NCBI GenBank assembly: GCA_004020315.1
Contig: SAQG01000003.1
Coordinates: forward strand, 124,001 to 188,000
Length of the DNA stretch: 64,000 nucleotides
DNA from: Mesorhizobium sp.
GTDB lineage: Bacteria > Pseudomonadota > Alphaproteobacteria > Rhizobiales > Rhizobiaceae
Reading direction: 5' to 3'
In this document: positions 1 to 64,000 of the stretch, piece after piece
Numbering within the stretch: position 1 is the stretch's first letter
Layout of the letters: the number at the start of each line of letters is the position of its first letter
The notes under the pieces: model-generated
Database searches by the model: none
Told to the model about the DNA's origin: nothing
The model's input: only the letters and a program-made list of their open reading frames with translations
Translations under genes and position numbers: made by a program

Positions 1-1149
1 CCAGCCTGGCCATTCGCGCACGATACACGCGCGTGCTTGCTCAATCAGCTTCGGCACCTGGCTGAGGCGAACCGAGAGGTCGGTGCGGACATGAAAGCCA
101 CGCCGCGCCTGCCCCTCGACCAGACCCTCCCGGATGGCCCAGAATGCGGTGGCCTGCGAGCGGCTTTGCGCGACGACGCCGTCCCTGATCAGGTCGGTCT
201 CAAGGGCGCGCGCCAGCATCGTTTCAAGAAGTCCGCCGGCATCTATTCCTGGCCCACAGGCGAGTTCGACGATCGCATGAACCGGACACGCTTGCGTCAA
301 TGGCGAGCGCAGGTTCGGATCGATGAGATGCGCCAGCGGCAGGCACTCTTCCCCGATGACCTCAAACGCGCTGAGAAGGTCGGAGCAGAGATGCCGCGCC
401 ATCCGGAACAGTTCGCACGCCTGGCGAAAACTGCCCAGTCCGACATAGGCGGTCTCGACCTGCGTCGGCCGAGGCGAGAGCCTTACCTCGACGCCCGTGA
501 CGACGCCGAGCGTTCCCTCCGAGCCGATCATCAATTGCTTCAGGCTGTAGCCGCGATTGTCCTTGCGCAACCCGTTCATGCCGTTCCACAGCGTGCCGTC
601 CGGCAGGACCGTCTCAAGCCCGAGCACCAGATCACGCGTCATGCCGTATCGCAGCACGTTGATGCCGCCCGCATTGGTCGCGACATTGCCGCCGATCGTG
701 CACGAACCCTGCGCGCCAAGCGCGAGAGGGAAAGCCATGTCGGATGCCTCGGCCGCGTCCTTGACGTCCTGAAGCACGGCACCGGCATCAGCTTGCAGCG
801 TGAAGTCCAGCGGATCGACGGAGCGTATCCGGTTGAGACGCTCAAGCGACAGCACGGCGTAGTCCCAATTGTCGGGAATGGCGCCGCCGGCAAGTCCGGT
901 GTTGCCACCTTGCACGACGATGGCGACGCCGCTCTGCGAGCACCATCTCACGAACGCCTGCACGTCTTCCACGGAGCCTGGACGCACGATGAAGCGGGCA
1001 GTTCCGCGCCTGTCGCGGCCCCAATCGATGAGGTAGCGTTCTGCCTGAGACGACTGTCCGTCTATCAGCGCATCACCCGCCAACTGCGCAGGCAGCTCAA
1101 CAATTGCGCCGGAAGCTTCGCGTCGAAGGGATGGGCGATCCGTAGTCAT
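1..1149 (-). CDS. FAD-binding oxidase, GlcD / D-2-hydroxyacid dehydrogenase type (3' end outside window)
   Basis: The minus-strand frame opens with ATG at 1149 and runs without a stop to base 1, giving 383 residues with the C-terminus missing. It shows the FAD_binding_4 (PCMH) signatures: VVQGGNTGLAGG at residues 78-89 and TIGGNVATNAGG at 151-162, then IGSEGTLGVVTGVEVRL, the usual run into the FAD-oxidase C domain. Family members (GlcD, D-lactate and D-2-hydroxyglutarate dehydrogenases) oxidise 2-hydroxyacids with non-covalent FAD. It is divergent from a sugar ABC importer and SDR operon, so it may act on a sugar acid made from the imported compound; that is inference. The exact substrate cannot be read. 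Confidence 0.85.
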   Translation of the reverse strand, partial: MTTDRPSLRREASGAIVELPAQLAGDALIDGQSSQAERYLIDWGRDRRGTARFIVRPGSVEDVQAFVRWCSQSGVAIVVQGGNTGLAGGAIPDNWDYAVLSLERLNRIRSVDPLDFTLQADAGAVLQDVKDAAEASDMAFPLALGAQGSCTIGGNVATNAGGINVLRYGMTRDLVLGLETVLPDGTLWNGMNGLRKDNRGYSLKQLMIGSEGTLGVVTGVEVRLSPRPTQVETAYVGLGSFRQACELFRMARHLCSDLLSAFEVIGEECLPLAHLIDPNLRSPLTQACPVHAIVELACGPGIDAGGLLETMLARALETDLIRDGVVAQSRSQATAFWAIREGLVEGQARRGFHVRTDLSVRLSQVPKLIEQARACIVREWPGW

Positions 1150-1346
1150 AGGGTCTGATCATACGGTCATCCTACAACTTCGCAAGACCCATTTCGTCCT
1201 GGTGGAATCCAGCTCGTTGATGATCGGCATGCTCCGAGGTCCGCCTGCCCCTTCTAATAAGGATTGTGTCGGATACATTTCGCTGATTAGCTGCCTTGCA
1301 TAAACCAGGGACAAGATCGACGAATGTTGCCCTGGGGAGGACCGCG

Positions 1347-2087
1347 ATGCCTGTGCTTGAGGTTCGCAACGTTTCCAAGAATTTCGGGGCCATCCAGGCC
1401 CTGACCGACGTCAGCTTCCAGGTAGAGCGAGGCGAAGTCGTGGGTCTGATGGGGGACAACGGCGCCGGCAAGTCGACGATAGTCAAGACCGTGGCTGGGA
1501 ATTTTCCGCCGAGCGACGGCGAAATTGTCGTGGACGGCGAGGTTTGCCATTTCCATAAACCCGTCCAGGCCCGCGCCAAGGGGATCGAGGTCGTCTATCA
1601 AGACCTGGCGCTCGCCGATAATCTTACGGCCGCGCAGAACGTCTTCCTGGGCCGCGAGATCAAGAAAGGCTTCTGGCCGATCAGAATTCTTGACAAGCAG
1701 GCGATGATCGACCGCGCCGCAGCCCTGTTCAAGGAACTCAAATCGGAAACCAGGCCGCGCGATCTGGTCAAGAAGATGTCCGGTGGGCAGCGCCAGGCGG
1801 TAGCCATCGCGCGGACCCGGCTTTCAAACGCCAAGCTGGTGTTGATGGACGAACCGACCGCCGCCATCTCCGTACGCCAGGTGGCCGAAGTGCTCGAATT
1901 GATCCGGCGCCTCAAAGCGCAAGGCGTCGGCGTCATGCTGATCAGCCACCGTATGCCTGACGTTTTTGCCGTCGCGGATCGCATCATCGTGCTCAGGCGA
2001 GGTTCGAAGGTTGCCGACAAGGACACCGGCAACACATCGCCCGAGGAAATCACAGGACTGATAACGGGGGCCATCCGTGGCGAATAG
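1347..2087 (+). CDS. Sugar ABC transporter ATP-binding protein, single-domain (FrcA-like)
   Basis: A 246-residue ATPase with Walker A GDNGAGKST at 36-44, signature MSGGQRQ at 144-150 and Walker B LVLMDEP at 164-170. It has one nucleotide-binding domain, unlike RbsA/XylG with two, so it should work as a homodimer, as FrcA of the fructose system does. The frame is open back to 1296, but ATG 1347 has a GGGGAGG SD at the right distance and gives the standard MPVLEVRNVSKNF start. It overlaps the permease gene by 11 bases, so the two are translationally coupled. The substrate is unknown. Confidence 0.9.
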   Translation: MPVLEVRNVSKNFGAIQALTDVSFQVERGEVVGLMGDNGAGKSTIVKTVAGNFPPSDGEIVVDGEVCHFHKPVQARAKGIEVVYQDLALADNLTAAQNVFLGREIKKGFWPIRILDKQAMIDRAAALFKELKSETRPRDLVKKMSGGQRQAVAIARTRLSNAKLVLMDEPTAAISVRQVAEVLELIRRLKAQGVGVMLISHRMPDVFAVADRIIVLRRGSKVADKDTGNTSPEEITGLITGAIRGE

Positions 2088-3204
2088 TGTTCAGGAGTCG
2101 GTTGTTGTTCAGGAGCCAGCCGAGAAAGCCGGCCAGCCGGCCATGTCGGACTTCGTCCCGACCAAGGAACAGACAGCTTTCCAACGCGTGATTTCAAGTC
2201 AGCCCTTCTGGGTGACGATCGCGCTGATCGCGCTCGTCATGTTGATGACAGCGATGGAGCCGAGCTTCGGCACCTCCGAAAACGTCGCCAATGTGACGCG
2301 CAATTTCGCGCCTTTCGGCATCATGGCGCTCGGCATGACGGTCGTGATCATCACCGGTGGCATCGATCTGTCGGTCGGCTCGATCATGGGCCTCGTGGTC
2401 ATCGTCGCCGGCCTGTTCCTCACTTGGCATTATCCCTGGTATGTCGCCTTCGCCATGGGCCTCTTTTCCGGTCTGGCCTGCGGCGCGGTCAATGGATTCT
2501 TTGTCGCCTATGTCGGAATGCCGTCCTTTGTGGTCACCCTCGGCATGCTGTCCGTCGCGCGGTCGCTGGCGGTGGTATTCTCGGCCAACCAGATGCTTTA
2601 CCAGTTCGGGCCCGATGCTCCGATCGTGAAGGCGATCGGTCAGGCGAAATGGCCGCGGCATGGACCGGAGGACTGGGCACCGCACTGGATACCAGAACTG
2701 TCGTCGCAGTTCTGGACTATGGTGATCCTGGCGCTGATTGTCGGCTTCGTGTTCAATTTCACTGCCTGGGCCCGGCATCTGTTCGCCATCGGCGGCAATG
2801 AGGAGGCGGCGCGGCTGACTGGCGTTCCGGTCGACTGGATTAAATTCCAGGCCTACGTTTTCTCGGCCTTCACCGCCTCGGTCGCCTCGCTCCTGCTCCT
2901 CGGCTACAACGGCTCGGCCATCAATGCCATGGGCCAGGGCTACGAGCTGCGCGTCATTGCGGCGACAGTGATTGGCGGCGCCAGCCTCATGGGCGGCGCC
3001 GGTACGGCGTTCGGTGCGGTCATCGGTTCGGCATTCCTCGAGGTGATCAGGAATGCGCTGCTGATGGCCGGCATCGATTCAAACTGGCAGGGTGCCTTCG
3101 TCGGCGCCTTCATCGTTCTTGCGGTTCTTTTGGGCATGCAAACCGGCGGCAAATCGATCCTCGCCGCGTCGCTGGCAGTCTTGATGCCCAAAAAAAGCCG
3201 CTAG
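2077..3204 (+). CDS. Sugar ABC transporter permease, CUT2 / RbsC family
   Basis: A 375-residue polytopic inner-membrane protein of the BPD_transp_2 (RbsC/FrcC) family. It carries the family motif GGIDLSVGSIMG and the cytoplasmic EAARLTGVPV segment, where the ATPase docks, followed by the GGASLMGGAGTAFGAVIG block. Translation starts at GTG 2077 inside the ATPase gene. The N-terminus has about 45 hydrophilic residues before the first membrane helix, longer than in E. coli RbsC; an internal start is possible but no better SD is visible. It forms an importer with the ATPase (1347-2087) and binding protein (3257-4261). Confidence 0.9.
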   Translation: MANSVQESVVVQEPAEKAGQPAMSDFVPTKEQTAFQRVISSQPFWVTIALIALVMLMTAMEPSFGTSENVANVTRNFAPFGIMALGMTVVIITGGIDLSVGSIMGLVVIVAGLFLTWHYPWYVAFAMGLFSGLACGAVNGFFVAYVGMPSFVVTLGMLSVARSLAVVFSANQMLYQFGPDAPIVKAIGQAKWPRHGPEDWAPHWIPELSSQFWTMVILALIVGFVFNFTAWARHLFAIGGNEEAARLTGVPVDWIKFQAYVFSAFTASVASLLLLGYNGSAINAMGQGYELRVIAATVIGGASLMGGAGTAFGAVIGSAFLEVIRNALLMAGIDSNWQGAFVGAFIVLAVLLGMQTGGKSILAASLAVLMPKKSR

Positions 3205-3256
3205 AAACCCGCTGGCGGGAGGCCTGCGGGACATCACACCAAGGAGGAGAACACAC

Positions 3257-4261
3257 ATGAAAAAACATCTGCTGACGGCGGCTGTCGCGCTTGGCGCAAT
3301 GGTGCTCGCCGTTTCCGGCGCCGAGGCGAAATACACCTTCGCCCTGGTGCCGAAGAACATGAACAATCCTTTCTTCGATCAGGCACGCGACGGCTGCAAG
3401 AAGGCCGAAGCCGAATCGAATGGTGCCCTGGAGTGCATGTATATTGGCCCCGGCGAGCACGGCGGCGGCGACGAGCAGGTACAGATCGTGCAGGATCTCG
3501 TGGCCAAGAGGGTGGACGGCATCGCCGTGTCGCCATCGAACGCTGCGGCGATGGCGGTTGCGCTGCAGGCCGCCAAAGACGCGGGCATCCCGGTCCTCAC
3601 CTGGGACTCCGATCTGCTGCCCGAGAACAAGGACCTGCGCGTCGCCTATATCGGCACGCACAATTATGAGATCGGCGCGAACCTCGCCAAGCTTGCCATG
3701 CAGATCAAGCCCAAAGGCGGCACGATCTGTATCCAGTCGGGCGGCGCGGCGGCAGCCAACCACAATGAGCGCATGCAGGGCATTCGCGACACGCTTTCGG
3801 GGACCAAGTCGGCTGCCTCGCCCGGCGACCGCCTTACCGGACAGAACGGCTGGACCGAAATCGAAGGCTGCCCACTCTACACCGACGATGACTTCCCGCG
3901 CTCGGTGCAGCAGTTCGAGGACATCATGGCGAAAAACCCGAACCTCGATGCGTTCATCCCAACCGGCGGCTTCCCGCAGTTCATCCCCGATGCCAACCGC
4001 GCCGCCGTCGCACCGTACAAGGACAAGATCGCCTCGAAGGCCCTGGCCCTAGTCGTCGCCGATACGCTTCCCGTGCAGATCGACCAGATGAAGGAAGGTT
4101 TCTCGCTTGGCCAGGTCGGCCAGCGCCCGTTCGAAATGGGCTACAAGACGATGATGGCGCTGAAGGACATGAAGGACGGCAAGGCTCCACCTGCCGACCC
4201 GACCTATACCGGCCTTGACATTTGCACGCCGGAGACAGCGGATACCTGCATCGCCAAATAG
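3257..4261 (+). CDS. Periplasmic sugar-binding protein of ABC importer
   Basis: A 334-residue periplasmic binding protein of the Peripla_BP_4 (ribose/galactose-type) family. A Sec signal peptide (MKK, then a hydrophobic stretch) ends at about residue 24 with an AEA-K cleavage site, and the mature protein opens with YTFALVPKNMNNPFFDQ, the usual first strand and ligand loop. A strong AAGGAGGAGA SD precedes ATG 3257. It follows its permease by 52 bases. A perfect hairpin with a T run lies just after the stop (4269-4294), which would let this gene be expressed more highly than the SDR beyond it. Ligand unknown. Confidence 0.9.
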   Translation: MKKHLLTAAVALGAMVLAVSGAEAKYTFALVPKNMNNPFFDQARDGCKKAEAESNGALECMYIGPGEHGGGDEQVQIVQDLVAKRVDGIAVSPSNAAAMAVALQAAKDAGIPVLTWDSDLLPENKDLRVAYIGTHNYEIGANLAKLAMQIKPKGGTICIQSGGAAAANHNERMQGIRDTLSGTKSAASPGDRLTGQNGWTEIEGCPLYTDDDFPRSVQQFEDIMAKNPNLDAFIPTGGFPQFIPDANRAAVAPYKDKIASKALALVVADTLPVQIDQMKEGFSLGQVGQRPFEMGYKTMMALKDMKDGKAPPADPTYTGLDICTPETADTCIAK

Positions 4262-4268
4262 CGCTATT

Positions 4269-4294
4269 GGGCGGGAGGAAACTCCCGCCCTTTT
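4269..4294 (+). terminator. Intrinsic terminator-like hairpin between binding-protein gene and SDR
   Basis: GGGCGGGAG, loop GAAA, CTCCCGCCC form a perfect 9-bp stem followed by TTTT. It sits 8 bases after the binding-protein stop and 15 before the SDR start, so it probably works as a partial terminator or mRNA 3'-end stabiliser. Confidence 0.8.
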
Positions 4295-4308
4295 CATAGG
4301 GGATATCA

Positions 4309-5058
4309 ATGTCGGAATTGTTCTCGCTCAACGGCCGTGTCGCGCTGGTCACGGGTGCTTCGCGTGGTCTCGGCTTCGCCATGGCCAAGGCACTTGCGGA
4401 AAACGGCGCGACAGTGATCGTCAATGCCCGCGATCCGGCCGCCCTCTCCGCGGCGGCTGAAAGGATCGGTGCCGAAGCCCTGCCGTTCGATGTCACCGAC
4501 GCGGCGATCTCGAGGGCATCGCTCGAAGGAATCGTCGAACGCCACGGCCGCCTCGATATTCTGGTCAACAACGCCGGCATCCAGCATCGCAGTCCGTTGG
4601 TCGAATGGCAGGACGAGGATTTCAACCATGTGATTGCCGTCAATCTGTCGGCTTGCTTCCGCATGATGCGCGACGCGGTGCGCCTGATGCTGCCAAACAA
4701 ATTCGGGCGCATAATAAATACCGGATCGGTTGCGGCGATCCTTGGCCGTCCCACCATTCATGCCTATGTGGCGGCAAAGGCGGGCCTGCACGGGCTGACA
4801 CGCTCCACTGCCGCTGAGCTGGGCCGTCACGGCATCACCGTCAACGCGATCGCCCCCGGCTATTTCGCCACCGAGCTCAACACCGCACTTATGAGCGACG
4901 AGGCCTTCACCAAATGGGTCGAGGCACGAACCCCCGCAGGCCGCTGGGCCCAGCCTGAGGAGCTCGGCGGAGCCGTGGTGTTTCTTGCCTCCGACGCTGC
5001 CGCCTACGTCAACGGACATGTCCTGGCCGTTGACGGTGGGCTATCGGTCTCCCTTTGA
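4309..5058 (+). CDS. Short-chain dehydrogenase/reductase (gluconate 5-dehydrogenase-like)
   Basis: A 249-residue classical SDR. It has the cofactor motif TGASRGLG near residue 15, NNAG near 90, the catalytic Ser in NTGSVAAI and Tyr/Lys in AYVAAKAG, and ends with the usual VDGG segment. The overall pattern resembles gluconate 5-dehydrogenase and related polyol or sugar-acid oxidoreductases. An AGGGG SD precedes the ATG. It is last in the ABC operon, which suggests it oxidises or reduces the imported sugar or sugar acid. The reaction direction and substrate are inference. Confidence 0.85.
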   Translation: MSELFSLNGRVALVTGASRGLGFAMAKALAENGATVIVNARDPAALSAAAERIGAEALPFDVTDAAISRASLEGIVERHGRLDILVNNAGIQHRSPLVEWQDEDFNHVIAVNLSACFRMMRDAVRLMLPNKFGRIINTGSVAAILGRPTIHAYVAAKAGLHGLTRSTAAELGRHGITVNAIAPGYFATELNTALMSDEAFTKWVEARTPAGRWAQPEELGGAVVFLASDAAAYVNGHVLAVDGGLSVSL

Positions 5059-5125
5059 TCTGCGAACTGCCTTTCAGGAAAATTTCGGCCGGGGAGCGCC
5101 GCGAAGTCTGCGAAGCCCGGCTGAG

Positions 5126-5701
5126 TTAGCCAATCCCATAGACCAGGCTCACGCGCCCGTCGGGAAGCTGCTGAACCTTCCGCAGTTCGAGCCCGCGACG
5201 ATTTTGCGTTGCTCCAAACAGCAGCTTCCCGTCGCCGACGAGCAGCGGATAGAGGATCAGCCGCAGCTCATCCACCAGCCCGGCATCGATGAGGCTCGCG
5301 GTCATTCGCGCACCGCCCATGAGATAGATATCCTTGCCGGGCTGCAGCTTGAGGGCAGCGATGTCGTCGAGGCTCCGGACGAAGCGAGTCTTTGGCCAAA
5401 GCGCCGAAGTCATCGTGTTCGACAGCACATAGTGCGGGGTCTGTTCGGCAAAGCGGGCCCATTCGAGCTCGGCCGGCATCGGCAATTTGCCGGTCATCGG
5501 CAGTGGCTTGTCCGGCTCGTTCTGGATCGCGCTCCAGTAGCGCTCGTAGCCGGCATACATGACGCTCCCGAGCAGGCAGGCATCGATTTGCGGCGTCAGC
5601 CCGTACTCCTCCGACCACGCGTCGACCCAATCCGCGTAACCCTCGGGTCCCTCCATTTTGCCGTCGACGGAAATCTTCATTCCGGCAATCAATTTTCGCA
5701 T
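5126..5701 (-). CDS. Dihydrofolate reductase-like / RibD C-terminal domain protein
   Basis: A 191-residue protein of the RibD_C (DHFR-like) family. It has the opening RKLIAGMKISVDGKMEGP, the LLGSVMYAGYERYW segment, and near the C-terminus IYLMGGARMTASLI with VDELRLILYPLLVGDG, the nucleotide-binding core of the fold. ATG 5701 has a GGAGGAAG SD; an open frame continues to 5731 but is less likely to be used. Proteins of this type are uncharacterised NADPH-dependent reductases rather than true folate enzymes. It lies downstream of the ArsR/SRPBCC pair in the same direction, 129 bases after it, and is probably co-transcribed. Confidence 0.85.
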   Translation of the reverse strand: MRKLIAGMKISVDGKMEGPEGYADWVDAWSEEYGLTPQIDACLLGSVMYAGYERYWSAIQNEPDKPLPMTGKLPMPAELEWARFAEQTPHYVLSNTMTSALWPKTRFVRSLDDIAALKLQPGKDIYLMGGARMTASLIDAGLVDELRLILYPLLVGDGKLLFGATQNRRGLELRKVQQLPDGRVSLVYGIG

Positions 5702-5830
5702 GACTTCCTCCATCAGGCTTGCACAATGCAAGCACGTTCATCGTCGGTTCGTTGCTGGTGTGCGAGCCTCCATGGGCGGATGCCGGTGGAAGCTGGGCGG
5801 TGACTTCAGGGGTGGCCGAACGCGATCGTG

Positions 5831-6364
5831 TCAGGCCGGCAGGCGGCGGTCGTATTCTTCCCGCAGGCGGCTCCAGCCATCCCAGAACGAGGTCGGCGTC
5901 TTGCCTGCGAGACGGGCGGCCAACATGTCGAGGTGCATGTGCCAACCGGCGGTGACGTTGAGCTGGATTGCGCGTTCCGGCAGCCGGCGATGGATGACGG
6001 TGAGCAGCACCTCGCTGCCCTTCGGCTCCAGCAAGAAGGAAACCCCGCCGGTGTTTCCCCAGGTGATGGCGAGCTTGTAGGGCGCATCGAGCTCGGTGAT
6101 CCGGCTCTCCATCCGATGCTCTTCGGGAAAGCCCGCGGGGCGCTGGCCGGGCGGGTCGGTCAGCTCGTCGTTACGCCAGACCAACTCGAACGACGTGCCG
6201 GCTTTCATTTCCATCTGGCCGGCAGCCATCCATTGCCGGCGAAGCTCACTCTCGGTGAGATACGCCCAGACGCGTTCGATGGGGCCGGGCAAAAGGCGCT
6301 GGATGGTGAACGTGGCGGGCTCGGTCAGCTCGCCATAGGCTTCGATGGTTTTCATCTGGTTCAT
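5831..6364 (-). CDS. SRPBCC family protein (AHSA1 / START-like)
   Basis: A 177-residue protein of the AHSA1 branch of the START/SRPBCC fold. The family pattern is visible: TFTIQRLLPGPIERVWAYLTE at the start, then GTSFELVWRND, and a C-terminal helix GWHMHLDMLAARLAG. Such proteins have a hydrophobic ligand pocket and in rhizobia often pair with an ArsR repressor. An AAGGAG SD precedes ATG 6364, whose ATGA overlaps the ArsR stop, so the two are coupled. The ligand is unknown. Confidence 0.88.
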   Translation of the reverse strand: MNQMKTIEAYGELTEPATFTIQRLLPGPIERVWAYLTESELRRQWMAAGQMEMKAGTSFELVWRNDELTDPPGQRPAGFPEEHRMESRITELDAPYKLAITWGNTGGVSFLLEPKGSEVLLTVIHRRLPERAIQLNVTAGWHMHLDMLAARLAGKTPTSFWDGWSRLREEYDRRLPA

Positions 6365-6750
6365 TGGTCGTCTCCTTCTTTCGAGGTGGGCGATTTCCTG
6401 GAATCATCCTGGGCTTTGCGGGCGTCCTCCTCGCGAAGGAGACGTTCGAGAACGTCGAGACGGTTGGCCCAGAAGCGCTCGTAGAAGCCAAGCCATTGGT
6501 GGGCGCTGGCCAGCGGTCCGGGTTCGAGGCGGCAGAGATGTGTGCGGCCCCTCACCTCTCGACGAATTAGCCCCGCATTCTCCAGCGCCTTGATATGCTT
6601 GGAGGCGGCTGCGAGCGACATGGCGAAGGGTTCGGCGAGCTGGCTCACCGTTCGCTCGCCGCCGGCGAGGTTGCGAAGCATCCGCCGGCGGGTGGCGTCG
6701 CCAAGGGCGTGGAAAACCGCGTCGATCTGGGGTGTCTCTAATTCAACCAT
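6361..6750 (-). CDS. ArsR-family transcriptional repressor (SRPBCC-associated)
   Basis: A 129-residue winged-helix regulator: QIDAVFHALGDATRRRMLRNLAGGERTVSQLAEPF, then the recognition helix MSLAAASKHIKALENAGLIRREVRGR. It lacks the Cys-containing metal site (ELCVCDL) of true arsenic sensors, so it probably answers to an organic signal. ATG 6750 is preferred over the upstream ATG 6786 because it gives the standard family N-terminus. The start codon lies inside an inverted repeat (6741-6760), with a second copy at 6783-6798, strongly suggesting autoregulation. It forms an operon with SRPBCC and probably the DHFR-like gene. Confidence 0.9.
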   Translation of the reverse strand: MVELETPQIDAVFHALGDATRRRMLRNLAGGERTVSQLAEPFAMSLAAASKHIKALENAGLIRREVRGRTHLCRLEPGPLASAHQWLGFYERFWANRLDVLERLLREEDARKAQDDSRKSPTSKEGDDQ

Positions 6751-6800
6751 GTAGTTGAATATAGAGGCGCACTTTCTGATTGTCAACCGATTGGTTGAAT
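6741..6800 (-). promoter_or_regulatory. Twin inverted-repeat operator of the ArsR/SRPBCC operon
   Basis: Two copies of one dyad are visible. Site 1 is ATTCAACC-N4-AGTTGAAT at 6741-6760 and covers the ArsR start codon. Site 2 is TCAACC-GATT-GGTTGA at 6783-6798. Their centres are 40 bases apart, roughly four helical turns. The shared consensus TCAACC-N4-GGTTGA is a good candidate for the ArsR binding site. Confidence 0.75.
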
Positions 6801-6903
6801 GATTTTAGATGAGAGCTCCACAGGCGGCCTGCGGGGATCGAGGACATTCGGCCAGTGCAAGACCACGGATATGGTCACTGTGGCGGAAGCGAAAACGAGA
6901 CCT

Positions 6904-7701
6904 TCACTTGCCTTCGAAGAAAGTATGAATCGAGACTTCCAGCTTTTCGATGAGTTGAGGATTATGGCAGCTTCCAGCCCAGATCAGGGCGTTCAGTCTC
7001 ATATCCTTGTTGAGAAAGTTCATTTTCCGAGAATCAAGCAGGTATCCCGCGACCTCGTAGTGCCGTCCCTTGATAGCCTCGATAAGCGCGTTGTTTCTTC
7101 CGGTCTTGTCACTCAGATTCAGGTCGGCGCCATTCTCGACAAGCAATTTAACGACATCCAGATGCCCGTTCTTTGCTGCTTCAATAAGGGCCGTTCTGCC
7201 GTAGTAGTCGGCTCTTGCATTGATCTCTATTTCGGGATGTTTCACGAGGGCTAAAATAGAGGCGTAGTGGCCCTTGGCCGAAGCAAGGCTCAAAGGCGTG
7301 CTCTTCCATTTGTTTCTGGAATTCACATCGATTGCTGGCTGTTCGATCAACGCCTCGACCGCCGCGGTGCGGGCATTGAGGGCTGCGAGATGAAGGGCTG
7401 ACCAGCCGCCGCCGTCCGCCTCGTTGATATTGGCGCCGGCCGCCAATTCCGCTCGAACGGCCTCCGCATCACCCCTTTCTGCCGCGAGCAGCAGATTCGA
7501 CCAACCCCCTTCGGCTTCCAAGCTCTCGGTCAATGCCGTCGCTCCCCGAATGCTCCCGGCAAGATACCATTGTTCCGGTTCGGCCGACATCCACCGAATG
7601 ACCGGCTTCCCGCGAAAAGCCTTTCTCATTCGACGGTGTCCGGCAAATACAATCCGAGAGGGAAGAAGAAGATAGCGAACCTGAGCTTGAGCGAGAGGCA
7701 T
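6904..7701 (-). CDS. Ankyrin-repeat protein
   Basis: A 265-residue protein, nearly all ankyrin repeats from about residue 65 on. Successive units include GGWSALHLAALNARTAAVEALIE, STPLSLASAKGHYASILALV and GRTALIEAAKNGHLDVVKLLVENGADLN, with weaker copies on either side. These repeats bind partner proteins; no enzymatic domain is seen. The frame is open to 7875, but the first part looks non-coding, so ATG 7701 (weak AAAGG SD) is preferred; ATG 7629 is another option. The region before the repeats is basic and shows no clear signal peptide. Partner and function unknown. Confidence 0.7.
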   Translation of the reverse strand: MPLAQAQVRYLLLPSRIVFAGHRRMRKAFRGKPVIRWMSAEPEQWYLAGSIRGATALTESLEAEGGWSNLLLAAERGDAEAVRAELAAGANINEADGGGWSALHLAALNARTAAVEALIEQPAIDVNSRNKWKSTPLSLASAKGHYASILALVKHPEIEINARADYYGRTALIEAAKNGHLDVVKLLVENGADLNLSDKTGRNNALIEAIKGRHYEVAGYLLDSRKMNFLNKDMRLNALIWAGSCHNPQLIEKLEVSIHTFFEGK

Positions 7702-7910
7702 GATGCCTTTGGGTGCTTGATTTTGAGAGAGCGACGGCGTCCGACTGACTTCACTCGCAAAGTGGCGAGGACGCCGAAGCGGGACTGGCTGGTTGGCGGA
7801 TCGTAGACAGCAAAGCCGTCGAGCACTGGAACCGGCATTGCTCGAGCCTAGCGACCTGCAGTAGCTTGCCGGCACTCGCCGAGGCCGCTATCGGAAAGGT
7901 GAGAAGCAAG

Positions 7911-8480
7911 ATGCGAATTGGACGTCGGCGATTTCTTGTCCTGTCACTCGGTGCGGCTGCCTTCGGCAAAGCACATGCCTCCGAGTCACTCTGGGCTGCC
8001 CTGCGATCCGGGGAAGCCATTGCCGTGCTGCGCCATGCCGCGGCCCCAGGCTCCGTCGATCCGCCTGACTTCAGGCTCGGTGATTGCAGCACCCAGCGGA
8101 ATCTTTCGGAAGAAGGTCGTGCGCAGTCCCGCGCGATCGGCGACCTGTTCCGTGCGAATGGCATCTCGTCGGCAATCGTCTATTCGAGCCAGTGGTGTCG
8201 TTGCCTTGATACCGCTCGCCTGCTCGGGATCGGCGAAGTCGTGCCTCTTGATTTGCTCAATTCATTCTTTGGCGACAGTTCGGCCGCAGAGGAGCGCACC
8301 GCTGCTCTTCTGGCCTGGCTTCGCGAGCAGCGTTTCGGCGAACCTGCCGTCCTTGTCACGCATCAGGTCAACATCACCGGTTTGACCGGCGAGGTGCCGG
8401 ACAGCGGCGAAATGATCATCGTCCGTATTCATGAGGCTGACCCCGTGCAGGTCATCGGGCATGTTGCCACGCCGGCTTGA
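7911..8480 (+). CDS. Exported histidine phosphatase family protein
   Basis: A 189-residue protein with an N-terminal export signal (RIGRRRFLVLSLGAAAFG, Tat-like twin Arg). The phosphatase core has the RHG-type catalytic motif as VLRHAAAPG (Arg41, His42), then CSTQRNLSEEGR, the SSQWCRCLDTARLL helix, and the second catalytic His in VLVTHQVNITGLTG. Branch-1 histidine phosphatases hydrolyse phosphate esters through a phosphohistidine. ATG 7911 puts the twin-Arg signal at the N-terminus; the frame is open further upstream. Substrate unknown. Confidence 0.82.
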   Translation: MRIGRRRFLVLSLGAAAFGKAHASESLWAALRSGEAIAVLRHAAAPGSVDPPDFRLGDCSTQRNLSEEGRAQSRAIGDLFRANGISSAIVYSSQWCRCLDTARLLGIGEVVPLDLLNSFFGDSSAAEERTAALLAWLREQRFGEPAVLVTHQVNITGLTGEVPDSGEMIIVRIHEADPVQVIGHVATPA

Positions 8481-8567
8481 GCATCATGGCCTTCGACCCC
8501 ATTTCGTGCAGCATCGCTTCAGTCGTGGAACAACGACGTGCGAGGAGAGATCAAAGGGAGTGATCGC

Positions 8568-8960
8568 ATGGCTATCGATTTCAACCATACAATACTGCCG
8601 GCCCACAACAGTGAGGCGTCGGCAAAATTCCTGGCGGAAATGCTTGGCCTTCCAGCCCCGAGGCGCTGGGGGCCTTTCCAGATGGTCACGACCGAAAACG
8701 GTGCCAACCTCGACTACATGGATACCGACGGCGAAATCAGGCCGCAGCATTACGCCTTCCTGGTCAGCGAAGCCGAGTTCGACGAGATCTTCAGCAGGAT
8801 TCGTGAGCGGGATCTCCCGTACTGGGCCGACCCTGGCCGGACGCTGCTGGGCGAGATCAATCACCACGACGGCGGCCGCGGTGTTTATTTCGAGGACCCG
8901 AACGGTCATCTTCTCGAGATCATCACCCGTCAATACGGCAGCGGCGGATGGAACCCGTGA
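8568..8960 (+). CDS. VOC (glyoxalase/bleomycin-resistance) superfamily protein
   Basis: A 130-residue single-module VOC protein. It has the FNHTILPAHNSEASAKFLAEMLGL opening, a central HYAFLVSEAEFDEIFSRI segment and the C-terminal GVYFEDPNGHLLEIIT motif with the Glu typical of the metal site. VOC enzymes use a divalent metal for isomerase, lyase or dioxygenase reactions, or bind drugs. A GGGAG SD precedes ATG 8568; the upstream ATG 8538 lacks family support. It stands alone between the phosphatase and an MFS remnant. Confidence 0.85.
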   Translation: MAIDFNHTILPAHNSEASAKFLAEMLGLPAPRRWGPFQMVTTENGANLDYMDTDGEIRPQHYAFLVSEAEFDEIFSRIRERDLPYWADPGRTLLGEINHHDGGRGVYFEDPNGHLLEIITRQYGSGGWNP

Positions 8961-9088
8961 TCTCGGTGACGTAGCCAGGCGGCGGACACTCTGCGAACTG
9001 GTCTCATGGCGGAACCTGAACGGTGATCTTGATCGATGAATAATAGGCGGCGACGTTCGGAAATAACGAAGCACCTCTTGGGCCGACC

Positions 9089-9424
9089 GTGCTTGGCATT
9101 CTTGCAAACCGCACCTATCGCCATCTCTTCGCGGCTCAGATGATCGCACTGATCGGTACCGGGCTCGCGACGGTAGCTCTCGGGCTGGGCTTGACTTTCG
9201 GACTATCGGCGCCATTTGTGATCCTCGCCTGCATCGCGGGCGCTGCCCTGGTTACGGCGTTCCTGGTGTGGCCAGCTTCCGATCCAGAAGTCCTTGAACA
9301 CCAGCATCGCGGCCTTCCCGAGCATGATCCGCATTGGGCTGAGGGATCGGACCATTTCGGACATCGCCATACCCACGCCTTTGTAATCGATAAGCTGCAT
9401 CCGGAATGGCCGCGCGAGCCTTGA
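9089..9424 (+). pseudogene. MFS transporter remnant with large internal deletion
   Basis: The 111-residue frame begins (GTG 9089) as the first helix of an MFS permease, LANRTYRHLFAAQMIALIGTG. After about 32 residues it passes directly into what looks like the last helix and hydrophilic tail of the same kind of protein (FVILACIAGAALVTAFLVWP, DPEVLEHQHRGLPEHDPHW, HTHAFVIDKLHPEWP). Full MFS proteins are about 400 residues, so roughly 300 codons seem to have been lost in frame. The His-rich tail and the NicO-type gene 26 bases downstream suggest the parent handled metal; this is inference. Confidence 0.65.
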
Positions 9425-9450
9425 GCGGCAGCGAGTGATATTGCCCCGGC

Positions 9451-10164
9451 ATGCTGCAGACAATCATCGATGTTCAACGCGACATTTATCTGGCCTTCGC
9501 CGGGCACATAAAGACGTTCGCCCAAGACGGCAATTGGGGGGCACTCGCGGCCTTCCTGCCGATGGGCATCGTGTTCGGGGCAGTGCATGCAATGACGCCC
9601 GGGCACTCCAAGTCGGTGCTGGCGACCTATCTGACCGGATCATCGGCAGGACTCGGGCGGAGCCTGACAGTCTCGCTTGTGCTTTCCTTCACCCACGTCA
9701 CTTCAGCGGTGCTGATTGCACTGCTGTCGCTTCCGCTGGTGTCGGTCGCGCTCGGAAGCGTCGGCCGCGCACCGATGCTCGAAGACGTCAGCCGAGGCCT
9801 TCTTGGCCTCATCGGCGCGTGGATGCTTTGGCGAGCGGTCCGGCATCCGCTCCATGCACATGGCGACCAGGAAGGTGTGGCCGTCGGGATCATGGCCGGC
9901 CTGAACCCTTGTCCGCTGACGCTGTTCGTCATGACATTCGCGATGATCCGAGGCGTGCCGGAGGCGGGCATCGCGTTCGCAGTGACCATGATGGCGGGTG
10001 TAGCGTTCACCCTCTCGGTCGTCGCCCTCGTCACAGTGTTCTTCCGCAACCAGCTGGCCAATCTGCTGAGGTCGCGTCCAAAGCTCGTCGCGGTCGTGAC
10101 CCGCTCGATCGAAGCGGTCGCCGGGACAATCCTCGTCGCGGTCGCCCTCCATGAAATCCTGTGA
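9451..10164 (+). CDS. NicO-family nickel/cobalt permease (RcnA-like)
   Basis: A 237-residue membrane protein with about six hydrophobic segments. It carries the NicO-family signatures HAMTPGHSKSVLATYL (near residue 47) and GIMAGLNPCPLTLFVMTFA (near 150), with a His/Asp stretch (HPLHAHGDQEG) between. RcnA-type members export Ni2+/Co2+; others import. The central His-rich loop is much shorter than in E. coli RcnA, so direction and metal cannot be fixed. It lies 26 bases after the MFS remnant and could be its former operon partner. Confidence 0.85.
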   Translation: MLQTIIDVQRDIYLAFAGHIKTFAQDGNWGALAAFLPMGIVFGAVHAMTPGHSKSVLATYLTGSSAGLGRSLTVSLVLSFTHVTSAVLIALLSLPLVSVALGSVGRAPMLEDVSRGLLGLIGAWMLWRAVRHPLHAHGDQEGVAVGIMAGLNPCPLTLFVMTFAMIRGVPEAGIAFAVTMMAGVAFTLSVVALVTVFFRNQLANLLRSRPKLVAVVTRSIEAVAGTILVAVALHEIL

Positions 10165-10200
10165 GGAAAACGGGTATCCGGCGGCAGGCGGACGGACCGA

Positions 10201-10737
10201 TCATTCTTCAGCGATCGAACTCGCCACGATCACGCCCTCTTCTTCAGTTGCAGCCGGAAACTTGAGGTTGACGAATTGCTTGCGATCGCCGGCAATCAGG
10301 ATGTAGAGCCGCGATACCTGCATTGCGCTGCGCTCCTCGGATATCTTTTCGGCATCGGTGCGGGTAAAAAAACTCTTCAGGAACGATTCGACATGAATGT
10401 CGCCGATGACGACGGTGCATGTCTGCACAGCCTTGCCGTTCAAGGTGGCTTTCGTGACGCCGACTAATGTCCCCGCCGGCATGGCGTCGCCTTTCGCCCT
10501 CCAACCTCGCATCGCCTGCGGATTGTCGAGCGGGGCCAGCTTGGCAAAAGCATCTTCGGCCATCGGCGCCCATCCGAGCCTGCTGGCGGCAGCAGTGGTT
10601 CGGTCGAAATCCGGGCCTTGGGCCAGACAGGTGCTGTGAAAGCTCTCCACCGCCCGCTCGACATCCACGCTGCCATGCACCGGCAGTGATATCAAGCAGA
10701 GGGCCGTCGCCCCCAATATTTTGATGCCATGGGACAT
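10201..10737 (-). CDS. Hypothetical exported protein
   Basis: A 178-residue protein that starts with a Sec signal peptide (MSHGIKILGATALCLISLPVHGS). The mature part opens with VERAVESFHSTCLAQGPDFDRT and contains two Cys residues (in STCLAQ and in QTCTVVIGD) that could form a disulphide. I do not recognise a named domain, though the pattern is like small exported proteins of unknown function in rhizobia. ATG 10737 (AAAGG upstream) fits the signal peptide better than ATG 10761. It converges on the NicO-type gene with only 36 bases between stops. Confidence 0.7.
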   Translation of the reverse strand: MSHGIKILGATALCLISLPVHGSVDVERAVESFHSTCLAQGPDFDRTTAAASRLGWAPMAEDAFAKLAPLDNPQAMRGWRAKGDAMPAGTLVGVTKATLNGKAVQTCTVVIGDIHVESFLKSFFTRTDAEKISEERSAMQVSRLYILIAGDRKQFVNLKFPAATEEEGVIVASSIAEE

Positions 10738-10893
10738 TTGGCCTTTCGGCCCTTCGCTCATCGAGCAAGGCGGCAGACGTCAACGAAGACATGACCGAAG
10801 TTGTTCCGTTCCCTTTGACCAATCCGAGCGCACTTGCCTCAGGCGGCCGATTGGCTGGCCTGGTTCACCGCGGGACGCGGGATCGAGGCTGCA

Positions 10894-12108
10894 TCACCGT
10901 TCCTCCGGCGGCTTGAGATGCCGGAACTGCATCAGCAGCAGCAGATCGTAGGTGATCTTCAGGGCACCGCAAATGAGGAGGGGCCAAGCCCGGAACGAGG
11001 CAGCAAACAGGGCGCCGGCCAACGCAGGACTCGCTGCGGCGGCCAGACTGCGCGGGACCGATGTGAAGCTCGCGGCCGCCGCCCGCTCCGCCTCGGTAAC
11101 GACGGCCATGACGTAAGACGATCGCGTCGGGACGTCCATCTGCGAAAGCGCGGCGCGGATCAACAGCAAGCCGAGCGCCAGAGGCAGCGTGGGCGCAAGC
11201 GCCGCCAGCATCAGAGCAATGCTGGACGGAATGTGGGTGAACACCATCGTGTTAATGAGTCCGATGTGCCGGGACAGCCAAGCAGCAACGGGAAATGAGA
11301 ACGCCGAAAGCACACCGGACCAGAAAAAGAAAAAGCCCGCTTCCGAGAGCGACAGGTCGAATTCTTCGAAAAGCCACAGCGCAAGCAGCGACTGGACGAC
11401 AAAGCCTCCGGCGAAAGCATCGAGGCTGAAAAGCGCCGCAAGCTTGAACACAATATTGCGCGAGGGGCCGAGCGCGGACGCGGTGCCGGAGGCCGACGCT
11501 GGACGGCGCTGCGGGATCTGCGCGTAGATGAAGCCGCCGAGCAGGCCCAGAAACGCATAGAGCACGAACATCGCCTTGATGCCGCTGAGTTGATCGAGGC
11601 CGACTGAAACCAGAAGATCAGGTGTTGCCGAAGCAAGCGCGCCAACCGCACCTGCCAGCGCACCCACAAGGCTGTAATGCGCGAACATCTTGGTCCGCGC
11701 GGCATCGGTGATTTCACGAGTGAGCACGGCATGCTCCAATGGCACGAATACGCTGACACTGCCGGCCGACGGGTTAATGGTGCCTGCGAACGCGATCACC
11801 AAAAGCAGCACGTAGTCGTGGACCACAGCAAAGGCCACGCCAGTGGCGACCATCAGACTGGCGGCGGCAAGCAGGAGTTGGCGGTAGTCGCGTCGGGCGC
11901 CGAGGAACCCGACGCCGATGGTCAAGAGCGCCGAACCGAGAAGCGAGGCGGTTGCGATGATGCCGACCTGTAGCGGAGTAAAGCCAAGTGCGAGGAGATA
12001 GACCGGCAACAAAACGGCCACGAAGCCGTCGCCCATGTCGCGCAGGGCACGCGCCGTAAAAAGAAAGGTCGTCGAATGGACCCGCAGCACTGATCTGCCT
12101 GCCCTCAT
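10894..12108 (-). CDS. MFS transporter
   Basis: A 404-residue, 12-helix major facilitator. The N-half opens with FLFTARALRDMGDGFVAVLLPVYLLALG and has the loop GFLGARRDYRQ in the place of the A motif; the C-half starts near FKLAALFSLDAFAGGF. ATG 12108 gives a normal N-terminus. The frame stays open to 12255, but that stretch is a remnant of a rhodanese gene read in another frame. The remnant's stop lies just upstream, so this MFS gene probably once followed an ArsR-rhodanese gene in one operon. Substrate unknown; toxic anion or drug efflux is possible. Confidence 0.85.
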   Translation of the reverse strand: MRAGRSVLRVHSTTFLFTARALRDMGDGFVAVLLPVYLLALGFTPLQVGIIATASLLGSALLTIGVGFLGARRDYRQLLLAAASLMVATGVAFAVVHDYVLLLVIAFAGTINPSAGSVSVFVPLEHAVLTREITDAARTKMFAHYSLVGALAGAVGALASATPDLLVSVGLDQLSGIKAMFVLYAFLGLLGGFIYAQIPQRRPASASGTASALGPSRNIVFKLAALFSLDAFAGGFVVQSLLALWLFEEFDLSLSEAGFFFFWSGVLSAFSFPVAAWLSRHIGLINTMVFTHIPSSIALMLAALAPTLPLALGLLLIRAALSQMDVPTRSSYVMAVVTEAERAAAASFTSVPRSLAAAASPALAGALFAASFRAWPLLICGALKITYDLLLLMQFRHLKPPEER

Positions 12109-12118
12109 CACCTGCGTG

Positions 12119-12243
12119 AGCTCCCGCGTGTTCTGTTTCAGGCGGCCGTTTCGACCGGCAGGCCGGCGGCCTTCCATTCGGGATAGCCGTCCTCGAGCCG
12201 ACGGACGAGAAAACGCCGCTCCCGCAAGGCGGCGACCGCTTCG
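12119..12243 (-). pseudogene. 3' fragment of an ArsR-rhodanese gene (direct repeat copy A)
   Basis: This stretch closely matches 14341-14465, the 3' end of the intact ArsR-rhodanese gene, by eye about nine bases in ten. On the minus strand it still encodes LVRRLEDGYPEWKAAG and the terminal PVETAA before a stop. The similarity breaks off sharply at about 12243, so only the last 36 or so codons plus a short 3' flank survive. It is not a functional gene. Confidence 0.85.
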
Positions 12244-12306
12244 GCGCGCCATCAATCTACCCTACAGCACGCCCGAACGGCACGGCAGCCGACGAAGCTT
12301 TCCGAG

Positions 12307-13290
12307 CTACGACGACTGCCGTCTTCGGGCGGGCAGGCCGCTGTGGTGCTTCTGCGCAGTGTGCTCCACTCCTGCAAGCCGATCGAAGAGCCACGCCACA
12401 CCAGCATCCATCATCGCGACCTTGGGAGCGACGGCGTTGAGCCGGAAGCCGGGCAGCGGCAATGGGGCATCGAGGCTCAGGACACCGAAACGCGCCGCAT
12501 GCATGGTGACGAACCGCCGCGGCAGGGCCGAGATGAGGTCGGTCTCGGCGATGACCGCAAGCGCAAACATGAAGTTCGGAACAGTCAACGCAATCCGTCG
12601 CGCCCGGCCCAGCTTCGCCAGCTGTTCATCCACGAAGCCATAAGGATCGCCGCTGTGCGAAACGACCAGATGCTGCATGTCGCAGTATCGCTCCAGGGTT
12701 GGATCACGCGCGAACGGATGTCCAAGGCGCATGGCAATTACAAAGTCTTCTTCGTAGATGCAGCGCTTTTCGAAACGAGGCGGGATGTCATCGGACGGAA
12801 TGATCGCGATGTCGATGGCGTGCGCCTCGAGTTCGGCAATCGCGCTTCGCCAGACGCGGGCTGGCGAGGGCAGGACCTGACGCACGCTGACGTCGATGCG
12901 TGGCGCAATCCGGCTGAGTTCGGCGAGAAGCGGGCGCAGGATCACGGCTGAGACACCGTCCGGCGCGCCGATTGCGAACCGGCGCATCGCCGTCAAGGGG
13001 TCGAAGGGTGCGGCAGTCGCCATGACGCTGCGCACGCGCGCCAGAACGTCGGCGATCGGCGCGGCCAGTTCCGTCGCACGGGCCGTCGGCACCACGCCCT
13101 TGGGCGTTCTTAGGAACAGCGGATCATTGAGGAGCCGGCGCAACCGACCAAGCCCGTGACTGACAGCCGATGGCGTCAGATTAAGCCGGTCCGCCGCCCG
13201 GCCCACGTGGCCCTCTTCGAGCACGGCCTCGAAGAGGACGAGGAGATTGAGATCGGTGCGAGAAAGATCAATTTCGTTCAGCATATTCAT
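12307..13290 (-). CDS. LysR-family transcriptional regulator
   Basis: A 327-residue LysR regulator. The N-terminal winged helix reads DLSRTDLNLLVLFEAVLEEGHVGRAADRLNLTPSAVSHGLGRLRRLLNDPLF, and a LysR substrate domain follows from about residue 95 (FAIGAPDGVSAVILRPLL). The opening resembles the NodD/LinR branch. It is divergent from the small monooxygenase-like gene at 13387 across a 96-base gap, the standard arrangement for LysR control of that gene and of the NTF2-like gene after it. The inducer is unknown. Its 3' end abuts the rhodanese repeat. Confidence 0.92.
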   Translation of the reverse strand: MNMLNEIDLSRTDLNLLVLFEAVLEEGHVGRAADRLNLTPSAVSHGLGRLRRLLNDPLFLRTPKGVVPTARATELAAPIADVLARVRSVMATAAPFDPLTAMRRFAIGAPDGVSAVILRPLLAELSRIAPRIDVSVRQVLPSPARVWRSAIAELEAHAIDIAIIPSDDIPPRFEKRCIYEEDFVIAMRLGHPFARDPTLERYCDMQHLVVSHSGDPYGFVDEQLAKLGRARRIALTVPNFMFALAVIAETDLISALPRRFVTMHAARFGVLSLDAPLPLPGFRLNAVAPKVAMMDAGVAWLFDRLAGVEHTAQKHHSGLPARRRQSS

Positions 13291-13306
13291 GAAATCATAT
13301 CACTGG

Positions 13307-13328
13307 ATTCATCGAACTCAACGTGAAA
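13307..13328. promoter_or_regulatory. Possible LysR binding site between divergent genes
   Basis: In the 96-base gap between the LysR gene and the monooxygenase-like gene, ATTCA (13307-13311) and TGAAA (13324-13328) form an imperfect dyad around a T-N11-A type core. This position is typical for LysR autoregulation, but the match is weak. Confidence 0.35.
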
Positions 13329-13386
13329 TTCTGCCGGCTGAGCGGCGCGTCGCTCGGACGAACGGAGCCTTGAATGGGAAACGGCC

Positions 13387-13656
13387 ATGTCTGTGATGAT
13401 GATTTCCGAAGTCGGCGGACAGTCGCCGCAAGGGTATGACGGTATGCTCGCCCTCGTCGGTGATGCTTTGAGGCAGGCGCCGGGCTTCATCATGCATGTG
13501 TCGCACCCGGTGGCAGCCGGCTGGCGGATTGTCGAGGTGTGGAACTCCCAGGAAGACGCGACGCGCTTCTTCGCTGCTCATATCGCGCCGAATCTGCCGG
13601 ATGGCATTCGGCCGAAGCTGTCCTTCCAGCCGCTGCACAGTCTTTTGAGGCCATGA
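13387..13656 (+). CDS. Small ABM-like (antibiotic biosynthesis monooxygenase fold) protein
   Basis: An 89-residue protein with the dimeric alpha-beta barrel pattern. It opens with a strand, then a helix GYDGMLALVGDALRQAPGF, then IMHVSHPVAAGWRIVEVWNSQEDATRFF, the usual core of ABM-domain proteins (cofactor-free monooxygenases and heme-degrading relatives). It is divergent from a LysR gene and followed after 99 bases by an exported NTF2-like protein. The role is unknown. Confidence 0.7.
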   Translation: MSVMMISEVGGQSPQGYDGMLALVGDALRQAPGFIMHVSHPVAAGWRIVEVWNSQEDATRFFAAHIAPNLPDGIRPKLSFQPLHSLLRP

Positions 13657-13755
13657 CGGAAATGCCGGCCGGTTGAGGGATCTGAGATCGCATCGGCTCG
13701 ACGGATGTCAGCAGGCTGCGGCTGCGGATCGGCACAAACATAGGAGAAATTTCTC

Positions 13756-14298
13756 ATGCCAGTTTCACGACGTTCAGCACTCGCTGCAGCGGGCGCCGGT
13801 CTCGCGTCGCTCGGGATCACGAAAGCTACAAGCGACTCTGCCTTTGCCCATCAGGTCCCCATCGCCGACGAGGAGGTCGCCACGCTCATCAGACAGACCG
13901 CCGAAGCCAACGCGGCGCTGATGCGCGGCGACATCGCCCAGTACCGTGCGTTGATTACGCTCACCGATGACTTCACGCTGATGTCGCCTTTCGGCGGGAC
14001 GCCGACGCGCGGCGTGGACATGACGAGCGAACGCTGGGAGGCAATGGGGCGTTTCTTCAGGAACGGCACGCTGGAACAAGAGCTAGTCCAAGCCTACGCC
14101 GTGGCCGACATGGTGGTTCTCGCGGTCATCGAACGCGGCCGCGGCGAAGTCGGCGGTCTGCCGGCCCAGGGCTGGCCGCTGCGCGTCACCTTGGTCTATC
14201 GCCGCGAAGGATCCGAATGGCGGCTCGCGCACCGACACGCAGACCCGCTCGTTCGGGGTATCAGCCTGGAGCAGGCGGCCGCGCTGGCCCGCAGCTGA
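13756..14298 (+). CDS. Exported NTF2-like (DUF4440/SnoaL-type) protein
   Basis: A 180-residue protein. The N-terminus PVSRRSALAAAGAGLASLGI is a Tat-like signal. The rest is an NTF2-like cone: VATLIRQTAEANAALMRGDIAQYRALITLTDDFTLMSPFGG, then the strand pair LVQAYAVADMVVLAVIERG and WPLRVTLVYRREGSEWRLAHRHADPLV, a common DUF4440 ending. Such proteins bind small ligands or act as isomerases. It is probably co-transcribed with the ABM-like gene under the divergent LysR regulator. Confidence 0.75.
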   Translation: MPVSRRSALAAAGAGLASLGITKATSDSAFAHQVPIADEEVATLIRQTAEANAALMRGDIAQYRALITLTDDFTLMSPFGGTPTRGVDMTSERWEAMGRFFRNGTLEQELVQAYAVADMVVLAVIERGRGEVGGLPAQGWPLRVTLVYRREGSEWRLAHRHADPLVRGISLEQAAALARS

Positions 14299-14340
14299 AG
14301 GTCCACGCCAGACCAGCGCCGCAATCTCCCGACGCTCTCA

Positions 14341-14465
14341 AAGCTCCGCGCATTTTGTTTCAGGCCGCCGTCTCGACCGGCAGGCCGGCGGCTTTCCATT
14401 CGGGATAGCCGTCCTCGAGCCGACGGACGAGATAGCCCCGCTCTCGCAAGGCGGCGACCGCTTCG
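14341..14465 (-). repeat. Direct repeat copy B: 3' end of the intact ArsR-rhodanese gene
   Basis: This is the partner of 12119-12243, in the same orientation. The pair brackets a segment of about 2.1 kb carrying the LysR, ABM-like and NTF2-like genes. The match includes about 20 bases beyond the rhodanese stop codon. Confidence 0.8.
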
Positions 14466-15028
14466 AACGACAGAACGCAGTAGGGGCCGCGGCAATAGGC
14501 GATCACTTCCCGATCTGCCTTTAGCTCGCCCAAGCGGCGCTCCAGCTCGGCCAGCGGGATGTTTAGGGCGCCTGGAAGATGTCCGACCGCGAACTCGTCC
14601 TCTGGCCGCACATCGAGAACCGTGACCATGCCGTCATGCAGCATCGAGACGAGGTCATCTCGCGACACGGGTTCCATCGCATCGCGAGCGCGGAAGTAGT
14701 CGGACATGACGCGCCCGATTTCAGCCATGTTTCGCTCGCCGACGCGGCCGAGCGCCTTGATCAGCGCCACCACCTCGGCGTCGCCGGCGAGGCTATAGAG
14801 CACGTGCTTGCCGCGGCGCTGCGTCTCGACGAGGCGCGCCCGCCGCAGGATCTGCAGGTGGCGCGACGTGTTGGCGAAACTCAGATGGGCTCGCGCGGAG
14901 AGGTCCTCGACGCTGCGCACGCCTTGCGCGAGATGCTCCAGAAGCTCGAGCCGGTGCGGATGGCCGAGCGCCTGAGCCACTTCGGCAAGGCTCGCGTAGA
15001 TCGCCTGTTTCGGTCCGGTGCTTGACAC
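14360..15028 (-). CDS. ArsR-family regulator fused to a rhodanese domain
   Basis: A 222-residue two-domain protein. Residues 1-100 are an ArsR winged helix (EVAQALGHPHRLELLEHLAQGVRSVEDLSARAHLSFANTSRHLQILRRARLVETQRRGKHVLY). Residues 120-222 are a rhodanese domain with LDVRPEDEFAVGHLPGALNIPL and the active-site loop AYCRGPYCV holding the catalytic Cys. Such fusions are thought to sense reactive sulfur or oxidants. The start is GTG 15028. A perfect 8-bp inverted repeat lies directly upstream (15045-15070), and an MFS gene is divergent beyond it, a likely target. Confidence 0.9.
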   Translation of the reverse strand: MSSTGPKQAIYASLAEVAQALGHPHRLELLEHLAQGVRSVEDLSARAHLSFANTSRHLQILRRARLVETQRRGKHVLYSLAGDAEVVALIKALGRVGERNMAEIGRVMSDYFRARDAMEPVSRDDLVSMLHDGMVTVLDVRPEDEFAVGHLPGALNIPLAELERRLGELKADREVIAYCRGPYCVLSFEAVAALRERGYLVRRLEDGYPEWKAAGLPVETAA

Positions 15029-15044
15029 GGCTTCTGCTCAGTGG

Positions 15045-15070
15045 AACATTCAGCGGAATGATTGAATGTT
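15045..15070. promoter_or_regulatory. Inverted-repeat operator upstream of ArsR-rhodanese
   Basis: AACATTCA (15045-15052) and TGAATGTT (15063-15070) are perfect reverse complements with a 10-base spacer, centred about 30 bases upstream of the GTG start. It is a good candidate for the ArsR-rhodanese binding site, perhaps also controlling the divergent MFS gene at 15296. Confidence 0.7.
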
Positions 15071-15295
15071 TCTAGCCCTTCATAGCCAGGCGCGCAAGAC
15101 CGTGATCCTTCGCCAGTTCCCTCAAAGTGATCCAGTCGGCGCCTCGCACCTGTTCGGCTGCGGCAACGAAGCCCTCCGGATCGGGGACGAAGCCGCGTTC
15201 ATCTGCTTCATGCTCGCCGAGATTCCGCCGGCTCGGCGCGAGGCTGCTGCGCTCCGGGCCGCCAATTCCGTCCTGGCTGCGGCGGTGGCCTGACA

Positions 15296-16528
15296 ATGGA
15301 CGAAGCGGCATCGGTTCCCGTCAAGCTCGGCCTCAGGGAGAACTGGCCGCAATTCGCGCTGCTCGTCGTGATCAACGCCTTTGTCGGCGGCATGGTCGGC
15401 ATAGAACGAACGGTGGTGCCGCTGATCGGATCGGAGGAGTTCCACTTCAGGTCGACGACGCTCATTGTCTCCTTCATCGTCAGCTTCGGCGTCGTCAAGG
15501 CGCTAGCCAATCTGGTCTCGGGCCAGCTTGCCGACGCGTGGGGCCGCAAGCGCGTGCTCGTTTTGGGATGGCTGGTCGGCCTGCCGGTGCCGTTCATGAT
15601 CATCTGGGCGCCGACCTGGGAATGGGTGATTGCGGCCAACGCATTGCTCGGCATCAACCAGGGGCTCGCCTGGTCGATGACAGTGATCATGAAAATCGAT
15701 CTCGTCGGGCCGAAGTCGCGCGGCCTTGCCGTCGGCCTCAACGAGTTCGCCGGCTATCTCGCCGTCGGGGTGACGGCGTTCCTGACCGGCTATCTCGCCT
15801 CGCAATACGGACTTCGGCCGGTGCCGATCTATCTCGGCATCGGCTATGCGGTCCTCGGCGCCGCACTGTCGGCCCTGCTCGTGCGCGACACGCGGGACCA
15901 CGTTCGGCTGGAGACTTCATCCCACGCGCAGCAGCCCGCACCGATCAGCTTTCGGCAGGTCTTCGCGCTCACTTCGTTCGGAGACCGCAATCTGTTCGCC
16001 GCCTCGCAGGCCGGCCTCGTCAATAATCTCAACGATGGCATGAGCTGGGGCATTTTCCCATTGTTCTTCGCTTCCTTCGGCCTCGGCGTCGAGCGCATCG
16101 GCATCCTCAAGGCGATCTATCCCGCGACATGGGGTGTCTTGCAGATCGCCACGGGCCCCTTGAGCGATCGCTGGGGGCGCAAGGGCCTGATCGTCGCCGG
16201 CATGTGGGTTCAGGCCGCCGGTCTGTTTCTCACCGCGGCGACGCGCCAGTTCGAGTGGTGGATCGTCGGCAGCCTTCTGCTCGGCCTCGGCACGGCGATG
16301 GTCTACCCCAGCCTGATCGCAGCCGTCTCCGATGCCTCGCATCCGACCTGGCGCGCCCGCTCACTCAGCGTCTACCGGTTCTGGCGGGATCTCGGCTACG
16401 CGATCGGGGCGCTCTCCGCCGGCCTCATCGCCGACAGCTTCGGGCTGTCATGGGCGATCGCGTCGATCGCCGCGCTGACATTTCTCTCAGGGGCAATCGT
16501 CGCTGTCGTGATGCGAGAGACGGTCTAG
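15296..16528 (+). CDS. MFS transporter
   Basis: A 410-residue, 12-helix major facilitator. The A motif appears as GQLADAWGRKRVLVLGWL in the first half and is repeated as GPLSDRWGRKGLIVAGM in the second. The N-terminus MDEAASVPVKLGLRENWPQFALLVVINAFVGG and the helix-1 pattern (FVGGMVGIERTVVPLI) are typical of MFS genes adjoining ArsR or rhodanese genes. It is divergent from ArsR-rhodanese with 267 bases between them, which contain the operator and no convincing gene. Substrate unknown. Confidence 0.88.
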   Translation: MDEAASVPVKLGLRENWPQFALLVVINAFVGGMVGIERTVVPLIGSEEFHFRSTTLIVSFIVSFGVVKALANLVSGQLADAWGRKRVLVLGWLVGLPVPFMIIWAPTWEWVIAANALLGINQGLAWSMTVIMKIDLVGPKSRGLAVGLNEFAGYLAVGVTAFLTGYLASQYGLRPVPIYLGIGYAVLGAALSALLVRDTRDHVRLETSSHAQQPAPISFRQVFALTSFGDRNLFAASQAGLVNNLNDGMSWGIFPLFFASFGLGVERIGILKAIYPATWGVLQIATGPLSDRWGRKGLIVAGMWVQAAGLFLTAATRQFEWWIVGSLLLGLGTAMVYPSLIAAVSDASHPTWRARSLSVYRFWRDLGYAIGALSAGLIADSFGLSWAIASIAALTFLSGAIVAVVMRETV

Positions 16529-16582
16529 CTGGCGCATGACTCCGAAAATCGGAATCGATTTTCGCAAAGGATCATGCGCCAG
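16529..16582. repeat. Palindromic intergenic repeat (copy 1)
   Basis: CTGGCGCATGA at the left is matched by its reverse complement ending at 16582, with inner arms around GAAAATCGG/ATCGATTTTCG. It lies directly after the MFS stop and before the convergent secDF end, where it may act as a bidirectional terminator. Relatives are listed at 25198, 45130, 54051, 56793 and 62026. Confidence 0.8.
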
Positions 16583-16631
16583 ATCAAAATGCTACGGCAG
16601 ACCCAAAGAAATGGCGCCGCCGATCGTTGCG

Positions 16632-19187
16632 TCATAAGGCCTGTCGCGCCGGCGGCTCTTTCGCCACTGCGCCTTCCTCTTGGCTGAGGGCGCCCGGCCG
16701 CAGCTTGAACAGGATCAGCAGCGGCCCGGCGACGAAGATGGAGGAATAGGTGCCGGCGAGGATGCCGAAGATCATCGCGACCGTGAAGGACTGGATGACC
16801 TCGCCGCCCCAGATCGAAAGCGCCGCCAGCGCAAACAACGTGGTCACGCCGGTCAGGACCGTTCGCGCCAGTGTCTGGTTCATCGACAGATCGAGCAGCT
16901 CGGCAATCGGCATCCTTTTATAGCGGCGCAAATTCTCGCGGACCCGGTCATAGACGACAACTGTATCGTTGATGGAGTAGCCAACAATGGTCAGGATCGC
17001 GGCTATCGAGGTCAAATTAAACTCTATGCCCGCGACGACGTAGAAGCCGATCATCAGGATCACATCGTGGAACGTCGAAATGATGGCGCCGAGCCCGAAC
17101 TGCCACTCGAACCTGATCCAGATATAGACGAGCATCGCCAGCAGCGAGGCGAGCACGCCCATTGTGCCGTTAAACGCGAGTTCGGAAGACACTGTCGGAC
17201 CGACAACCTCGATGCGGCGGAACTCGTAGTCGGACTCGAGCGCGCTTCTTACTTTCCCAACGGCGGACTGTTCGGCAATGTCGCCGCCCCCCTGGGTGCC
17301 GATGCGGATCAGCACGTCCCGGGTCGAGCCGAACTCCTGCACCTGTACTTCGCCCAGTTCGAGACCTGTCAGGCGCTCGCGGATGTCGCCGATGTCGGCC
17401 TGCTGGCCCTTCGCCTGCACCTCGATGCTCGAACCGCCGCGAAAGTCGATGCCGTAGTTCATGCCGACAGTGAAGAACAGCACGGCCGAAGCGATCGACA
17501 ACAGCAAGGACAGCGTGAAGGCGTACTTTCGGAATGCCATGAACGGCACGCGCGTGTCGTCGGGCACCAGCCGCATGACACCGCTGGGCATCGTTTTCGG
17601 GCGCTGCCGGCGAAGCCAGAACGCGACCAGCCAGCGCGTCAGCGTAAACGCCGTGAACACGGTGGTGACGATGCCGATGGCGAGGGTGACGGCAAACCCC
17701 TTGATCGGCCCTGAGCCGAGGAAGAACAGGATGACGGCGGCAATCAGCGTCGTCACATTGGCATCGACGACGGTCGCCAGCGCCTGTCTGAACCCGGAAT
17801 CCATCGACTGCACGATCGAGCGCCCTTGGCGGTTCTCTTCGCGGACGCGCTCGAAGATGATGACGTTGGAATCGACCGCCATGCCCATCGTCAGCACGAT
17901 GCCGGCGATGCCGGGCAGCGTCAGCGTCGCGCCGAGCACCGACAGGATGGCGATGATCAGTGCGACGTTGGCCAGGAGCGCGATATTCGCGATCAGTCCC
18001 AGTCGCCCATAGGCGAACAGCATGAAGCCGACGACCAGCAACCCGGCGATGATTGATGCGAACTGGCCCGCCTCGATTGAATCGCTGCCGAGGCTCGGGC
18101 CGACGGTGCGTTCTTCGACGATGGTGAGGTCAACAGGCAGTGCGCCGGCGCGCAGCAGGACCGCAAGATCGTTCGCGCTCTCCACCGTGAAACTGCCGGA
18201 TATCTGCCCGGTGCCGCCCAGGATCGGTTCGCGGATCTGAGGCGCGGAGATCACCTCGTTGTCGAGGATGATCGCGAACAGGCGCCCGACATTGGCCTGA
18301 GTAGCCTGACCGAAGCGGGTGGCGCCGCGGCTGTCGAAGCGAAACGAGACCACCGGCTCGTTAGTGCGCTGGTCGAAGGTGGCCTGCGCGTCGACGAGAT
18401 TTTCGCCGGAGACGATGATCCGGTTCTCGATCAGATAGGGGACCCGCGGCTCGTCCGTCGAATTCAACACCGTCGAGCCCGCCGGCGGGCGGCCGGAGAT
18501 CGCCTCCTCGACCGGCATCGACTGGTCGACCATCTGGAAGGTCAGCTTCGCGGTCTGTCCGAGGATATCCTTCAGCCGCTGCGGATCCTGCAGGCCCGGC
18601 ACCTGGACCATGATGCGCTCAGATCCCTGGCGCTGGATGATCGGCTCGGTCGTGCCGAGCTCGTTGACGCGCCGGCCCACCACCTCGATCGATTGGGTCA
18701 GCGCCGCGGCGAGACGGTAGTCGACCCCGGCTTCGGTCAGCGTGAAACGCAGCAGACCCGGTTCCGGCTCGGTCATCTCCATCTCGGTCACCGAGCCGCT
18801 CATGAAAAGCCCGGTCGAGATCGGCTGCGTCAGTCTTTCGAGCGCGCTCTTCGCAGCATCGATCTGGCCTTGGTCGCGAATGCGGACCTGGATGGAATTG
18901 GCGGTGCCGGCAAGGCCGGTATAGCCGATCTGGGCATCGCGCAGCGATGTGCGGACCTCGTCTCGCGCCGCTTCGAGGCGTTCGTTGGCGAGGTCTTGCC
19001 GATCGATCTGGAGCAGGATGTGCGAGCCGCCCTGCAGGTCTAGGCCCAGCGTCAGCTGCTGCTTTGGCAGCCAATTCGGCAGCGATGCCAGAGTGGAGGC
19101 GGGAACCAGATTGGGCGCTGCGTACAGGACACCGGCCAGGACCGTCAGCCAGATGAGAATGGTCTTCCAGCGCGAAAAATGCAGCAT
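16632..19187 (-). CDS. secDF: Protein translocase subunit SecDF (fused SecD and SecF)
   Basis: An 851-residue membrane protein. The SecD half starts with a single helix and the GLDLQGGSHILLQID motif, has a large periplasmic region, and ends with a five-helix block containing GMAVDSNVIIFERVREE. The SecF half begins near residue 545 (FRKYAFTLSLLLSIASAVLFF) and carries GIDFRGGSSIEV and GYSINDTVVVYDRVREN. SecDF uses the proton gradient to help SecYEG export proteins. Gene fusion is normal in many alphaproteobacteria. Nothing looks broken. Confidence 0.97.
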   Translation of the reverse strand: MLHFSRWKTILIWLTVLAGVLYAAPNLVPASTLASLPNWLPKQQLTLGLDLQGGSHILLQIDRQDLANERLEAARDEVRTSLRDAQIGYTGLAGTANSIQVRIRDQGQIDAAKSALERLTQPISTGLFMSGSVTEMEMTEPEPGLLRFTLTEAGVDYRLAAALTQSIEVVGRRVNELGTTEPIIQRQGSERIMVQVPGLQDPQRLKDILGQTAKLTFQMVDQSMPVEEAISGRPPAGSTVLNSTDEPRVPYLIENRIIVSGENLVDAQATFDQRTNEPVVSFRFDSRGATRFGQATQANVGRLFAIILDNEVISAPQIREPILGGTGQISGSFTVESANDLAVLLRAGALPVDLTIVEERTVGPSLGSDSIEAGQFASIIAGLLVVGFMLFAYGRLGLIANIALLANVALIIAILSVLGATLTLPGIAGIVLTMGMAVDSNVIIFERVREENRQGRSIVQSMDSGFRQALATVVDANVTTLIAAVILFFLGSGPIKGFAVTLAIGIVTTVFTAFTLTRWLVAFWLRRQRPKTMPSGVMRLVPDDTRVPFMAFRKYAFTLSLLLSIASAVLFFTVGMNYGIDFRGGSSIEVQAKGQQADIGDIRERLTGLELGEVQVQEFGSTRDVLIRIGTQGGGDIAEQSAVGKVRSALESDYEFRRIEVVGPTVSSELAFNGTMGVLASLLAMLVYIWIRFEWQFGLGAIISTFHDVILMIGFYVVAGIEFNLTSIAAILTIVGYSINDTVVVYDRVRENLRRYKRMPIAELLDLSMNQTLARTVLTGVTTLFALAALSIWGGEVIQSFTVAMIFGILAGTYSSIFVAGPLLILFKLRPGALSQEEGAVAKEPPARQAL

Positions 19188-19333
19188 GTTCTTGTCCGTT
19201 CAGCGCATATCGGGCGGAAACCGCCTCCGACAAGAGCTTTGGCGTTCCGATCGGCGAGCAACTCGAAGAGAGCCCGAACGGAACGCGATGTGAAAGGTTT
19301 GGGAGTCGGGAGGCCGCGGTCGCGCGGCCAGGA

Positions 19334-19768
19334 TCATGCCGTGAGAAGCGGAGGCGCGCGCGCATCAAAGGCGCGGATCGGCGACAGTTCCGGCCGGTCC
19401 TCAAACCCTATACCAAACGGTGCGGCTGACGCGGTTTCGAGCGGCAGGCGCAAATCCGGGATGATGCAAAAGGGCTTGCCGTTTCCCGCAATGGCAGGCG
19501 TTCCCGTCTTGAAACGGGAAGTCTCAGCTGCAACACGGCGGGCAATGTCGCGGACAAGGATGGTCGCGACCGGCTTGGACGCAGCGAGCCTTATTTGCTC
19601 TTTGGCTACATCCTGTCCGGCTTGGACAGCTGTGGTCGCAGGAATGGTCCAGATCAAAAAGAGGAGCGAAGCGAGCAGCCGCAGACCAGCACCCGCGCTG
19701 AGCAGAACGCCGCGCCTAGCCCGTCTTCGGCCGCTTCGTCTCATCTCATCGGTACGGCTCTCATACAC
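19334..19768 (-). CDS. Hypothetical protein with N-terminal membrane segment
   Basis: A 144-residue frame (136 if ATG 19744 is used). A very basic start (RRSGRRRARRG) precedes one hydrophobic stretch (LLASLLFLIWTIPATTAV), which could be a signal anchor, then a soluble part of about 90 residues with one Cys. I recognise no domain. No good SD is seen for either start. It is upstream of secDF in the same direction, 146 bases away. It is kept because the composition looks coding and no better frame covers the region. Confidence 0.45.
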   Translation of the reverse strand: MYESRTDEMRRSGRRRARRGVLLSAGAGLRLLASLLFLIWTIPATTAVQAGQDVAKEQIRLAASKPVATILVRDIARRVAAETSRFKTGTPAIAGNGKPFCIIPDLRLPLETASAAPFGIGFEDRPELSPIRAFDARAPPLLTA

Positions 19769-19901
19769 TGCGATTAATACGCTTTCGCCTTCGTTGCCTC
19801 AGTAAGCGGCAGGCCGCACTCTTAGTCTAACTATAGCACTTGCGTTGCGAATTGAAGCGCACCTTTCACGGACTAAAAGCGTCGGCCGATCGATTGGCAG
19901 C

Positions 19902-20378
19902 CTACCGCTTCTCGATCAATCGGACATAGTTTTGCAGGATGCTGCTCCAGCCACGATCGGATTCGAAGATCTCTCGCGCCGCTTCGCCGGTCGCGCCCAT
20001 GTTCTCAAGCCGACGATGCTCGAGCTCGACGCGAGTCGCGTTCCCACCGGCCTCGGAGAACTTGATCTCGACTTCGGTCAGCAGCGACGGATCATATTGC
20101 CAGTCGGCGCGAATCCGCCATGCCAGGACGATGCGGTTTGGCGGTTCCCACGCCAGCACTTCGCCCCAGTCGCATTCCGTCCCATCCTCGCCGGTCTCAA
20201 ACCAGCGGCCGCCTGCCTTTGGCTCGATGGTCGCGCTCTTGAGTGCGGACTTGCCTATGGAGTAGGACGCCGGCCACCAACGTCCGAACCCGCTCGTGAA
20301 CACTTCAAACGCCGTGGCAACCGGCACGTCCACGGTGACCGACTTGCGCACAGGTGCTGGTTTAATGATCGCCATCAT
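19902..20378 (-). CDS. SRPBCC family protein (AHSA1 / START-like)
   Basis: A 158-residue AHSA1-type protein: VRKSVTVDVPVATAFEVFTSGFGRWWPASYSIG at the start, then GGRWFETGEDGTECDWGEVLAWEPPNRIVLAWRI and the C-terminal helix SDRGWSSILQNYVRLI. This is the WW-containing subgroup often next to ArsR regulators. AAGGAG precedes ATG 20378, and the gene overlaps the end of the ArsR gene by 17 bases, so translation is coupled. The ligand is unknown. It has the same arrangement as the pair at 5831-6750. Confidence 0.9.
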   Translation of the reverse strand: MMAIIKPAPVRKSVTVDVPVATAFEVFTSGFGRWWPASYSIGKSALKSATIEPKAGGRWFETGEDGTECDWGEVLAWEPPNRIVLAWRIRADWQYDPSLLTEVEIKFSEAGGNATRVELEHRRLENMGATGEAAREIFESDRGWSSILQNYVRLIEKR

Positions 20379-20691
20379 TATTTTGCTCCTTGGCTTTGTT
20401 GACCTCGTTTCGGAAGGCGTCGAGCGCGTTCCCCCACATTTGGTCGAGCCAGGCACGCATCTCGCCAAGACCGTGAGGGTCGACGTGATAGATGTTGCTG
20501 GCACCGCGAGGCTCGGCGCGGACCAGCCGCGCCTCCCTCAGCACCTTCAGGTGATGAGAGATCGCGGGCTGAGACACAGGCAGGGTCCGAGCGAGGTTCG
20601 CTACCGAACGCGGCTCGTCGGCCACAAGCTCGAATACCTTTCTGCGCGTGGGATCGGCCAGCGCGACCACTCCTGCATAATCATAAACCAT
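20362..20691 (-). CDS. ArsR-family transcriptional repressor (SRPBCC-associated)
   Basis: A 109-residue winged-helix protein: VVALADPTRRKVFELVADEPRSVANLARTLPVSQPAISHHLKVLREARLVRAEPRGASNIYHVDPHGL. It has no metal-sensing Cys pair. The start ATG 20691 sits inside an inverted repeat (20680-20701) with a third half-site upstream, implying that it represses itself and the overlapping SRPBCC gene. It is the second such module in the window but belongs to a different ArsR subgroup from the one at 6361, and its operator sequence differs. Confidence 0.92.
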   Translation of the reverse strand: MVYDYAGVVALADPTRRKVFELVADEPRSVANLARTLPVSQPAISHHLKVLREARLVRAEPRGASNIYHVDPHGLGEMRAWLDQMWGNALDAFRNEVNKAKEQNNDGDH

Positions 20692-20718
20692 GGCTTATGA
20701 TAAGCACAGATTTATGAT
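20680..20718 (-). promoter_or_regulatory. Operator over the ArsR start codon (ATCATAA/TTATGAT)
   Basis: ATCATAA at 20680-20686 and TTATGAT at 20695-20701 form a perfect dyad with an 8-base spacer, spanning the ArsR ATG. A further TTATGAT half-site lies at 20712-20718. This is a likely autoregulatory site. Confidence 0.72.
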
Positions 20719-20982
20719 CAAGGCAACCTCGGCTGTTTGCGAAGAAGAGCAGAGGGCGGCGTATTCTCTCCCTATTCAAGCCTCATGCTGCTCCCTTTAA
20801 TTGGGGGCACAGGGAAGGAGACCGCTCCAGAGCCCCTTCTCACATACAGCTTGAACGACTTGTCGAGCCGTATACGAGTATACGAGTCCGTCATCTACAT
20901 AGCTTTGTGACCTTTGTTGGCAAATGCGCACCGAGATTCGGCCCCTGCTGCCAGCATCCCTGCGACCATTTTGGAGACGCTC

Positions 20983-22053
20983 ATGGCCTCGAAAAGACTC
21001 CGTATTGCCGTGCTGTTTGGCGGACGCTCCGCCGAGCATGACGTTTCGGTGCTGTCGGCAACCAACATCATGCGTGCGCTGGAACCCGCGAAATACGATG
21101 CCATTCCCGTCTTCGTCACCCGCGAAGGACAATGGCTGCTGAGCAGCTTCGAGGACGGCACCCTGGCGAAACCGTCGACCGGTACCGAAGTCTGCCTCGT
21201 GCCGGGCGGACAGGGACGGATGATGGCGATCCCGATCCATGGCGCACCGTACGAACTGCCTGACATCGACATTCTGTTTCCCGCCCTGCACGGCCTCCAT
21301 GGCGAGGACGGCTCCGTGCAGGGGCTCGCGGAAGTAGCGCGCGTGCCGCTCGCCGGCTGCGGCATCCTCGGTTCGGCCGCAGCCCTCGACAAGGATTTTG
21401 CCAAGCGGCTGCTGAACGAGGCGGGCTTGCCCGCCGCGCGGTCCGTCACAATCCATCACGGCGCCGCACCGGCCTTTGCGGAACTGCAGAGCGCGTTTGG
21501 GCTCCCGTTTTTCATCAAGCCGGCCCGGCAGGGCTCCTCTGTCGGCGTCAGTAAGGTTTCGGCTGAAAAGGACTACGAGGCAGCGCTGACGGAAGGCTTT
21601 AGGCACGACCGCAAGCTGCTGGCCGAAGAGTTCGTTCAAGGCCGCGAGATCGAGTGCAGCGTGCTAGAGGATACGGAAGGCGGCCTCTTCGTTTCTCGTC
21701 CCGGCGAGATCGTGCCGGCACCGAGCCACGGTTTCTACAGCTACGACGCCAAATATATCGACGAGCACGGCGCGGCGCTGAAAGTCCCGGCCGAACTGCC
21801 GCAGGAGATCGAAGGCAGCATCCGCGCGATGGCGGCAAAGGCCTTCCGTGCGGTCGGCTGCGACGGCATGGCCCGCGTTGATTTCTTCGTGACCCCGGAC
21901 ATGCGCGTCCTCATCAACGAGCTCAACACCATTCCCGGTTTCACCGACATCAGCATGTATTCCAAGGCGATGGTGGCAAGCGGCGTCAGCTATCCCGAGA
22001 TCATCGATCGGCTGGTGGCGCACGGGCTGGCACGCGCTGGTCGATCAGCCTGA
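20983..22053 (+). CDS. ddl: D-alanine--D-alanine ligase
   Basis: A 356-residue ATP-grasp ligase joining two D-Ala for peptidoglycan precursors in the cytoplasm. Visible signatures are VLFGGRSAEHDVSVLSA near the start, FPALHGLHGEDGSVQGL near residue 95, GCGILGSAAALDKDFAKRLL, the ATP-grasp FFIKPARQGSSVGVSKV, and RVDFFVTPDMRVLINELNTIPGFT at the C-terminus with metal-binding Glu and Asn. GGAGACG precedes ATG 20983. Its length matches the longer DdlA class. It stands alone rather than in a cell-division cluster, so a second ddl elsewhere is likely. Confidence 0.95.
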   Translation: MASKRLRIAVLFGGRSAEHDVSVLSATNIMRALEPAKYDAIPVFVTREGQWLLSSFEDGTLAKPSTGTEVCLVPGGQGRMMAIPIHGAPYELPDIDILFPALHGLHGEDGSVQGLAEVARVPLAGCGILGSAAALDKDFAKRLLNEAGLPAARSVTIHHGAAPAFAELQSAFGLPFFIKPARQGSSVGVSKVSAEKDYEAALTEGFRHDRKLLAEEFVQGREIECSVLEDTEGGLFVSRPGEIVPAPSHGFYSYDAKYIDEHGAALKVPAELPQEIEGSIRAMAAKAFRAVGCDGMARVDFFVTPDMRVLINELNTIPGFTDISMYSKAMVASGVSYPEIIDRLVAHGLARAGRSA

Positions 22054-22413
22054 CCGTGCCAACGGCCCAAAAAAGCCGATGATACGTGTTATTCGCTTCT
22101 GGCTGGAGTCGAGGAAGGCTATGTCCAAACCCTCCGGGAAAGACAATCCATCAGGCATCACAAACTTCCACGCGAAGCGTGCGATCTCATGATGAACATC
22201 CACGTCACTTGTCCGTAGGATGCGGGCACCGGGATGCTTGGCCAGAACCTTTGCGATGTGCGCGAGCAGTTCTTCCGCGCCAGTCGCATGGACTGTAGGA
22301 TCCGTGTATGTCGCGCCATCGCTCCAGATCGGCAACAGCAACGCCCGCCGCTGCTCGGCGTTCTCATCGGACCAAGCAGCACAATACGAATCGATGAGAA
22401 GCGTCAAAGGCAT
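22045..22413 (-). CDS. NTF2-like (SnoaL-type) protein
   Basis: A 122-residue single-domain protein with the SnoaL-like pattern: LLIDSYCAAWSDENAEQRRALLLPIWSDGATYTDPTVHATGAEELLAHIAKVLAKHPGARI, then paired strands ending RITRIIGFFGPLA. A GGGGGA SD precedes ATG 22413; the frame is open upstream but looks non-coding. Its 3' end overlaps the convergent ddl stop by nine bases. The ligand or reaction is unknown. Confidence 0.82.
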   Translation of the reverse strand: MPLTLLIDSYCAAWSDENAEQRRALLLPIWSDGATYTDPTVHATGAEELLAHIAKVLAKHPGARILRTSDVDVHHEIARFAWKFVMPDGLSFPEGLDIAFLDSSQKRITRIIGFFGPLARSG

Positions 22414-22530
22414 TCTATTCCCCCAATGTAGATCACTGGTCTGACCGGCCCATGCTACGGACAATAAGCCCGAATCGCTGGCTGACGGCAAAGCGTGGTC
22501 CGCCTCAATAAGGCCGAAGACCAAATCCGC

Positions 22531-23460
22531 TCAGCCAGTCGGAAGGGATCCTTCTCGCAATCCAGATTGGAGAGATCTCTTATCCGGGCTTCCCAGAAAT
22601 TGCGATAACGCTGCGAAATCATCATGTAAGTGGCCAGCTGCAATCGCCCGTTGGAAGATCGCGTCGTAACTGTCGACCACGGAGCGGTCGATCTTGCGCG
22701 CCTCCATCAGCTCCAGGAGATGCTGGAATGCGCCGTAATGCGGGGAGATCGACGAGAGCGTCTCGTCGTCGCTGGCAAACCGGCCAGCATTCGTCCGCTT
22801 TATGAGGTCGGCGACAAGCCCGTCAATAACAGGCGCTAGTGCGGTCCACTGCCGTCCCAACTCGCCCAGGTCGATCTCTTCGGCCTGACACACGGCGATC
22901 GCATGCAGCGTTCCGAACAGCGCGCCCCACATGACAGCAAGCAGCGCGCTATCAAGCGCGTTTGCACGTCCCGGGTCTTCCCCGACATGCTGGACATTGC
23001 CGCCCAACGCACGAAACATCTCCTCGTTCGCGTCGAAAGCCTGCCTTGGCCCCGAGATCAGTATCGTCCCGGCATCTGTGCCGATGAAATCCGGCGTGGC
23101 CATGATCGCGCCATCGAGATAGCTGCCTCCGTGCGCTGCAAACCATTCAGCCGCTTCCCGTGCCCCATGCGGCGTTCCCGAAGTGAGTTCCACGATCAAC
23201 TTGCCGCGAATAGCTGAAGCAACAGCATCGTCGCGCAGAACTGCGCTTGCCTGGTAGTCGCTTACGTTCACGATGATAATCTCAGCCGCATTGACGGCTT
23301 CGAGGACGGACGCCGCAACGGTGGCGCCGAGCGCGGCCAGCGGTTCGGCCTTTTGTTTTGTCCTGTTCCAGACCGTCGTCCGATATCCCGACTGAAGCAG
23401 GACGCGGGCGAGCGCTGATCCCATACGACCCGTCCCCACAACGCTGATTGAAAGCTTCAT
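22531..23460 (-). CDS. NADPH-dependent imine-reductase-like / 6PGDH-family oxidoreductase
   Basis: A 309-residue protein. The N-terminal Rossmann domain (SVVGTGRMGSALARVLLQSGYRTTVWNRTKQKAEPL) binds NADP(H), the NRT following the second strand favouring NADP. The C-terminal helical domain has DSALLAVMWGALFGTLHAIAVCQAEEIDLGEL, like imine reductases and reductive aminases rather than classical hydroxyacid dehydrogenases. It is divergent from an HxlR regulator (23580) with a 119-base gap holding dyads. The natural substrate is unknown. Confidence 0.85.
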   Translation of the reverse strand: MKLSISVVGTGRMGSALARVLLQSGYRTTVWNRTKQKAEPLAALGATVAASVLEAVNAAEIIIVNVSDYQASAVLRDDAVASAIRGKLIVELTSGTPHGAREAAEWFAAHGGSYLDGAIMATPDFIGTDAGTILISGPRQAFDANEEMFRALGGNVQHVGEDPGRANALDSALLAVMWGALFGTLHAIAVCQAEEIDLGELGRQWTALAPVIDGLVADLIKRTNAGRFASDDETLSSISPHYGAFQHLLELMEARKIDRSVVDSYDAIFQRAIAAGHLHDDFAALSQFLGSPDKRSLQSGLREGSLPTG

Positions 23461-23465
23461 TGCAA

Positions 23466-23569
23466 CACTCCATACCAATAGGCGCCAATTTGTCGTCACG
23501 GGCAGAGGTATGTTGGAGTGAGCGGCGCGCACAATACGCACCTGGAGGTAAGTGGTTACCCAACGGTAA
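23466..23569. promoter_or_regulatory. Divergent promoter region with dyads (HxlR candidate sites)
   Basis: CACTCCA (23466-23472) and TGGAGTG (23514-23520) form a long-spaced perfect inverted repeat with inner ATACC/GGTAT. A second dyad, TTACC-CAAC-GGTAA (23556-23569), overlaps the region just before the HxlR SD. Either could be the HxlR site. Confidence 0.45.
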
Positions 23570-23579
23570 GGAGAACATC

Positions 23580-23903
23580 ATGAATCAGCCGACGGGAAAT
23601 TGCGGCTTTGCAACCGCGATCAAGGCGATCGAAGGGAAGTGGAAAGTGGATATTCTTTGCGAGCTTGGAACGGCGTCTCGCAGGTTCGGCCGGTTGAGGC
23701 AGTCGATTCCGGCGATCAGTGAAAAGATGCTGACGCAGCAATTGCGAGAACTGGAGGCTGACGGGCTTGTGAACCGGGAAGTCTATCCGGGATCGCCGAC
23801 CAAGGTCGTCTATTCGTTGACGGAAAGCGGAGCGGCCCTCAATGCTGGAGCAGAGGCGTTATGCCGTTGGGGTGAACGGTTCCCTTCCCGTACCGACGCT
23901 TAG
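23580..23903 (+). CDS. HxlR-family transcriptional regulator
   Basis: A 107-residue MarR-like winged helix: CGFATAIKAIEGKWKVDILCELGTASRRFGRLRQSIPAISEKMLTQQLRELEADGLVNREVYPGSPTKVVYSLTESG. The single conserved Cys near residue 8 (in GNCGF) is the redox or electrophile-sensing residue in relatives such as YodB and HypR. AAGGAG precedes ATG 23580. The divergent imine-reductase-like gene is the probable target. A 238-base gap follows before the next operon, in which only scattered AT-rich promoter-like sequence is seen. Confidence 0.92.
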   Translation: MNQPTGNCGFATAIKAIEGKWKVDILCELGTASRRFGRLRQSIPAISEKMLTQQLRELEADGLVNREVYPGSPTKVVYSLTESGAALNAGAEALCRWGERFPSRTDA

Positions 23904-24141
23904 AGAGGAGGGGTTCCGGTCTACCCTCGATCTGTCCGCCCGATTTGAGGGTGCTTCAGTCACGAAAAATGTCAGACAAATCGGACTATTTACGAACAGC
24001 AAATGAGTCTCTAGAGTTCAGATCGCGGCTGGAATGGCGCCGTTCTTTCGTTGCCAGCAACCCTTGAGGAGGAGGGCGTCCAAGCCGCATTCGACAAAGT
24101 TCAGATCAGCGAAAATGACTGAATCAAACGGGAGGTTGAAT

Positions 24142-25104
24142 ATGAAATCTGCGATACGAAATGCGTCTGTCGCCGCCGCGGCCTTGGCTCTCGGCCTGTC
24201 CATCACGGCGATTGCCCGTGCCCAGGACAAACCGACGCTAGCCTTCGTCGTCAACGGCGCTTCCGATTTCTGGAAGGCGGCCGAAGCCGGCGTAAAGAAG
24301 GCCCAGGCCGAACTGCCCAACTACAATCTCGAGCTCAAATATCCGGAGCAGTCGTCGGTCGCCATCCAGCAGCGGCTGATGGATGATCTGGTGACGGCCG
24401 GCGTCAAGGCGATCATGGTTTCGGCAGTCGACCCCAAGACTTCGACCGACGGGCTCAACAAGATTGCCTCGGAGACGGCGCTGTTCACCACCGACAGCGA
24501 CGCGCCGCAGACCAAGCGTATCGCCTATATCGGCTCGTCCAACATCGATGCCGGCAAGCAGGCGGCCGAGATCGCCAAGAAGGCGATGCCCGACGGCGGC
24601 AAATGCCTCGGCTTCGTCGGCCTGCTCGGCGCCGACAATGCCAAGGAGCGCATCGAAGGCATGAAGGAAGGGCTCGCCGGCACCAAGATCGAGCTGATCG
24701 ACGTGCGTGGCGACGACATCGACCAGGCCCGCGCCAAGAAGAACGTCGAGGACGCGCTGGTCGCCAGCCCCGACGTCACCTGCATGGTCGGCTTCTATTC
24801 CTACAACACGCCGCGTATCTATGAAGCGCTGCGCGACGCCGGCAAGCTCGGCCAGATCACGGTCGTCGGCTTCGACGATGATCCAATCACGCTGGGCGGC
24901 GTCAAGGAAGGCACCGTTGCCGCCACCGTCGTGCAGCAGCCCTTCGAATGGGCCTACCAGGGCATGAAGCTGATGGCCGCCTATCTCGAGGGCGACAAGT
25001 CGGGCATTCCGGAGAACGGCCTGATCATCATTCCGACCAAGATCATCGGCAAGGACGACGTCGACGCCTATGCCGCCAATCTGAAGGCGATGTCCGGCAA
25101 TTAG
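24142..25104 (+). CDS. Periplasmic sugar-binding protein of ABC importer
   Basis: A 320-residue Peripla_BP_4 family protein. The signal peptide (KSAIRNASVAAAALALGLSITAIARAQ) is cleaved near residue 28. The mature part starts PTLAFVVNGASDFWKAAEAGVKKAQ, with the NGASDFW ligand loop, and later has VVGFDDDPITLGGVKEGTVAATVVQQPFEWAY, the standard hinge and C-lobe. GGGAGG precedes ATG 24142. It is the first gene of a three-gene importer operon with no catabolic gene attached, so the ligand cannot be guessed. Confidence 0.92.
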   Translation: MKSAIRNASVAAAALALGLSITAIARAQDKPTLAFVVNGASDFWKAAEAGVKKAQAELPNYNLELKYPEQSSVAIQQRLMDDLVTAGVKAIMVSAVDPKTSTDGLNKIASETALFTTDSDAPQTKRIAYIGSSNIDAGKQAAEIAKKAMPDGGKCLGFVGLLGADNAKERIEGMKEGLAGTKIELIDVRGDDIDQARAKKNVEDALVASPDVTCMVGFYSYNTPRIYEALRDAGKLGQITVVGFDDDPITLGGVKEGTVAATVVQQPFEWAYQGMKLMAAYLEGDKSGIPENGLIIIPTKIIGKDDVDAYAANLKAMSGN

Positions 25105-25119
25105 GACGAAAGCAGTTGC

Positions 25120-25147
25120 GCCGGCTCGAGGTTCGCTTCGGGCCGGC
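25120..25147 (+). terminator. Hairpin after binding-protein gene
   Basis: GCCGGCTCGA and TCGGGCCGGC pair (one wobble) across an 8-base loop, 16 bases after the binding-protein stop. There is no T run, so it is more likely an mRNA stabiliser or processing stop than a full terminator. Confidence 0.5.
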
Positions 25148-25197
25148 GGCTCGCATTGACGAACCCTGCGAGGGTCGTCAGTCTGCAGATGTGGCAC

Positions 25198-25267
25198 GAG
25201 CATGATCCCGAACCGAAGGACCGCGTCAGCGAAAAGCGGGCACCGGTCTTCGCTGGAGATCATGCTC
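25198..25267. repeat. Palindromic intergenic repeat (copy 2)
   Basis: GAGCATGATC at the left and GATCATGCTC at the right are perfect 10-base reverse complements enclosing a region with AAAGCGGGCACCGG. It sits inside the importer operon, between the binding-protein and ATPase genes. Confidence 0.8.
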
Positions 25268-25296
25268 AAACAACGGCCCACCGGCTGCTGTCAGGC

Positions 25297-26844
<1,548 letters not shown>

Positions 26845-26867
26845 TTCGCAGGATTGGGGAGAAGACG

Positions 26868-27863
26868 ATGAGCAAGAAAGATCTCGGCCTGCTGATCCTG
26901 ATCCTTGTGGTGGGAGCGGTGGTGGCGATCATCAATCCGCGCTTCCTGCTGCCGATCAACCTCGCCAACACCTCGAACCTGATCGGGCTGTTCGGCATCC
27001 TGGCGATCGGCCAGGCTTTCGTCATCATCACCGGCGGCATCGAATTGTCGGTCGGCTCAGTGGTCGCGCTGCTCGGCGTCCTGTTCGTCGATTTCATCGC
27101 CACGCGCGGCATGGCATGGCCGGTCGCGCTGCCGCTGATCCTCGTGCTCGGCGGCATCATCGGGCTGGCACATGGCTGGCTGATCACGCGGCTCAAATTG
27201 CAGCCTTTCGTGGTGACGCTGTGCGGCCTCCTGATCTATCGCGGCGTGGCGCGGTTCTACACTGCCGACGGCACCGCCGGCTTCGCCTTCGGACAGAACT
27301 TTCCGGAGCTCGAATTCTTGACCGCGGGGCGATCCTATGGCGTGCCGAACAGCTTCATCGCGCTGATCGTCATCGCCATCGTGATGTGGGTGGTGCTGCA
27401 CCGTTCGGTGTTCGGCCGCTACCTCTACGCCATCGGCAAGAACGAGGAGGCGGCGAAATATTCGGGCATCCGCACCGGCCGCGTCGTCATGGCGGCCTAT
27501 GTCATCTGCGGCGTGCTGACGGCGCTGTCGGCGATCTATTTCGCCATGTACACGCGCTCGATCTCGCCGGCGAGCCACGGCCAGTTCTACGAACTCTATG
27601 CCATTGCCGCAGCGGTGCTCGGCGGCTTCTCGCTGCGTGGCGGCGAAGGCTCGCTGATTGGCGTCATCCTCGGAACCGTTCTGCTGCAGGAACTGCAAAA
27701 CCTCGTCAACCTGCTCGGCATCCCCTCCTCGCTCAATTTCGCGGTAATGGGCGGAGTGATCCTCATCGGCGTGCTGGTCGACCAGCAATGGGGCGTGTAC
27801 CGGGAGCGGCGGCTGATGCTGGAGGCAACCCGCAGGGGCGCGGCAGGTGCCGCCGCAGAGTAG
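26868..27863 (+). CDS. Sugar ABC transporter permease, CUT2 / RbsC family
   Basis: A 331-residue polytopic membrane protein: LLILILVVGAVVAIINPRFLLPINLANTSNLIGLFG, the family motif GGIELSVGSVVALLG, the ATPase-contact loop EEAAKYSGIRTGRV, and GGFSLRGGEGSLIGVILGTVLL. It is 23 bases after the ATPase gene and closes the operon. A repeat element begins three bases after its stop and may serve as the transcript end. Confidence 0.94.
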   Translation: MSKKDLGLLILILVVGAVVAIINPRFLLPINLANTSNLIGLFGILAIGQAFVIITGGIELSVGSVVALLGVLFVDFIATRGMAWPVALPLILVLGGIIGLAHGWLITRLKLQPFVVTLCGLLIYRGVARFYTADGTAGFAFGQNFPELEFLTAGRSYGVPNSFIALIVIAIVMWVVLHRSVFGRYLYAIGKNEEAAKYSGIRTGRVVMAAYVICGVLTALSAIYFAMYTRSISPASHGQFYELYAIAAAVLGGFSLRGGEGSLIGVILGTVLLQELQNLVNLLGIPSSLNFAVMGGVILIGVLVDQQWGVYRERRLMLEATRRGAAGAAAE

Positions 27864-28248
27864 TCGCACCCCTCTTCCTTCTCCCCTTGTGGGAGAAGGT
27901 GGCCGAGCGGAGCTCGGCCGGATGAGGGGTGTTCCAGCTTGGCAGGACGGCTCCGTCCAGCGCCCCCAAACCGCCTCGGCGCTGCGCGCCGATCCACCTT
28001 CTCCATAGCCCGCCTATTGCCGCGAAGATGGCACTAGGACCAGCGTTTCGGACAGGAGGGAGCCCGCCAACGAACTGAGGGAAAATGGGACCTGCCGCTG
28101 CCCCGGCCACCAAAGCTTGGGCAATACAATTTCGAAACGTAAGCCTGTTTGCAAAATAGAGAGCGGCAAGGATCGGGACGCCGAGACTTATACTCACGGG
28201 GTAGCTCAAATCTAACAGCGGGAGAATGCTGAGCAGGTGCTTCTTCAT
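27763..28248 (-). CDS. Doubtful small membrane protein
   Basis: A 161-residue frame. The first 80 residues look like a real small membrane protein (KKHLLSILPLLDLSYPVSISLGVPILAALYFANRLTF, then AQALVAGAAAGPIF). The C-terminal half is just the repeat at 27867-27931 and the antisense of the permease 3' end. Either the gene has been cut and extended by the repeat, or only the N-terminal part is genuine. No SD is evident. I do not recognise a family. Confidence 0.3.
   Translation of the reverse strand: MKKHLLSILPLLDLSYPVSISLGVPILAALYFANRLTFRNCIAQALVAGAAAGPIFPQFVGGLPPVRNAGPSAIFAAIGGLWRRWIGAQRRGGLGALDGAVLPSWNTPHPAELRSATFSHKGRRKRGATTLRRHLPRPCGLPPASAAAPGTRPIAGRPARR
27867..27931. repeat. Palindromic repeat, CACCCCTC/GAGGGGTG type
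   Basis: CACCCCTC (27867-27874) and GAGGGGTG (27924-27931) close a long hairpin with two inner stems: CTTCTCCC/GGGAGAAG and GGCCGAGC/GCTCGGCC. It is a different family from the GCATGATC repeats. It follows the permease stop and probably folds as a strong RNA structure. Confidence 0.8.
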
Positions 28249-28394
28249 GTGCCCCGGACCAGAGTAAGGGCACCCCGATCCGAGAGAAGCATGCAGGCGC
28301 CAGCGCGGCCGCAAAGCTAAAATTCGCCAATTTCGCGTCAGCTCTCGCTCAACGGTTCAAACCAGTTGAGGAGACGATACTCGCGTTCGGGACA

Positions 28395-28917
28395 TTACCT
28401 ATACAGCACCTGCTCCTCACTTCCCTCTCGCAGATAGGCCAACAATATCTTAATTACGATGTATAGTTCTCTATGCAGCGAAAACAAACGTTTCAAACCG
28501 GGATTTTCAATTGCATGAGCTTGGAGCTGTCCATATAAGTTGCCCTTACGAGCTGCCTTCTGGAAGATTTCTAGAGCAGATCTCTCCGATTCGCCTTTGT
28601 TAGGCAAGAATCTGCCGTAGATAAAATCAATCGCACCTAGTTTCCACTCCCTCTCCTTGTATACTAGGTCCGCTCGCTCGCTCGCTTTTTGCGATTATCA
28701 GCATCTTTATTAGCTGGAAGAAAGCCGTTTCCCCTAAGCTGCCAGCCGCCTTGCGAAACCACTCTTCAGAAGCCTCTAGGTCCCGTGGAAGATCGTTCCC
28801 ACGATAATACTCCCATGCGATTGCCATCTAGGCTTCTGCATCGCCGCGTTCCGCAAGCGGCATAAAATGCGCCACCCAATCATTCGCGTAGCTAGACGGA
28901 TCTTGCTCGGTCATCAT
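28395..28917 (-). pseudogene. Broken Sel1-like repeat gene (nonsense plus 4-base frameshift)
   Basis: Read from ATG 28917, the frame encodes MMTEQDPSSYANDW and then PLAERGDAEA. A TAG at 28830-28828 follows, where a Gln codon is normal in Sel1 repeats (LAERGDAEAQ). The same frame goes on as MAIAWEYYRGNDLPRDLEAS and EEWFRKAAGS until (CGCT)4 at 28671-28686. Removing one 4-base unit joins it to the downstream frame (DLVYKEREWKLGAIDFIYGR, then SALEIFQKAARKGNLYGQLQ), again Sel1/TPR-like. So two lesions interrupt one gene of about 170 codons. Sel1 proteins are solenoid adaptors. Confidence 0.75.
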
Positions 28918-28924
28918 AGGTCCA

Positions 28925-29110
28925 TCAGTAGGAGCAACGATCTCGAGTACCAGCTACTATCGTCTCGGGCCATTTAATCGGTGGTGAAGTTTTCGACGGC
29001 GGGCCTCGCCGTTTAGCTTCGTGGTCTGGTTCCGGTTTCTCAACTGGCGGTTTCGGGCTGGCTGAGGGGGTGGCTCCATCTTGTCTCCTTGACCCGAAAA
29101 GTACATCCAA
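28925..29110 (-). CDS. Doubtful small Pro/Lys-rich protein
   Basis: A 61-residue frame rich in Pro, Lys, Ser and charged residues (ASPKPPVEKPEPDHEAKRRG) with no hydrophobic segment and no recognisable domain. It lies between the broken Sel1 gene and phnN. It could be a small disordered protein or chance; a weak candidate only. Confidence 0.25.
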   Translation of the reverse strand: MDVLFGSRRQDGATPSASPKPPVEKPEPDHEAKRRGPPSKTSPPIKWPETIVAGTRDRCSY

Positions 29111-29152
29111 AGCCCCAAGCAGGCTTCACAAGGGGAGAAAGTAAGGACCGGC

Positions 29153-29782
29153 CTAGATCAGGCCCGACATGTCGGAGAAGGCCATGGCCTTGCGCAGCAC
29201 GTCGGCGAAGCGCTCGCCGGCCGCCTCGCGGGGGCCGCTATTGTCGATCGAGGTGACGCCCGGCCCGGACAACGCCACATTGGTGCTGCGCGCCAGGCGC
29301 GCCAGCACTTCGCCGCGCGACTCGCGGCCGCGCATCGCCAGCCGCTCGGCGAGGATTTCCGGCGAAGCGGTGATCTCGACGACAGCCAGATTGGCGTAAC
29401 GGTCGCGCAGCGCCGGGATGATGGCGCGCGACACATTGGCGATGGCGACGCGGCCATTGGCCACCGACCAGTCGACTTCAGCCGGGATGCCGTAGCGCAA
29501 GCCATGCGCCTCCCAGGAGATGGCGAAGGCGCCGTCCGCGTCGGCCTCGACAAAGGCCGCATCGGCCAGCGTGTCGTGATCCTCGCTCGTCGAGTCACTC
29601 GGCCGGGTGATGACCCGGCGCACGAACTCCAGCCGGGTCTCGTCGGCAAACAGCGCGCGGGCATAGCCGATCACCGTGTCCTTGCCGGCGCCGCTCGGGC
29701 CGACCACGGCGACGAAGACGCCGTCACGGATCGGAAACGCCGCGGCGGACAACTCACGCTCGATTGACGCCGATACCATCAC
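29153..29782 (-). CDS. phnN: Ribose 1,5-bisphosphate phosphokinase PhnN
   Basis: A 209-residue kinase of the guanylate-kinase-like fold, phosphorylating ribose 1,5-bisphosphate to PRPP at the end of the C-P lyase route. The P-loop VVGPSGAGKDTVIGYARA is near residue 26, followed by VRRVITRPSDSTSEDHDTL and SWEAHGLRYGIP, both characteristic of PhnN. Its ATG overlaps the phnM stop (ATGA), showing coupling. The rest of the C-P lyase genes (phnGHIJKL) are not in this window. Confidence 0.93.
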   Translation of the reverse strand: MMVSASIERELSAAAFPIRDGVFVAVVGPSGAGKDTVIGYARALFADETRLEFVRRVITRPSDSTSEDHDTLADAAFVEADADGAFAISWEAHGLRYGIPAEVDWSVANGRVAIANVSRAIIPALRDRYANLAVVEITASPEILAERLAMRGRESRGEVLARLARSTNVALSGPGVTSIDNSGPREAAGERFADVLRKAMAFSDMSGLI

Positions 29783-30918
29783 GCGACTCGCCGTCCCTGC
29801 CGCCAGACCGTGCGGACAACCGGGACGTGGTCGTCGAGACGGACGCGAACCAGATCGGCGCGCCGGCCCTGCTCGATGACGCCGCGATCAGCAAGGCCGA
29901 CCGCCTCGGCCGGGTTCTTCGAAACCATGGCCACCGCCTGGGGCAGGGAGATGCCGTCGACCACCTCGCCGAGGAAAAAGGCCGACTGGATCAGGCTGAA
30001 GGGGATGTAGTCGGACGACAATATGTCGAGCAGGCCTTCGCCGGCCAGTGTGCGGGCTGAGACGTTTCCGGAATGCGAGGCGCCGCGCATGACGTTCGGG
30101 GCGCCCATCAGCACACCGAGACCGGCCCCCTTGGAGGCCCTGGCGGCTTCTTCCGTAGTCGGGAACTCGGCGACTCGGACACCCTGTTCGATCGCCTCGT
30201 CGACATGGCCTGTCGTGGCGTCGTCATGGCTGGCCAGCACGATGCCGCGCTGATGGCAGGCGGCAGCGATGAAGGCGCGGTTCGCCCCCGAATTCGTCGC
30301 CGACTCCGCCATCCGCTTCTCGCAGAATTTCTGGAAATCGGCATCCGTCAGCTTCAGCTTGCGCTGATAGTAATAGGCATAGGTTTCGAGATCGACGAAC
30401 TGGCGCTGTCCCGGCGCGTGGTCCATCAGCGACGCCAGCTTGATCCTGTCATCGCCGTCGAAATGCGCGAAGGCGGCGAGGCAATCCGGCGCCGAAACCT
30501 CGCAGCGCAGATGGATGAAATGATCGGCCCGCAGCCGGTCCTGCTGGACGCTGTCCTCGATCGCGTCGGCCAGCTTGCGCATGTCGGCCGAATTCATGTC
30601 GGCATCGTCGTCCATGCCGACGCGCAAGGCGTCGAGCACGGTGGTGATGCCGGCGGTCGCCACCTGCGCGTCATGGGCGAGAACCGCGGCTATCGGGTTC
30701 CAGCGCACCTTCGGCCGCGGCGCGTAGTGACCCTCGAGGTGGTCGGTATGAAGCTCGACCAGCCCGGGAATGATGAAATCGCCGCCCATGTCCTCGCCGG
30801 CCCGGCCGGCGCCGGCATCGATCCCGGCGATCAAGCCGTCGCGCAGCACGATCGAGCCGTAGACAATCTCGTCGGCAAGCACGATACGGGCATTGTTGAG
30901 AACGGTCTCGACGGTCAT
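29779..30918 (-). CDS. phnM: Phosphonate metabolism hydrolase PhnM
   Basis: A 379-residue amidohydrolase that removes pyrophosphate from 5-phosphoribosyl-phosphonate triphosphate in phosphonate breakdown. It has the metal-binding ELHTDHLEGHYAPRPKVRWNP motif near residue 55, AHDAQVATAGITTVLDAL, HLRCEVSAPD with ligands, and VLASHDDATTGHVDEA near 240. An AAGGA site precedes ATG 30918; the frame is open to 30972. It forms an operon with DUF1045 upstream and phnN downstream. Confidence 0.95.
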   Translation of the reverse strand: MTVETVLNNARIVLADEIVYGSIVLRDGLIAGIDAGAGRAGEDMGGDFIIPGLVELHTDHLEGHYAPRPKVRWNPIAAVLAHDAQVATAGITTVLDALRVGMDDDADMNSADMRKLADAIEDSVQQDRLRADHFIHLRCEVSAPDCLAAFAHFDGDDRIKLASLMDHAPGQRQFVDLETYAYYYQRKLKLTDADFQKFCEKRMAESATNSGANRAFIAAACHQRGIVLASHDDATTGHVDEAIEQGVRVAEFPTTEEAARASKGAGLGVLMGAPNVMRGASHSGNVSARTLAGEGLLDILSSDYIPFSLIQSAFFLGEVVDGISLPQAVAMVSKNPAEAVGLADRGVIEQGRRADLVRVRLDDHVPVVRTVWRQGRRVA

Positions 30919-30998
30919 TTCAGGCAGTCCTTGGAGCATTTTGCAGCCAATTGGAAGCAATTGGCCTCGCATAAATGCGGTTAAAACAAATAGTCACT

Positions 30999-31706
30999 TC
31001 AGGCAGTTTTTCTGGCCGGTCGGCGCCCGAGCGCGTGATGGGAAAGCACCATGAACGGGGCGCCCGGTTCGGTTTCGACAAACAGGGTCAGTGCGTCCAC
31101 CGGCACCGGCCGTTGCAGGACCTGAGCAAACAGGCTGTCGATTGCTAAGCGCAGACGAGGGCTTTCCTGTGACGAGACACGGCCGGACAGTGTCATATGG
31201 AACCGAAAGGTCTCGAAGACATAGGGGTAGCCCCACTGGCAGAGATTGCGGAATTCATCCGGCTTCAGCGAATCGGGGCTGCGCCGCTCGATTTCCGCCT
31301 CGCTCAGCGGCGCGCGGAAGCGGTCGAAGCCGCGCACGACGTCGTCGGCGAAGCGGTTGAGCGCCGGCAGTGGTCCTTCCGGCACCAGGGCGAAGAAGCC
31401 GTCGATCTGGCTGACGACCAGCCGCGGGATCGTCACCGCCGGCGTCGCCTCGGCAAAGTCGTCCAGTGCCGCGCGAAGCGCGCCTTCCGTTTCGTTCGAA
31501 GCCAGCCGGAAGGGTGCCTTCAGTGTTGCATGAAAGCCGTAGCGGCGCGCCGAAGCGGTGTGGAAGGCGACTTCCGCCGCCGACAGCTCGCCGACGGCCT
31601 CGACTGGCCTCGTGGCGGCGCCGAACGGGTCGCGGCCGAGCCAATTGGCGGCGATCCGCGCCAGCGGTTCGTCCTGCCGGGGGGTGAAATAGATAGCGTA
31701 GCGCAT
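30999..31706 (-). CDS. DUF1045 phosphonate-associated protein (2H phosphoesterase-like)
   Basis: A 235-residue protein of the DUF1045 family, found beside phnM/phnN in rhizobia. It opens with RYAIYFTPRQDEPLARIAANWLGRDPFG and carries two H-x-T/S-type motifs, YGFHATLKAPFRL (near residue 55) and FRFHMTLSGRVSS (near 175), the signature of 2H phosphoesterases (2'-5' ligase-like). Its precise reaction in phosphonate use is not established; action on a cyclic phosphate made by PhnP-type chemistry is plausible. It lies 80 bases upstream of phnM. Confidence 0.9.
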   Translation of the reverse strand: MRYAIYFTPRQDEPLARIAANWLGRDPFGAATRPVEAVGELSAAEVAFHTASARRYGFHATLKAPFRLASNETEGALRAALDDFAEATPAVTIPRLVVSQIDGFFALVPEGPLPALNRFADDVVRGFDRFRAPLSEAEIERRSPDSLKPDEFRNLCQWGYPYVFETFRFHMTLSGRVSSQESPRLRLAIDSLFAQVLQRPVPVDALTLFVETEPGAPFMVLSHHALGRRPARKTA

Positions 31707-31859
31707 CGAAAGTCCTCGTCAACTCCCGCTGCCATAGGCGATTTGCATGACGAAATGACGAAGCTGGTGATCGCTCCTGATAACAAAGTTGTTCAGGCGG
31801 GTCATTAGCCGACGATTTTTTCGCCTTGGGCCAGTTTGCCGACCGGGAGGGTCGCGCGA

Positions 31860-32672
31860 TCAGGCCTTCATCAGCCATTCGTGCTCAGGCGCGTTGTGGA
31901 ATTTCCACGTCCGCTTCGGCCCGGCCATGACATTGAGGTAGTAGAGGTCGTAGCCATGGCAGGCGGCGCAAGGGTGATAACCCTTGGGCACCAGCACGAC
32001 ATCGCCGTCCTCGATCGCCATCGCCTCGTCGAGCGAACGCGCGCCATTCCGGTCGGCATCGGTGTAGACGCGCTGGAAGGCAAAGCCCTGCGGCGGGTTG
32101 AGCCGATGGTAATAGGTCTCTTCGAGATAGGACTCGGCCGGCAGATTGTCCTGGTCATGCTTGTGCGGCGGATAGCTCGACGTGTGGCCGCCGGGCGTGA
32201 TGACCTCGACCACCAGCAATGAGTCGGCCGGCTTGTCTTCCGGCAGGATGTTGGTGACATAGCGCGTGTTGGTGCCCTTGCCACGAACCTCCTGGCCGAG
32301 ATCCTCCGGCGCGATGACGCGGACCGGCAGGCCACCGCCAAGCCCCGGCGCCGAGCAGACCGCGAGTTCGAGATCGGTGTCGGCGGTGACCGACCAGTCC
32401 GAGCCCTGTGGCACATAGACCGACCACGGCTTGCCTTCGAATGGCGACATGCGTTCGCCGAGCAGGCCGAGATCCTTGCCGCCGGCGGTCGCCTTGCCCT
32501 TGCCGGTGACGAACACCAGGCAGACTTCACGATTCGCGGTTTCCCCCGAGGCTGTTTCGCCTGGCCGCAATCGATGCAGATCGAAACCGACATAGGTCCA
32601 GCCGGCGTTTTGCGGCGTCACATGGGCGACGCGGCCATGGCCCTTATCGGCTTTGACGAGCAGTTTCGACAT
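31860..32672 (-). CDS. iolB: 5-deoxy-glucuronate isomerase IolB
   Basis: A 270-residue bicupin enzyme converting 5-deoxy-D-glucuronate to 5-dehydro-2-deoxy-D-gluconate in myo-inositol breakdown. The family pattern is clear: LHRLRPGETASGETANREVCLVFVTGKG near residue 35, then the metal-binding cupin YPPHKHDQDNLPAESYLEETYYHR near 165-190 with His/His/Glu, and GDVVLVPKGYHPCAACHGYDLYYLNVMAGP. It is last in the iol operon, six bases after the DUF3329 gene. Confidence 0.96.
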   Translation of the reverse strand: MSKLLVKADKGHGRVAHVTPQNAGWTYVGFDLHRLRPGETASGETANREVCLVFVTGKGKATAGGKDLGLLGERMSPFEGKPWSVYVPQGSDWSVTADTDLELAVCSAPGLGGGLPVRVIAPEDLGQEVRGKGTNTRYVTNILPEDKPADSLLVVEVITPGGHTSSYPPHKHDQDNLPAESYLEETYYHRLNPPQGFAFQRVYTDADRNGARSLDEAMAIEDGDVVLVPKGYHPCAACHGYDLYYLNVMAGPKRTWKFHNAPEHEWLMKA

Positions 32673-32678
32673 CTAGGG

Positions 32679-32897
32679 TCATTCCTTTGGTTCGGTGTCG
32701 GCCGAATCCTTGCCGCCGTCGGCCGGCTTGTAGAGATAGAAGAACTGCCAAACGGCATAGCCGGCGAAGCCGAGCGCGATCGTGCCCCAGAACGGCGCGC
32801 CGGTGGCAAACTCGACCACGGACCAGGCCAGGCAGACCGCCACGATGGCAACGCGCCGCCATAGAGGCCGGAAGAACGGATGTTCAGAGTCCTTCAT
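32679..32897 (-). CDS. DUF3329-like small membrane protein in the iol operon
   Basis: A 72-residue protein with two close hydrophobic segments (VAIVAVCLAWSVVEFATG and IALGFAGYAVWQFFYLY) between short charged ends. It sits between iolE and iolB with gaps of 47 and 6 bases, so it is surely co-transcribed. The pattern fits the DUF3329 family. Its function is unknown; membrane helper or chance passenger are both possible. Confidence 0.75.
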   Translation of the reverse strand: MKDSEHPFFRPLWRRVAIVAVCLAWSVVEFATGAPFWGTIALGFAGYAVWQFFYLYKPADGGKDSADTEPKE

Positions 32898-32944
32898 CGG
32901 ATCGTCCCCCGCATCGGATCAGCCCGTCGCCGGTAATGCAGCAT

Positions 32945-33862
32945 TCAAGCATTGGGGAAGCCCTGTGTTTCAACCGTGTAGCCGGCAGCCGTCATCACCC
33001 GCATCAACTCCTTGTAGCCGACTTGCGCCATCTTGAGCGGCGGATTTTTTCTGGGGTCCTGCTCTGCTTCTACCACGAACCAGCCTTCATAGCCGTAGTT
33101 CGCCAGCCGTTCCACGATGAGGCCAAAATCCAGCGAGCCGTCTCCCGGCACCGTGAAGGCGCCAAGCGCCACGGCGTCTAGGAAGGATTGCGTCTGGCGA
33201 TCGAGTTTTTCGATCACCCCCATGCGCACGTCCTTCACATGCACGTGGTTGATGCGCCGGTGATGATTGTCGATGGCGCGCAGCACGTCGCCGCCGGCAA
33301 AAGCCAGGTGGCCTGCGTCGAGCAGCAGGGGAATGCCTTCACCCGAGTAGCGCATGAAGGCATCGAGCTCCAGCTCGGTCTCGACGACCGCCGCCATATG
33401 ATGGTGGTAGAAGAGCGGCATGCCTTGCTCGGCGCACCATTCGCCGAACTCGGTGAGGCGCCTCGCATAGGCCTTCATCTCATCGTCCGAAAGCCTGGGC
33501 TTAGTAGCGAGCGGCTTCGAGCGGTCGCCCTGGATAGAGCGGCCGACCTCGCCGTAAACGATGCAAGGCGCGTTCACCGCCTTGAACAGGTCGATCATCG
33601 GCTGGATGCGATCCTTATTCCTGGCCATGTCTTCATCGACCAGCGTACCGGAGAACCAGCCGCCGCAAAGCGTCACGTCGGCTTCTTTCAGGATCGGCAG
33701 CATGATTTTCGGATCATTGGGAAAACGGCGGCCCATTTCCATGCCGGTAAAGCCCGCCGAGCGCGATTGCGCCAAGCACTCCTCCAGCGACACGTCATCG
33801 CTGAGTTCCGCAAGATCGTCGTTCCACCATGCAATGGGGGACATGCCCAGTTTGGCTTTCAC
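32945..33862 (-). CDS. iolE: Myo-inosose-2 dehydratase IolE
   Basis: A 305-residue TIM-barrel enzyme of the AP-endonuclease-2 (xylose-isomerase-like) superfamily that dehydrates 2-keto-myo-inositol. It has the opening KLGMSPIAWWNDDLAELSDDVSLEECL, GFTGMEMGRRFPND, the metal ligands in FYHHHMAAVVETELELD and LLLDAGHLAFAGGD, and HVHVKDVR. Its C-terminus GWFVVEAEQDPRKNPPL is typical for IolE. It lies 39 bases after iolD. The rhizopine protein MocC is of the same superfamily, but this copy matches IolE best. Confidence 0.96.
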   Translation of the reverse strand: MKAKLGMSPIAWWNDDLAELSDDVSLEECLAQSRSAGFTGMEMGRRFPNDPKIMLPILKEADVTLCGGWFSGTLVDEDMARNKDRIQPMIDLFKAVNAPCIVYGEVGRSIQGDRSKPLATKPRLSDDEMKAYARRLTEFGEWCAEQGMPLFYHHHMAAVVETELELDAFMRYSGEGIPLLLDAGHLAFAGGDVLRAIDNHHRRINHVHVKDVRMGVIEKLDRQTQSFLDAVALGAFTVPGDGSLDFGLIVERLANYGYEGWFVVEAEQDPRKNPPLKMAQVGYKELMRVMTAAGYTVETQGFPNA

Positions 33863-33901
33863 ACCGTCACTCCAATTTCAGACCAATCGGGCCAGCGCTT
33901 G

Positions 33902-35746
33902 CTAAAGCGACCGCCCGCTCAACGCTTCCTCGTATTTTCTGCGCGCGGCGTTCACTTGCGGGCGCACCGAGACTTCCGGCACGGCGACGTCCCACCAGCT
34001 TCCACCGGCTTCGGTCGAAACCAGCGGATCGGTGTCGATGACCAGGACGGTTGTCCTGGTGTTCTTCTTCGCTTGCGCCAGCGCCGTTTCCAGCCCGGCG
34101 ATCGACGAAACTTTCTCGGCGATGGCGCCGAGGCTTGCCGCATGCGCGGCAAAGTCGATGTCGGGCAAAATCTCGTGGCGGGCGTCCTTCAGCAGATTGT
34201 TGAAGTTGGCGCCGCCGGTCGCCATCTGCAGCCGGTTGATGCAGCCATAGCCTCTGTTATCAAGCAGCACGATGGTCAGCTTGAGGCCGAGCATCACAGA
34301 CGTCGCGATCTCGGAGTTGAGCATCAGATAGGAACCGTCGCCGATCATGACGACGACCTCCTCGTCGGGCTTCGCCATCTTGACGCCGAGCCCGCCTGCG
34401 ATCTCGTAGCCCATCGTCGAGAAGCCGTATTCGGCGTGGTAGGAGCCGGGCGCGCCCGCCTGCCAGAGCTTGTGCAATTCGCCGGGCAGGCCGCCGGCGG
34501 CATGAAGCAATATCACGCCGGAGCCCATGGCGCGCTGCACGGCGCCGATCACCTGCGCGTCGGACGGATAGGCGGCATTGGTCGATGCCGTCACCTTGCC
34601 GGCATCGGCCTGCCAGTCCTTCTTGCCCTTGGCCGCATTGTCGGTCCAGGCGGCCGGCGCCTTCCAGCCGTTCAGCGCCGCACCAAGCTCGGCGAGCCCT
34701 TCCGCCGCATCAGTGACCAGCGGCAGCGCCTGGTGTTTTCCCGCATCGAAAGGCTGGACGTTCAGCCCGATGATGGTCTTGCCGGAATTCTTGAACAGCG
34801 CCCACGAACCGGTGGTGAAATCCTGCAGCCTGGTGCCGACGGCAAGCACGACGTCGGCTTCTTCAGCCAGCCTGTTGGCGGCCGAAGTGCCGGTGACGCC
34901 GACCGCCGCCATGTTGAGCGGATGATCATCCGGCAGCGAGGATTTGCCGCCCTGCGTCTCACAGACCGGGATGCCGGCGCCTTGCACCAGCTTGGCCAAT
35001 TCGCCGGAAGCATGCGAATAGAGCACGCCACCGCCAGCAATCACCAATGGCTTCTTCGCGCTCTTCAGCGCCGCCACCGCGGCCGCCAGCTCCTGGCGGT
35101 CCGGACGCGGCCGTCGCTGGGTCCAGACCCGTTCGGCAAAGAAGCTCTCGGGGTAATCATAAGCCTCGGCCTGCACGTCCTGGCAGAGCGCCAGCGTCAC
35201 CGGCCCGCATTCGGCGGGATCGGTCAGCACCTGCATGGCGCGGTTGAGCGCCGGGATGATCTGCTCGGGCCGCGTGATGCGGTCGAAGTAGCGCGACACC
35301 GGCCGGAAGCAGTCATTGACCGTCGTCGTGCCATCGGAGAAATCCTCTGCCTGCTGCAGCACGGGGTCGGGGATGCGATTGGCGAAGACGTCGCCGGGGA
35401 GAAACAGGACGGGCAACCTGTTTACATGGGCCAGTGCCGCTGCCGTCACCATGTTGAGCGCGCCGGGGCCGATCGAACTGGTCGCCGCCATGAAGCGGCG
35501 ACGGAAATTGGCCTTGGCATAGGCAATCGCCGCATGCGCCATCGCCTGTTCGTTGTGAGCACGGTAAGTCGGCAATTCGTCGCGCACCTGATAAAGCGCC
35601 TCGCCGATGCCGGCGACATTGCCATGGCCGAAGATCGCCCAGACGCCGCCGAAGATCGGCATTTTCTTGCCGTCGATCTCGGTCATCTGGCGAGCAAGAA
35701 AGCGGGTCAGCGCCTGCGCCATCGTCAGGCGGATTGTCTTGGTCAT
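33902..35746 (-). CDS. iolD: 3D-(3,5/4)-trihydroxycyclohexane-1,2-dione hydrolase IolD
   Basis: A 614-residue thiamine-diphosphate enzyme that opens the inositol ring to 5-deoxy-glucuronate. It has the ThDP catalytic Glu in TYRAHNEQAMAHAAIAYAK, the central domain with KPLVIAGGGVLYS, and the ThDP-binding GDGSYLMLNSEIATSVMLG with NRGYGCINRLQ. A strong GGAGG SD precedes ATG 35746; an upstream frame to 35890 overlaps iolC and is not the gene. It starts 35 bases after iolC stops. Confidence 0.97.
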   Translation of the reverse strand: MTKTIRLTMAQALTRFLARQMTEIDGKKMPIFGGVWAIFGHGNVAGIGEALYQVRDELPTYRAHNEQAMAHAAIAYAKANFRRRFMAATSSIGPGALNMVTAAALAHVNRLPVLFLPGDVFANRIPDPVLQQAEDFSDGTTTVNDCFRPVSRYFDRITRPEQIIPALNRAMQVLTDPAECGPVTLALCQDVQAEAYDYPESFFAERVWTQRRPRPDRQELAAAVAALKSAKKPLVIAGGGVLYSHASGELAKLVQGAGIPVCETQGGKSSLPDDHPLNMAAVGVTGTSAANRLAEEADVVLAVGTRLQDFTTGSWALFKNSGKTIIGLNVQPFDAGKHQALPLVTDAAEGLAELGAALNGWKAPAAWTDNAAKGKKDWQADAGKVTASTNAAYPSDAQVIGAVQRAMGSGVILLHAAGGLPGELHKLWQAGAPGSYHAEYGFSTMGYEIAGGLGVKMAKPDEEVVVMIGDGSYLMLNSEIATSVMLGLKLTIVLLDNRGYGCINRLQMATGGANFNNLLKDARHEILPDIDFAAHAASLGAIAEKVSSIAGLETALAQAKKNTRTTVLVIDTDPLVSTEAGGSWWDVAVPEVSVRPQVNAARRKYEEALSGRSL

Positions 35747-35781
35747 CTTGTTTTCCTCCGCAGTCCTTATGCCGCGCCTTC

Positions 35782-37716
35782 TTATGCTGCTTTGCGGCCG
35801 CGCGCGGCAAGCCATGCCTCGGTCAGTTTCTCGAAGCGCGACGCCATGTCGGCCACCGCCTCTTCGTCCGACATCTTGCCCGCAAGCCATTGTTCGGCCG
35901 CGTTAATGAAGATGGTGCGACCGACGGCGAAGCCCTTGACGATAGGCGCCTTGGCGGTGGCGGCGAAGGCCGCCTCCAGTTCGTCCTGCGGCGCTTCCAG
36001 GCCGAGCAGCACAATCCCGCGGCACCACGGATCGTTCTTCAGGATCACCGCTTCGATCTTTGCCCAAGCGCCGGCTGAAGCCTGCGGTTCGAGCTTCCAC
36101 CAGTCGGGCTTGATACCAAGTGCGTAGAGTTCCTCGAGCGCGCGCGGGATCGTCGTGTCATCGAGCTTGCCGTGCTTGCCGGCGATGATCTCGATCAGCA
36201 GTTCGCGGCCGACCTTGCGTGCCGCCTCGAACAGGCTCCGCAGCTTCTGCTGCTGCTCGGTCTTCAGCGCCTCCGGGTCGTCGGGGTGATAGAAGCACAG
36301 GCATTTGATGCAATGGTCGACCGGCCACTCGATCAATTGCGAGCCGATATCCTGCGAGAATTCGAAACGAAGCGGCCGCGATCCGGGCAGTTCGACCGGC
36401 CGGCCGAGCCAGGCGAAGGAATGGCGGGCAAATTCGAACATTGCCTCGCGGCCGTATTTCTCGTCGAGCAGCATGCCGTAACCAGCGCGGCCGGCCGCGA
36501 CCTTTGCCGCCGCCTTGACCGTCAGCACCTTGAAATCATGGATGCGCGACGGGTCGGCGCCGGCTTTCGCCGCGACATCGTCAAGCTGGATACGGTGGTC
36601 GCAGGCCAGCGCCATCAGCGAGGGAATATCGCGCCGGCGCGTCGTCGCCCAATGGATATGGTTGATCGCCTCGTCCTTGCGCAGCGCCAGATGCTTGCTG
36701 CCGTTCTTCAGGAAGAACTGCAATTCCTCGAAGGTCGGATATTCCGGCGCACAGAGCAGCCGCGACACGGCGAAGGCGCCGCAGGCATTGGCCCAGGTCG
36801 CCGCCGTCTCAAGGCTTTCCTCGCCGAGCCAGCCGCGCAGGAAACCGGACATGAAGGCATCGCCGGCGCCCAGCACATTATAGACCTCGATCGGAAAACC
36901 CTTGCCGACAATGCCGTCTTCGAGATCGTCGCTGATCGGTCCGTCATAGACGATGCAGCCCATGGCGCCGCGTTTCAAGACGATGGTGGCCTTGGACAGC
37001 GACCGGATCGTCTTCAACGCGCTCAGGCAATCGTCAGTGCCGGAGGCGATCATGATCTCTTCTTCGGTGCCGACGATCAGGTCGCAGTCGGGCAGCACCG
37101 TCTTCAGCTGGGCGGAGACCCGGTCGGATTTCACGTAGCGTTCGAAGCCTTCGGCGTGGCCGGCAAGGCCCCAGAGATTGGGGCGGTAGTCGATGTCGAA
37201 CACCACCTTGCCGCCATTGCCCTTGATGGCGCGGATCGCCTTGCGCTGCGCGGCATCGCTGTTGGGTCGTGAAAAATGCGTTCCGGTGACGACGATGGCG
37301 CGTGCCGAGGCGATGAAGTTTTCATCGATATCGTCTTCCGAAAGCGCCATGTCGGCGCAGTCGCTGCGATAGAAGATCATCGGCGAGACGCCCTCGTCCT
37401 CGACCGACAACAGCACCAGCGCCGTCAGCCGGTCCGGGTCGGTCTTGATGCCGGCCACGGAAACGCCCTCGCGTGTCAGCTGCTCGCGGATGAAGCGGCC
37501 CATCTGCTCGTCGCCGACGCGGGTAAGCAGCGCCGAGCGCAGGCCGAGCCTTGCCGTGCCGACCGAAATGTTGGCCGGACAGCCGCCGACCGACTTGGCA
37601 AAGGAAGTAATGTCCTCCAGGCGCGAGCCGATCTGCTGGCCGTAGAGGTCGACGGAGGCGCGGCCAATGGTGATGACGTCGAGCGGCGCATGTTTCGCGT
37701 CCACGGCTTCGCCCAT
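35782..37716 (-). CDS. iolC: 5-dehydro-2-deoxygluconokinase IolC fused to DUF2090 (aldolase-like) domain
   Basis: A 644-residue fusion. Residues 1-330 are a PfkB/ribokinase-type kinase (ITIGRASVDLYGQQIG at the start, GGCPANISVGTARLG, and the catalytic GAGDAFMSGFLRG near 290) that phosphorylates 5-dehydro-2-deoxygluconate. Residues 335-640 are DUF2090, a class I aldolase-like barrel (SLMALACDHRIQLDD, then IKCLCFYHPDD) that probably cleaves the product to DHAP and malonate semialdehyde, the IolJ step. No separate iolJ is in the window. It is first in the operon, with an IolR-type site upstream. Confidence 0.96.
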   Translation of the reverse strand: MGEAVDAKHAPLDVITIGRASVDLYGQQIGSRLEDITSFAKSVGGCPANISVGTARLGLRSALLTRVGDEQMGRFIREQLTREGVSVAGIKTDPDRLTALVLLSVEDEGVSPMIFYRSDCADMALSEDDIDENFIASARAIVVTGTHFSRPNSDAAQRKAIRAIKGNGGKVVFDIDYRPNLWGLAGHAEGFERYVKSDRVSAQLKTVLPDCDLIVGTEEEIMIASGTDDCLSALKTIRSLSKATIVLKRGAMGCIVYDGPISDDLEDGIVGKGFPIEVYNVLGAGDAFMSGFLRGWLGEESLETAATWANACGAFAVSRLLCAPEYPTFEELQFFLKNGSKHLALRKDEAINHIHWATTRRRDIPSLMALACDHRIQLDDVAAKAGADPSRIHDFKVLTVKAAAKVAAGRAGYGMLLDEKYGREAMFEFARHSFAWLGRPVELPGSRPLRFEFSQDIGSQLIEWPVDHCIKCLCFYHPDDPEALKTEQQQKLRSLFEAARKVGRELLIEIIAGKHGKLDDTTIPRALEELYALGIKPDWWKLEPQASAGAWAKIEAVILKNDPWCRGIVLLGLEAPQDELEAAFAATAKAPIVKGFAVGRTIFINAAEQWLAGKMSDEEAVADMASRFEKLTEAWLAARGRKAA

Positions 37717-37813
37717 TCGAACCTCCCATCAGCCTTGTTGTCTTGGGTAACACGCGCGAGCGGCAGCGTCGCGCCAGCAATATGAAATAATAATTCCAAT
37801 CCATAGTCAATAT

Positions 37814-37827
37814 GGAACGCGTATTCC
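37814..37827. promoter_or_regulatory. IolR operator, GGAA-N6-TTCC, upstream of iolC
   Basis: GGAA-CGCGTA-TTCC is a perfect match to the GGAA-N6-TTCC pattern described for IolR in Sinorhizobium meliloti. It lies in the gap between the iolR stop and the iolC start, about 100 bases before iolC. An additional ATTCC half-site lies at 37793-37797. Confidence 0.75.
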
Positions 37828-37846
37828 TTTGCTGAAAAGTAGCCTG

Positions 37847-38692
37847 TCAGGCCTTGCGCTTGCGGCCGGCATCGCGCCGCTTCTCGCCAACGGCAACGGT
37901 CAGCGCCATGGCCAGCGCCATCGTCGCCGACAGCGAGCGGAAGCCGGCGAAATCGGCCTCGGCGACCTCGAACCAGACCTTGGCGAACTGGGCGAGCGGC
38001 GAGAACGAGCTGTCGGTGATCGCCACGATCGGCACGCCTTGCTCGAAGATGACGCGCGCCTCCTCGATCGCCGCCGGCGCATAGGGTGAGAAACTGATGG
38101 CGATGACGGCATCCCTGGGCGAGGCAAAGCTGATCATCTCGGCGTTGAGGCCCGCGGCCGATTCGATCAGCTGGTTGCGGATCTTCAGCTTGCCCAGCGC
38201 ATAGGCGATGTAGGAGGCGACCGGATAGGAACGGCGCTTGGCCAGCACATAGATCGTCTCCGCCTTCGCCAGCAAGGCGATCGCGTCTTCGAAATGCTCT
38301 TCGTTCAGCCTGCCTGAAATATCGTTGAGCGAGGTGCTGGCCGCGGCGACGAAGCCGTCGAAAATCGCCCGGTGACCGGCGCCTTCCTCGGCCTTGGCGC
38401 GCAATGCCGCAAGCCTTTCGTCATAGGACGAATTGCGCTCACGCAGCCGCTCGCGAAACACCAGCTGCAGGCTGGTGAAGCCGTCGAAGCCGAGCTGTTG
38501 GGCGAAGCGGATCAGGGTCGAAGGCTGTACGCCGGCGGAGGCGGCGATGCTGGCGGCGGTGCCGAAGGCAATATCGTCGGGATTATCGAGCGCATAGGCG
38601 GCGATCTGCGCGATACGCTTGGGCAGGCTTTGGCGCCGTTCCAGGATCGTCGCACGTAGCGTCTCGAAATCGCGGGGCACCCGTTCGTCCAT
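37847..38692 (-). CDS. iolR: RpiR-family repressor IolR
   Basis: A 281-residue RpiR regulator: an N-terminal HTH_6 domain (LPKRIAQIAAYALDNPDDIAFGTAASIAASAGVQPSTLIRFAQQLGFDGFTSLQLVFRERLRE) and a C-terminal SIS sugar-phosphate domain from about residue 125 (IYVLAKRRSYPVASYIAYALGKL and SFSPYAPAAIEEARV). Gene position before iolC and divergent from the iolY-like gene matches S. meliloti iolR, a repressor relieved by an inositol-pathway intermediate. GGAGCGACT precedes ATG 38692. Confidence 0.92.
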   Translation of the reverse strand: MDERVPRDFETLRATILERRQSLPKRIAQIAAYALDNPDDIAFGTAASIAASAGVQPSTLIRFAQQLGFDGFTSLQLVFRERLRERNSSYDERLAALRAKAEEGAGHRAIFDGFVAAASTSLNDISGRLNEEHFEDAIALLAKAETIYVLAKRRSYPVASYIAYALGKLKIRNQLIESAAGLNAEMISFASPRDAVIAISFSPYAPAAIEEARVIFEQGVPIVAITDSSFSPLAQFAKVWFEVAEADFAGFRSLSATMALAMALTVAVGEKRRDAGRKRKA

Positions 38693-38790
38693 AGTCGCTC
38701 CGCCCAAACCCATCAGCCGATGCCGTGTGTGCCCCATCATAACGAGCCTGTGCAAGAAGGCCATAAAAAATGAGCCATGCGTTCCATTCC

Positions 38791-38815
38791 TGGATAAAAT
38801 GGATTAATTCATCCA
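38791..38815. promoter_or_regulatory. TGGAT repeats in the iolR/iolY divergent promoter
   Basis: TGGAT at 38791, then a dyad TGGAT-TAATTC-ATCCA at 38800-38815, lies 30 bases before the iolY-like start in an AT-rich stretch. It is a candidate operator for control of the divergent pair; no perfect GGAA-N6-TTCC is seen here. Confidence 0.5.
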
Positions 38816-38844
38816 CGCAATCTTTCTGACGCGGAGGCAAGGGA

Positions 38845-39954
38845 ATGGTCGGAGTCGGTCTCATCGGCACGGGCTTCATGGGCAAGTGTCACGCTATTGC
38901 CTGGAACGCGGTCGGCACCGTCTTTCCGGATGTGGCCAAGCCAAGGCTGGTCCATCTCGGCGAGGTCGATGATGACCTTGCCAAACGCCGTGCGACCGAG
39001 TTCGGCTTCGCCAAGGGCTCCGGCGACTGGCGCGCCGTCGTCGATGATCCGGATGTCGATATCGTCTCGCTGACCACGCCGAACCAGTTCCACCCGGAAA
39101 TGGCTATCGCCATCCTCGAAGCCGGCAAGCATCTGTGGTGCGAAAAACCGATGGCGCCGAGCTTTGCCGAGGCGCAAGCCATGGCGGCGGCGGCCCAAAA
39201 GTCCGGCAAGGTGGCCGCTCTCGGCTACAACTACATCCAGAATCCGGCCATCCGCCATATCGGTTTGCTGCTTGACGAGAAGATCATCGGTGAGGTCAAC
39301 CATCTGCGCATCGAGATGGACGAGGATTTCATGGCCGATTCGGAGGCGCTGTTCTTCTGGAAGCACGAGGCGGCGTCCGGTTACGGCGCGCTCGACGATT
39401 TCGCCGTGCATCCGCTGTCGCTGATCGCGGTGCTGTTCGGACGGGTCGCCCGCGTCATGTGCGACATGGCAAAACCCTATGCCGATCGCCGCATCGCGTC
39501 TGGCGGGCGCCGGGCGGTCGAGACCTACGACATCGCCAGCGTGCTGATGCATCTCGAAAACGGCATTGCCGGCACGCTGCTGGTCAATCGTTCGGCCTGG
39601 GGCCGCAAGGGCCGGATCGCCATCCAGATCTTCGGCTCGAAGGGCTCGATCCTCTACGACCAGGAGCGGATGAACGAGTTCCAGCTTTACCTGACATCCG
39701 ACCGCCCGACCGAGCAAGGCTACCGAACCATCCTGGTGGCGCCACACCACAAGCCCTACGACGCCTTCCTGCCGGCACCCGGCCACGGCCTCGGCTTCAA
39801 CGACCTCAAGATCATCGAATGCCGCGAGCTTTTGACGCGGCTTGCCGGCAAGCCGGCGCGCATCATCGATTTCGACGAAGGACTCGAAATCGAGCGCACC
39901 GTGCACGCCATGGCACGCTCGTTCGAGGAGCAGCGCTGGATCGCGGTACGGTAA
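38845..39954 (+). CDS. iolY: Gfo/Idh/MocA-family inositol dehydrogenase (IolY-like)
   Basis: A 369-residue NAD(P)-dependent oxidoreductase: Rossmann motif GVGLIGTGFMGKCHAIAWN at the start, the hallmark WCEKPMAPSFAEAQAMAAAA near residue 100, and GYGALDDFAVHPLSLIAVLFG near 183 where the catalytic His is expected. Its place next to iolR, divergent, is the same as iolY in S. meliloti, linked to scyllo-inositol or related isomers. The substrate is inferred from context. It could equally act on methylated or aminated inositols given the moc-like genes nearby. Confidence 0.85.
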   Translation: MVGVGLIGTGFMGKCHAIAWNAVGTVFPDVAKPRLVHLGEVDDDLAKRRATEFGFAKGSGDWRAVVDDPDVDIVSLTTPNQFHPEMAIAILEAGKHLWCEKPMAPSFAEAQAMAAAAQKSGKVAALGYNYIQNPAIRHIGLLLDEKIIGEVNHLRIEMDEDFMADSEALFFWKHEAASGYGALDDFAVHPLSLIAVLFGRVARVMCDMAKPYADRRIASGGRRAVETYDIASVLMHLENGIAGTLLVNRSAWGRKGRIAIQIFGSKGSILYDQERMNEFQLYLTSDRPTEQGYRTILVAPHHKPYDAFLPAPGHGLGFNDLKIIECRELLTRLAGKPARIIDFDEGLEIERTVHAMARSFEEQRWIAVR

Positions 39955-39971
39955 CGGCTGCTTCCAGCCAG

Positions 39972-39999
39972 CCGCCGGCCGCGCTTCCGCGGCCGGCGG
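39972..39999. terminator. GC-rich hairpin between convergent iolY-like and aroG
   Basis: CCGCCGGCCGCG, loop CTTC, CGCGGCCGGCGG: a perfect 12-base stem between two convergent gene ends. No T run follows on either side, but the position suggests bidirectional transcript ending. Confidence 0.65.
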
Positions 40000-40011
40000 G
40001 TGTCCGCTGTC

Positions 40012-41103
40012 TCAGGCGGCTCCCGGACGGCTGGCGATCATGGTGCGCCGCGCTGACCGGCGCCGCTCGACGGCGTCGGCAAGGCCGTGCAGCACGGTCT
40101 CCGTGGTTGCCCAGTCGATGCAGCCGTCGGTAATGCTCTGGCCGTAGACCAGCGGCCTGCCGGGCAAGACGTCCTGCCGGCCGGCGACGAGGTTGCTTTC
40201 GATCATGACGCCGATGATGCGCTCGTCGCCTGCCGCGACCTGGCCAGCCACGTCGGCCGCCACCCTCGGCTGGTTCTCCGGTTTCTTGTTGCTGTTGGCG
40301 TGACTGACATCGATCATCAGCCGTGGCGCTACGCCGATCCGGCCGAGTTCCGCGCAGGCGGCAGCTATGCTCGTTGCGTCATAGTTCGGCACAATGCCGC
40401 CGCGCAGGATGACGTGGCAATCCTCGTTGCCGGTGGTCGTCGCGATGGCGCTGCGCCCGCCCTTCGTCACCGCCATGAAATGATGCGGCTGGGCGGCCGA
40501 CTTCACCGCCTCGGCGGCGATCCGCAGGCTGCCGTCGGTGCCATTCTTGAAGCCGACCGGGCAGGACAGGCCGGATGCGAGTTCGCGATGGATCTGGCTC
40601 TCGGTCGTGCGCGCGCCGATCGCGCCCCAGGCGACGAGGTCGGCAATGTATTGCGGGGTGGTCATGTCGAGGAATTCGGTCGCTGCCGGAAGACCGAGAT
40701 TGTTGACTGCGGAGAGCACGTTGCGGGCCAGCCTCAGTCCCTTGTCGATGTTGAAGCTGCCGTCCAGGTCGGGATCGTTGATCAAGCCCTTCCAGCCGAC
40801 CGTCGTGCGCGGCTTCTCGAAATACACGCGCATCACGATCTCCAGTCGGTCCGACAGGCTCTCGCGCAGCGCCGCCAGACGGCTGGCATAGTCGACGGCA
40901 GCGACCGGGTCGTGGATCGAACAGGGGCCGACGACAACGACCAGCCGGTCATCGGCGCCGGTCAGCACGGCGTGGATGGCGTTGCGTGACGCGGCAACGG
41001 TTCGCGTCGCCGTCAGCGTGCGCGGTATCTCCCGCATCACCTGGTCCGGCGTACTCAATTCCCTTATTTCCTTGACCCGAAGATCGTCTGTGGTGGTCAA
41101 CAC
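40012..41103 (-). CDS. aroG: 3-deoxy-7-phosphoheptulonate (DAHP) synthase, class I
   Basis: A 363-residue class I (AroF/G/H-type) DAHP synthase joining phosphoenolpyruvate and erythrose 4-phosphate, the first shikimate step. Motifs: DDRLVVVVGPCSIHDPVAAVDYA near residue 55, MRVYFEKPRTTVGWKGLINDPDLDGS near 92-117, ARTTESQIHRELASGLSCPVGFKNGTDG, and DVSHANSNKKPENQ with metal ligands. Rhizobia usually depend on a class II enzyme, so this may be a second isozyme. It is preceded by a leader peptide rich in Phe/Trp/Tyr and a terminator (attenuator), read here from the sequence. Confidence 0.95.
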   Translation of the reverse strand: MLTTTDDLRVKEIRELSTPDQVMREIPRTLTATRTVAASRNAIHAVLTGADDRLVVVVGPCSIHDPVAAVDYASRLAALRESLSDRLEIVMRVYFEKPRTTVGWKGLINDPDLDGSFNIDKGLRLARNVLSAVNNLGLPAATEFLDMTTPQYIADLVAWGAIGARTTESQIHRELASGLSCPVGFKNGTDGSLRIAAEAVKSAAQPHHFMAVTKGGRSAIATTTGNEDCHVILRGGIVPNYDATSIAAACAELGRIGVAPRLMIDVSHANSNKKPENQPRVAADVAGQVAAGDERIIGVMIESNLVAGRQDVLPGRPLVYGQSITDGCIDWATTETVLHGLADAVERRRSARRTMIASRPGAA

Positions 41104-41142
41104 GGCTTTCTGCTCCTGGTTGGGAGACCTGCCGGCTGAAAC

Positions 41143-41167
41143 AAAAAAGCCGCCAGGTCTGGCGGCT
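41143..41167 (-). terminator. Attenuator terminator upstream of aroG
   Basis: On the minus strand AGCCGCCA, loop GACC, TGGCGGCT form a perfect 8-base stem followed by a run of T (A 41143-41148 on the plus strand). It stands 25 bases after the leader-peptide stop and 40 before aroG. Its 5' arm GCCGCCAG is fully complementary to CTGGCGGC inside the leader frame (41214-41221), giving a competing antiterminator. Confidence 0.85.
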
Positions 41168-41191
41168 GTTCGGATGTTGTTGCTGCAATCT

Positions 41192-41269
41192 TCAGATCGA
41201 GCGCAATCCTCCCGCCGCCAGCGAGCTGCCGTAGCTAAAGTACCAGAACGAGGCGGTCAGGTGGATCAT
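41192..41269 (-). CDS. Aromatic-rich leader peptide of aroG (25 residues)
   Basis: The minus-strand frame ATG 41269 to TGA 41192 encodes 25 residues with Phe-Trp-Tyr-Phe-Ser-Tyr at positions 8-13. Five aromatic residues in six is the classic mark of an attenuation leader that senses charged Phe/Tyr/Trp tRNA. The codons just after (Leu-Ala-Ala at 17-19) contain the antiterminator strand CTGGCGGC. If ribosomes stall at the aromatic codons, CTGGCGGC can pair with the terminator arm and let aroG be read. An AGGG lies 6 bases before the ATG, but the predicted -10 box ends only 6 bases upstream, so the message may be leaderless. Confidence 0.8.
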   Translation of the reverse strand: MIHLTASFWYFSYGSSLAAGGLRSI

Positions 41270-41275
41270 GCCAGC

Positions 41276-41304
41276 CCTATAGCCGAAGCCAGGGCGCTTG
41301 TCAC
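41276..41304 (-). promoter_or_regulatory. Probable sigma70-type promoter of the aroG leader
   Basis: On the minus strand GTGACA (41304-41299), a 17-base spacer and TATAGG (41281-41276) resemble the -35 and -10 boxes. The start of transcription would fall at about 41270-41269, on or next to the leader ATG. Confidence 0.6.
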
Positions 41305-41317
41305 GCGTCCGATGATG

Positions 41318-42112
41318 CTACTCCGGCGACGACCCTGCAATATTCTGGTCGTAATCGACCAGTGACCCGGTCATGACGCCCGACTGCGGGCTGATCATAT
41401 AGGTGATCAGCCGGGCAAGCTGCGCCGGCTTCACCAACTGGCCCATCGGCTGCGCGGCTTCGGCCTTTTCCAGCCAGTCGTCCGGCGCGTCATGCCATTT
41501 CTTCTGCACGATCGCCTCGCCCTCGGTGTCCATCCAACCGGGCAGCACCGCGTTGCAGCGGATGCGATTGCTGCGGTAGGCATTGGCGACATTCTTGGTC
41601 AGCGTCATCAGCGCGCCTTTGCTCGACGAATAGGGCGTCAGGAACGACTGGCCGCAATGCGCCGACATCGACAGGACATTGACGATCGAGCCAGGCGCCT
41701 TGCGGTCGAGCAGGTGTGCCACCACACCTTGCATCAGGAAGAAGGGGCCGCGCACATTGGTCCGGAAGATCTGGTCGAAGAGATCCTCGGAGGTTTCGAC
41801 CAGCGAGCCGCGGGCCGAGGTGGCGGCGGCGTTGACCAGCGCGTTGATCGTGCCGAAATGAGCGATCGCCGTTTCCACGACCCGCTTGCAGTCGGCCACC
41901 ACTGAGACGTCGGCACTGATGAAGATAGCGTCGACGCCGCCCTTCCCAAGTGCGGCGACCGCCTTGTCGCCCTTCTCGTTGGAACGACCGACCAGCGCCA
42001 GGGCGCGGCAGCCCTCGTCGGCCAGCGCCTCGGCAACGGCGAAGCCGATGCCTTGCGCGCCGCCAGTGACGATAGCGCGTGTTTCTGAATTGCGATCGGC
42101 TGAACCGTTCAT
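41318..42112 (-). CDS. Short-chain dehydrogenase/reductase of the inositol region
   Basis: A 264-residue classical SDR: IVTGGAQGIGFAVAEALADEG at residue 14, NAAATSARG (in place of NNAG), VNVLSMSAHCGQSFLTPYSSSKGALMTLTKNVA with catalytic Ser/Tyr/Lys, and a C-terminal VDYDQNIAG in place of the common VDGG. It follows idhA by 22 bases in the same direction, so it probably works on an inositol derivative (an inosose or a methylated or aminated inositol). The substrate is inferred only from position. Confidence 0.88.
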   Translation of the reverse strand: MNGSADRNSETRAIVTGGAQGIGFAVAEALADEGCRALALVGRSNEKGDKAVAALGKGGVDAIFISADVSVVADCKRVVETAIAHFGTINALVNAAATSARGSLVETSEDLFDQIFRTNVRGPFFLMQGVVAHLLDRKAPGSIVNVLSMSAHCGQSFLTPYSSSKGALMTLTKNVANAYRSNRIRCNAVLPGWMDTEGEAIVQKKWHDAPDDWLEKAEAAQPMGQLVKPAQLARLITYMISPQSGVMTGSLVDYDQNIAGSSPE

Positions 42113-42134
42113 CGCCTTGCTCCTGTGCTTGATG

Positions 42135-43136
42135 TCAGACTGTCTTGTCGAGGCGAATGGTCTTGCCTTCCCTAGCCGATTTCAGCGCCGCGTCGGCAAG
42201 CCTCAGCGCGACGAGCCCGTCCATGCCGCTCGGCGCCGCCTTCTTGCCTGATGTCGCCGCCGCTATGAAGGCAGCGATCTCGTTGGCATAGGCGTCGAGG
42301 TAGCGGGTCATGAAGAAGTCGTGCAGCGGCGGGCGCGTATAGCCTTTCTCATTGGCCAGTTCGATCGACACCGGCCGCTGGTTCTCGGCCGCAACCATGC
42401 CTTTCGAGCCGTGCACCTCGATCCGCTGGTCGTAGCCATAGGTGGCCCGTCGCGAATTGGAGATGATGCACTGCTTGCCGGAGGCGGTTTCGAGGATGAC
42501 GCTGACGCTGTCGAAATCGCCGGCCTCGCCGATTTGTCTGTCGACCAGCACCGAGGCATGGGCGCTGACCGCCACCGGCTCCTCGCCGAGCAGGAAGCGC
42601 GCCATGTCGAAATCATGGATGGTCATGTCGCGGAAGATGCCGCCCGAGCGGCCGATATAGTCGAGCGGCGGCGGGCCGGGATCGCGCGACGTGATGGTCA
42701 CCATCTCGACGGTGCCGATGGCGCCGTCGTCGACCGCCTTGCGCACGGCGGCGAAATGCGGATCGAAGCGGCGGTTGAAGCCGACCATCAAAGTGGCGCC
42801 GGCCTTGTCGACCACGGCCAGGCATTCTTCCACTCGGCCGGCGTCGAGGTCGATCGGTTTCTCGCAGAAGATCGCCTTGCCGGCCTTGGCGAACCGCTCG
42901 ATCAGATCGGCATGGGTGTCGGTCGGCGTGCAGATGATGACCGCATCGATATCCCCGGCTTTTTCGATAGCCTCGATGCTGCGCACTTCCGCGCCATAGG
43001 CCGACGCCAGGTCGGTCGCCGCCTTCTCGAAGGCGTCCGCCACGGCGACCAATCTGGCCTGTGGATTGGAACCGACGGCACGGGCGTGGACCTTGCCGAT
43101 GCGGCCGGCACCGAGAAGAGCGAAGCGGAGAGACAT
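42135..43136 (-). CDS. idhA: Myo-inositol 2-dehydrogenase (IdhA/IolG)
   Basis: A 333-residue Gfo/Idh/MocA-family enzyme oxidising myo-inositol to 2-keto-myo-inositol with NAD. Motifs: RFALLGAGRIGKVHARAVGSNP at the start, FCEKPIDLDAGRVEECL (Lys) near residue 95, GFNRRFDPHFAAVRKAVDDGAIG, SGGIFRDMTIHDFDMARFLLGEEP with the catalytic Asp and His near 170-180, and HGSKGMVAAEN. It is the first step feeding IolE and lies in one operon with the importer upstream and the SDR downstream. It is related to rhizopine protein MocA of the same family. Confidence 0.95.
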   Translation of the reverse strand: MSLRFALLGAGRIGKVHARAVGSNPQARLVAVADAFEKAATDLASAYGAEVRSIEAIEKAGDIDAVIICTPTDTHADLIERFAKAGKAIFCEKPIDLDAGRVEECLAVVDKAGATLMVGFNRRFDPHFAAVRKAVDDGAIGTVEMVTITSRDPGPPPLDYIGRSGGIFRDMTIHDFDMARFLLGEEPVAVSAHASVLVDRQIGEAGDFDSVSVILETASGKQCIISNSRRATYGYDQRIEVHGSKGMVAAENQRPVSIELANEKGYTRPPLHDFFMTRYLDAYANEIAAFIAAATSGKKAAPSGMDGLVALRLADAALKSAREGKTIRLDKTV

Positions 43137-43265
43137 GGGAAATTCCTTTGAGGATTGTTCGAAATGGAAGTGCGTGTTTACTGCACCGTCCCGGGCGAAG
43201 CGCAGTAGATTTTCTTATCGCGTAGATCGGCGACGGGTCGATGACCCGCCGCGCCGGCATCCGCC

Positions 43266-44033
43266 CTAGGCGGCAAGTTCGGCCTCCCCGGTCTTAGCGC
43301 CGGTGATGTATGAGACGACGTCGTTGCCGTCAGTGTCCTGCTTGCGCAGATTGGCGACGATGCGGCCGCGCCGGAAGACGACGATGCGGTCGACCAGATC
43401 GAACACCTGGCGCATGTTGTGACTGATCAGGATCAGCGGCTCGCCATTGGCTTTCAGCGTGCGGATGATGTTTTCGACCTGCATCGTTTCCTGCACACCA
43501 AGTGCTGCCGTCGGCTCGTCCATGATGATGAGCTTGGACGCGAAAGTCGCGGTTCTGGCGATTGCCACGCACTGGCGCTGGCCGCCCGACATGTGGCGGA
43601 TGGTGTTGGAAAGGTTGGGAATCTTGACCGCCGTGCGGATCAGCGCTGCCTCGGTCGCCTTACGCATGAACTTGCGATCGAGGATCGAGAAAGGCCCGAG
43701 ATTGAAAAGCACCTTTTCGCGGCCGAGAAACAGGTTCGACGGCACGTCGAGATCGTCGGCCAGCGCCAGGTTCTGGAACACCGTTTCGATGCCCGCCTCG
43801 CGCGCGGCGATCGGGCCGGCGAAGTTCACTTCCTTGCCGTCGAACCAGATCTTGCCGCTGGTGCGCTGCTCGACGGCCGTGATCTGGCGCACGAAGGTCG
43901 ACTTGCCGGCGCCGTTGTCGCCCATGATGGCGACATGCTCGCCCTTGCGCAGTTCGAAGTTCGCGCCTTCGAGCGCATGCACGCCGCCATAGTATTTGGT
44001 CAGGTTTTCGGTCTTCAGGACGATGTCTGACAT
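43266..44033 (-). CDS. Inositol-type ABC transporter ATP-binding protein
   Basis: A 255-residue single-domain ATPase: Walker A GDNGAGKST near residue 36, MSGGQRQCVAIARTATF, and Walker B LIIMDEPTAALGVQE. It starts two bases after the permease stop, giving a tight operon. The frame also stays open upstream through the permease antisense, but ATG 44033 gives the standard start. It is the energy subunit of the importer that supplies IdhA; homologous to IatA/FrcA types. Substrate inferred as inositol or a derivative. Confidence 0.93.
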   Translation of the reverse strand: MSDIVLKTENLTKYYGGVHALEGANFELRKGEHVAIMGDNGAGKSTFVRQITAVEQRTSGKIWFDGKEVNFAGPIAAREAGIETVFQNLALADDLDVPSNLFLGREKVLFNLGPFSILDRKFMRKATEAALIRTAVKIPNLSNTIRHMSGGQRQCVAIARTATFASKLIIMDEPTAALGVQETMQVENIIRTLKANGEPLILISHNMRQVFDLVDRIVVFRRGRIVANLRKQDTDGNDVVSYITGAKTGEAELAA

Positions 44034-44035
44034 GA

Positions 44036-45112
44036 TCAAGCCCTCATTGCCCGCAGGCGCTGGCGCCACTGGTCGAGAACGACTGCGCCGATGATGATCA
44101 CGCCCTTGACCATCTCCTGGTAGTAGGCGTCGAGGCGCAGGAAGGTGAAGCCGGAGATGATGACGCCGAAGATCAGCGCACCGATCACCGTTCCGATGAT
44201 CGAGCCGCGGCCGCCCGACAGCGAGACGCCGCCGATGACCGCCATGGCGATCGCGTCCAGTTCGTACATTACGCCCATGCCGGCCTGAGCGGTAAGGTTC
44301 TTGGAGCTCAGCACCACGGCGGCGAGCGAGGCGAGGATGCCGGCAATGACGAAGACGAGGATCTTGTGGTTCTGGACATTTATGCCGGACATGCGGGCGG
44401 CGTCCTCGTTGGAGCCGATGGCATAACAGTGCTTGCCGTATCTGGTGTATGACAGGATCAGCTGGAACAAAATCGCCAGCGATATAAAGATGATGACCGG
44501 CATCAGCCCCTTGCCGATGGCGGCGAAACTTTCGGTGGGAAACGAGATCGGCTGCCCCTTGGACCACCATTTGGCGACGCCGCGCGCGGTGACCATCATG
44601 CCAAGCGTGGCGATGAACGGCGGAATGCGGGTGTAGGCGACCAGCGTGCCGTTGATCAGGCCCGCCAGCAGGCCGCAGCCGATCGCGACGAGCACTGGCA
44701 CGATCACCGGCAGGTCGGTCCAGCCCTGCTCGATGAACATCGCCTTGGGGTTAGGGTTGCCGTTGACCGTCGCCACCTGGGCAAAGCTCATGGCGATCAT
44801 CGCCGTGGCGCCGACGACCGAACCAGAGGAAAGATCGATGCCGCCAGAAATGATCACCTGCGTCACGCCGATGGCGATGATGCCAACGATCGACACCTGC
44901 AGAATGATGATCTGCAGGCGCGCCTCGTTGAAGATCGTATCGACGTTGGCGCGGGTGTTGAACAGGAAGCTGTCGCCAAGAAAAACGCGGCCTATCAGCT
45001 CGAAGGCGCCGACCAGGATGATGAGCGCCAGGAAAACGTTGAATTCGGCAGGCCATGTGCGCTTCTTCGCATCATAGCTGAGTCCGCCGACGCCATGGGT
45101 TGTCTGTGCCAA
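44036..45112 (-). CDS. Inositol-type ABC transporter permease (CUT2)
   Basis: A 358-residue RbsC-family permease: GVTQVIISGGIDLSSGSVVGATAM, GLLAGLINGTLVAYTRIPPFIATLG, NEDAARMSGINVQNHK (ATPase contact) and GGVSLSGGRGSIIGTVIGALIF. TTG 45112 is chosen because GGAGGAAG lies eight bases before it. The upstream ATG 45133 has no SD and abuts a palindromic repeat. Either start leaves the transmembrane core unchanged. Works with the ATPase 43266-44033 and binding protein 45369-46310. Confidence 0.9.
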   Translation of the reverse strand: MAQTTHGVGGLSYDAKKRTWPAEFNVFLALIILVGAFELIGRVFLGDSFLFNTRANVDTIFNEARLQIIILQVSIVGIIAIGVTQVIISGGIDLSSGSVVGATAMIAMSFAQVATVNGNPNPKAMFIEQGWTDLPVIVPVLVAIGCGLLAGLINGTLVAYTRIPPFIATLGMMVTARGVAKWWSKGQPISFPTESFAAIGKGLMPVIIFISLAILFQLILSYTRYGKHCYAIGSNEDAARMSGINVQNHKILVFVIAGILASLAAVVLSSKNLTAQAGMGVMYELDAIAMAVIGGVSLSGGRGSIIGTVIGALIFGVIISGFTFLRLDAYYQEMVKGVIIIGAVVLDQWRQRLRAMRA

Positions 45113-45129
45113 ATCTGCTTCCTCCGACC

Positions 45130-45230
45130 GCATCGGCTCGAAAATCGGAATCGATTTTCGGAAAGCACGATGCGTACCTCAAAGTTTTAGAGCGTACTTT
45201 GTGCGTCCAAATGGACGCACGTCGCTCTAA
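45130..45230. repeat. Composite palindromic repeat (copy 3) after the binding-protein gene
   Basis: Part one, 45130-45173, is of the GCATCG...CGATGC type with the inner AAAATCGGAATCGATTTTCG. Part two, 45187-45230, is a nested hairpin: TTAGAGCG/CGCTCTAA outside and GTGCGTCC-AAAT-GGACGCAC inside. The same two-part layout recurs at 54051-54136. It fills the gap between binding protein and permease. Confidence 0.8.
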
Positions 45231-45368
45231 TCGCAGTCGCCCTCCCGCCGTCTGTCCACGGCGATGAGGGGAAGAGGAGCGGCGCTGCTTTTTGTTCTTC
45301 GAACACCGGATTCTCAAACGGTCCGATGCTCTGGCGCGCCGCTTCCTATCGAAAAACGGTCCTCTGCC

Positions 45369-46310
45369 TCAGTTCTTCTGCAGGAACTTGTCGATGTTTG
45401 CCGGCGTGACCAGCTGGAAGGGGATGTAGACCTTCTGTTCAACAGCCTCGCCCTTGGAAAGCTTGAGCGCCGCGTCCAGCGCCCCGGCACCCTGGCCGGC
45501 CGCATCCTGGAACACGGTCACGTCGAGATCACCCGCCTGCATCGCGGCAAGCGCGTCCTGAGTGGCGTCCACGCCGCCGACGACAACCGACTTCATGTCG
45601 ATGTTGGCGGCCTTCATGGCCTGGATCGCGCCGATGGCGCTTTCGTCATTGTTGGCGATCACGCCATCGAACGGCTTGCCGGTCGACAGCCAGTTGGTCA
45701 TCAGGTTCTGCGCTTCCTCGCGTTTCCAGTTCGACGTCTGCTTGTCGATGATCTTGATGAAGCTGCATTCGGGAGTGGCGATCACGTCGTCAATGTCCTT
45801 GGTGCGCTGCACCGCGGCCTGGTTCGACAGCTCGCCCATGATCACGTAGACATTGGCCTCTTTCTTGCCGGCTTCCTTGAACAGGCGGCAGACTTCCTGG
45901 GTCTCGAGAGTGCCTGACTCAACCTCGTTCGAAGCGACGAAGGCCTGGTTGTCCGGCAGCGTGTCGACATTGACCGGCTCGCGGTTGACGTAGACCAGCG
46001 GAACATTGGCCGCAGCGGCGGCGTCCGACATCGCCTGGGTGGCCGAGGTGTCGACCGGATTGACGATGATCGCGTCGACGCCCGAGGCGACGAAGTTCTT
46101 GATCTGGTCGAGCTGCTTTGCGACGTCGTTCTGCGCGTCCTCGACCTGCAGTTCCACGCCTTCCATGCCCTTGGCCTGCTCGATCATGCCGTTGCGCAGC
46201 ACGGTGAGAAAATTGTCGTCGAACAGCGCCATCGACACGCCGATTTTGGCAGCGAGGGCGGACGAGCTCATCAGCGCCAAGAATGCGGCGCCCAACAGCA
46301 GTTTCTTCAT
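45369..46310 (-). CDS. Periplasmic inositol/rhizopine-type binding protein
   Basis: A 313-residue Peripla_BP_4 protein with a Sec signal peptide (KKLLLGAAFLALMSSSALAA, cleavage near 20). The mature part starts KIGVSMALFDDNFLTVLRNGM, then DAIIVNPVDTSATQAMSDAA with the ligand-binding Asp/Arg region (YVNREPVN). GGAGGAGA precedes ATG 46310. Its position upstream of permease, ATPase and idhA points to inositol. The divergent mocDEF-like genes suggest it may instead, or also, bind a methylated inositol or rhizopine, like MocB. Confidence 0.92.
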   Translation of the reverse strand: MKKLLLGAAFLALMSSSALAAKIGVSMALFDDNFLTVLRNGMIEQAKGMEGVELQVEDAQNDVAKQLDQIKNFVASGVDAIIVNPVDTSATQAMSDAAAAANVPLVYVNREPVNVDTLPDNQAFVASNEVESGTLETQEVCRLFKEAGKKEANVYVIMGELSNQAAVQRTKDIDDVIATPECSFIKIIDKQTSNWKREEAQNLMTNWLSTGKPFDGVIANNDESAIGAIQAMKAANIDMKSVVVGGVDATQDALAAMQAGDLDVTVFQDAAGQGAGALDAALKLSKGEAVEQKVYIPFQLVTPANIDKFLQKN

Positions 46311-46530
46311 TCTACTTCTCCTCCACAGAATTGGTGTCCGGCTGCACCGATCTACCCGGAATCCCCGATCTCCCAGGGAATCTCTCCCGATTGCCATCTC
46401 CGTTTCCGATGGCGATTTCCGCGTTGACTGGAACGCCAAGCCCTCCGTTGAAACAGATGTTCCGGAACGAAAGAACCAAAATGCCTACCTAGTGAAATAT
46501 TTATTCCATTCTGCGGGCGGGCGTCAAGGA

Positions 46531-46560
46531 GATTCCGAAAGCGGGTGCCGGATTTTCGGA
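46531..46560. repeat. Degenerate palindromic repeat in the LacI/binding-protein gap
   Basis: TCCGAAA (46534-46540) and TTTCGGA (46554-46560) enclose GCGGGTGCCGGAT, like the core of the GCATGATC repeat family without its outer arms. The surrounding 379-base gap (46311-46689) also has a GTTCCGGAAC palindrome at 46458-46467 but no gene. Confidence 0.5.
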
Positions 46561-46689
46561 TAACGCGGCTGAGGGTCGGCAAATCTTCTGCAAGTATCCA
46601 TCAGGCTGATGGTTCACATCATTGCGACGCATCGTGGTGCCCGATCTGAACCTGGATGAATTGTCTGAGCCCAGACGTTTTGCTCGAAG

Positions 46690-47721
46690 CTAGATGTTTT
46701 CCGGTAGATAGATATCGAAAGGCAGGAAGGTCTGGCCCGGCGCATTGGCAGCGCCTGCCTCGATGGCATGCGCCATCAGCCCGACAAGCTCGCGGCATAG
46801 TGCTGCCAGCGGCGTCGAAATCACCATGGTCAGGATGTTGTCGGCGAGCGCCGCGCGCGACACGGCGTTGATCTCGTTGCAGACGACCACCGGCATATTT
46901 ACTGGCCTGGCTGCCCGTAGCGCGGAAACCGCGCCTTCCATGCCGCCGCCGGCGACGTAGCAGCCGGCAAGATCCGGGTACCGCGCCAGAAGATCGATCA
47001 TCGCATCATGGGTCACCTGGTTGGCCTCCAGATTGACCAGCGTCTCCAGCACCGTGAATTCCGGCGCATGCTCGCGGAAGAATGATCTGAAGCCGATCTC
47101 GCGTAGCTCATGGCCATGGAAGCGATGGCTGCCGACAAAAAGCGCGACCTTGCCGGGTTTCCTCGCCGCCTTGGCGATCATCCAGGCTGCGGTGCGGCCG
47201 ACCTTGCGGTTGTCGAGGCCGACATAGCCTTCGCGGATGCCGGCGGCAAAGTCGGATAGCAGCGAGAAGACGGGTTGCCCTCTCGCCTTCAGCGCCTCGA
47301 CGGCTGCCGTCAGCGTCGGATGGTCCGGGCCGACAAGGGCGACGGCCCTGGATTTCGCCGCCAGCTTGCGCATCTGGGCAGCGATCTCGTCGGGGGCCAG
47401 GGAACTGGCGAAATCGATGGTTGCGACGCCGCGGAAGCGCTGCGATTGCGAGACCGCCAGTTCGAGCTCCCGCGCGAAATCACTGTAGAAAACATCATTG
47501 CCCCTCAGCAGCAGAAAGCCGAGCCGGTATTCCGGCAGTTCCTGGCGCATCCGCTGCTTGATCAGCCCGGCGGCGTGGTAGCCGATATCGGTCGCGGCTT
47601 CATAGACACGGCGCGCGGTTTCCTCGCGCACCGGCAGGCGATTGTTCAGCACCCGGTCGACGGTGGCGACGCTGACGCCGGAGGCGCGCGCCAGATCGGT
47701 GATGGTCGGCCGTTTTGCCAT
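46690..47721 (-). CDS. LacI-family transcriptional regulator of the inositol/moc region
   Basis: A 343-residue LacI regulator: the HTH RPTITDLARASGVSVATVDRVLNNRLPVREETARRVYEAATDIGYH, then a periplasmic-binding-protein-like sensor domain (YRLGFLLLRGNDVFYSDFARELELAVSQSQ). It reads toward the binding protein and importer and is divergent from the mocD-like gene. ATG 47721 gives the standard start; GAAGAGA lies upstream. A TGATAT repeat array at 47769-47805, between it and mocD, is a candidate operator. Effector probably an inositol derivative (inference). Confidence 0.9.
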   Translation of the reverse strand: MAKRPTITDLARASGVSVATVDRVLNNRLPVREETARRVYEAATDIGYHAAGLIKQRMRQELPEYRLGFLLLRGNDVFYSDFARELELAVSQSQRFRGVATIDFASSLAPDEIAAQMRKLAAKSRAVALVGPDHPTLTAAVEALKARGQPVFSLLSDFAAGIREGYVGLDNRKVGRTAAWMIAKAARKPGKVALFVGSHRFHGHELREIGFRSFFREHAPEFTVLETLVNLEANQVTHDAMIDLLARYPDLAGCYVAGGGMEGAVSALRAARPVNMPVVVCNEINAVSRAALADNILTMVISTPLAALCRELVGLMAHAIEAGAANAPGQTFLPFDIYLPENI

Positions 47722-47768
47722 GGCTGTCTCTTCGCTTGCCAAAGCAGTCTACATCATTCTGATGGGAA

Positions 47769-47805
47769 ATGATATAAACTATCTTTGTGATATTGAGTAT
47801 ATCAT
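47769..47805. promoter_or_regulatory. TGATAT repeat array between lacI-type gene and mocD
   Basis: ATGATATA (47769-47776) and TATATCAT (47798-47805) are perfect reverse complements. Inside, TGATAT-TGAGT-ATATCA (47788-47804) makes a second, tighter dyad. Three TGATAT-type half-sites in 37 bases in a divergent promoter suggest the LacI-family operator. Confidence 0.6.
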
Positions 47806-47895
47806 GGCTTGGCGCTATTTCTAGCCTACGATGCTTGCGACCGCGGCCCGGTCGTTGACCGGGGCGGATCGCAGGGCGCTGGTGGAGGCACTCCC

Positions 47896-49005
47896 ATGGA
47901 CGCAACGATGGACGCAGCACCGTCCCGGCGAGACTACAGCCTGCTCGGCCGCGATGCGAAGCTCGCCGTCGAGACCGGGCTGGCGGCGGCCGAATGGTAT
48001 CATACCGACGTGCCCCGCAAGCAGATGAAGGAGCTGATGCAGCGCTCCGACGGGCCGGCGATCCGCGACACCATCATCTGGCTCGGGGCCCTGATCCTGA
48101 GCGGCGCCGGCGGCGCCTGGTTCTGGGGGACGTGGTGGTGCGTGCCGTTCTTCTTCGTCTATGGCGTGCTCTACGGCTCTTCCACCGATTCACGCTGGCA
48201 CGAATGCGGTCACGGCACCGCATTCAGGACGCAGTGGATGAATGATGCGATCTATCAGATCGCCTGCTTCATGATCATGCGCAATCCGGTGACCTGGCGC
48301 TGGAGCCATACGCGGCATCACACCGATACGATCATCGTCGGCCGCGATCCGGAGATCGCGGTGATGCGCCCACCGGACCTGCTGCGCGTCGTGCTCAACT
48401 TGTTCGGCATTGTCGATGCCTGGCATGCCATGACCGACATGGTGCGCAATGCGGCCGGTATCATCAGCCCGGCGGAAAAGACCTTCATTCCCGAGCAGGA
48501 GCAGCCAAAGGCGATCCGCATTGCCCGCATGTGGACCGCGGTCTATGCCGCGACCATCGCGCTGGCGCTTTACAGCGGCTCGTTCCTGCCGTTGATGCTG
48601 GTCGGTCTCCCCAGGCTTTACGGCGCCTGGCATCATGTCATGACCGGCCTGCTGCAGCATGGCGGCCTCGCCGAAAATGTCATAGACCATCGCCTCAATA
48701 GCCGCACGGTCTACATGAACCCGATCAGCCGCTTCATCTACTGGAACATGAACTACCATGTGGAACACCACATGTTCCCGATGGTGCCTTATCACGCGCT
48801 GCCGAGGCTGCATGAGCTGATCAAGCACGACCTGCCGGCGCCGACGCCGTCGATCCTGGCCGGCTATCGCGAGATGGTGCCTGCCTTTCTGCGCCAGCTG
48901 CGTAATGAAGACTACTTTCTCAAGCGCGAACTGCCGCCGACCGCCAAGCCCTATCGCGAGGAATTCCACAGCGATAACGATGCTGTCGCGGCGGCAGCGG
49001 AATGA
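47896..49005 (+). CDS. mocD: Diiron membrane hydroxylase/desaturase, MocD-like
   Basis: A 369-residue integral-membrane diiron oxygenase of the fatty-acid desaturase/AlkB superfamily. The three His boxes are HECGH (residues 102-106), HTRHH (138-142) and HVEHH (288-292), with hydrophobic pairs between them. A GGAGG SD precedes ATG 47896. With the Rieske ferredoxin and reductase that follow, it matches the MocDEF oxygenase proposed for rhizopine breakdown in Rhizobium leguminosarum, where it would O-demethylate 3-O-methyl-scyllo-inosamine. A lipid or hydrocarbon substrate cannot be excluded from sequence alone. Confidence 0.88.
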   Translation: MDATMDAAPSRRDYSLLGRDAKLAVETGLAAAEWYHTDVPRKQMKELMQRSDGPAIRDTIIWLGALILSGAGGAWFWGTWWCVPFFFVYGVLYGSSTDSRWHECGHGTAFRTQWMNDAIYQIACFMIMRNPVTWRWSHTRHHTDTIIVGRDPEIAVMRPPDLLRVVLNLFGIVDAWHAMTDMVRNAAGIISPAEKTFIPEQEQPKAIRIARMWTAVYAATIALALYSGSFLPLMLVGLPRLYGAWHHVMTGLLQHGGLAENVIDHRLNSRTVYMNPISRFIYWNMNYHVEHHMFPMVPYHALPRLHELIKHDLPAPTPSILAGYREMVPAFLRQLRNEDYFLKRELPPTAKPYREEFHSDNDAVAAAAE

Positions 49006-49069
49006 TATGCGCCCATGCCAGGCAACATGCCGGGCAAGTTGACCAAGCAAAATTCTGCCGGGAGGACCA

Positions 49070-49384
49070 ATGAGCGACTGGGTCGAGGCCTGTGACGCCG
49101 AAGACATCGACGAAGAGGACGTGATGCGGTTCGACCATGGCGGCCGCACCTTCGCCATCTATCGCAGCCCCGACGACGAATATTTCGCGACGGACGGTTT
49201 GTGCACGCATGAGAAGGTGCATTTGGCCGACGGGCTGGTGATGGACGACATCATCGAATGCCCGAAGCACAATGGCCGCTTCAACTACAAGACCGGGGCT
49301 GCCAGGGGTGCGCCGGTCTGCGTCAATCTCAGGACTTATCCGGTCAAGCTCGACGCCGGCAAAATCCTCATTCAGATCGGGTGA
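49070..49384 (+). CDS. mocE: Rieske-type ferredoxin, MocE-like
   Basis: A 104-residue soluble Rieske protein. The cluster motifs are Cys45-x-His47 (LCTHEKVHL) and Cys64-x2-His67 (IECPKHNGRF), both complete. It passes electrons from the reductase (49387) to the oxygenase (47896), the standard role in such three-part systems. It lies 64 bases after mocD-like and 2 bases before the reductase gene, so all three are surely one operon. Confidence 0.95.
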   Translation: MSDWVEACDAEDIDEEDVMRFDHGGRTFAIYRSPDDEYFATDGLCTHEKVHLADGLVMDDIIECPKHNGRFNYKTGAARGAPVCVNLRTYPVKLDAGKILIQIG

Positions 49385-49386
49385 CG

Positions 49387-50619
49387 ATGATGGCGAAAGG
49401 GATGGTCATCATCGGTGCCGGCGAATGCGGCGGGCGGGCTGCCTTGGCGCTGCGTGATCTCGGCTATGACGGGCCGGTGACGCTGGTCGGCGACGAGCCG
49501 CATCTGCCTTATGAGCGGCCGCCGCTGTCGAAAGACGCGATGGCCAGCGATGCGCCCGAGATCAAGGCGATCGCCAGTGACGCGGTCCTGGCCGAGAGAT
49601 CGATCCGGCATATTCATTCGGTTCAGGCGGTGGCGATCGACCGCGCCGCGCATGACGTGCGCCTGTCGGACGGTTCGGCTCTGCCTTACGACAAGCTGTT
49701 GCTGGCAACCGGATCGGTGCCGCGCAAGTTGCCAATGCCGGGGCTTGGCGCGCGCTGTGTCTATCTCCGGACCTTCAACGACGCGCTGGTCATTCGTGCC
49801 CATCTCAGCGCCGGCAATCGCGTCGCCATCATTGGCGGCGGCTTCATCGGGCTCGAGCTCGCCGCGGCGGCGCGCAGGCTGGGTGCCGCGGTCACCGTCA
49901 TCGAGGTACAGCCGCGCATTCTGATGCGCGGCGTGCCGGCCGAGATCGCGCAGGTCATCCACCGGGCGCATGAAGCCGAAGGCGTGAAAATCCTGTGCGG
50001 CGACGCCATCGCGGCGATCGCCAACGACGGCGTCGAGGTGCGCATTGCGCTTGACGGTGGACAGGAGATTGTCGCCGATCTTGCCGTGATCGGCATCGGC
50101 GCCGTGCCGGTGACCGGACTTGCCGCGGAGGCGGGGCTGGCCATCGACAACGGCATCGCCGTCGATGCCGAGCTTCGCACCAGCGACCCGGATATCTTCG
50201 CCGCCGGCGATTGCTGCTCGTTTCCGCTCGCCATCTATGGCGGCCGGCGCGTACGGCTCGAAGCCTGGCGCAATGCGCAGGAGCAGGGCGCGCTTGCGGC
50301 CAGGAACATGCTTGGCGCCGGTGAGGCCCACGCGGCGGTGCCATGGTTCTGGTCGGATCAGTACGGCCTGACCTTGCAGATATCAGGGCTGTCGGACGAG
50401 GGCAGCAAGGTCGTGCGCCGCGACCTCGACGACGGCGCCTTCATCCTGTTCCATTTGGCGCAGGACGGCAGGCTGGTGGCGGCGAGCGGCATCGGTCCGG
50501 GCAATTCGGTCGCTCGCGACATAAGGCTGGCCGAGATGCTGATCGCAAGGCGGGCAAAGCCAGCGCCTGAGGCCCTCGGTTCGCAAACGGTCAAGCTGAA
50601 GTCGTTGCTGGCGGCGTGA
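49387..50619 (+). CDS. mocF: Ferredoxin reductase (FAD/NAD), MocF-like
   Basis: A 410-residue pyridine-nucleotide-disulphide oxidoreductase of the ferredoxin-reductase class: the FAD motif VIIGAGECGGRAALALRDLGY at residue 7, the YERPPLSKDAM segment, the NAD-binding VAIIGGGFIGLELAAAARRLGA near 150, and DPDIFAAGDCCSFPL near 265. It oxidises NADH and reduces the Rieske ferredoxin encoded two bases upstream. The first ATG (49387) is used. No break or fusion is seen. Confidence 0.94.
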   Translation: MMAKGMVIIGAGECGGRAALALRDLGYDGPVTLVGDEPHLPYERPPLSKDAMASDAPEIKAIASDAVLAERSIRHIHSVQAVAIDRAAHDVRLSDGSALPYDKLLLATGSVPRKLPMPGLGARCVYLRTFNDALVIRAHLSAGNRVAIIGGGFIGLELAAAARRLGAAVTVIEVQPRILMRGVPAEIAQVIHRAHEAEGVKILCGDAIAAIANDGVEVRIALDGGQEIVADLAVIGIGAVPVTGLAAEAGLAIDNGIAVDAELRTSDPDIFAAGDCCSFPLAIYGGRRVRLEAWRNAQEQGALAARNMLGAGEAHAAVPWFWSDQYGLTLQISGLSDEGSKVVRRDLDDGAFILFHLAQDGRLVAASGIGPGNSVARDIRLAEMLIARRAKPAPEALGSQTVKLKSLLAA

Positions 50620-50729
50620 ACCGCTGCCGGTTCCCGGAACTCTTGCAAGACGTGACGGCGCGCCCCGAAGGAATCGTGCCCAAGCCTCATAGTGTCTCAG
50701 AAGAGTTGGAAAGCACGCTGCCGTCTTTG

Positions 50730-51449
50730 TCAGGCAATCAGCAGGCCCCCATCCACCACCAGAGTCCCACCCGTTGTATAGGGATTGCGCATTGCGAAGA
50801 TAATCGCATCAGCCAAGTCTTCCGGCTGTCCAAAGCGGCGAGCAGGCAGCGAGGTTTCGGCCCACTTGGCACTTTGCTCACGGTGTTCGCTGTTGATGGG
50901 CGTATCCACGAGCCCTGCCATGATCACGGTCACGCGAACGGGTGAAAGCTCCCTGGCAAGCGCCCTGCCGAAACCCGGAATGGAGGCCCCTTCAGCGGCA
51001 AGAAGGGAGAACCCCACAGCCGGAGGGCGCACCGCCGCCGCGCCGCACATCATCACGATGGAGCCAGTGGGCGAAAGGCTGCGCGCTGCAGCCTGCACGA
51101 CTGTGAAGTAACCTCGCATCTTGTCGAAGCTGCGTTCGACATCCTCTTGCGTCAGATCGGCGAGCGGCTTTGCCCGCACCAGTTCGTCGGCGACCGCAGT
51201 GAGGACCAAGTGGTCAATTGTAGCGTAATCGGCGAAGGCCTTAGCAGCGCCAGCCGCGTCGCGCATATCGGCTGCATGGAGCCGCACCTGGCCCGCTATC
51301 CCTTCTGATGCGCGTTGGAGCTTCTCCATGGAGCGGGAAATCATGACCACCTCCGCACCGCGCGCAGCCGCCTCCCGAGCCACGGCACGGCCGATTCCCG
51401 AACTCGCGCCGACGACAACCACCCTCTGCCCGTCCAGGTCACGCTGCAT
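50730..51449 (-). CDS. Short-chain dehydrogenase/reductase
   Basis: A 239-residue SDR: VVVVGASSGIGRAVAREAAARGAEVVMISRS near the start and a C-terminal TTGGTLVVDGG. The middle is unusual: where NNAG is expected it reads VLTAVADEL, and the catalytic Tyr-x3-Lys is not obvious (GFSLLAAEGASIPGFGRALA in its place), so activity may be altered or lost. It starts five bases after the cupin gene stop and is divergent from an AraC regulator beyond it. Substrate unknown. Confidence 0.82.
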   Translation of the reverse strand: MQRDLDGQRVVVVGASSGIGRAVAREAAARGAEVVMISRSMEKLQRASEGIAGQVRLHAADMRDAAGAAKAFADYATIDHLVLTAVADELVRAKPLADLTQEDVERSFDKMRGYFTVVQAAARSLSPTGSIVMMCGAAAVRPPAVGFSLLAAEGASIPGFGRALARELSPVRVTVIMAGLVDTPINSEHREQSAKWAETSLPARRFGQPEDLADAIIFAMRNPYTTGGTLVVDGGLLIA

Positions 51450-51454
51450 GTCCG

Positions 51455-51895
51455 CTACCGGCTCTTGAAAAGAGTGGAATAAGGCTCGGTGTTGATAAGA
51501 AGGATCACGCACTGCGTTTCCGACATGCAGGCATCGGCATGCATCTGGTCTGCCTTCTGGGTCCAATAGGATCCGGGGCGCAGCTCGATGCCTCGGCCCT
51601 CGCCTGTTTCCGGCACCCAGTGGCTCCAGGTGCCCTCAATGACAACGCCCTGATAGTCTGCCGTATGTGCATGTATGGGTGCTTGCCACCCTCCTGGCAC
51701 TTTCAACAGCGTTCCGGCCGGACCCACATCGCGCTTGCCCCATAAGGGCCCCAGCCGGTGGGGCTGGTCAGGCATTTCTTCATAGTAGGGAACCTTTTCA
51801 ACGGGCAGATATGTGTTCTCCAGGGCGTAAGTCTGAGACGGCAGGATAACAACTGCGGCTACCGCCGCCACGAGCTTTGGAAAAAGCACCGACAT
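51455..51895 (-). CDS. Exported cupin protein (DUF4437-like)
   Basis: A 146-residue protein with a Sec signal peptide (SVLFPKLVAAVAAVVILPSQTYA). The mature part has one cupin fold with the two cupin motifs: GWQAPIHAHTADYQGVVIEGTW near residue 75 (two His and one position for Glu) and LRPGSYWTQKADQMHADACMSET near 105. The composition fits DUF4437. It is upstream of the SDR with five bases between them. It could bind a sugar or aromatic ligand; no reaction can be assigned. Confidence 0.82.
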   Translation of the reverse strand: MSVLFPKLVAAVAAVVILPSQTYALENTYLPVEKVPYYEEMPDQPHRLGPLWGKRDVGPAGTLLKVPGGWQAPIHAHTADYQGVVIEGTWSHWVPETGEGRGIELRPGSYWTQKADQMHADACMSETQCVILLINTEPYSTLFKSR

Positions 51896-51953
51896 CCCCC
51901 CTCAATGTTGCCACGTTGCCACGAATCTATTGGTAGCAAGGAAGAAGCCTATT

Positions 51954-52967
51954 GTGGAACGCCGGACGAACAATGATATTGCGTCCGAGATGCATGCTCG
52001 ATCATCCAATTCTGCCGACCCCGTCGTCGACCTTCTTGGACAGTTCCTGCGTGATCTCAGGCCGGCGGAAGCGAGTTACTGTCGGGCCGAGGTAACGCGG
52101 CCTTGGGGCATCGGCCTGCAATTCCAAAAAGGAATTCGCTTCCATTTCGTGGCCGAAGGCACCTGCTGGGTGCTTGTCGAGGGGTCTGAACCGGAGCGGC
52201 TGGACAAGGGCGATGTCGTGCTCCTGCCGCATGGCACCAAACATGTCATCGCCGACGACCCTGATAGCGCGGTGACCGATCTCGCTCTCTTGGGCCCGAG
52301 ACAGATATCCGGCACAAACTATTCCCTCAACACCGGCGGCGGGGGTGCCCGATCCCTCATTTTCTGCTGCACCGTGGATTTCGAGGAACCGCTGGCCGAT
52401 CGACTGATTGGGTCGATGCCAGCAAAACTTGTGCTTCGCGAAGGACCAAACCGCACCCAGTCACTCGGCATGCTGCTGGAGGTAATGGCGGCGGAGATGG
52501 CGGAAGAAAGCGTAGGCTCGGCCACAATAATGGCCCGTCTGGCCGATGCGGCCATCAGCATCATTGTTCGCGATTGGGCCAGGGATAGCGACGACCATCG
52601 CCGAGGCTGGCTCGCTGCGCTGCGCGATCAAGGACTTGGCCGCGCCCTGCTCGGCATCCATAGCACACCGGGGGAAAGCTGGTCTCTGGCCCGATTGGCG
52701 AGAACCGCGGCCATGTCGCGGTCCACCTTCGCCGAACGTTTTTCCCTTGTTCTCGGGATTTCGCCGGCCCGCTATGTACTGGAATTCCGAATGCGCGAAG
52801 CAAAACGCCTGCTCCTTGACCCGAGCCTGACGATCCCAGCCATCGCCACGCGCCTGGGGTATGCTTCCGAAGCCGCTTTCAGCCGCGCCTTCAAGCGGAC
52901 GACAGGAAACCCTCCCGGACAACTTAGGCGCTTACGAAACGCTTCTGAGGCGGAGCGCAAAACCTAA
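51954..52967 (+). CDS. AraC-family transcriptional regulator
   Basis: A 337-residue regulator: an N-terminal cupin-type sensor (FHFVAEGTCWVLVEGSEPERLDKGDVVLLPHGTKHVI, AraC_binding_2-like) and a C-terminal pair of HTH motifs (WSLARLARTAAMSRSTFAERFSLVLGISPARYVLEFRM and PAIATRLGYASEAAFSRAFKRTTGNPPGQLRRLR). The frame is open to TTG 51930; GTG 51954 has GGAAGAAG at a fair distance, and ATG 51990 is another choice. It is divergent from the cupin/SDR operon, its likely target. Confidence 0.88.
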   Translation: MERRTNNDIASEMHARSSNSADPVVDLLGQFLRDLRPAEASYCRAEVTRPWGIGLQFQKGIRFHFVAEGTCWVLVEGSEPERLDKGDVVLLPHGTKHVIADDPDSAVTDLALLGPRQISGTNYSLNTGGGGARSLIFCCTVDFEEPLADRLIGSMPAKLVLREGPNRTQSLGMLLEVMAAEMAEESVGSATIMARLADAAISIIVRDWARDSDDHRRGWLAALRDQGLGRALLGIHSTPGESWSLARLARTAAMSRSTFAERFSLVLGISPARYVLEFRMREAKRLLLDPSLTIPAIATRLGYASEAAFSRAFKRTTGNPPGQLRRLRNASEAERKT

Positions 52968-53070
52968 GCCTCAGTGCGCAGTTGAAGCGTTTGTAGGCGC
53001 ATTTGCGCGCTCGTAGCGGCTCTCACCCACGACGGCCGTGGTCGTCAGGTACCAAGCGTCGGATTCACCA

Positions 53071-54030
53071 CTAAAACAGCGCCCTCAGCTCCGGCAATTT
53101 GTCGTTGACAAGCCAGCCGTAGTAATTTTCCTCGGGCAGCTTCTCCGGTTCACCCGCGGCGCGACGCCTGTCGTTCTCGGCCTTCAGCGCATGGGCGCGC
53201 TGTTCGGGATTGCCGACATTGTAGAGCGTCGATGTGATGCCGGGATTGCCCGATATGTCGAAGCCGGCAATACTCTGGTAGGCATCGATCGATTTCCGGA
53301 TCGTCGCCGCGACATAATCCAATGTCAGGTCCGGATCCATGATGGTCTTGTAGACCGCGTTCGGATCGCCGACGTCGAGCTTCGGCAGGCCGGAAACCTG
53401 GTGCACGAGATCGCTCATCTGCAACGCGGTCAGCGGATTGAGCTGCCCAAGGCCAAAGGTCTGGCCGGCATAATAGGGCTGGAAGAAAGTGGCGCCGAAG
53501 CGGTCGTTCGGGAAGCTCTCGCCGCCGACAGTCTTGCCGCGAAAGGACTGGTTCCACACCTGCTCGCGGCATTCCCAGAGCGCGTAACTATCCGATTTGC
53601 CGGCGCATTCCTGGAATTGCGGCCGCTGTACGAAATCGGTGATGTCCTCGCCTTCATAGGCGAAGGACAGCTTGCTCGACAGATAGGAGATCGCCTTGAC
53701 GTAATAGGTCTGCAGCCGGTCGTAGGCATCGACATTGTAGGTGTGCTCGCCGACGATGGCGCCGACGATGTGCATTGGGTCGATGCCATAGGTCGCCGCC
53801 GCTTGGCTGATCTTGCCGCGAAGACCGGCGTCGTGCTGCAGCAGCGCATAGACCTTGCGGTATTTTGCCTGGAAGGTGGTGTTGGTGGCCTGGGTGCGCC
53901 GGCTCGAGGCGCCCGGTATGTTGGGCTGCTCGGCATGACTGTTGCCCGGCGGCACTATCGTCGCCGCTTCGGCAGCGGACATGGCTGTCGCCAGCGTCAG
54001 CCCGAGAATGACGAGGATCAGTTTTTTCAT
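53071..54030 (-). CDS. DUF1402 family exported protein
   Basis: A 319-residue protein with a Sec signal peptide (KKLILVILGLTLATAMSAAEA). The mature part contains AKYRKVYALLQHDAGLRGKISQAAATYGIDPMHIVGAIVGEHTYNVDAYD, resembling a lytic-transglycosylase-like helix set with a Glu at the expected site (GAIVGEHTYN), then FGLGQLNPLTALQMSDLV. The pattern matches DUF1402, common in rhizobia and of unknown function; a cell-wall role is possible. The frame is open to 54231, but the signal peptide fixes ATG 54030. Confidence 0.88.
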   Translation of the reverse strand: MKKLILVILGLTLATAMSAAEAATIVPPGNSHAEQPNIPGASSRRTQATNTTFQAKYRKVYALLQHDAGLRGKISQAAATYGIDPMHIVGAIVGEHTYNVDAYDRLQTYYVKAISYLSSKLSFAYEGEDITDFVQRPQFQECAGKSDSYALWECREQVWNQSFRGKTVGGESFPNDRFGATFFQPYYAGQTFGLGQLNPLTALQMSDLVHQVSGLPKLDVGDPNAVYKTIMDPDLTLDYVAATIRKSIDAYQSIAGFDISGNPGITSTLYNVGNPEQRAHALKAENDRRRAAGEPEKLPEENYYGWLVNDKLPELRALF

Positions 54031-54050
54031 GCGCCGCCGCCTGTAACAGC

Positions 54051-54136
54051 GCATGACCCCCGGAATCGATTTTCGGGGGTCATGCACAGAACCAACTGTT
54101 AAAGCGCCTTTTGCACGTCCAAACGGATGCGGCGCT
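54051..54136. repeat. Composite palindromic repeat (copy 4)
   Basis: GCATGACCCCCG/CGGGGGTCATGC (54051-54085) is followed by a second hairpin AGCGCC/GGCGCT (54103-54136) around CGTCCAAACGG. This is the same two-part layout as 45130-45230. It lies in the 252-base gap between hslU and the DUF1402 gene; the rest of the gap shows no gene. Confidence 0.78.
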
Positions 54137-54282
54137 GTAGTTGCCGGGCAAACTAGGTAAAGCTGGAAGGGGAGTCGAGAGCCCCTTCGCCCGGCAAGGC
54201 AAAAGCTGGCCAGATGCTTCCATTTGGCCACACGTTCAGAATATGCCGGCTCGCCCGGCCCATCTTGTAGATAGACCGCCTG

Positions 54283-55596
54283 CTACAGGATGAACCGCGA
54301 CAGATCGGTGTTTCTCGACAGGTCGCCGACATGCTTCTCCACATAGGCGGCGTCGACGGTCACCGACGTGCCGTGGCGGTCCGGCGCGTCATAGGAGATC
54401 TCGTCCAGCACTCGCTCCATCACCGTTTGCAGCCGCCTGGCGCCGATGTTCTCGACGCTGGCGTTGAGATCGACCGCAATGCCGGCCAGCGAATCGATGG
54501 CGTCGTCAGTGAAGACGAGATCGACGCCCTCGGTTTTCATCAGCGCAATGTACTGCTTGATCAGGCTGGCCTCGGTCTCGGTGAGGATGCGGACGAAATC
54601 GTCCTTCTCCAGCGCCCGCAGCTCGACCCGGATGGGCAGGCGGCCCTGCAGTTCTGGCAGCAGGTCCGACGGCTTTGCAACATGGAACGCACCCGAAGCA
54701 ATGAACAGGATGTGGTCCGTTTTCACCGGTCCATATTTGGTCGCGACCGTTGTGCCTTCGACAAGCGGCAGCAGGTCGCGCTGCACGCCTTCGCGCGAAA
54801 CACCGGCGCCCATGCCGCCTTCGCGCGAAGCGATCTTGTCGATCTCGTCGAGGAAGACGATGCCGTCGTTTTCTGTCGATTCGAGCGCCCTGCGCACCAC
54901 CTCATCCTGGTCGAGCAGCTTGTCGGATTCGTCGCCGACCAGCAGCGCGTAGGATTCCTTTACTGTTGTCTTGCGCGTCTTGGTCTTCTGGCCGCCCATC
55001 GCTTTCGACAGCATGTCGTTGATGTTCAACACGCCGATATTTGCGCCCGGCATGCCGGGAATCTCGAAGCCGGGCATGCCGCCAGTGCCGGTGTCGCTCA
55101 CTTCGATCTCGATCTCCTTGTTGTCGAGCTCGCCGTCGCGCAGCTTCTTGCGGAAACTGTCGCGCGTGGCCGGGCTCGCCGTCCTGCCGACGAGCGCTTC
55201 CAGCACGCGTTCCTCGGCATTGACATGGGCGCGCGCCTTGACATCCTCGCGCATCTTCTCGCGCACCAGGCCGATGGCGATTTCGACCAGATCGCGGATG
55301 ATCTGCTCGACGTCGCGGCCGACATAGCCGACCTCGGTGAACTTGGTCGCTTCGACCTTGACGAACGGCGCACCGGCAAGGCGTGCCAGGCGGCGCGAGA
55401 TCTCGGTCTTGCCAACGCCGGTCGGGCCGATCATCAGGATGTTCTTCGGCATCACCTCTTCACGCATCTGGCCGTCGAGCTGCTGGCGGCGCCAGCGGTT
55501 GCGCAAGGCGATGGCTACGGCGCGCTTGGCGTCCTTCTGGCCGATGATGAAGCGATCGAGTTCCGAAACGATTTCGCGCGGCGAGAATGTGCTCAT
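54283..55596 (-). CDS. hslU: ATP-dependent protease ATPase subunit HslU
   Basis: A 437-residue AAA+ unfoldase that feeds proteins to HslV. Motifs: [30 protein letters not shown] at the start, Walker [11 protein letters not shown] near residue 58, the pore-loop [14 protein letters not shown] near 85, Walker [12 protein letters not shown] near 250, sensor [12 protein letters not shown], and the C-terminal RFIL tail, which docks into HslV. In this genome it is separated from hslV by a DUF2585 gene and a GNAT gene, rather than adjacent as in E. coli. Confidence 0.98.
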
Positions 55597-55599
55597 ATC

Positions 55600-56199
55600 C
55601 TAAATTCCACTTTGCCACTGCCGGATGGACTCGAACGGATGCAGCAGCATGATCACGTTGAGGGTCAGATTGTCCCTGATGATGTAGCCGACACCGAATT
55701 CGAAGATGAGGGCGAGGGTCACGATCACCCATATAGGAAGCCTGCGCGCCATCACAAATCCCAGCACCATCCCCAGCGTGTCCGCCACCGAATTGATGAT
55801 GCTGTCGCCATAGTAATCCAGCGAAATCGTACCGGCGCGATAGCGCTCGATAATCAGTGGGCTGTTCTCGAGAAGTTCCCAGCCACCCTCTATGGCGACC
55901 GCAAATGCGAGCCTGAGCCCGATCGGCGAGCGCGGGAACAGAAACCACGCCAGCGCATAGAACAGGAAGCCGTGAATGATGTGCGAGAATGTGTACCAGT
56001 CGGAAATATGCTGGGAATTCTCCGAGCTCTGCACGATGCCGTGCCACAGCTTGACATAGCCGCACGTGCAGATCGGCGTTCGGCCCATGCCGTAAAGGGC
56101 TCCGGCCTGGAATATGATCAGGCCGAGGACGAGCAGAAGCCCCATCCGCCAGCTGTCTTCATAGGCCGAGACGGTCTTGTCGGCGCCGGTTGTGCTCAT
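55600..56199 (-). CDS. DUF2585 (UPF0314) membrane protein
   Basis: A 199-residue membrane protein with about four or five hydrophobic helices. The family motifs are [38 protein letters not shown] near residue 45 and [41 protein letters not shown] near 105-145, both dense in His, Glu and Asp facing the membrane. The function is unknown; DUF2585 is almost confined to Rhizobiales. The next gene, hslU, follows after three bases, so it is co-transcribed. Confidence 0.9.
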
Positions 56200-56243
56200 G
56201 CTGTTACTGCCCCTCTTCGGCGGCGCCTTATTCGGCGTCGCTC

Positions 56244-56798
56244 TTATTCGATATCGCCGTCTTCGGCGTCGATTGCCATCAGCACGGCGTCGCCATATTC
56301 CGATTGCCTTCGACCGATAGCTCTGAAACCAGCCTTTTCATAGGCGCGGATCGCTCGTCCGTTGGATGGATCCGGATCGATGATGACACGCGGCGCCCCT
56401 TCCTCGAACAGCTGTTCGACGAACTGGCGGACAATTGCCGAGCCGTGGCCGCGTCCGACAAGCTCAGGCCTGCCGATCGACAGATCGATGCCGAGCGTAC
56501 CGAACGGCTGGTCGCTATAGGGGTGGCCGTCCTCCAGATGCGGGTCGTAGCTCTGCATGTAGCCGATCGGCTCGCCATCGAGCTCGATGATCAGCGGTTC
56601 GACGGAAATGCTGTCGATGTGTTCGCGGATCTGGGCGATCTCCGTTTCGGGATCGTCCCACCACTCCGCGACATGCGGCTCGGCCAGCCATGCCGCGATC
56701 ATCGGCAGGTCCGCCTCCGTTACCGGCCGAAAATCATACCTAGAGCCTGATCCATCCCGACTGAGCCGGGATGGGGCTCTATCTCCTTGTTTGGCCAT
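56244..56798 (-). CDS. GNAT acetyltransferase (aminoglycoside 6'-type)
   Basis: A 184-residue GNAT protein: [41 protein letters not shown] is the usual start of the AAC(6')-like branch, followed by [35 protein letters not shown] with the acetyl-CoA site R/Q-x-x-G-x-G/A, then [19 protein letters not shown] 56798 and its GGAGAAGG SD lie inside a palindromic repeat (56793-56841), so about 20 N-terminal residues are repeat-derived. Resistance activity is not implied by sequence alone. Confidence 0.85.
56742..56780. repeat. Hairpin repeat within the GNAT gene start (copy 5)
   Basis: AGAGCC (56742) with GGCTCT (56775) and CCATCCCG (56752) with CGGGATGG (56767) form a nested stem. It encodes residues of the GNAT N-terminus in the chosen frame. 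Confidence 0.7.
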
Positions 56799-56841
56799 GA
56801 CCTTCTCCGAAAACCGGCTTCCATTTTTCGGGATCATGGCC
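56793..56841. repeat. Palindromic repeat overlapping the GNAT start codon (copy 6)
   Basis: GGCCATGA at the left and TCATGGCC at the right are reverse complements around GAAAACCGG. It is the GCATGATC family variant that supplies the SD and ATG of the GNAT gene. Confidence 0.75.
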
Positions 56842-56851
56842 TAGGGCCCGC

Positions 56852-57403
56852 TCAGCCGGCATCGAGCGTTTCGATGACGAAGTTGTTGTTGGTGTAGACG
56901 CAAATGTCGGATGCGATCTGCATGGCCTTACGGGCGATTTCTTCGGCATCCTTGTCGGTGTCCATCAGCGCGCGCGCCGCGGCCAGCGCGTAATTGCCTC
57001 CCGAACCTATGGCCATGACGCCATGTTCGGGTTCGAGCACGTCGCCGGTGCCGGTCAGCGCCAGCGAGACCGACTTGTCGGCAACCAGCATCATCGCTTC
57101 CAGCCGGCGCAGATAGCGGTCGGTGCGCCAGTCCTTGGCGAGTTCGACGCAGGCCCGTGTCAATTGCTCCGGATATTGTTCGAGCTTGGCTTCCAGCCGC
57201 TCCAGAAGGGTGAAGGCGTCAGCGGTGGCGCCGGCAAAACCGGCAATGACATTGCCGCTTTTGCCGATGCGGCGCACCTTCTTGGCGTTGCCCTTCATGA
57301 TGGTCTGGCCGAGACTGACCTGGCCGTCGCCGGCAATCACCACCTTGCCGCCCTTGCGCACCGTCACGATGGTCGTGGCGTGCATGGTCAGTTCATTCGA
57401 CAT
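56852..57403 (-). CDS. hslV: ATP-dependent protease peptidase subunit HslV
   Basis: A 183-residue proteasome-type peptidase. After MSNELTMHA the sequence [38 protein letters not shown] begins with the catalytic Thr (Thr10), so a 9-residue propeptide must be removed. Further motifs are [21 protein letters not shown] and [24 protein letters not shown]. It works with HslU encoded downstream. The gene is divergent from hisB; the 224-base gap shows no obvious RpoH box that I can defend. Confidence 0.97.
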
Positions 57404-57627
57404 CTTCTGCTCCGATCAGCACCGGTCCCGAAAAGGCGATTGGCGCGTTACGAGTGACTTGATCGACCATATGTATGCATAGGTCCGATGATTGCAAACC
57501 GGTCATCGGCCAGGCTCGATATCCCCCGGCATGGCAACTGGCAATCGCCGGATCATGCTGCTAGAAGGCTCTCGTTTTCAAGCATGTGGAGGCTTGGAAC
57601 GCCTGAACTCTGGACAAGGATGAGGTC

Positions 57628-58227
57628 ATGCCGCCCCGTTCCGCCAACGCAAGCCGCAAGACCAAGGAAACCGACATCTCCGTATCGGTCCAGGTCGACG
57701 GCTCGGGAAAATCCGATATTTCGACGGGCGTCGGCTTCTTCGATCACATGCTGGACCAGCTGTCGCGCCATTCGCTGATCGACATGACGGTCAAGGCCAA
57801 GGGCGATCTGCACATAGACGACCACCACACGGTCGAGGACACCGGCATCGCGCTCGGCCAGGCACTGGCCAAGGCGCTGGGTGAGCGGCGCGGCATCATG
57901 CGCTATGCCTCGGTCGATCTCGCCATGGACGAGACGCTGACGCGCGCGGCGATCGATGTCTCCGGTCGTCCTTTCCTTATATGGAACGTTGCGTTCTCAT
58001 CACCGAAGATCGGCACGTTCGACACCGAACTGGTGCGCGAATTCTTCCAGGCCCTGGCGCAGAATGCCGGCATCACGCTGCATGTCACCAACCACTACGG
58101 CGCCAACAATCATCACATCGCCGAGACCTGCTTCAAGGCGGTGGCGCGTGCGCTGCGTTTCGCGCTTGAAAGCGACCCGCGCCAGCCAGACGCGGTTCCT
58201 TCCACCAAGGGATCTCTGAAGGGATAG
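57628..58227 (+). CDS. hisB: Imidazoleglycerol-phosphate dehydratase HisB
   Basis: A 199-residue monofunctional dehydratase, step six of histidine synthesis. The metal-binding motifs are [47 protein letters not shown] near residues 38-80 and [18 protein letters not shown] near 165. There is no fused phosphatase domain as in E. coli. A GAGG SD precedes ATG 57628. First gene of the his operon; DUF2628 follows after three bases. Confidence 0.97.
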
Positions 58228-58230
58228 GCC

Positions 58231-58704
58231 ATGGCCGTCTATGTCGTGATGGAACCGCCGGGCCGCGGCGAGAAGCCTGATGTAACCTTTGTCCGGGATG
58301 GGTTTTCCTGGCTCGGCTTCCTCGTGTCGCCGCTGTGGTTGCTCTGGCACCGGTTGTGGATCGAGGCAGCACTGGCGTTTGTCGCCATGGCTCTCCTTTC
58401 GATGCTCGCCGAAGGGCTGAGCCTTGGGCTGGCCGGCCCGCTGCTGTCGCTGCTTGTAGCGCTCTATGTCGGGCTGGAGGGTCAGGCCTTGCGGATTGCC
58501 GCACTGCGCCGTCGTGGCTGGCATGAATGGGGCGTCGTCGATGCCGACAGTCTCGACGATGCCGATACGCGCTATGTGCTGGAAGCCGAAGCGCATGCGG
58601 ATGAGCAAGCGCCCGCGCAACGCATCGTTCCTGACGCCGCCCATGCCCGGCCGGCGCAGACAGGCTTGGTACTGGGACTGACCCACACGCCGGGAAGACC
58701 CTGA
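58231..58704 (+). CDS. DUF2628 membrane protein in the his operon
   Basis: A 157-residue protein. It opens with [40 protein letters not shown], the DUF2628 signature, followed by two membrane segments ([20 protein letters not shown] and [14 protein letters not shown]) and a hydrophilic tail. It sits between hisB and hisH with gaps of three and one bases. Function unknown; in rhizobia the gene is commonly kept at this place. Confidence 0.9.
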
Positions 58705-58705
58705 C

Positions 58706-59356
58706 ATGCGGGTCGCGATCATCGATTACGGTTCGGGCAATCTGCGCTCGGCCACCAAGGCCTTCGAACGCGCCGCCCACGAAGCCGGCATTGGTGCCGC
58801 CATCGACCTGACCGCCGATGCCGAGCGTGTCAGAACCGCCGACCGCATCGTCCTGCCCGGCGTCGGCGCCTATGCCGATTGCGCGGCCGGGCTGCGCGCT
58901 GTGGTCGGCATGTGGGAAGCGGTCGAGGAGGTCGCCATCGTCAAGGGGCGGCCGTTCCTCGGCATCTGCGTCGGCATGCAGCTGATGTCGGAGCGGGGCC
59001 TGGAAAAGACTGTTACAAAAGGCTTTGGCTGGATCGCCGGTGACGTCAAGGAGATCACGCCGGCCGATCCTGCGCTGAAGATCCCGCAGATCGGCTGGAA
59101 CACGATCGAGCTCACGCGCAAGCATCCGCTGTTTTCCGGCATTCCAACCGGCGCCAAGGGACTGCACGCCTATTTCGTCCATTCCTATCATCTGGACGCG
59201 CAGAAGCCAGGGGACGTGCTGGCGATTGCCGATTATGGTGGTCCGGTGACGGCCACTGTTGCCCGCGACAATCTCGCCGGCACGCAATTCCATCCCGAAA
59301 AGAGCCAGGCGCTTGGCCTGGCGCTGATCACCAATTTCCTGCGCTGGAGGCCCTAG
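58706..59356 (+). CDS. hisH: Imidazole glycerol phosphate synthase glutaminase HisH
   Basis: A 216-residue class I glutamine amidotransferase. The catalytic Cys is in [15 protein letters not shown] near residue 88, and His/Glu are in [14 protein letters not shown] near the C-terminus. It provides ammonia to HisF (61237). The start [21 protein letters not shown] is standard. Confidence 0.97.
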
Positions 59357-59360
59357 GACA

Positions 59361-59651
59361 ATGAGCAAGAAAGGCTACTGGATGGCGATGATCGATGTCC
59401 GCGATCCCGAGGGCTACAAGCAATATATCGAGGCGAACGCGGCGGCCTTTGCGAAGTATGGCGCGAAGTTTCCCGTGCGTGCCGGGCGTTACGCGAACCC
59501 GGAAGGGCCGACAGGCAACCGCCACGTCCTGGTGGAGTTCGAGTCCTACGACAAGGCGATAGAGTGCTACGAGTCGCCCGAATACCGGGAGGCATTGAAG
59601 TACAGGCTTGCCGCCTCGACCGGTCACTTCGTCATTGTTGAAGGCGCCTGA
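59361..59651 (+). CDS. DUF1330 protein in the his operon
   Basis: A 96-residue dimeric alpha-beta barrel protein: KGYWMAMIDVRDPEGYKQYIEANAAAFAKYGAKFPVRAG, then HVLVEFESYDKAIECYESPEYREALKYRLAAS, the full DUF1330 pattern. Function unknown. It lies between hisH and hisA with gaps of four and three bases, so it is expressed with histidine biosynthesis. Confidence 0.92.
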   Translation: MSKKGYWMAMIDVRDPEGYKQYIEANAAAFAKYGAKFPVRAGRYANPEGPTGNRHVLVEFESYDKAIECYESPEYREALKYRLAASTGHFVIVEGA

Positions 59652-59654
59652 ACG

Positions 59655-60404
59655 GTGATCCTGTTCCCGGCCATCGATCTCAAGGACGGCAAGTGCGTGC
59701 GCCTCAGGCATGGCGACATGGCGACCGCCACCATCTACAATGACGATCCCGCCGCTCAGGCGCGCGCCTTCGAAGAGCAGGGCTTCGAATGGCTGCACGT
59801 CGTCGACCTCAACGGCGCCTTCAAGGGCCAGAGCGTCAACAGCGCGGCGGTCGGCGCCATCCTCAAGGCGACGAACAACCCGGTGCAGCTCGGCGGCGGC
59901 ATCCGCACCTTGGAGCAGATCGAGGACTGGCTCGATCGCGGGCTTGCCCGCATCATTCTCGGCACGGTGGCCGTGCGCGATCCCGATCTCGTCAGGCAGG
60001 CTTGCAAGGCATTCCCGGGCAAGATCGCCGTCGGCATCGACGCCAAAGGCGGCAAGGTGGCGGTCGAGGGCTGGGCCGAGGCCTCTAGTCTCGGCGTCAT
60101 CGAACTGGCGAAGAAGTTCGAGGGCGCCGGCGTGGCCGCCATCATCTACACCGACATCGACCGCGACGGTGTGCTGACCGGCATCAACTGGGACGCCACC
60201 ATCGATCTCGCCGACGCCGTTTCTATCCCGGTCATCGCCTCCGGTGGGCTCGCCTCGATCGCCGACATCGTACGCATGACCATGCCCGATGCGCAAAAAC
60301 TCGAAGGCGCCATCTCCGGGCGTGCACTTTATGACGGACGCATCGATCCGGCCGAGGCACTGGCGATCCTGGCGGCAGGCCCGGAGAAGGCGAGGGCGCG
60401 ATGA
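59655..60404 (+). CDS. hisA: ProFAR isomerase HisA
   Basis: A 249-residue TIM barrel that isomerises N'-5'-ProFAR to PRFAR. The catalytic Asp near residue 8 is in [19 protein letters not shown] and the second near 129 in [17 protein letters not shown], with phosphate-binding GGGIRT and ASGGLAS. The start is GTG 59655. Its stop overlaps the next ATG (ATGA). Confidence 0.97.
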
Positions 60405-61237
60405 AACTCTCGATCATCCTCGCCCCCTATGACAGCGGCCTTTACCATGCCGGCTCTGGTCAAGGCCCCGACGCCATCATTGCCGGCGGCCTTGTTGATG
60501 AACTTGCCTTTCGCGGCCACGATGTCGTCGTCGAGGACATCGGCGAGGTCGGCGATGCCCAGAAACGCGAAATCGCGACGGGCTTCGCCGTTTGCAGGGC
60601 AGTCGCCACCAAGGTCGATCTGGCACGAGACGGTGAGCGTTTCCCCATCGTGCTCGCCGGAAATTGCCTGACCGCTGCCGGTGCGGTGGCTGGCGACGCA
60701 GCGGATTCGATCATCTGGATCGATCAGCATGGCGATCTCAACACGCCAGAGACGTCCGCCTACGGATTTCTCGACGGCATGGCGCTGGCGACGACGCTGG
60801 GGCTCTGCTGGCGCCCAATGACGTCAGCGATTCCCGGCTTCAAGGCGATCGACCCGTCGCGGTGCATGCTGGTCGATGCGCGCGACCTCGATCCCGATGA
60901 AAGGCGGCTCCTAGAGACGTCGCCGATTATTCGCACCCAATGGACCAACGCACTCGACAATGTCGGAAAGCTGAAGGCGGCCGGCGCGGCCCAAGTACAT
61001 TTACATCTTGATCTGGACGTTCACGATCCGGATGTGCTGCAAGTGAACCGCTATGCACGGCCGGGAGGTCCAAATCCGGAGCAGCTGCGGCAACTGGTTT
61101 GCGGGCTGGCCAAGTCGATCCCGATCGTCGGCATCACCTTGTCCGCCTACGATCCTGCCTTTGACGCCAAGGGCGAAGTTCCGCCTGTCGTCGGGCAATT
61201 GCTTGGCGATTTTCTTGCCGCGCTTGAGAGGATCTGA
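60401..61237 (+). CDS. Arginase/ureohydrolase-family protein with altered metal site
   Basis: A 278-residue protein of the arginase fold. Two metal motifs remain: [14 protein letters not shown] (Asp108, His110, Asp112; DAHxD-like) and [11 protein letters not shown] (Asp204, Asp206; DxDxxDP). The first, usually GGDHS, is AGNCLTAAG (residues 86-94), so the metal-binding His is absent and Cys stands nearby. It overlaps hisA by four bases and hisF by one, so it is tightly built into the his operon. Substrate unknown; a histidine-related amidine or guanidine is possible, as is a non-catalytic role. Confidence 0.85.
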
Positions 61238-62028
61238 TGCTGAAAGCCCGCGTCATCCCCTGTCTCGACGTCAAGAATGGCCGCGTCGTCAAGGGCGTCA
61301 ACTTCGTCGACCTGGTCGATGCCGGCGATCCAGTCGAGGCGGCAAGGGCCTATGATGCCGCCGGCGCCGACGAGCTCTGTTTCCTCGACATCACTGCCTC
61401 GTCCGAAAATCGCGAGACCATCTTCGACATCGTCGCCCGCACCGCCGAACGATGCTTCATGCCGCTGACCGTCGGCGGCGGCGTGCGCCAGGTGGCCGAC
61501 ATAAGAAAGCTGCTTTTGGCCGGCGCCGACAAGGTGTCGATCAACACGGCGGCGGTGAAGAATCCCGATTTCGTCGCCGAAGCGGCCGACAAGTTCGGCA
61601 ACCAGTGCATCGTCGTCGCAATCGACGCCAAGAAAGTGTCGGGCGAAGGCGAGGCCGACCGCTGGGAGATTTTCACCCATGGCGGCCGCGAGAAGACCGG
61701 CATCGACGCGGTCGAATTCGCCCAACAGATGGTCGATCGCGGCGCCGGCGAGATCCTGCTGACGTCGATGGACCGCGACGGCACCAAGGCTGGCTACGAC
61801 ATCGCGCTCACCCGCGCGGTGGCCGACGCCGTGCGTGCGCCGGTCATCGCCTCCGGCGGCGTCGGCACGCTCGATCACATGGTCGAGGGGATTCGCGACG
61901 GCCATGCCGGCGCGGTGCTGGCGGCATCGATCTTCCATTTCGGCACTTACAGCATTGCCGAAGCCAAGGCGCACATGGCCCGTGCCGGCCTGCCGATGCG
62001 ACTGGACTCCCCGGGGGATCGGCTCTAA
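61237..62028 (+). CDS. hisF: Imidazole glycerol phosphate synthase cyclase HisF
   Basis: A 263-residue TIM barrel that makes imidazole glycerol phosphate and AICAR with HisH. The catalytic Asp are in [20 protein letters not shown] (near residue 10) and [15 protein letters not shown] (near 135). Also present are [10 protein letters not shown] and [11 protein letters not shown]. The ATG shares a base with the stop of the arginase-like gene. Its TAA stop is the first three bases of a palindromic repeat (62026-62080). Confidence 0.97.
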
Positions 62029-62080
62029 GCATGATCCGAGCGAAAAGTGGGAACCGGTTTTCGGAAAAGATGATGCTTAA
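62026..62080. repeat. Palindromic repeat between hisF and hisE (copy 7)
   Basis: TAAGCAT at 62026 and ATGCTTA ending at 62079 are reverse complements, with the core AAAAGTGGGAACCGG and TTTTCGG. It overlaps the hisF stop and separates hisF from hisE by 72 bases. A degenerate relative forms the 3' end of the GtrA gene at the right edge (about 63943-63985). Confidence 0.8.
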
Positions 62081-62100
62081 ACAAGCAGATAGATAGCGCC

Positions 62101-62427
62101 ATGGCTGAGTTTTCGCTCTCCGATCTGGAGACAATCATCAGGGAACGCGTGCATTCCGACGATCCGGATTCGTGGACGGCAAAGCTGTTCGCGCGCGGCA
62201 TGGACAAGGCGGCGCAGAAGTTCGGCGAAGAGGCGGTCGAAACAGTGATCGCCGCCGTTGGGGGTGACAGACAAGCCCTCGTTTCGGAAAGCGCCGATCT
62301 CATCTATCATTGGCTCGTCGTCCTGGGTGTTGCCGGCGTTCCGCTTGCCGATGTCCTGACCGAACTCGAACGCCGCACCGGTCGTTCGGGCATCGCCGAA
62401 AAGGCGTCTCGGCAGGACCGGGGCTGA
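62101..62427 (+). CDS. hisE: Phosphoribosyl-ATP pyrophosphohydrolase HisE
   Basis: A 108-residue MazG-like all-helical enzyme that hydrolyses PR-ATP, step two of histidine synthesis. It shows [45 protein letters not shown] near the start, with the Glu-rich metal site EEAVE, and [13 protein letters not shown]. It is a free-standing protein, not fused to HisI. Confidence 0.96.
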
Positions 62428-62449
62428 TCGCTGGAGGTTAGGAAACTCG

Positions 62450-63409
62450 ATGGACCAGCTCGCCCCCACCGAGAAATATTCGCCCTTCCGTTTTTTCTCG
62501 GCGGAACAATGGTCGCAGTTCCGCGCCGACACGCCGATGACGCTCGGCGAGGACGAGATCCGTCGCCTGCGTTCGCTCAACGATCCGGTCGACCTCGAAG
62601 AGGTCAAGCGCATCTACCTTTCGCTGTCGCGGCTGTTGTCGGCGCATGTCGAGGCGAGCCAACTGCTGTTCAGGCAGCGCCAGGCCTTCTTCAACGCGGT
62701 GGATGTCGTCAAAACGCCCTTCATCATCGGCATTGCCGGCTCTGTCGCGGTCGGCAAATCGACCACGGCGCGCGTGCTCAAGGAATTGCTGGCGCGCTGG
62801 CCGTCGAGCCCCAAGGTCGATCTGATCACTACCGACGGCTTCCTGCTTCCCAACGAAATCCTGCGCCGCAACAATCTGATGGAGCGCAAGGGCTTTCCCG
62901 ACAGCTACGATGTCGGCGCATTGCTGCGTTTCCTGTCGGGCATCAAATCGGCGCAGCGCAATGTCCGCGCGCCAGTCTATTCGCACCTGACCTACGACGT
63001 CGTTCCCGGCGAGTTCCAGACCATCGACCGGCCCGACATATTGATCTTCGAAGGCATCAACGTGCTTCAGCCGGGCAAGCTGCCGAAGGACGGCAAGATC
63101 GTGCCTTTCCTGTCGGATTTCTTCGACTTTGCGATCTATATCGATGCCGAAGAGGAGCTGATTCATCAATGGTACATCGCCCGCTTCATGCGGCTGCGCG
63201 AGACCGCTTTCCGCGATCCGGACTCCTTCTTCCACCGCTATTCGCAGCTTTCGCAAGGCGCGGCCCGCGCCATCGCCGAAGGCCTGTGGGCCAACATCAA
63301 CCTGAAGAATTTGCGCGAGAACATCCTGCCGACGAGAGCCCGCGCCGATCTCATCCTGCGCAAGGGCGCCAATCATCTGGTCGAGGAAGTGGCGCTCAGG
63401 AAGCTGTAA
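62450..63409 (+). CDS. coaA: Type I pantothenate kinase CoaA
   Basis: A 319-residue kinase that phosphorylates pantothenate at the start of CoA synthesis. The P-loop [23 protein letters not shown] is near residue 96, then [27 protein letters not shown], and [10 protein letters not shown]-like [15 protein letters not shown]; typical for the PRK-like family. It lies 22 bases after hisE in the same direction. Confidence 0.97.
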
Positions 63410-63492
63410 CGAAGCGGTTAACGGCGCTTTAGTCAGTGCCCGCTATCGTTCGTTTTGCCATTCCAGAGCATTTGTCGGGAGCCGGTGATCAT

Positions 63493-63981
63493 ATGCCTGC
63501 ATTGCGCCGGCCTGACATTTCCGCCTGGCGCGGCGCGCTTGCTCCGCGCCGGCTCCTCAAATTCGCCTCGGTGGGACTTGCGGCCACAGTCCTCTATGCG
63601 CTTTGCGCAAGCCTCTTCGCCAGTGCCGGGTCAAGATACCTGTCGCCGGCCACCGCCTCCGTCGCCGCCTATGCGGTCGCGGCAATATTCTCCTATCTCG
63701 GCCACAAGTTCTTCACCTTCATGTCGGCTGGCTCGCATCAATTCGAAGCGCCGCGTTTCGCCGTGCTCACCGGTTTCGGTCTTGCCATCGCCTATCTCCT
63801 TCCCATGCTCCTCGTCGGGCAATTCGGCCTGCCGGTCGCGATTCCGATACTGCTCACCTGCATTCTCATTCCGACGGTCAACTTTGTCGTTCTCGAACGC
63901 TGGATCTTTTCCGGCCGTTCAGCGGCGGGCCTGGACGGTGACCCGAAGCGGGTGCCGGCCTTGGGAAAATCCGATGCTTAA
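63493..63981 (+). CDS. GtrA-family membrane protein
   Basis: A 162-residue protein with four membrane helices: RRLLKFASVGLAATVLYALCASLF, ASVAAYAVAAIFSYLGHKFFTF (with the GtrA Phe/His motif), RFAVLTGFGLAIAYLLPMLL and VAIPILLTCILIPTVNFVVLERWIF. GtrA proteins help flip or transfer polyprenyl-linked sugars. ATG 63493 has GGGAG upstream; GTG 63436 is the other choice. The last residues (GDPKRVPALGKSDA) look like the translated end of a GCATGATC-type repeat. Confidence 0.85.
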   Translation: MPALRRPDISAWRGALAPRRLLKFASVGLAATVLYALCASLFASAGSRYLSPATASVAAYAVAAIFSYLGHKFFTFMSAGSHQFEAPRFAVLTGFGLAIAYLLPMLLVGQFGLPVAIPILLTCILIPTVNFVVLERWIFSGRSAAGLDGDPKRVPALGKSDA

Positions 63982-64000
63982 GATGCTTAAAGAGATAGAG

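Follow-up and report, generated by a model that had tools for sequence, protein, structure and literature searches.

This locus raises the question of why the 3′ end of an ArsR-rhodanese gene occurs in it twice, on either side of a LysR-type regulator and two small genes (the cassette). The window, by which we mean the whole 64,000-nucleotide stretch of Mesorhizobium DNA analysed, lies on contig C144 of a 6.8-Mb draft genome in 209 contigs (G000). The first-pass annotation took the segment between the copies for a 2.2-kb insertion with duplication, or for a circle with a related rhodanese end that had integrated by single crossover. Comparison with relatives leads us, with moderate confidence, to a different reading, in which two alleles of a single variable stretch of the chromosome meet end to end in the window. 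The features discussed are listed in Table 1.

Table 1. Features of the locus, with positions in the window.
Feature	Position	Strand	Basis
MFS1 transporter, starting 29 bp after the stump; two-lineage mosaic in this contig	10894..12108	-	PF07690; site comparison
Left repeat copy, ArsR-rhodanese stump (residues 189-222)	12124..12243	-	repeat search, translation comparison, alignment
Non-homologous junction: rhodanese interior left, LysR 3′ tail right; common to G040	12243..12244		relatives' alignments
LysR-type regulator, likelier resident cassette	12307..13290	-	PF00126, PF03466; relatives' loci
89-aa ABM-like protein, likelier resident cassette	13387..13656	+	weak match only; relatives' loci
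SnoaL/DUF4440 protein, 180 aa, likelier resident cassette	13756..14298	+	Pfam match; relatives' loci
Right repeat copy, 3′ end of intact rhodanese gene	14346..14465	-	repeat search, alignment
Intact ArsR-rhodanese gene, 222 aa	14360..15028	-	PF01022 + PF00581 above cut-off
MFS2 transporter, rhodanese companion in relatives that have rhodanese	15296..16528	+	Pfam match; relatives' loci
secDF, fixed right flank of variable interval	16632..19187	-	Pfam match; relatives' loci
Suspected false join; first 55 bases of C185 identical to 9000-9054, first 55 of C167 identical to 10910-10964	9000..10964		contig overlaps

A repeat search returned the two copies as a direct repeat pair of 120 nt with 92% identity and a start-to-start spacing of 2222. 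The pair had been described as near-copies of 125 bases in the same orientation. The orientation stands, and blastn extends the pair to 125 columns at 91.2% identity; the outermost positions, 12119-12123, match poorly, and homology fades about 14 nt past the rhodanese stop codon. As had been recognised, each copy holds ArsR-rhodanese 3′ codons. The right copy is the end of a complete 222-residue gene, and the left copy encodes only residues 189-222, with its stop codon at 12138-12140, which disposes of the idea that the copies belong to two full-length paralogues. In a self-comparison of window positions 3001-22000 this pair was the sole repeat listed of at least 35 bp and at least 75% identity, so that chance is ruled out as an issue, and the whole genome contains only these two close copies. 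The copies differ at 14 columns, and neither is uniformly the odd one against the alleles of relatives: rare letters occur at 12211-12215 in the left copy and at 12130, 12144 and 12150, among others, in the right. The bases past the stop codon of the stump are of the type found in two relatives, G097 and G032, and unlike those of the eight other alleles compared. The repeat appears to be a likeness between two alleles of one gene rather than a product of insertion.

The genes between the copies had been annotated as a LysR regulator, an ABM-like protein and an NTF2-like protein. The first is confirmed and the third is a SnoaL/DUF4440 protein; the ABM match is below threshold (E 0.13, 12.8 bits against a cut-off of 23.1), and the 89-residue protein has no match at E 0.001. 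Of 68 loci retrieved with the LysR sequence, from rhizobia as well as cyanobacteria and other Proteobacteria, 62 have a divergent LysR-SnoaL gene pair. The cassette resembles these in that its LysR and SnoaL genes are divergent, and differs in having the ABM-like gene between the two. That gene is found in seven of the 68 loci, five of them in Mesorhizobium, and in locus L127 it lies outside the LysR-SnoaL pair. By its gene content the cassette seems ordinary. The LysR proteins of G145 (L038 11118-12014) and G040 (L043 9771-10742) match at only 76% and 69%, with DNA about 91-94% identical, which suggests frameshifts in both genes. Elsewhere in the window's genome, a second secDF-like region (C143:52422-56157) is 73% identical to the secDF gene of the window. 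The gap between MFS2 and secDF contains an interspersed hairpin element (16524-16599; folding energy -34.6 kcal/mol, z -5.7) with at least 31 other matches of about 81-94% in this genome.

We searched 146 genomes of the genus at a match threshold of E 0.001. Some part of 12100-12260 was matched in 102 genomes, some part of the cassette (12244-14340) in 42 and some part of MFS1 in 51, many of the matches in each case being short or distant. Gene-by-gene comparison covered the 16 loci with the best repeat matches and 13 loci of the best cassette or MFS1 carriers. Read in the direction of the window, G097 and G032, which are two Mesorhizobium species, have MFS1 – rhodanese – MFS2 – secDF without the cassette, and they are 90.8% and 90.3% identical to the window from 10886 and 10888, respectively, to 12243. 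This is an empty site, and it bears out the suppositions that the MFS gene probably once followed the rhodanese gene and that recombination has rearranged the neighbourhood. G145 has SRPBCC – LysR – ABM – SnoaL – rhodanese – MFS2 – secDF without stump or MFS1, and its cassette match ends at window position 12244. In G143 and G014 the order is SRPBCC – LysR – ABM – SnoaL – secDF, without rhodanese or MFS2. G087 and G034 retain LysR near secDF, have lost ABM and most or all of SnoaL, and are without rhodanese. G037 has SRPBCC – rhodanese – MFS2 – secDF. The order in G040 is SRPBCC – NicO ... MFS1 – stump – LysR – SnoaL remnant – secDF, the intact rhodanese gene having been lost. A phosphorylase-superfamily gene with a shared N-terminal sequence lies behind rhodanese in G140, G089, G142, G074 and G052 (the PF01048 profile was tested on the G140 protein only). 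The alleles together show no fewer than four different neighbours on the 3′ side of rhodanese. The relatives do not all keep one arrangement, as old vertical descent would have it: among the loci laid out, the junction of the window recurs only in G040, which has no intact rhodanese gene.

At this junction, 12243/12244, the candidate parents (G097/G032 on one side and G145 on the other) have no more than a few bases in common. It is no assembly error, because G040, the assembly of another species, shares it; G040 also has the same joint on the SRPBCC side. In G000, with C167 taken as the left side (see below), and in G040 the insert lies in the spacer between SRPBCC and LysR, both joints agree between the species, and about 40 bp of the spacer is missing relative to G145. 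No target-site duplication was seen at either outer joint of the insert. A search for terminal inverted repeats gave only short partial inverted pairs, none of them at the repeat borders, and a Pfam scan of the nine proteins of 9451-19187 detected no integrase, transposase or other recombinase domain. Three short matches (35-49 bases, E 2.6e-4 to 5.3e-4) that span the junction point in G125, G088 and G006 were taken for chance.

The relatives bear on which of the two pieces is the newcomer. In a species tree calculated from a 7-kb rpoB region of 18 genomes, G000 is sister to G040, G087, G034, G014 and G143 (96/94); G145, G089, G037 and G140 come next (97/96 for the ten), and G097 and G032 lie outside. 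The cassette, whole or partial, is present at this locus in seven of the ten species of the group and in both halves of it. Gene trees at the locus, from which rows covering less than 60% of the gene were dropped (leaving 15 rows for secDF, 11 for rhodanese, 11 for MFS2 and seven for LysR), are weakly resolved for G000; the LysR tree, unrooted and of modest support with its seven rows, agrees in topology with descent along the species tree. Given that the cassette lies beside rhodanese in G145 and between the same flanks in G143 and G014, we infer that it is likelier the resident, and the stump with MFS1 the newcomer, than the reverse. The resident allele would have consisted of SRPBCC, then LysR – ABM-like – SnoaL, then rhodanese – MFS2, then secDF. 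The incoming piece would derive from an allele with MFS1 directly behind rhodanese, bringing MFS1 and the 3′-terminal 120 bases of the rhodanese gene of that allele; the NicO/MFS/HupE cluster was probably carried along with MFS1 in this lineage. Entry would have been at the short convergent SRPBCC/LysR spacer, with loss of the missing bases and a non-homologous joint at 12243/12244, and MFS1 would have exchanged its place behind rhodanese for one 3′ of LysR. None of the compared loci was found to have the arrangement of the donor allele, an intact rhodanese gene next to MFS1 and its NicO cluster, and G097 and G032 have no NicO beside MFS1. The insert is missing from four close relatives of G040 (G087, G034, G014 and G143), which implies its loss in them or its movement between lineages. 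The MFS1 gene of G040 is closer to those of G097 and G032 (93.7-93.8%) than to that of the window (89.1%), which would not fit simple shared descent unless the window MFS1 is a hybrid.

The reverse order of events seems unlikely, although it deserves serious consideration. Here the ancestral order would be rhodanese-MFS1, and incoming DNA with MFS2/rhodanese-SnoaL-ABM-LysR would have pushed the old stump and MFS1 downstream, through a homologous crossover on the rhodanese side and, at the other end of the incoming DNA, an illegitimate joint within the 3′ end of the old rhodanese gene. Such a displacement, by homology-facilitated illegitimate recombination, yields the same product, and the pairing of the G000 and G145 LysR genes (91/93, unrooted tree) speaks for it, but it has to contend with the wide distribution of the cassette in the species group just described, and it leaves two things to coincidence: that the LysR tail ends about 40 bp before the SRPBCC start of G145, and that SRPBCC still lies beyond the insert. 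A precedent for displaced gene ends has been proposed for Vibrio type VI arrays (PMC5361080). Returning to the preferred reading, with the cassette as resident, the system with which we compared the locus is again homology-facilitated illegitimate recombination (PMC3240628; PMC5361080). The likeness consists in a single non-homologous junction next to a gene common to both parents and in a displaced gene end left as a scar; an end without parental homology is found at 12243/12244. The difference is that the likelier polarity in the window is insertion beside a resident cassette, and that no homologous end was identified in the alleles compared.

Left of about 10909, the contig is likeliest to have been falsely joined through a second copy of MFS1. 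Window positions 1-9054 align collinearly at about 2.66 Mb in G087; in G037, 1-10682 together with MFS1 do so at about 3.02 Mb. Further right, 12288-64000 in G087 and 14356-59527 in G037 are collinear, with gaps, with about 0.40-0.45 Mb; for G037 the comparison covered part of this region. The two halves of the window are 2.2-2.6 Mb apart in the same orientation on one contig in each genome (6.65 Mb in G087, 7.32 Mb in G037). Position 9054 runs directly into C185 sequence in all six genomes laid out (G140, G040, G089, G143, G032 and G087; in G143 for the first 115 bases only); in G037 it leads instead into sequence like 9055-10682 plus MFS1. C185:1-2400 was matched in 15 of 15 relatives searched, in nine of them, which include these six, from its first bases. 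The match of C167 to the window (C167:1-79) continues to 10886 with one mismatch at 10909, and C167 corresponds to the secDF-locus flank of nine compared loci (G037, G140, G145, G089, G040, G143, G014, G034 and G087); it is probably the true left neighbour of MFS1. C167 and C185 (C185:1-55) each meet the window by exactly 55 bases, and exact overlaps of this size are a residue of short-read graph assembly at unresolved repeats. As a control, the opposite end of C185 has an exact 54-base overlap with the starts of other contigs, C165 and C159 among them.

On the simplest reading, this genome would have two MFS1 genes, one per locus, which the assembler merged. The mosaic nature of the window MFS1 is in line with this: 41 sites distinguish the G097/G032/G040 type from the alternative one, and the window has the first type at 14 of them, the second at 25 and neither at two. 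The first type accounts for 3/3 sites at 10918-10972, 5/7 at 12049-12086 and 6/31 between. None of the contigs of this genome was found to carry the other flank that a second full-length MFS1 copy should have, and a false join has to blame this on a short piece omitted from the assembly. Three further observations concern the same stretch. An ORF of 111 residues at 9089-9424 combines the two ends of an MFS gene whose middle is missing here (439 residues in C167:3088-4407); 9000-9054 are the last bases of a cytochrome c gene that is intact in C185:5-328 (PF00034); and G037 has a 57-base cytochrome c remnant at the equivalent place.

It is improbable that the join of 9054, 10909, MFS1 and the stump is a real rearrangement, or one carried by part of the culture. 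The segment 9055-10682 is genuine DNA and adjoins MFS1 in G037 (86%), and the difference at 10909 implies that two such MFS1 ends exist; yet a simple exchange between loci so oriented and so far apart would split off a megabase circle, and the exact 55-base overlaps are as expected of unresolved repeats in a short-read assembly. More doubtful still is a reversible version, in which two near-identical MFS1 genes more than 2 Mb apart recombine and cells switch between two chromosome arrangements; MFS1 would then lie behind different genes in each. If the join is false, as we prefer, the assembly probably brings two distant loci within 3 kb of each other, and gene-neighbour inferences across MFS1 are unusable.

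The least probable reading of all is the original one of a mobile cassette or an integrating circle: direct repeats do bracket the cassette and an empty site exists, but LysR-ABM-SnoaL occupies this locus with no repeats around it in G145, G143 and G014 (and parts of the block lie between these flanking genes in G087, G034 and G040), the nine scanned proteins contain no recombinase domain, the repeats are 8-9% divergent, and none of 150 matched plasmid records covers 80% of 10886-14465. Among the best 10 of these records, MFS1 alone (78-79%) is found on Sinorhizobium fredii plasmids and LysR/SnoaL alone (about 74%) on Rhizobium plasmids, and a plasmid origin of the block was rejected. An integrase-mediated island at a gene 3′ end is similar in that a direct repeat of the gene end flanks accessory genes; the window differs in that 9451-19187 contains no integrase gene, the repeats are only 92% identical over 120 nt, and the genes occur without repeats in relatives. 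The lack of a transposase domain, target-site duplication and terminal inverted repeats sets the locus apart from insertion sequences and transposons. We also considered whether MFS1 clusters are habitually flanked by duplicated gene ends and rejected this: in 24 loci self-compared (at least 35 bp, at least 75%) no repeat brackets MFS1. Two of them do contain direct repeats: L034 has one of 55 bp at a distance from MFS1, and in L054 a 610-bp repeat lies to one side of MFS1 and both copies of a 71-bp repeat lie to the other. Literature searches that named the genus yielded one paper, which was unrelated.

In G097 and G032, MFS1 starts 29 bp behind the rhodanese gene, the same distance as from the stop codon of the stump in the window, and the two genes are probably co-transcribed. 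In the window, MFS1 lies about 200 bp behind LysR. A pattern scan of the minus strand between LysR and MFS1 listed no terminator-like site, so that read-through from LysR into MFS1 may be possible. The locus is an ordinary bacterial recombination scar in a variable locus. If our reading is right, it shows a rhizobial chromosome stacking alternative alleles of a variable interval, with a gene stump kept as the scar and a transporter gene shifted so that it follows a LysR gene instead of an ArsR-rhodanese gene.
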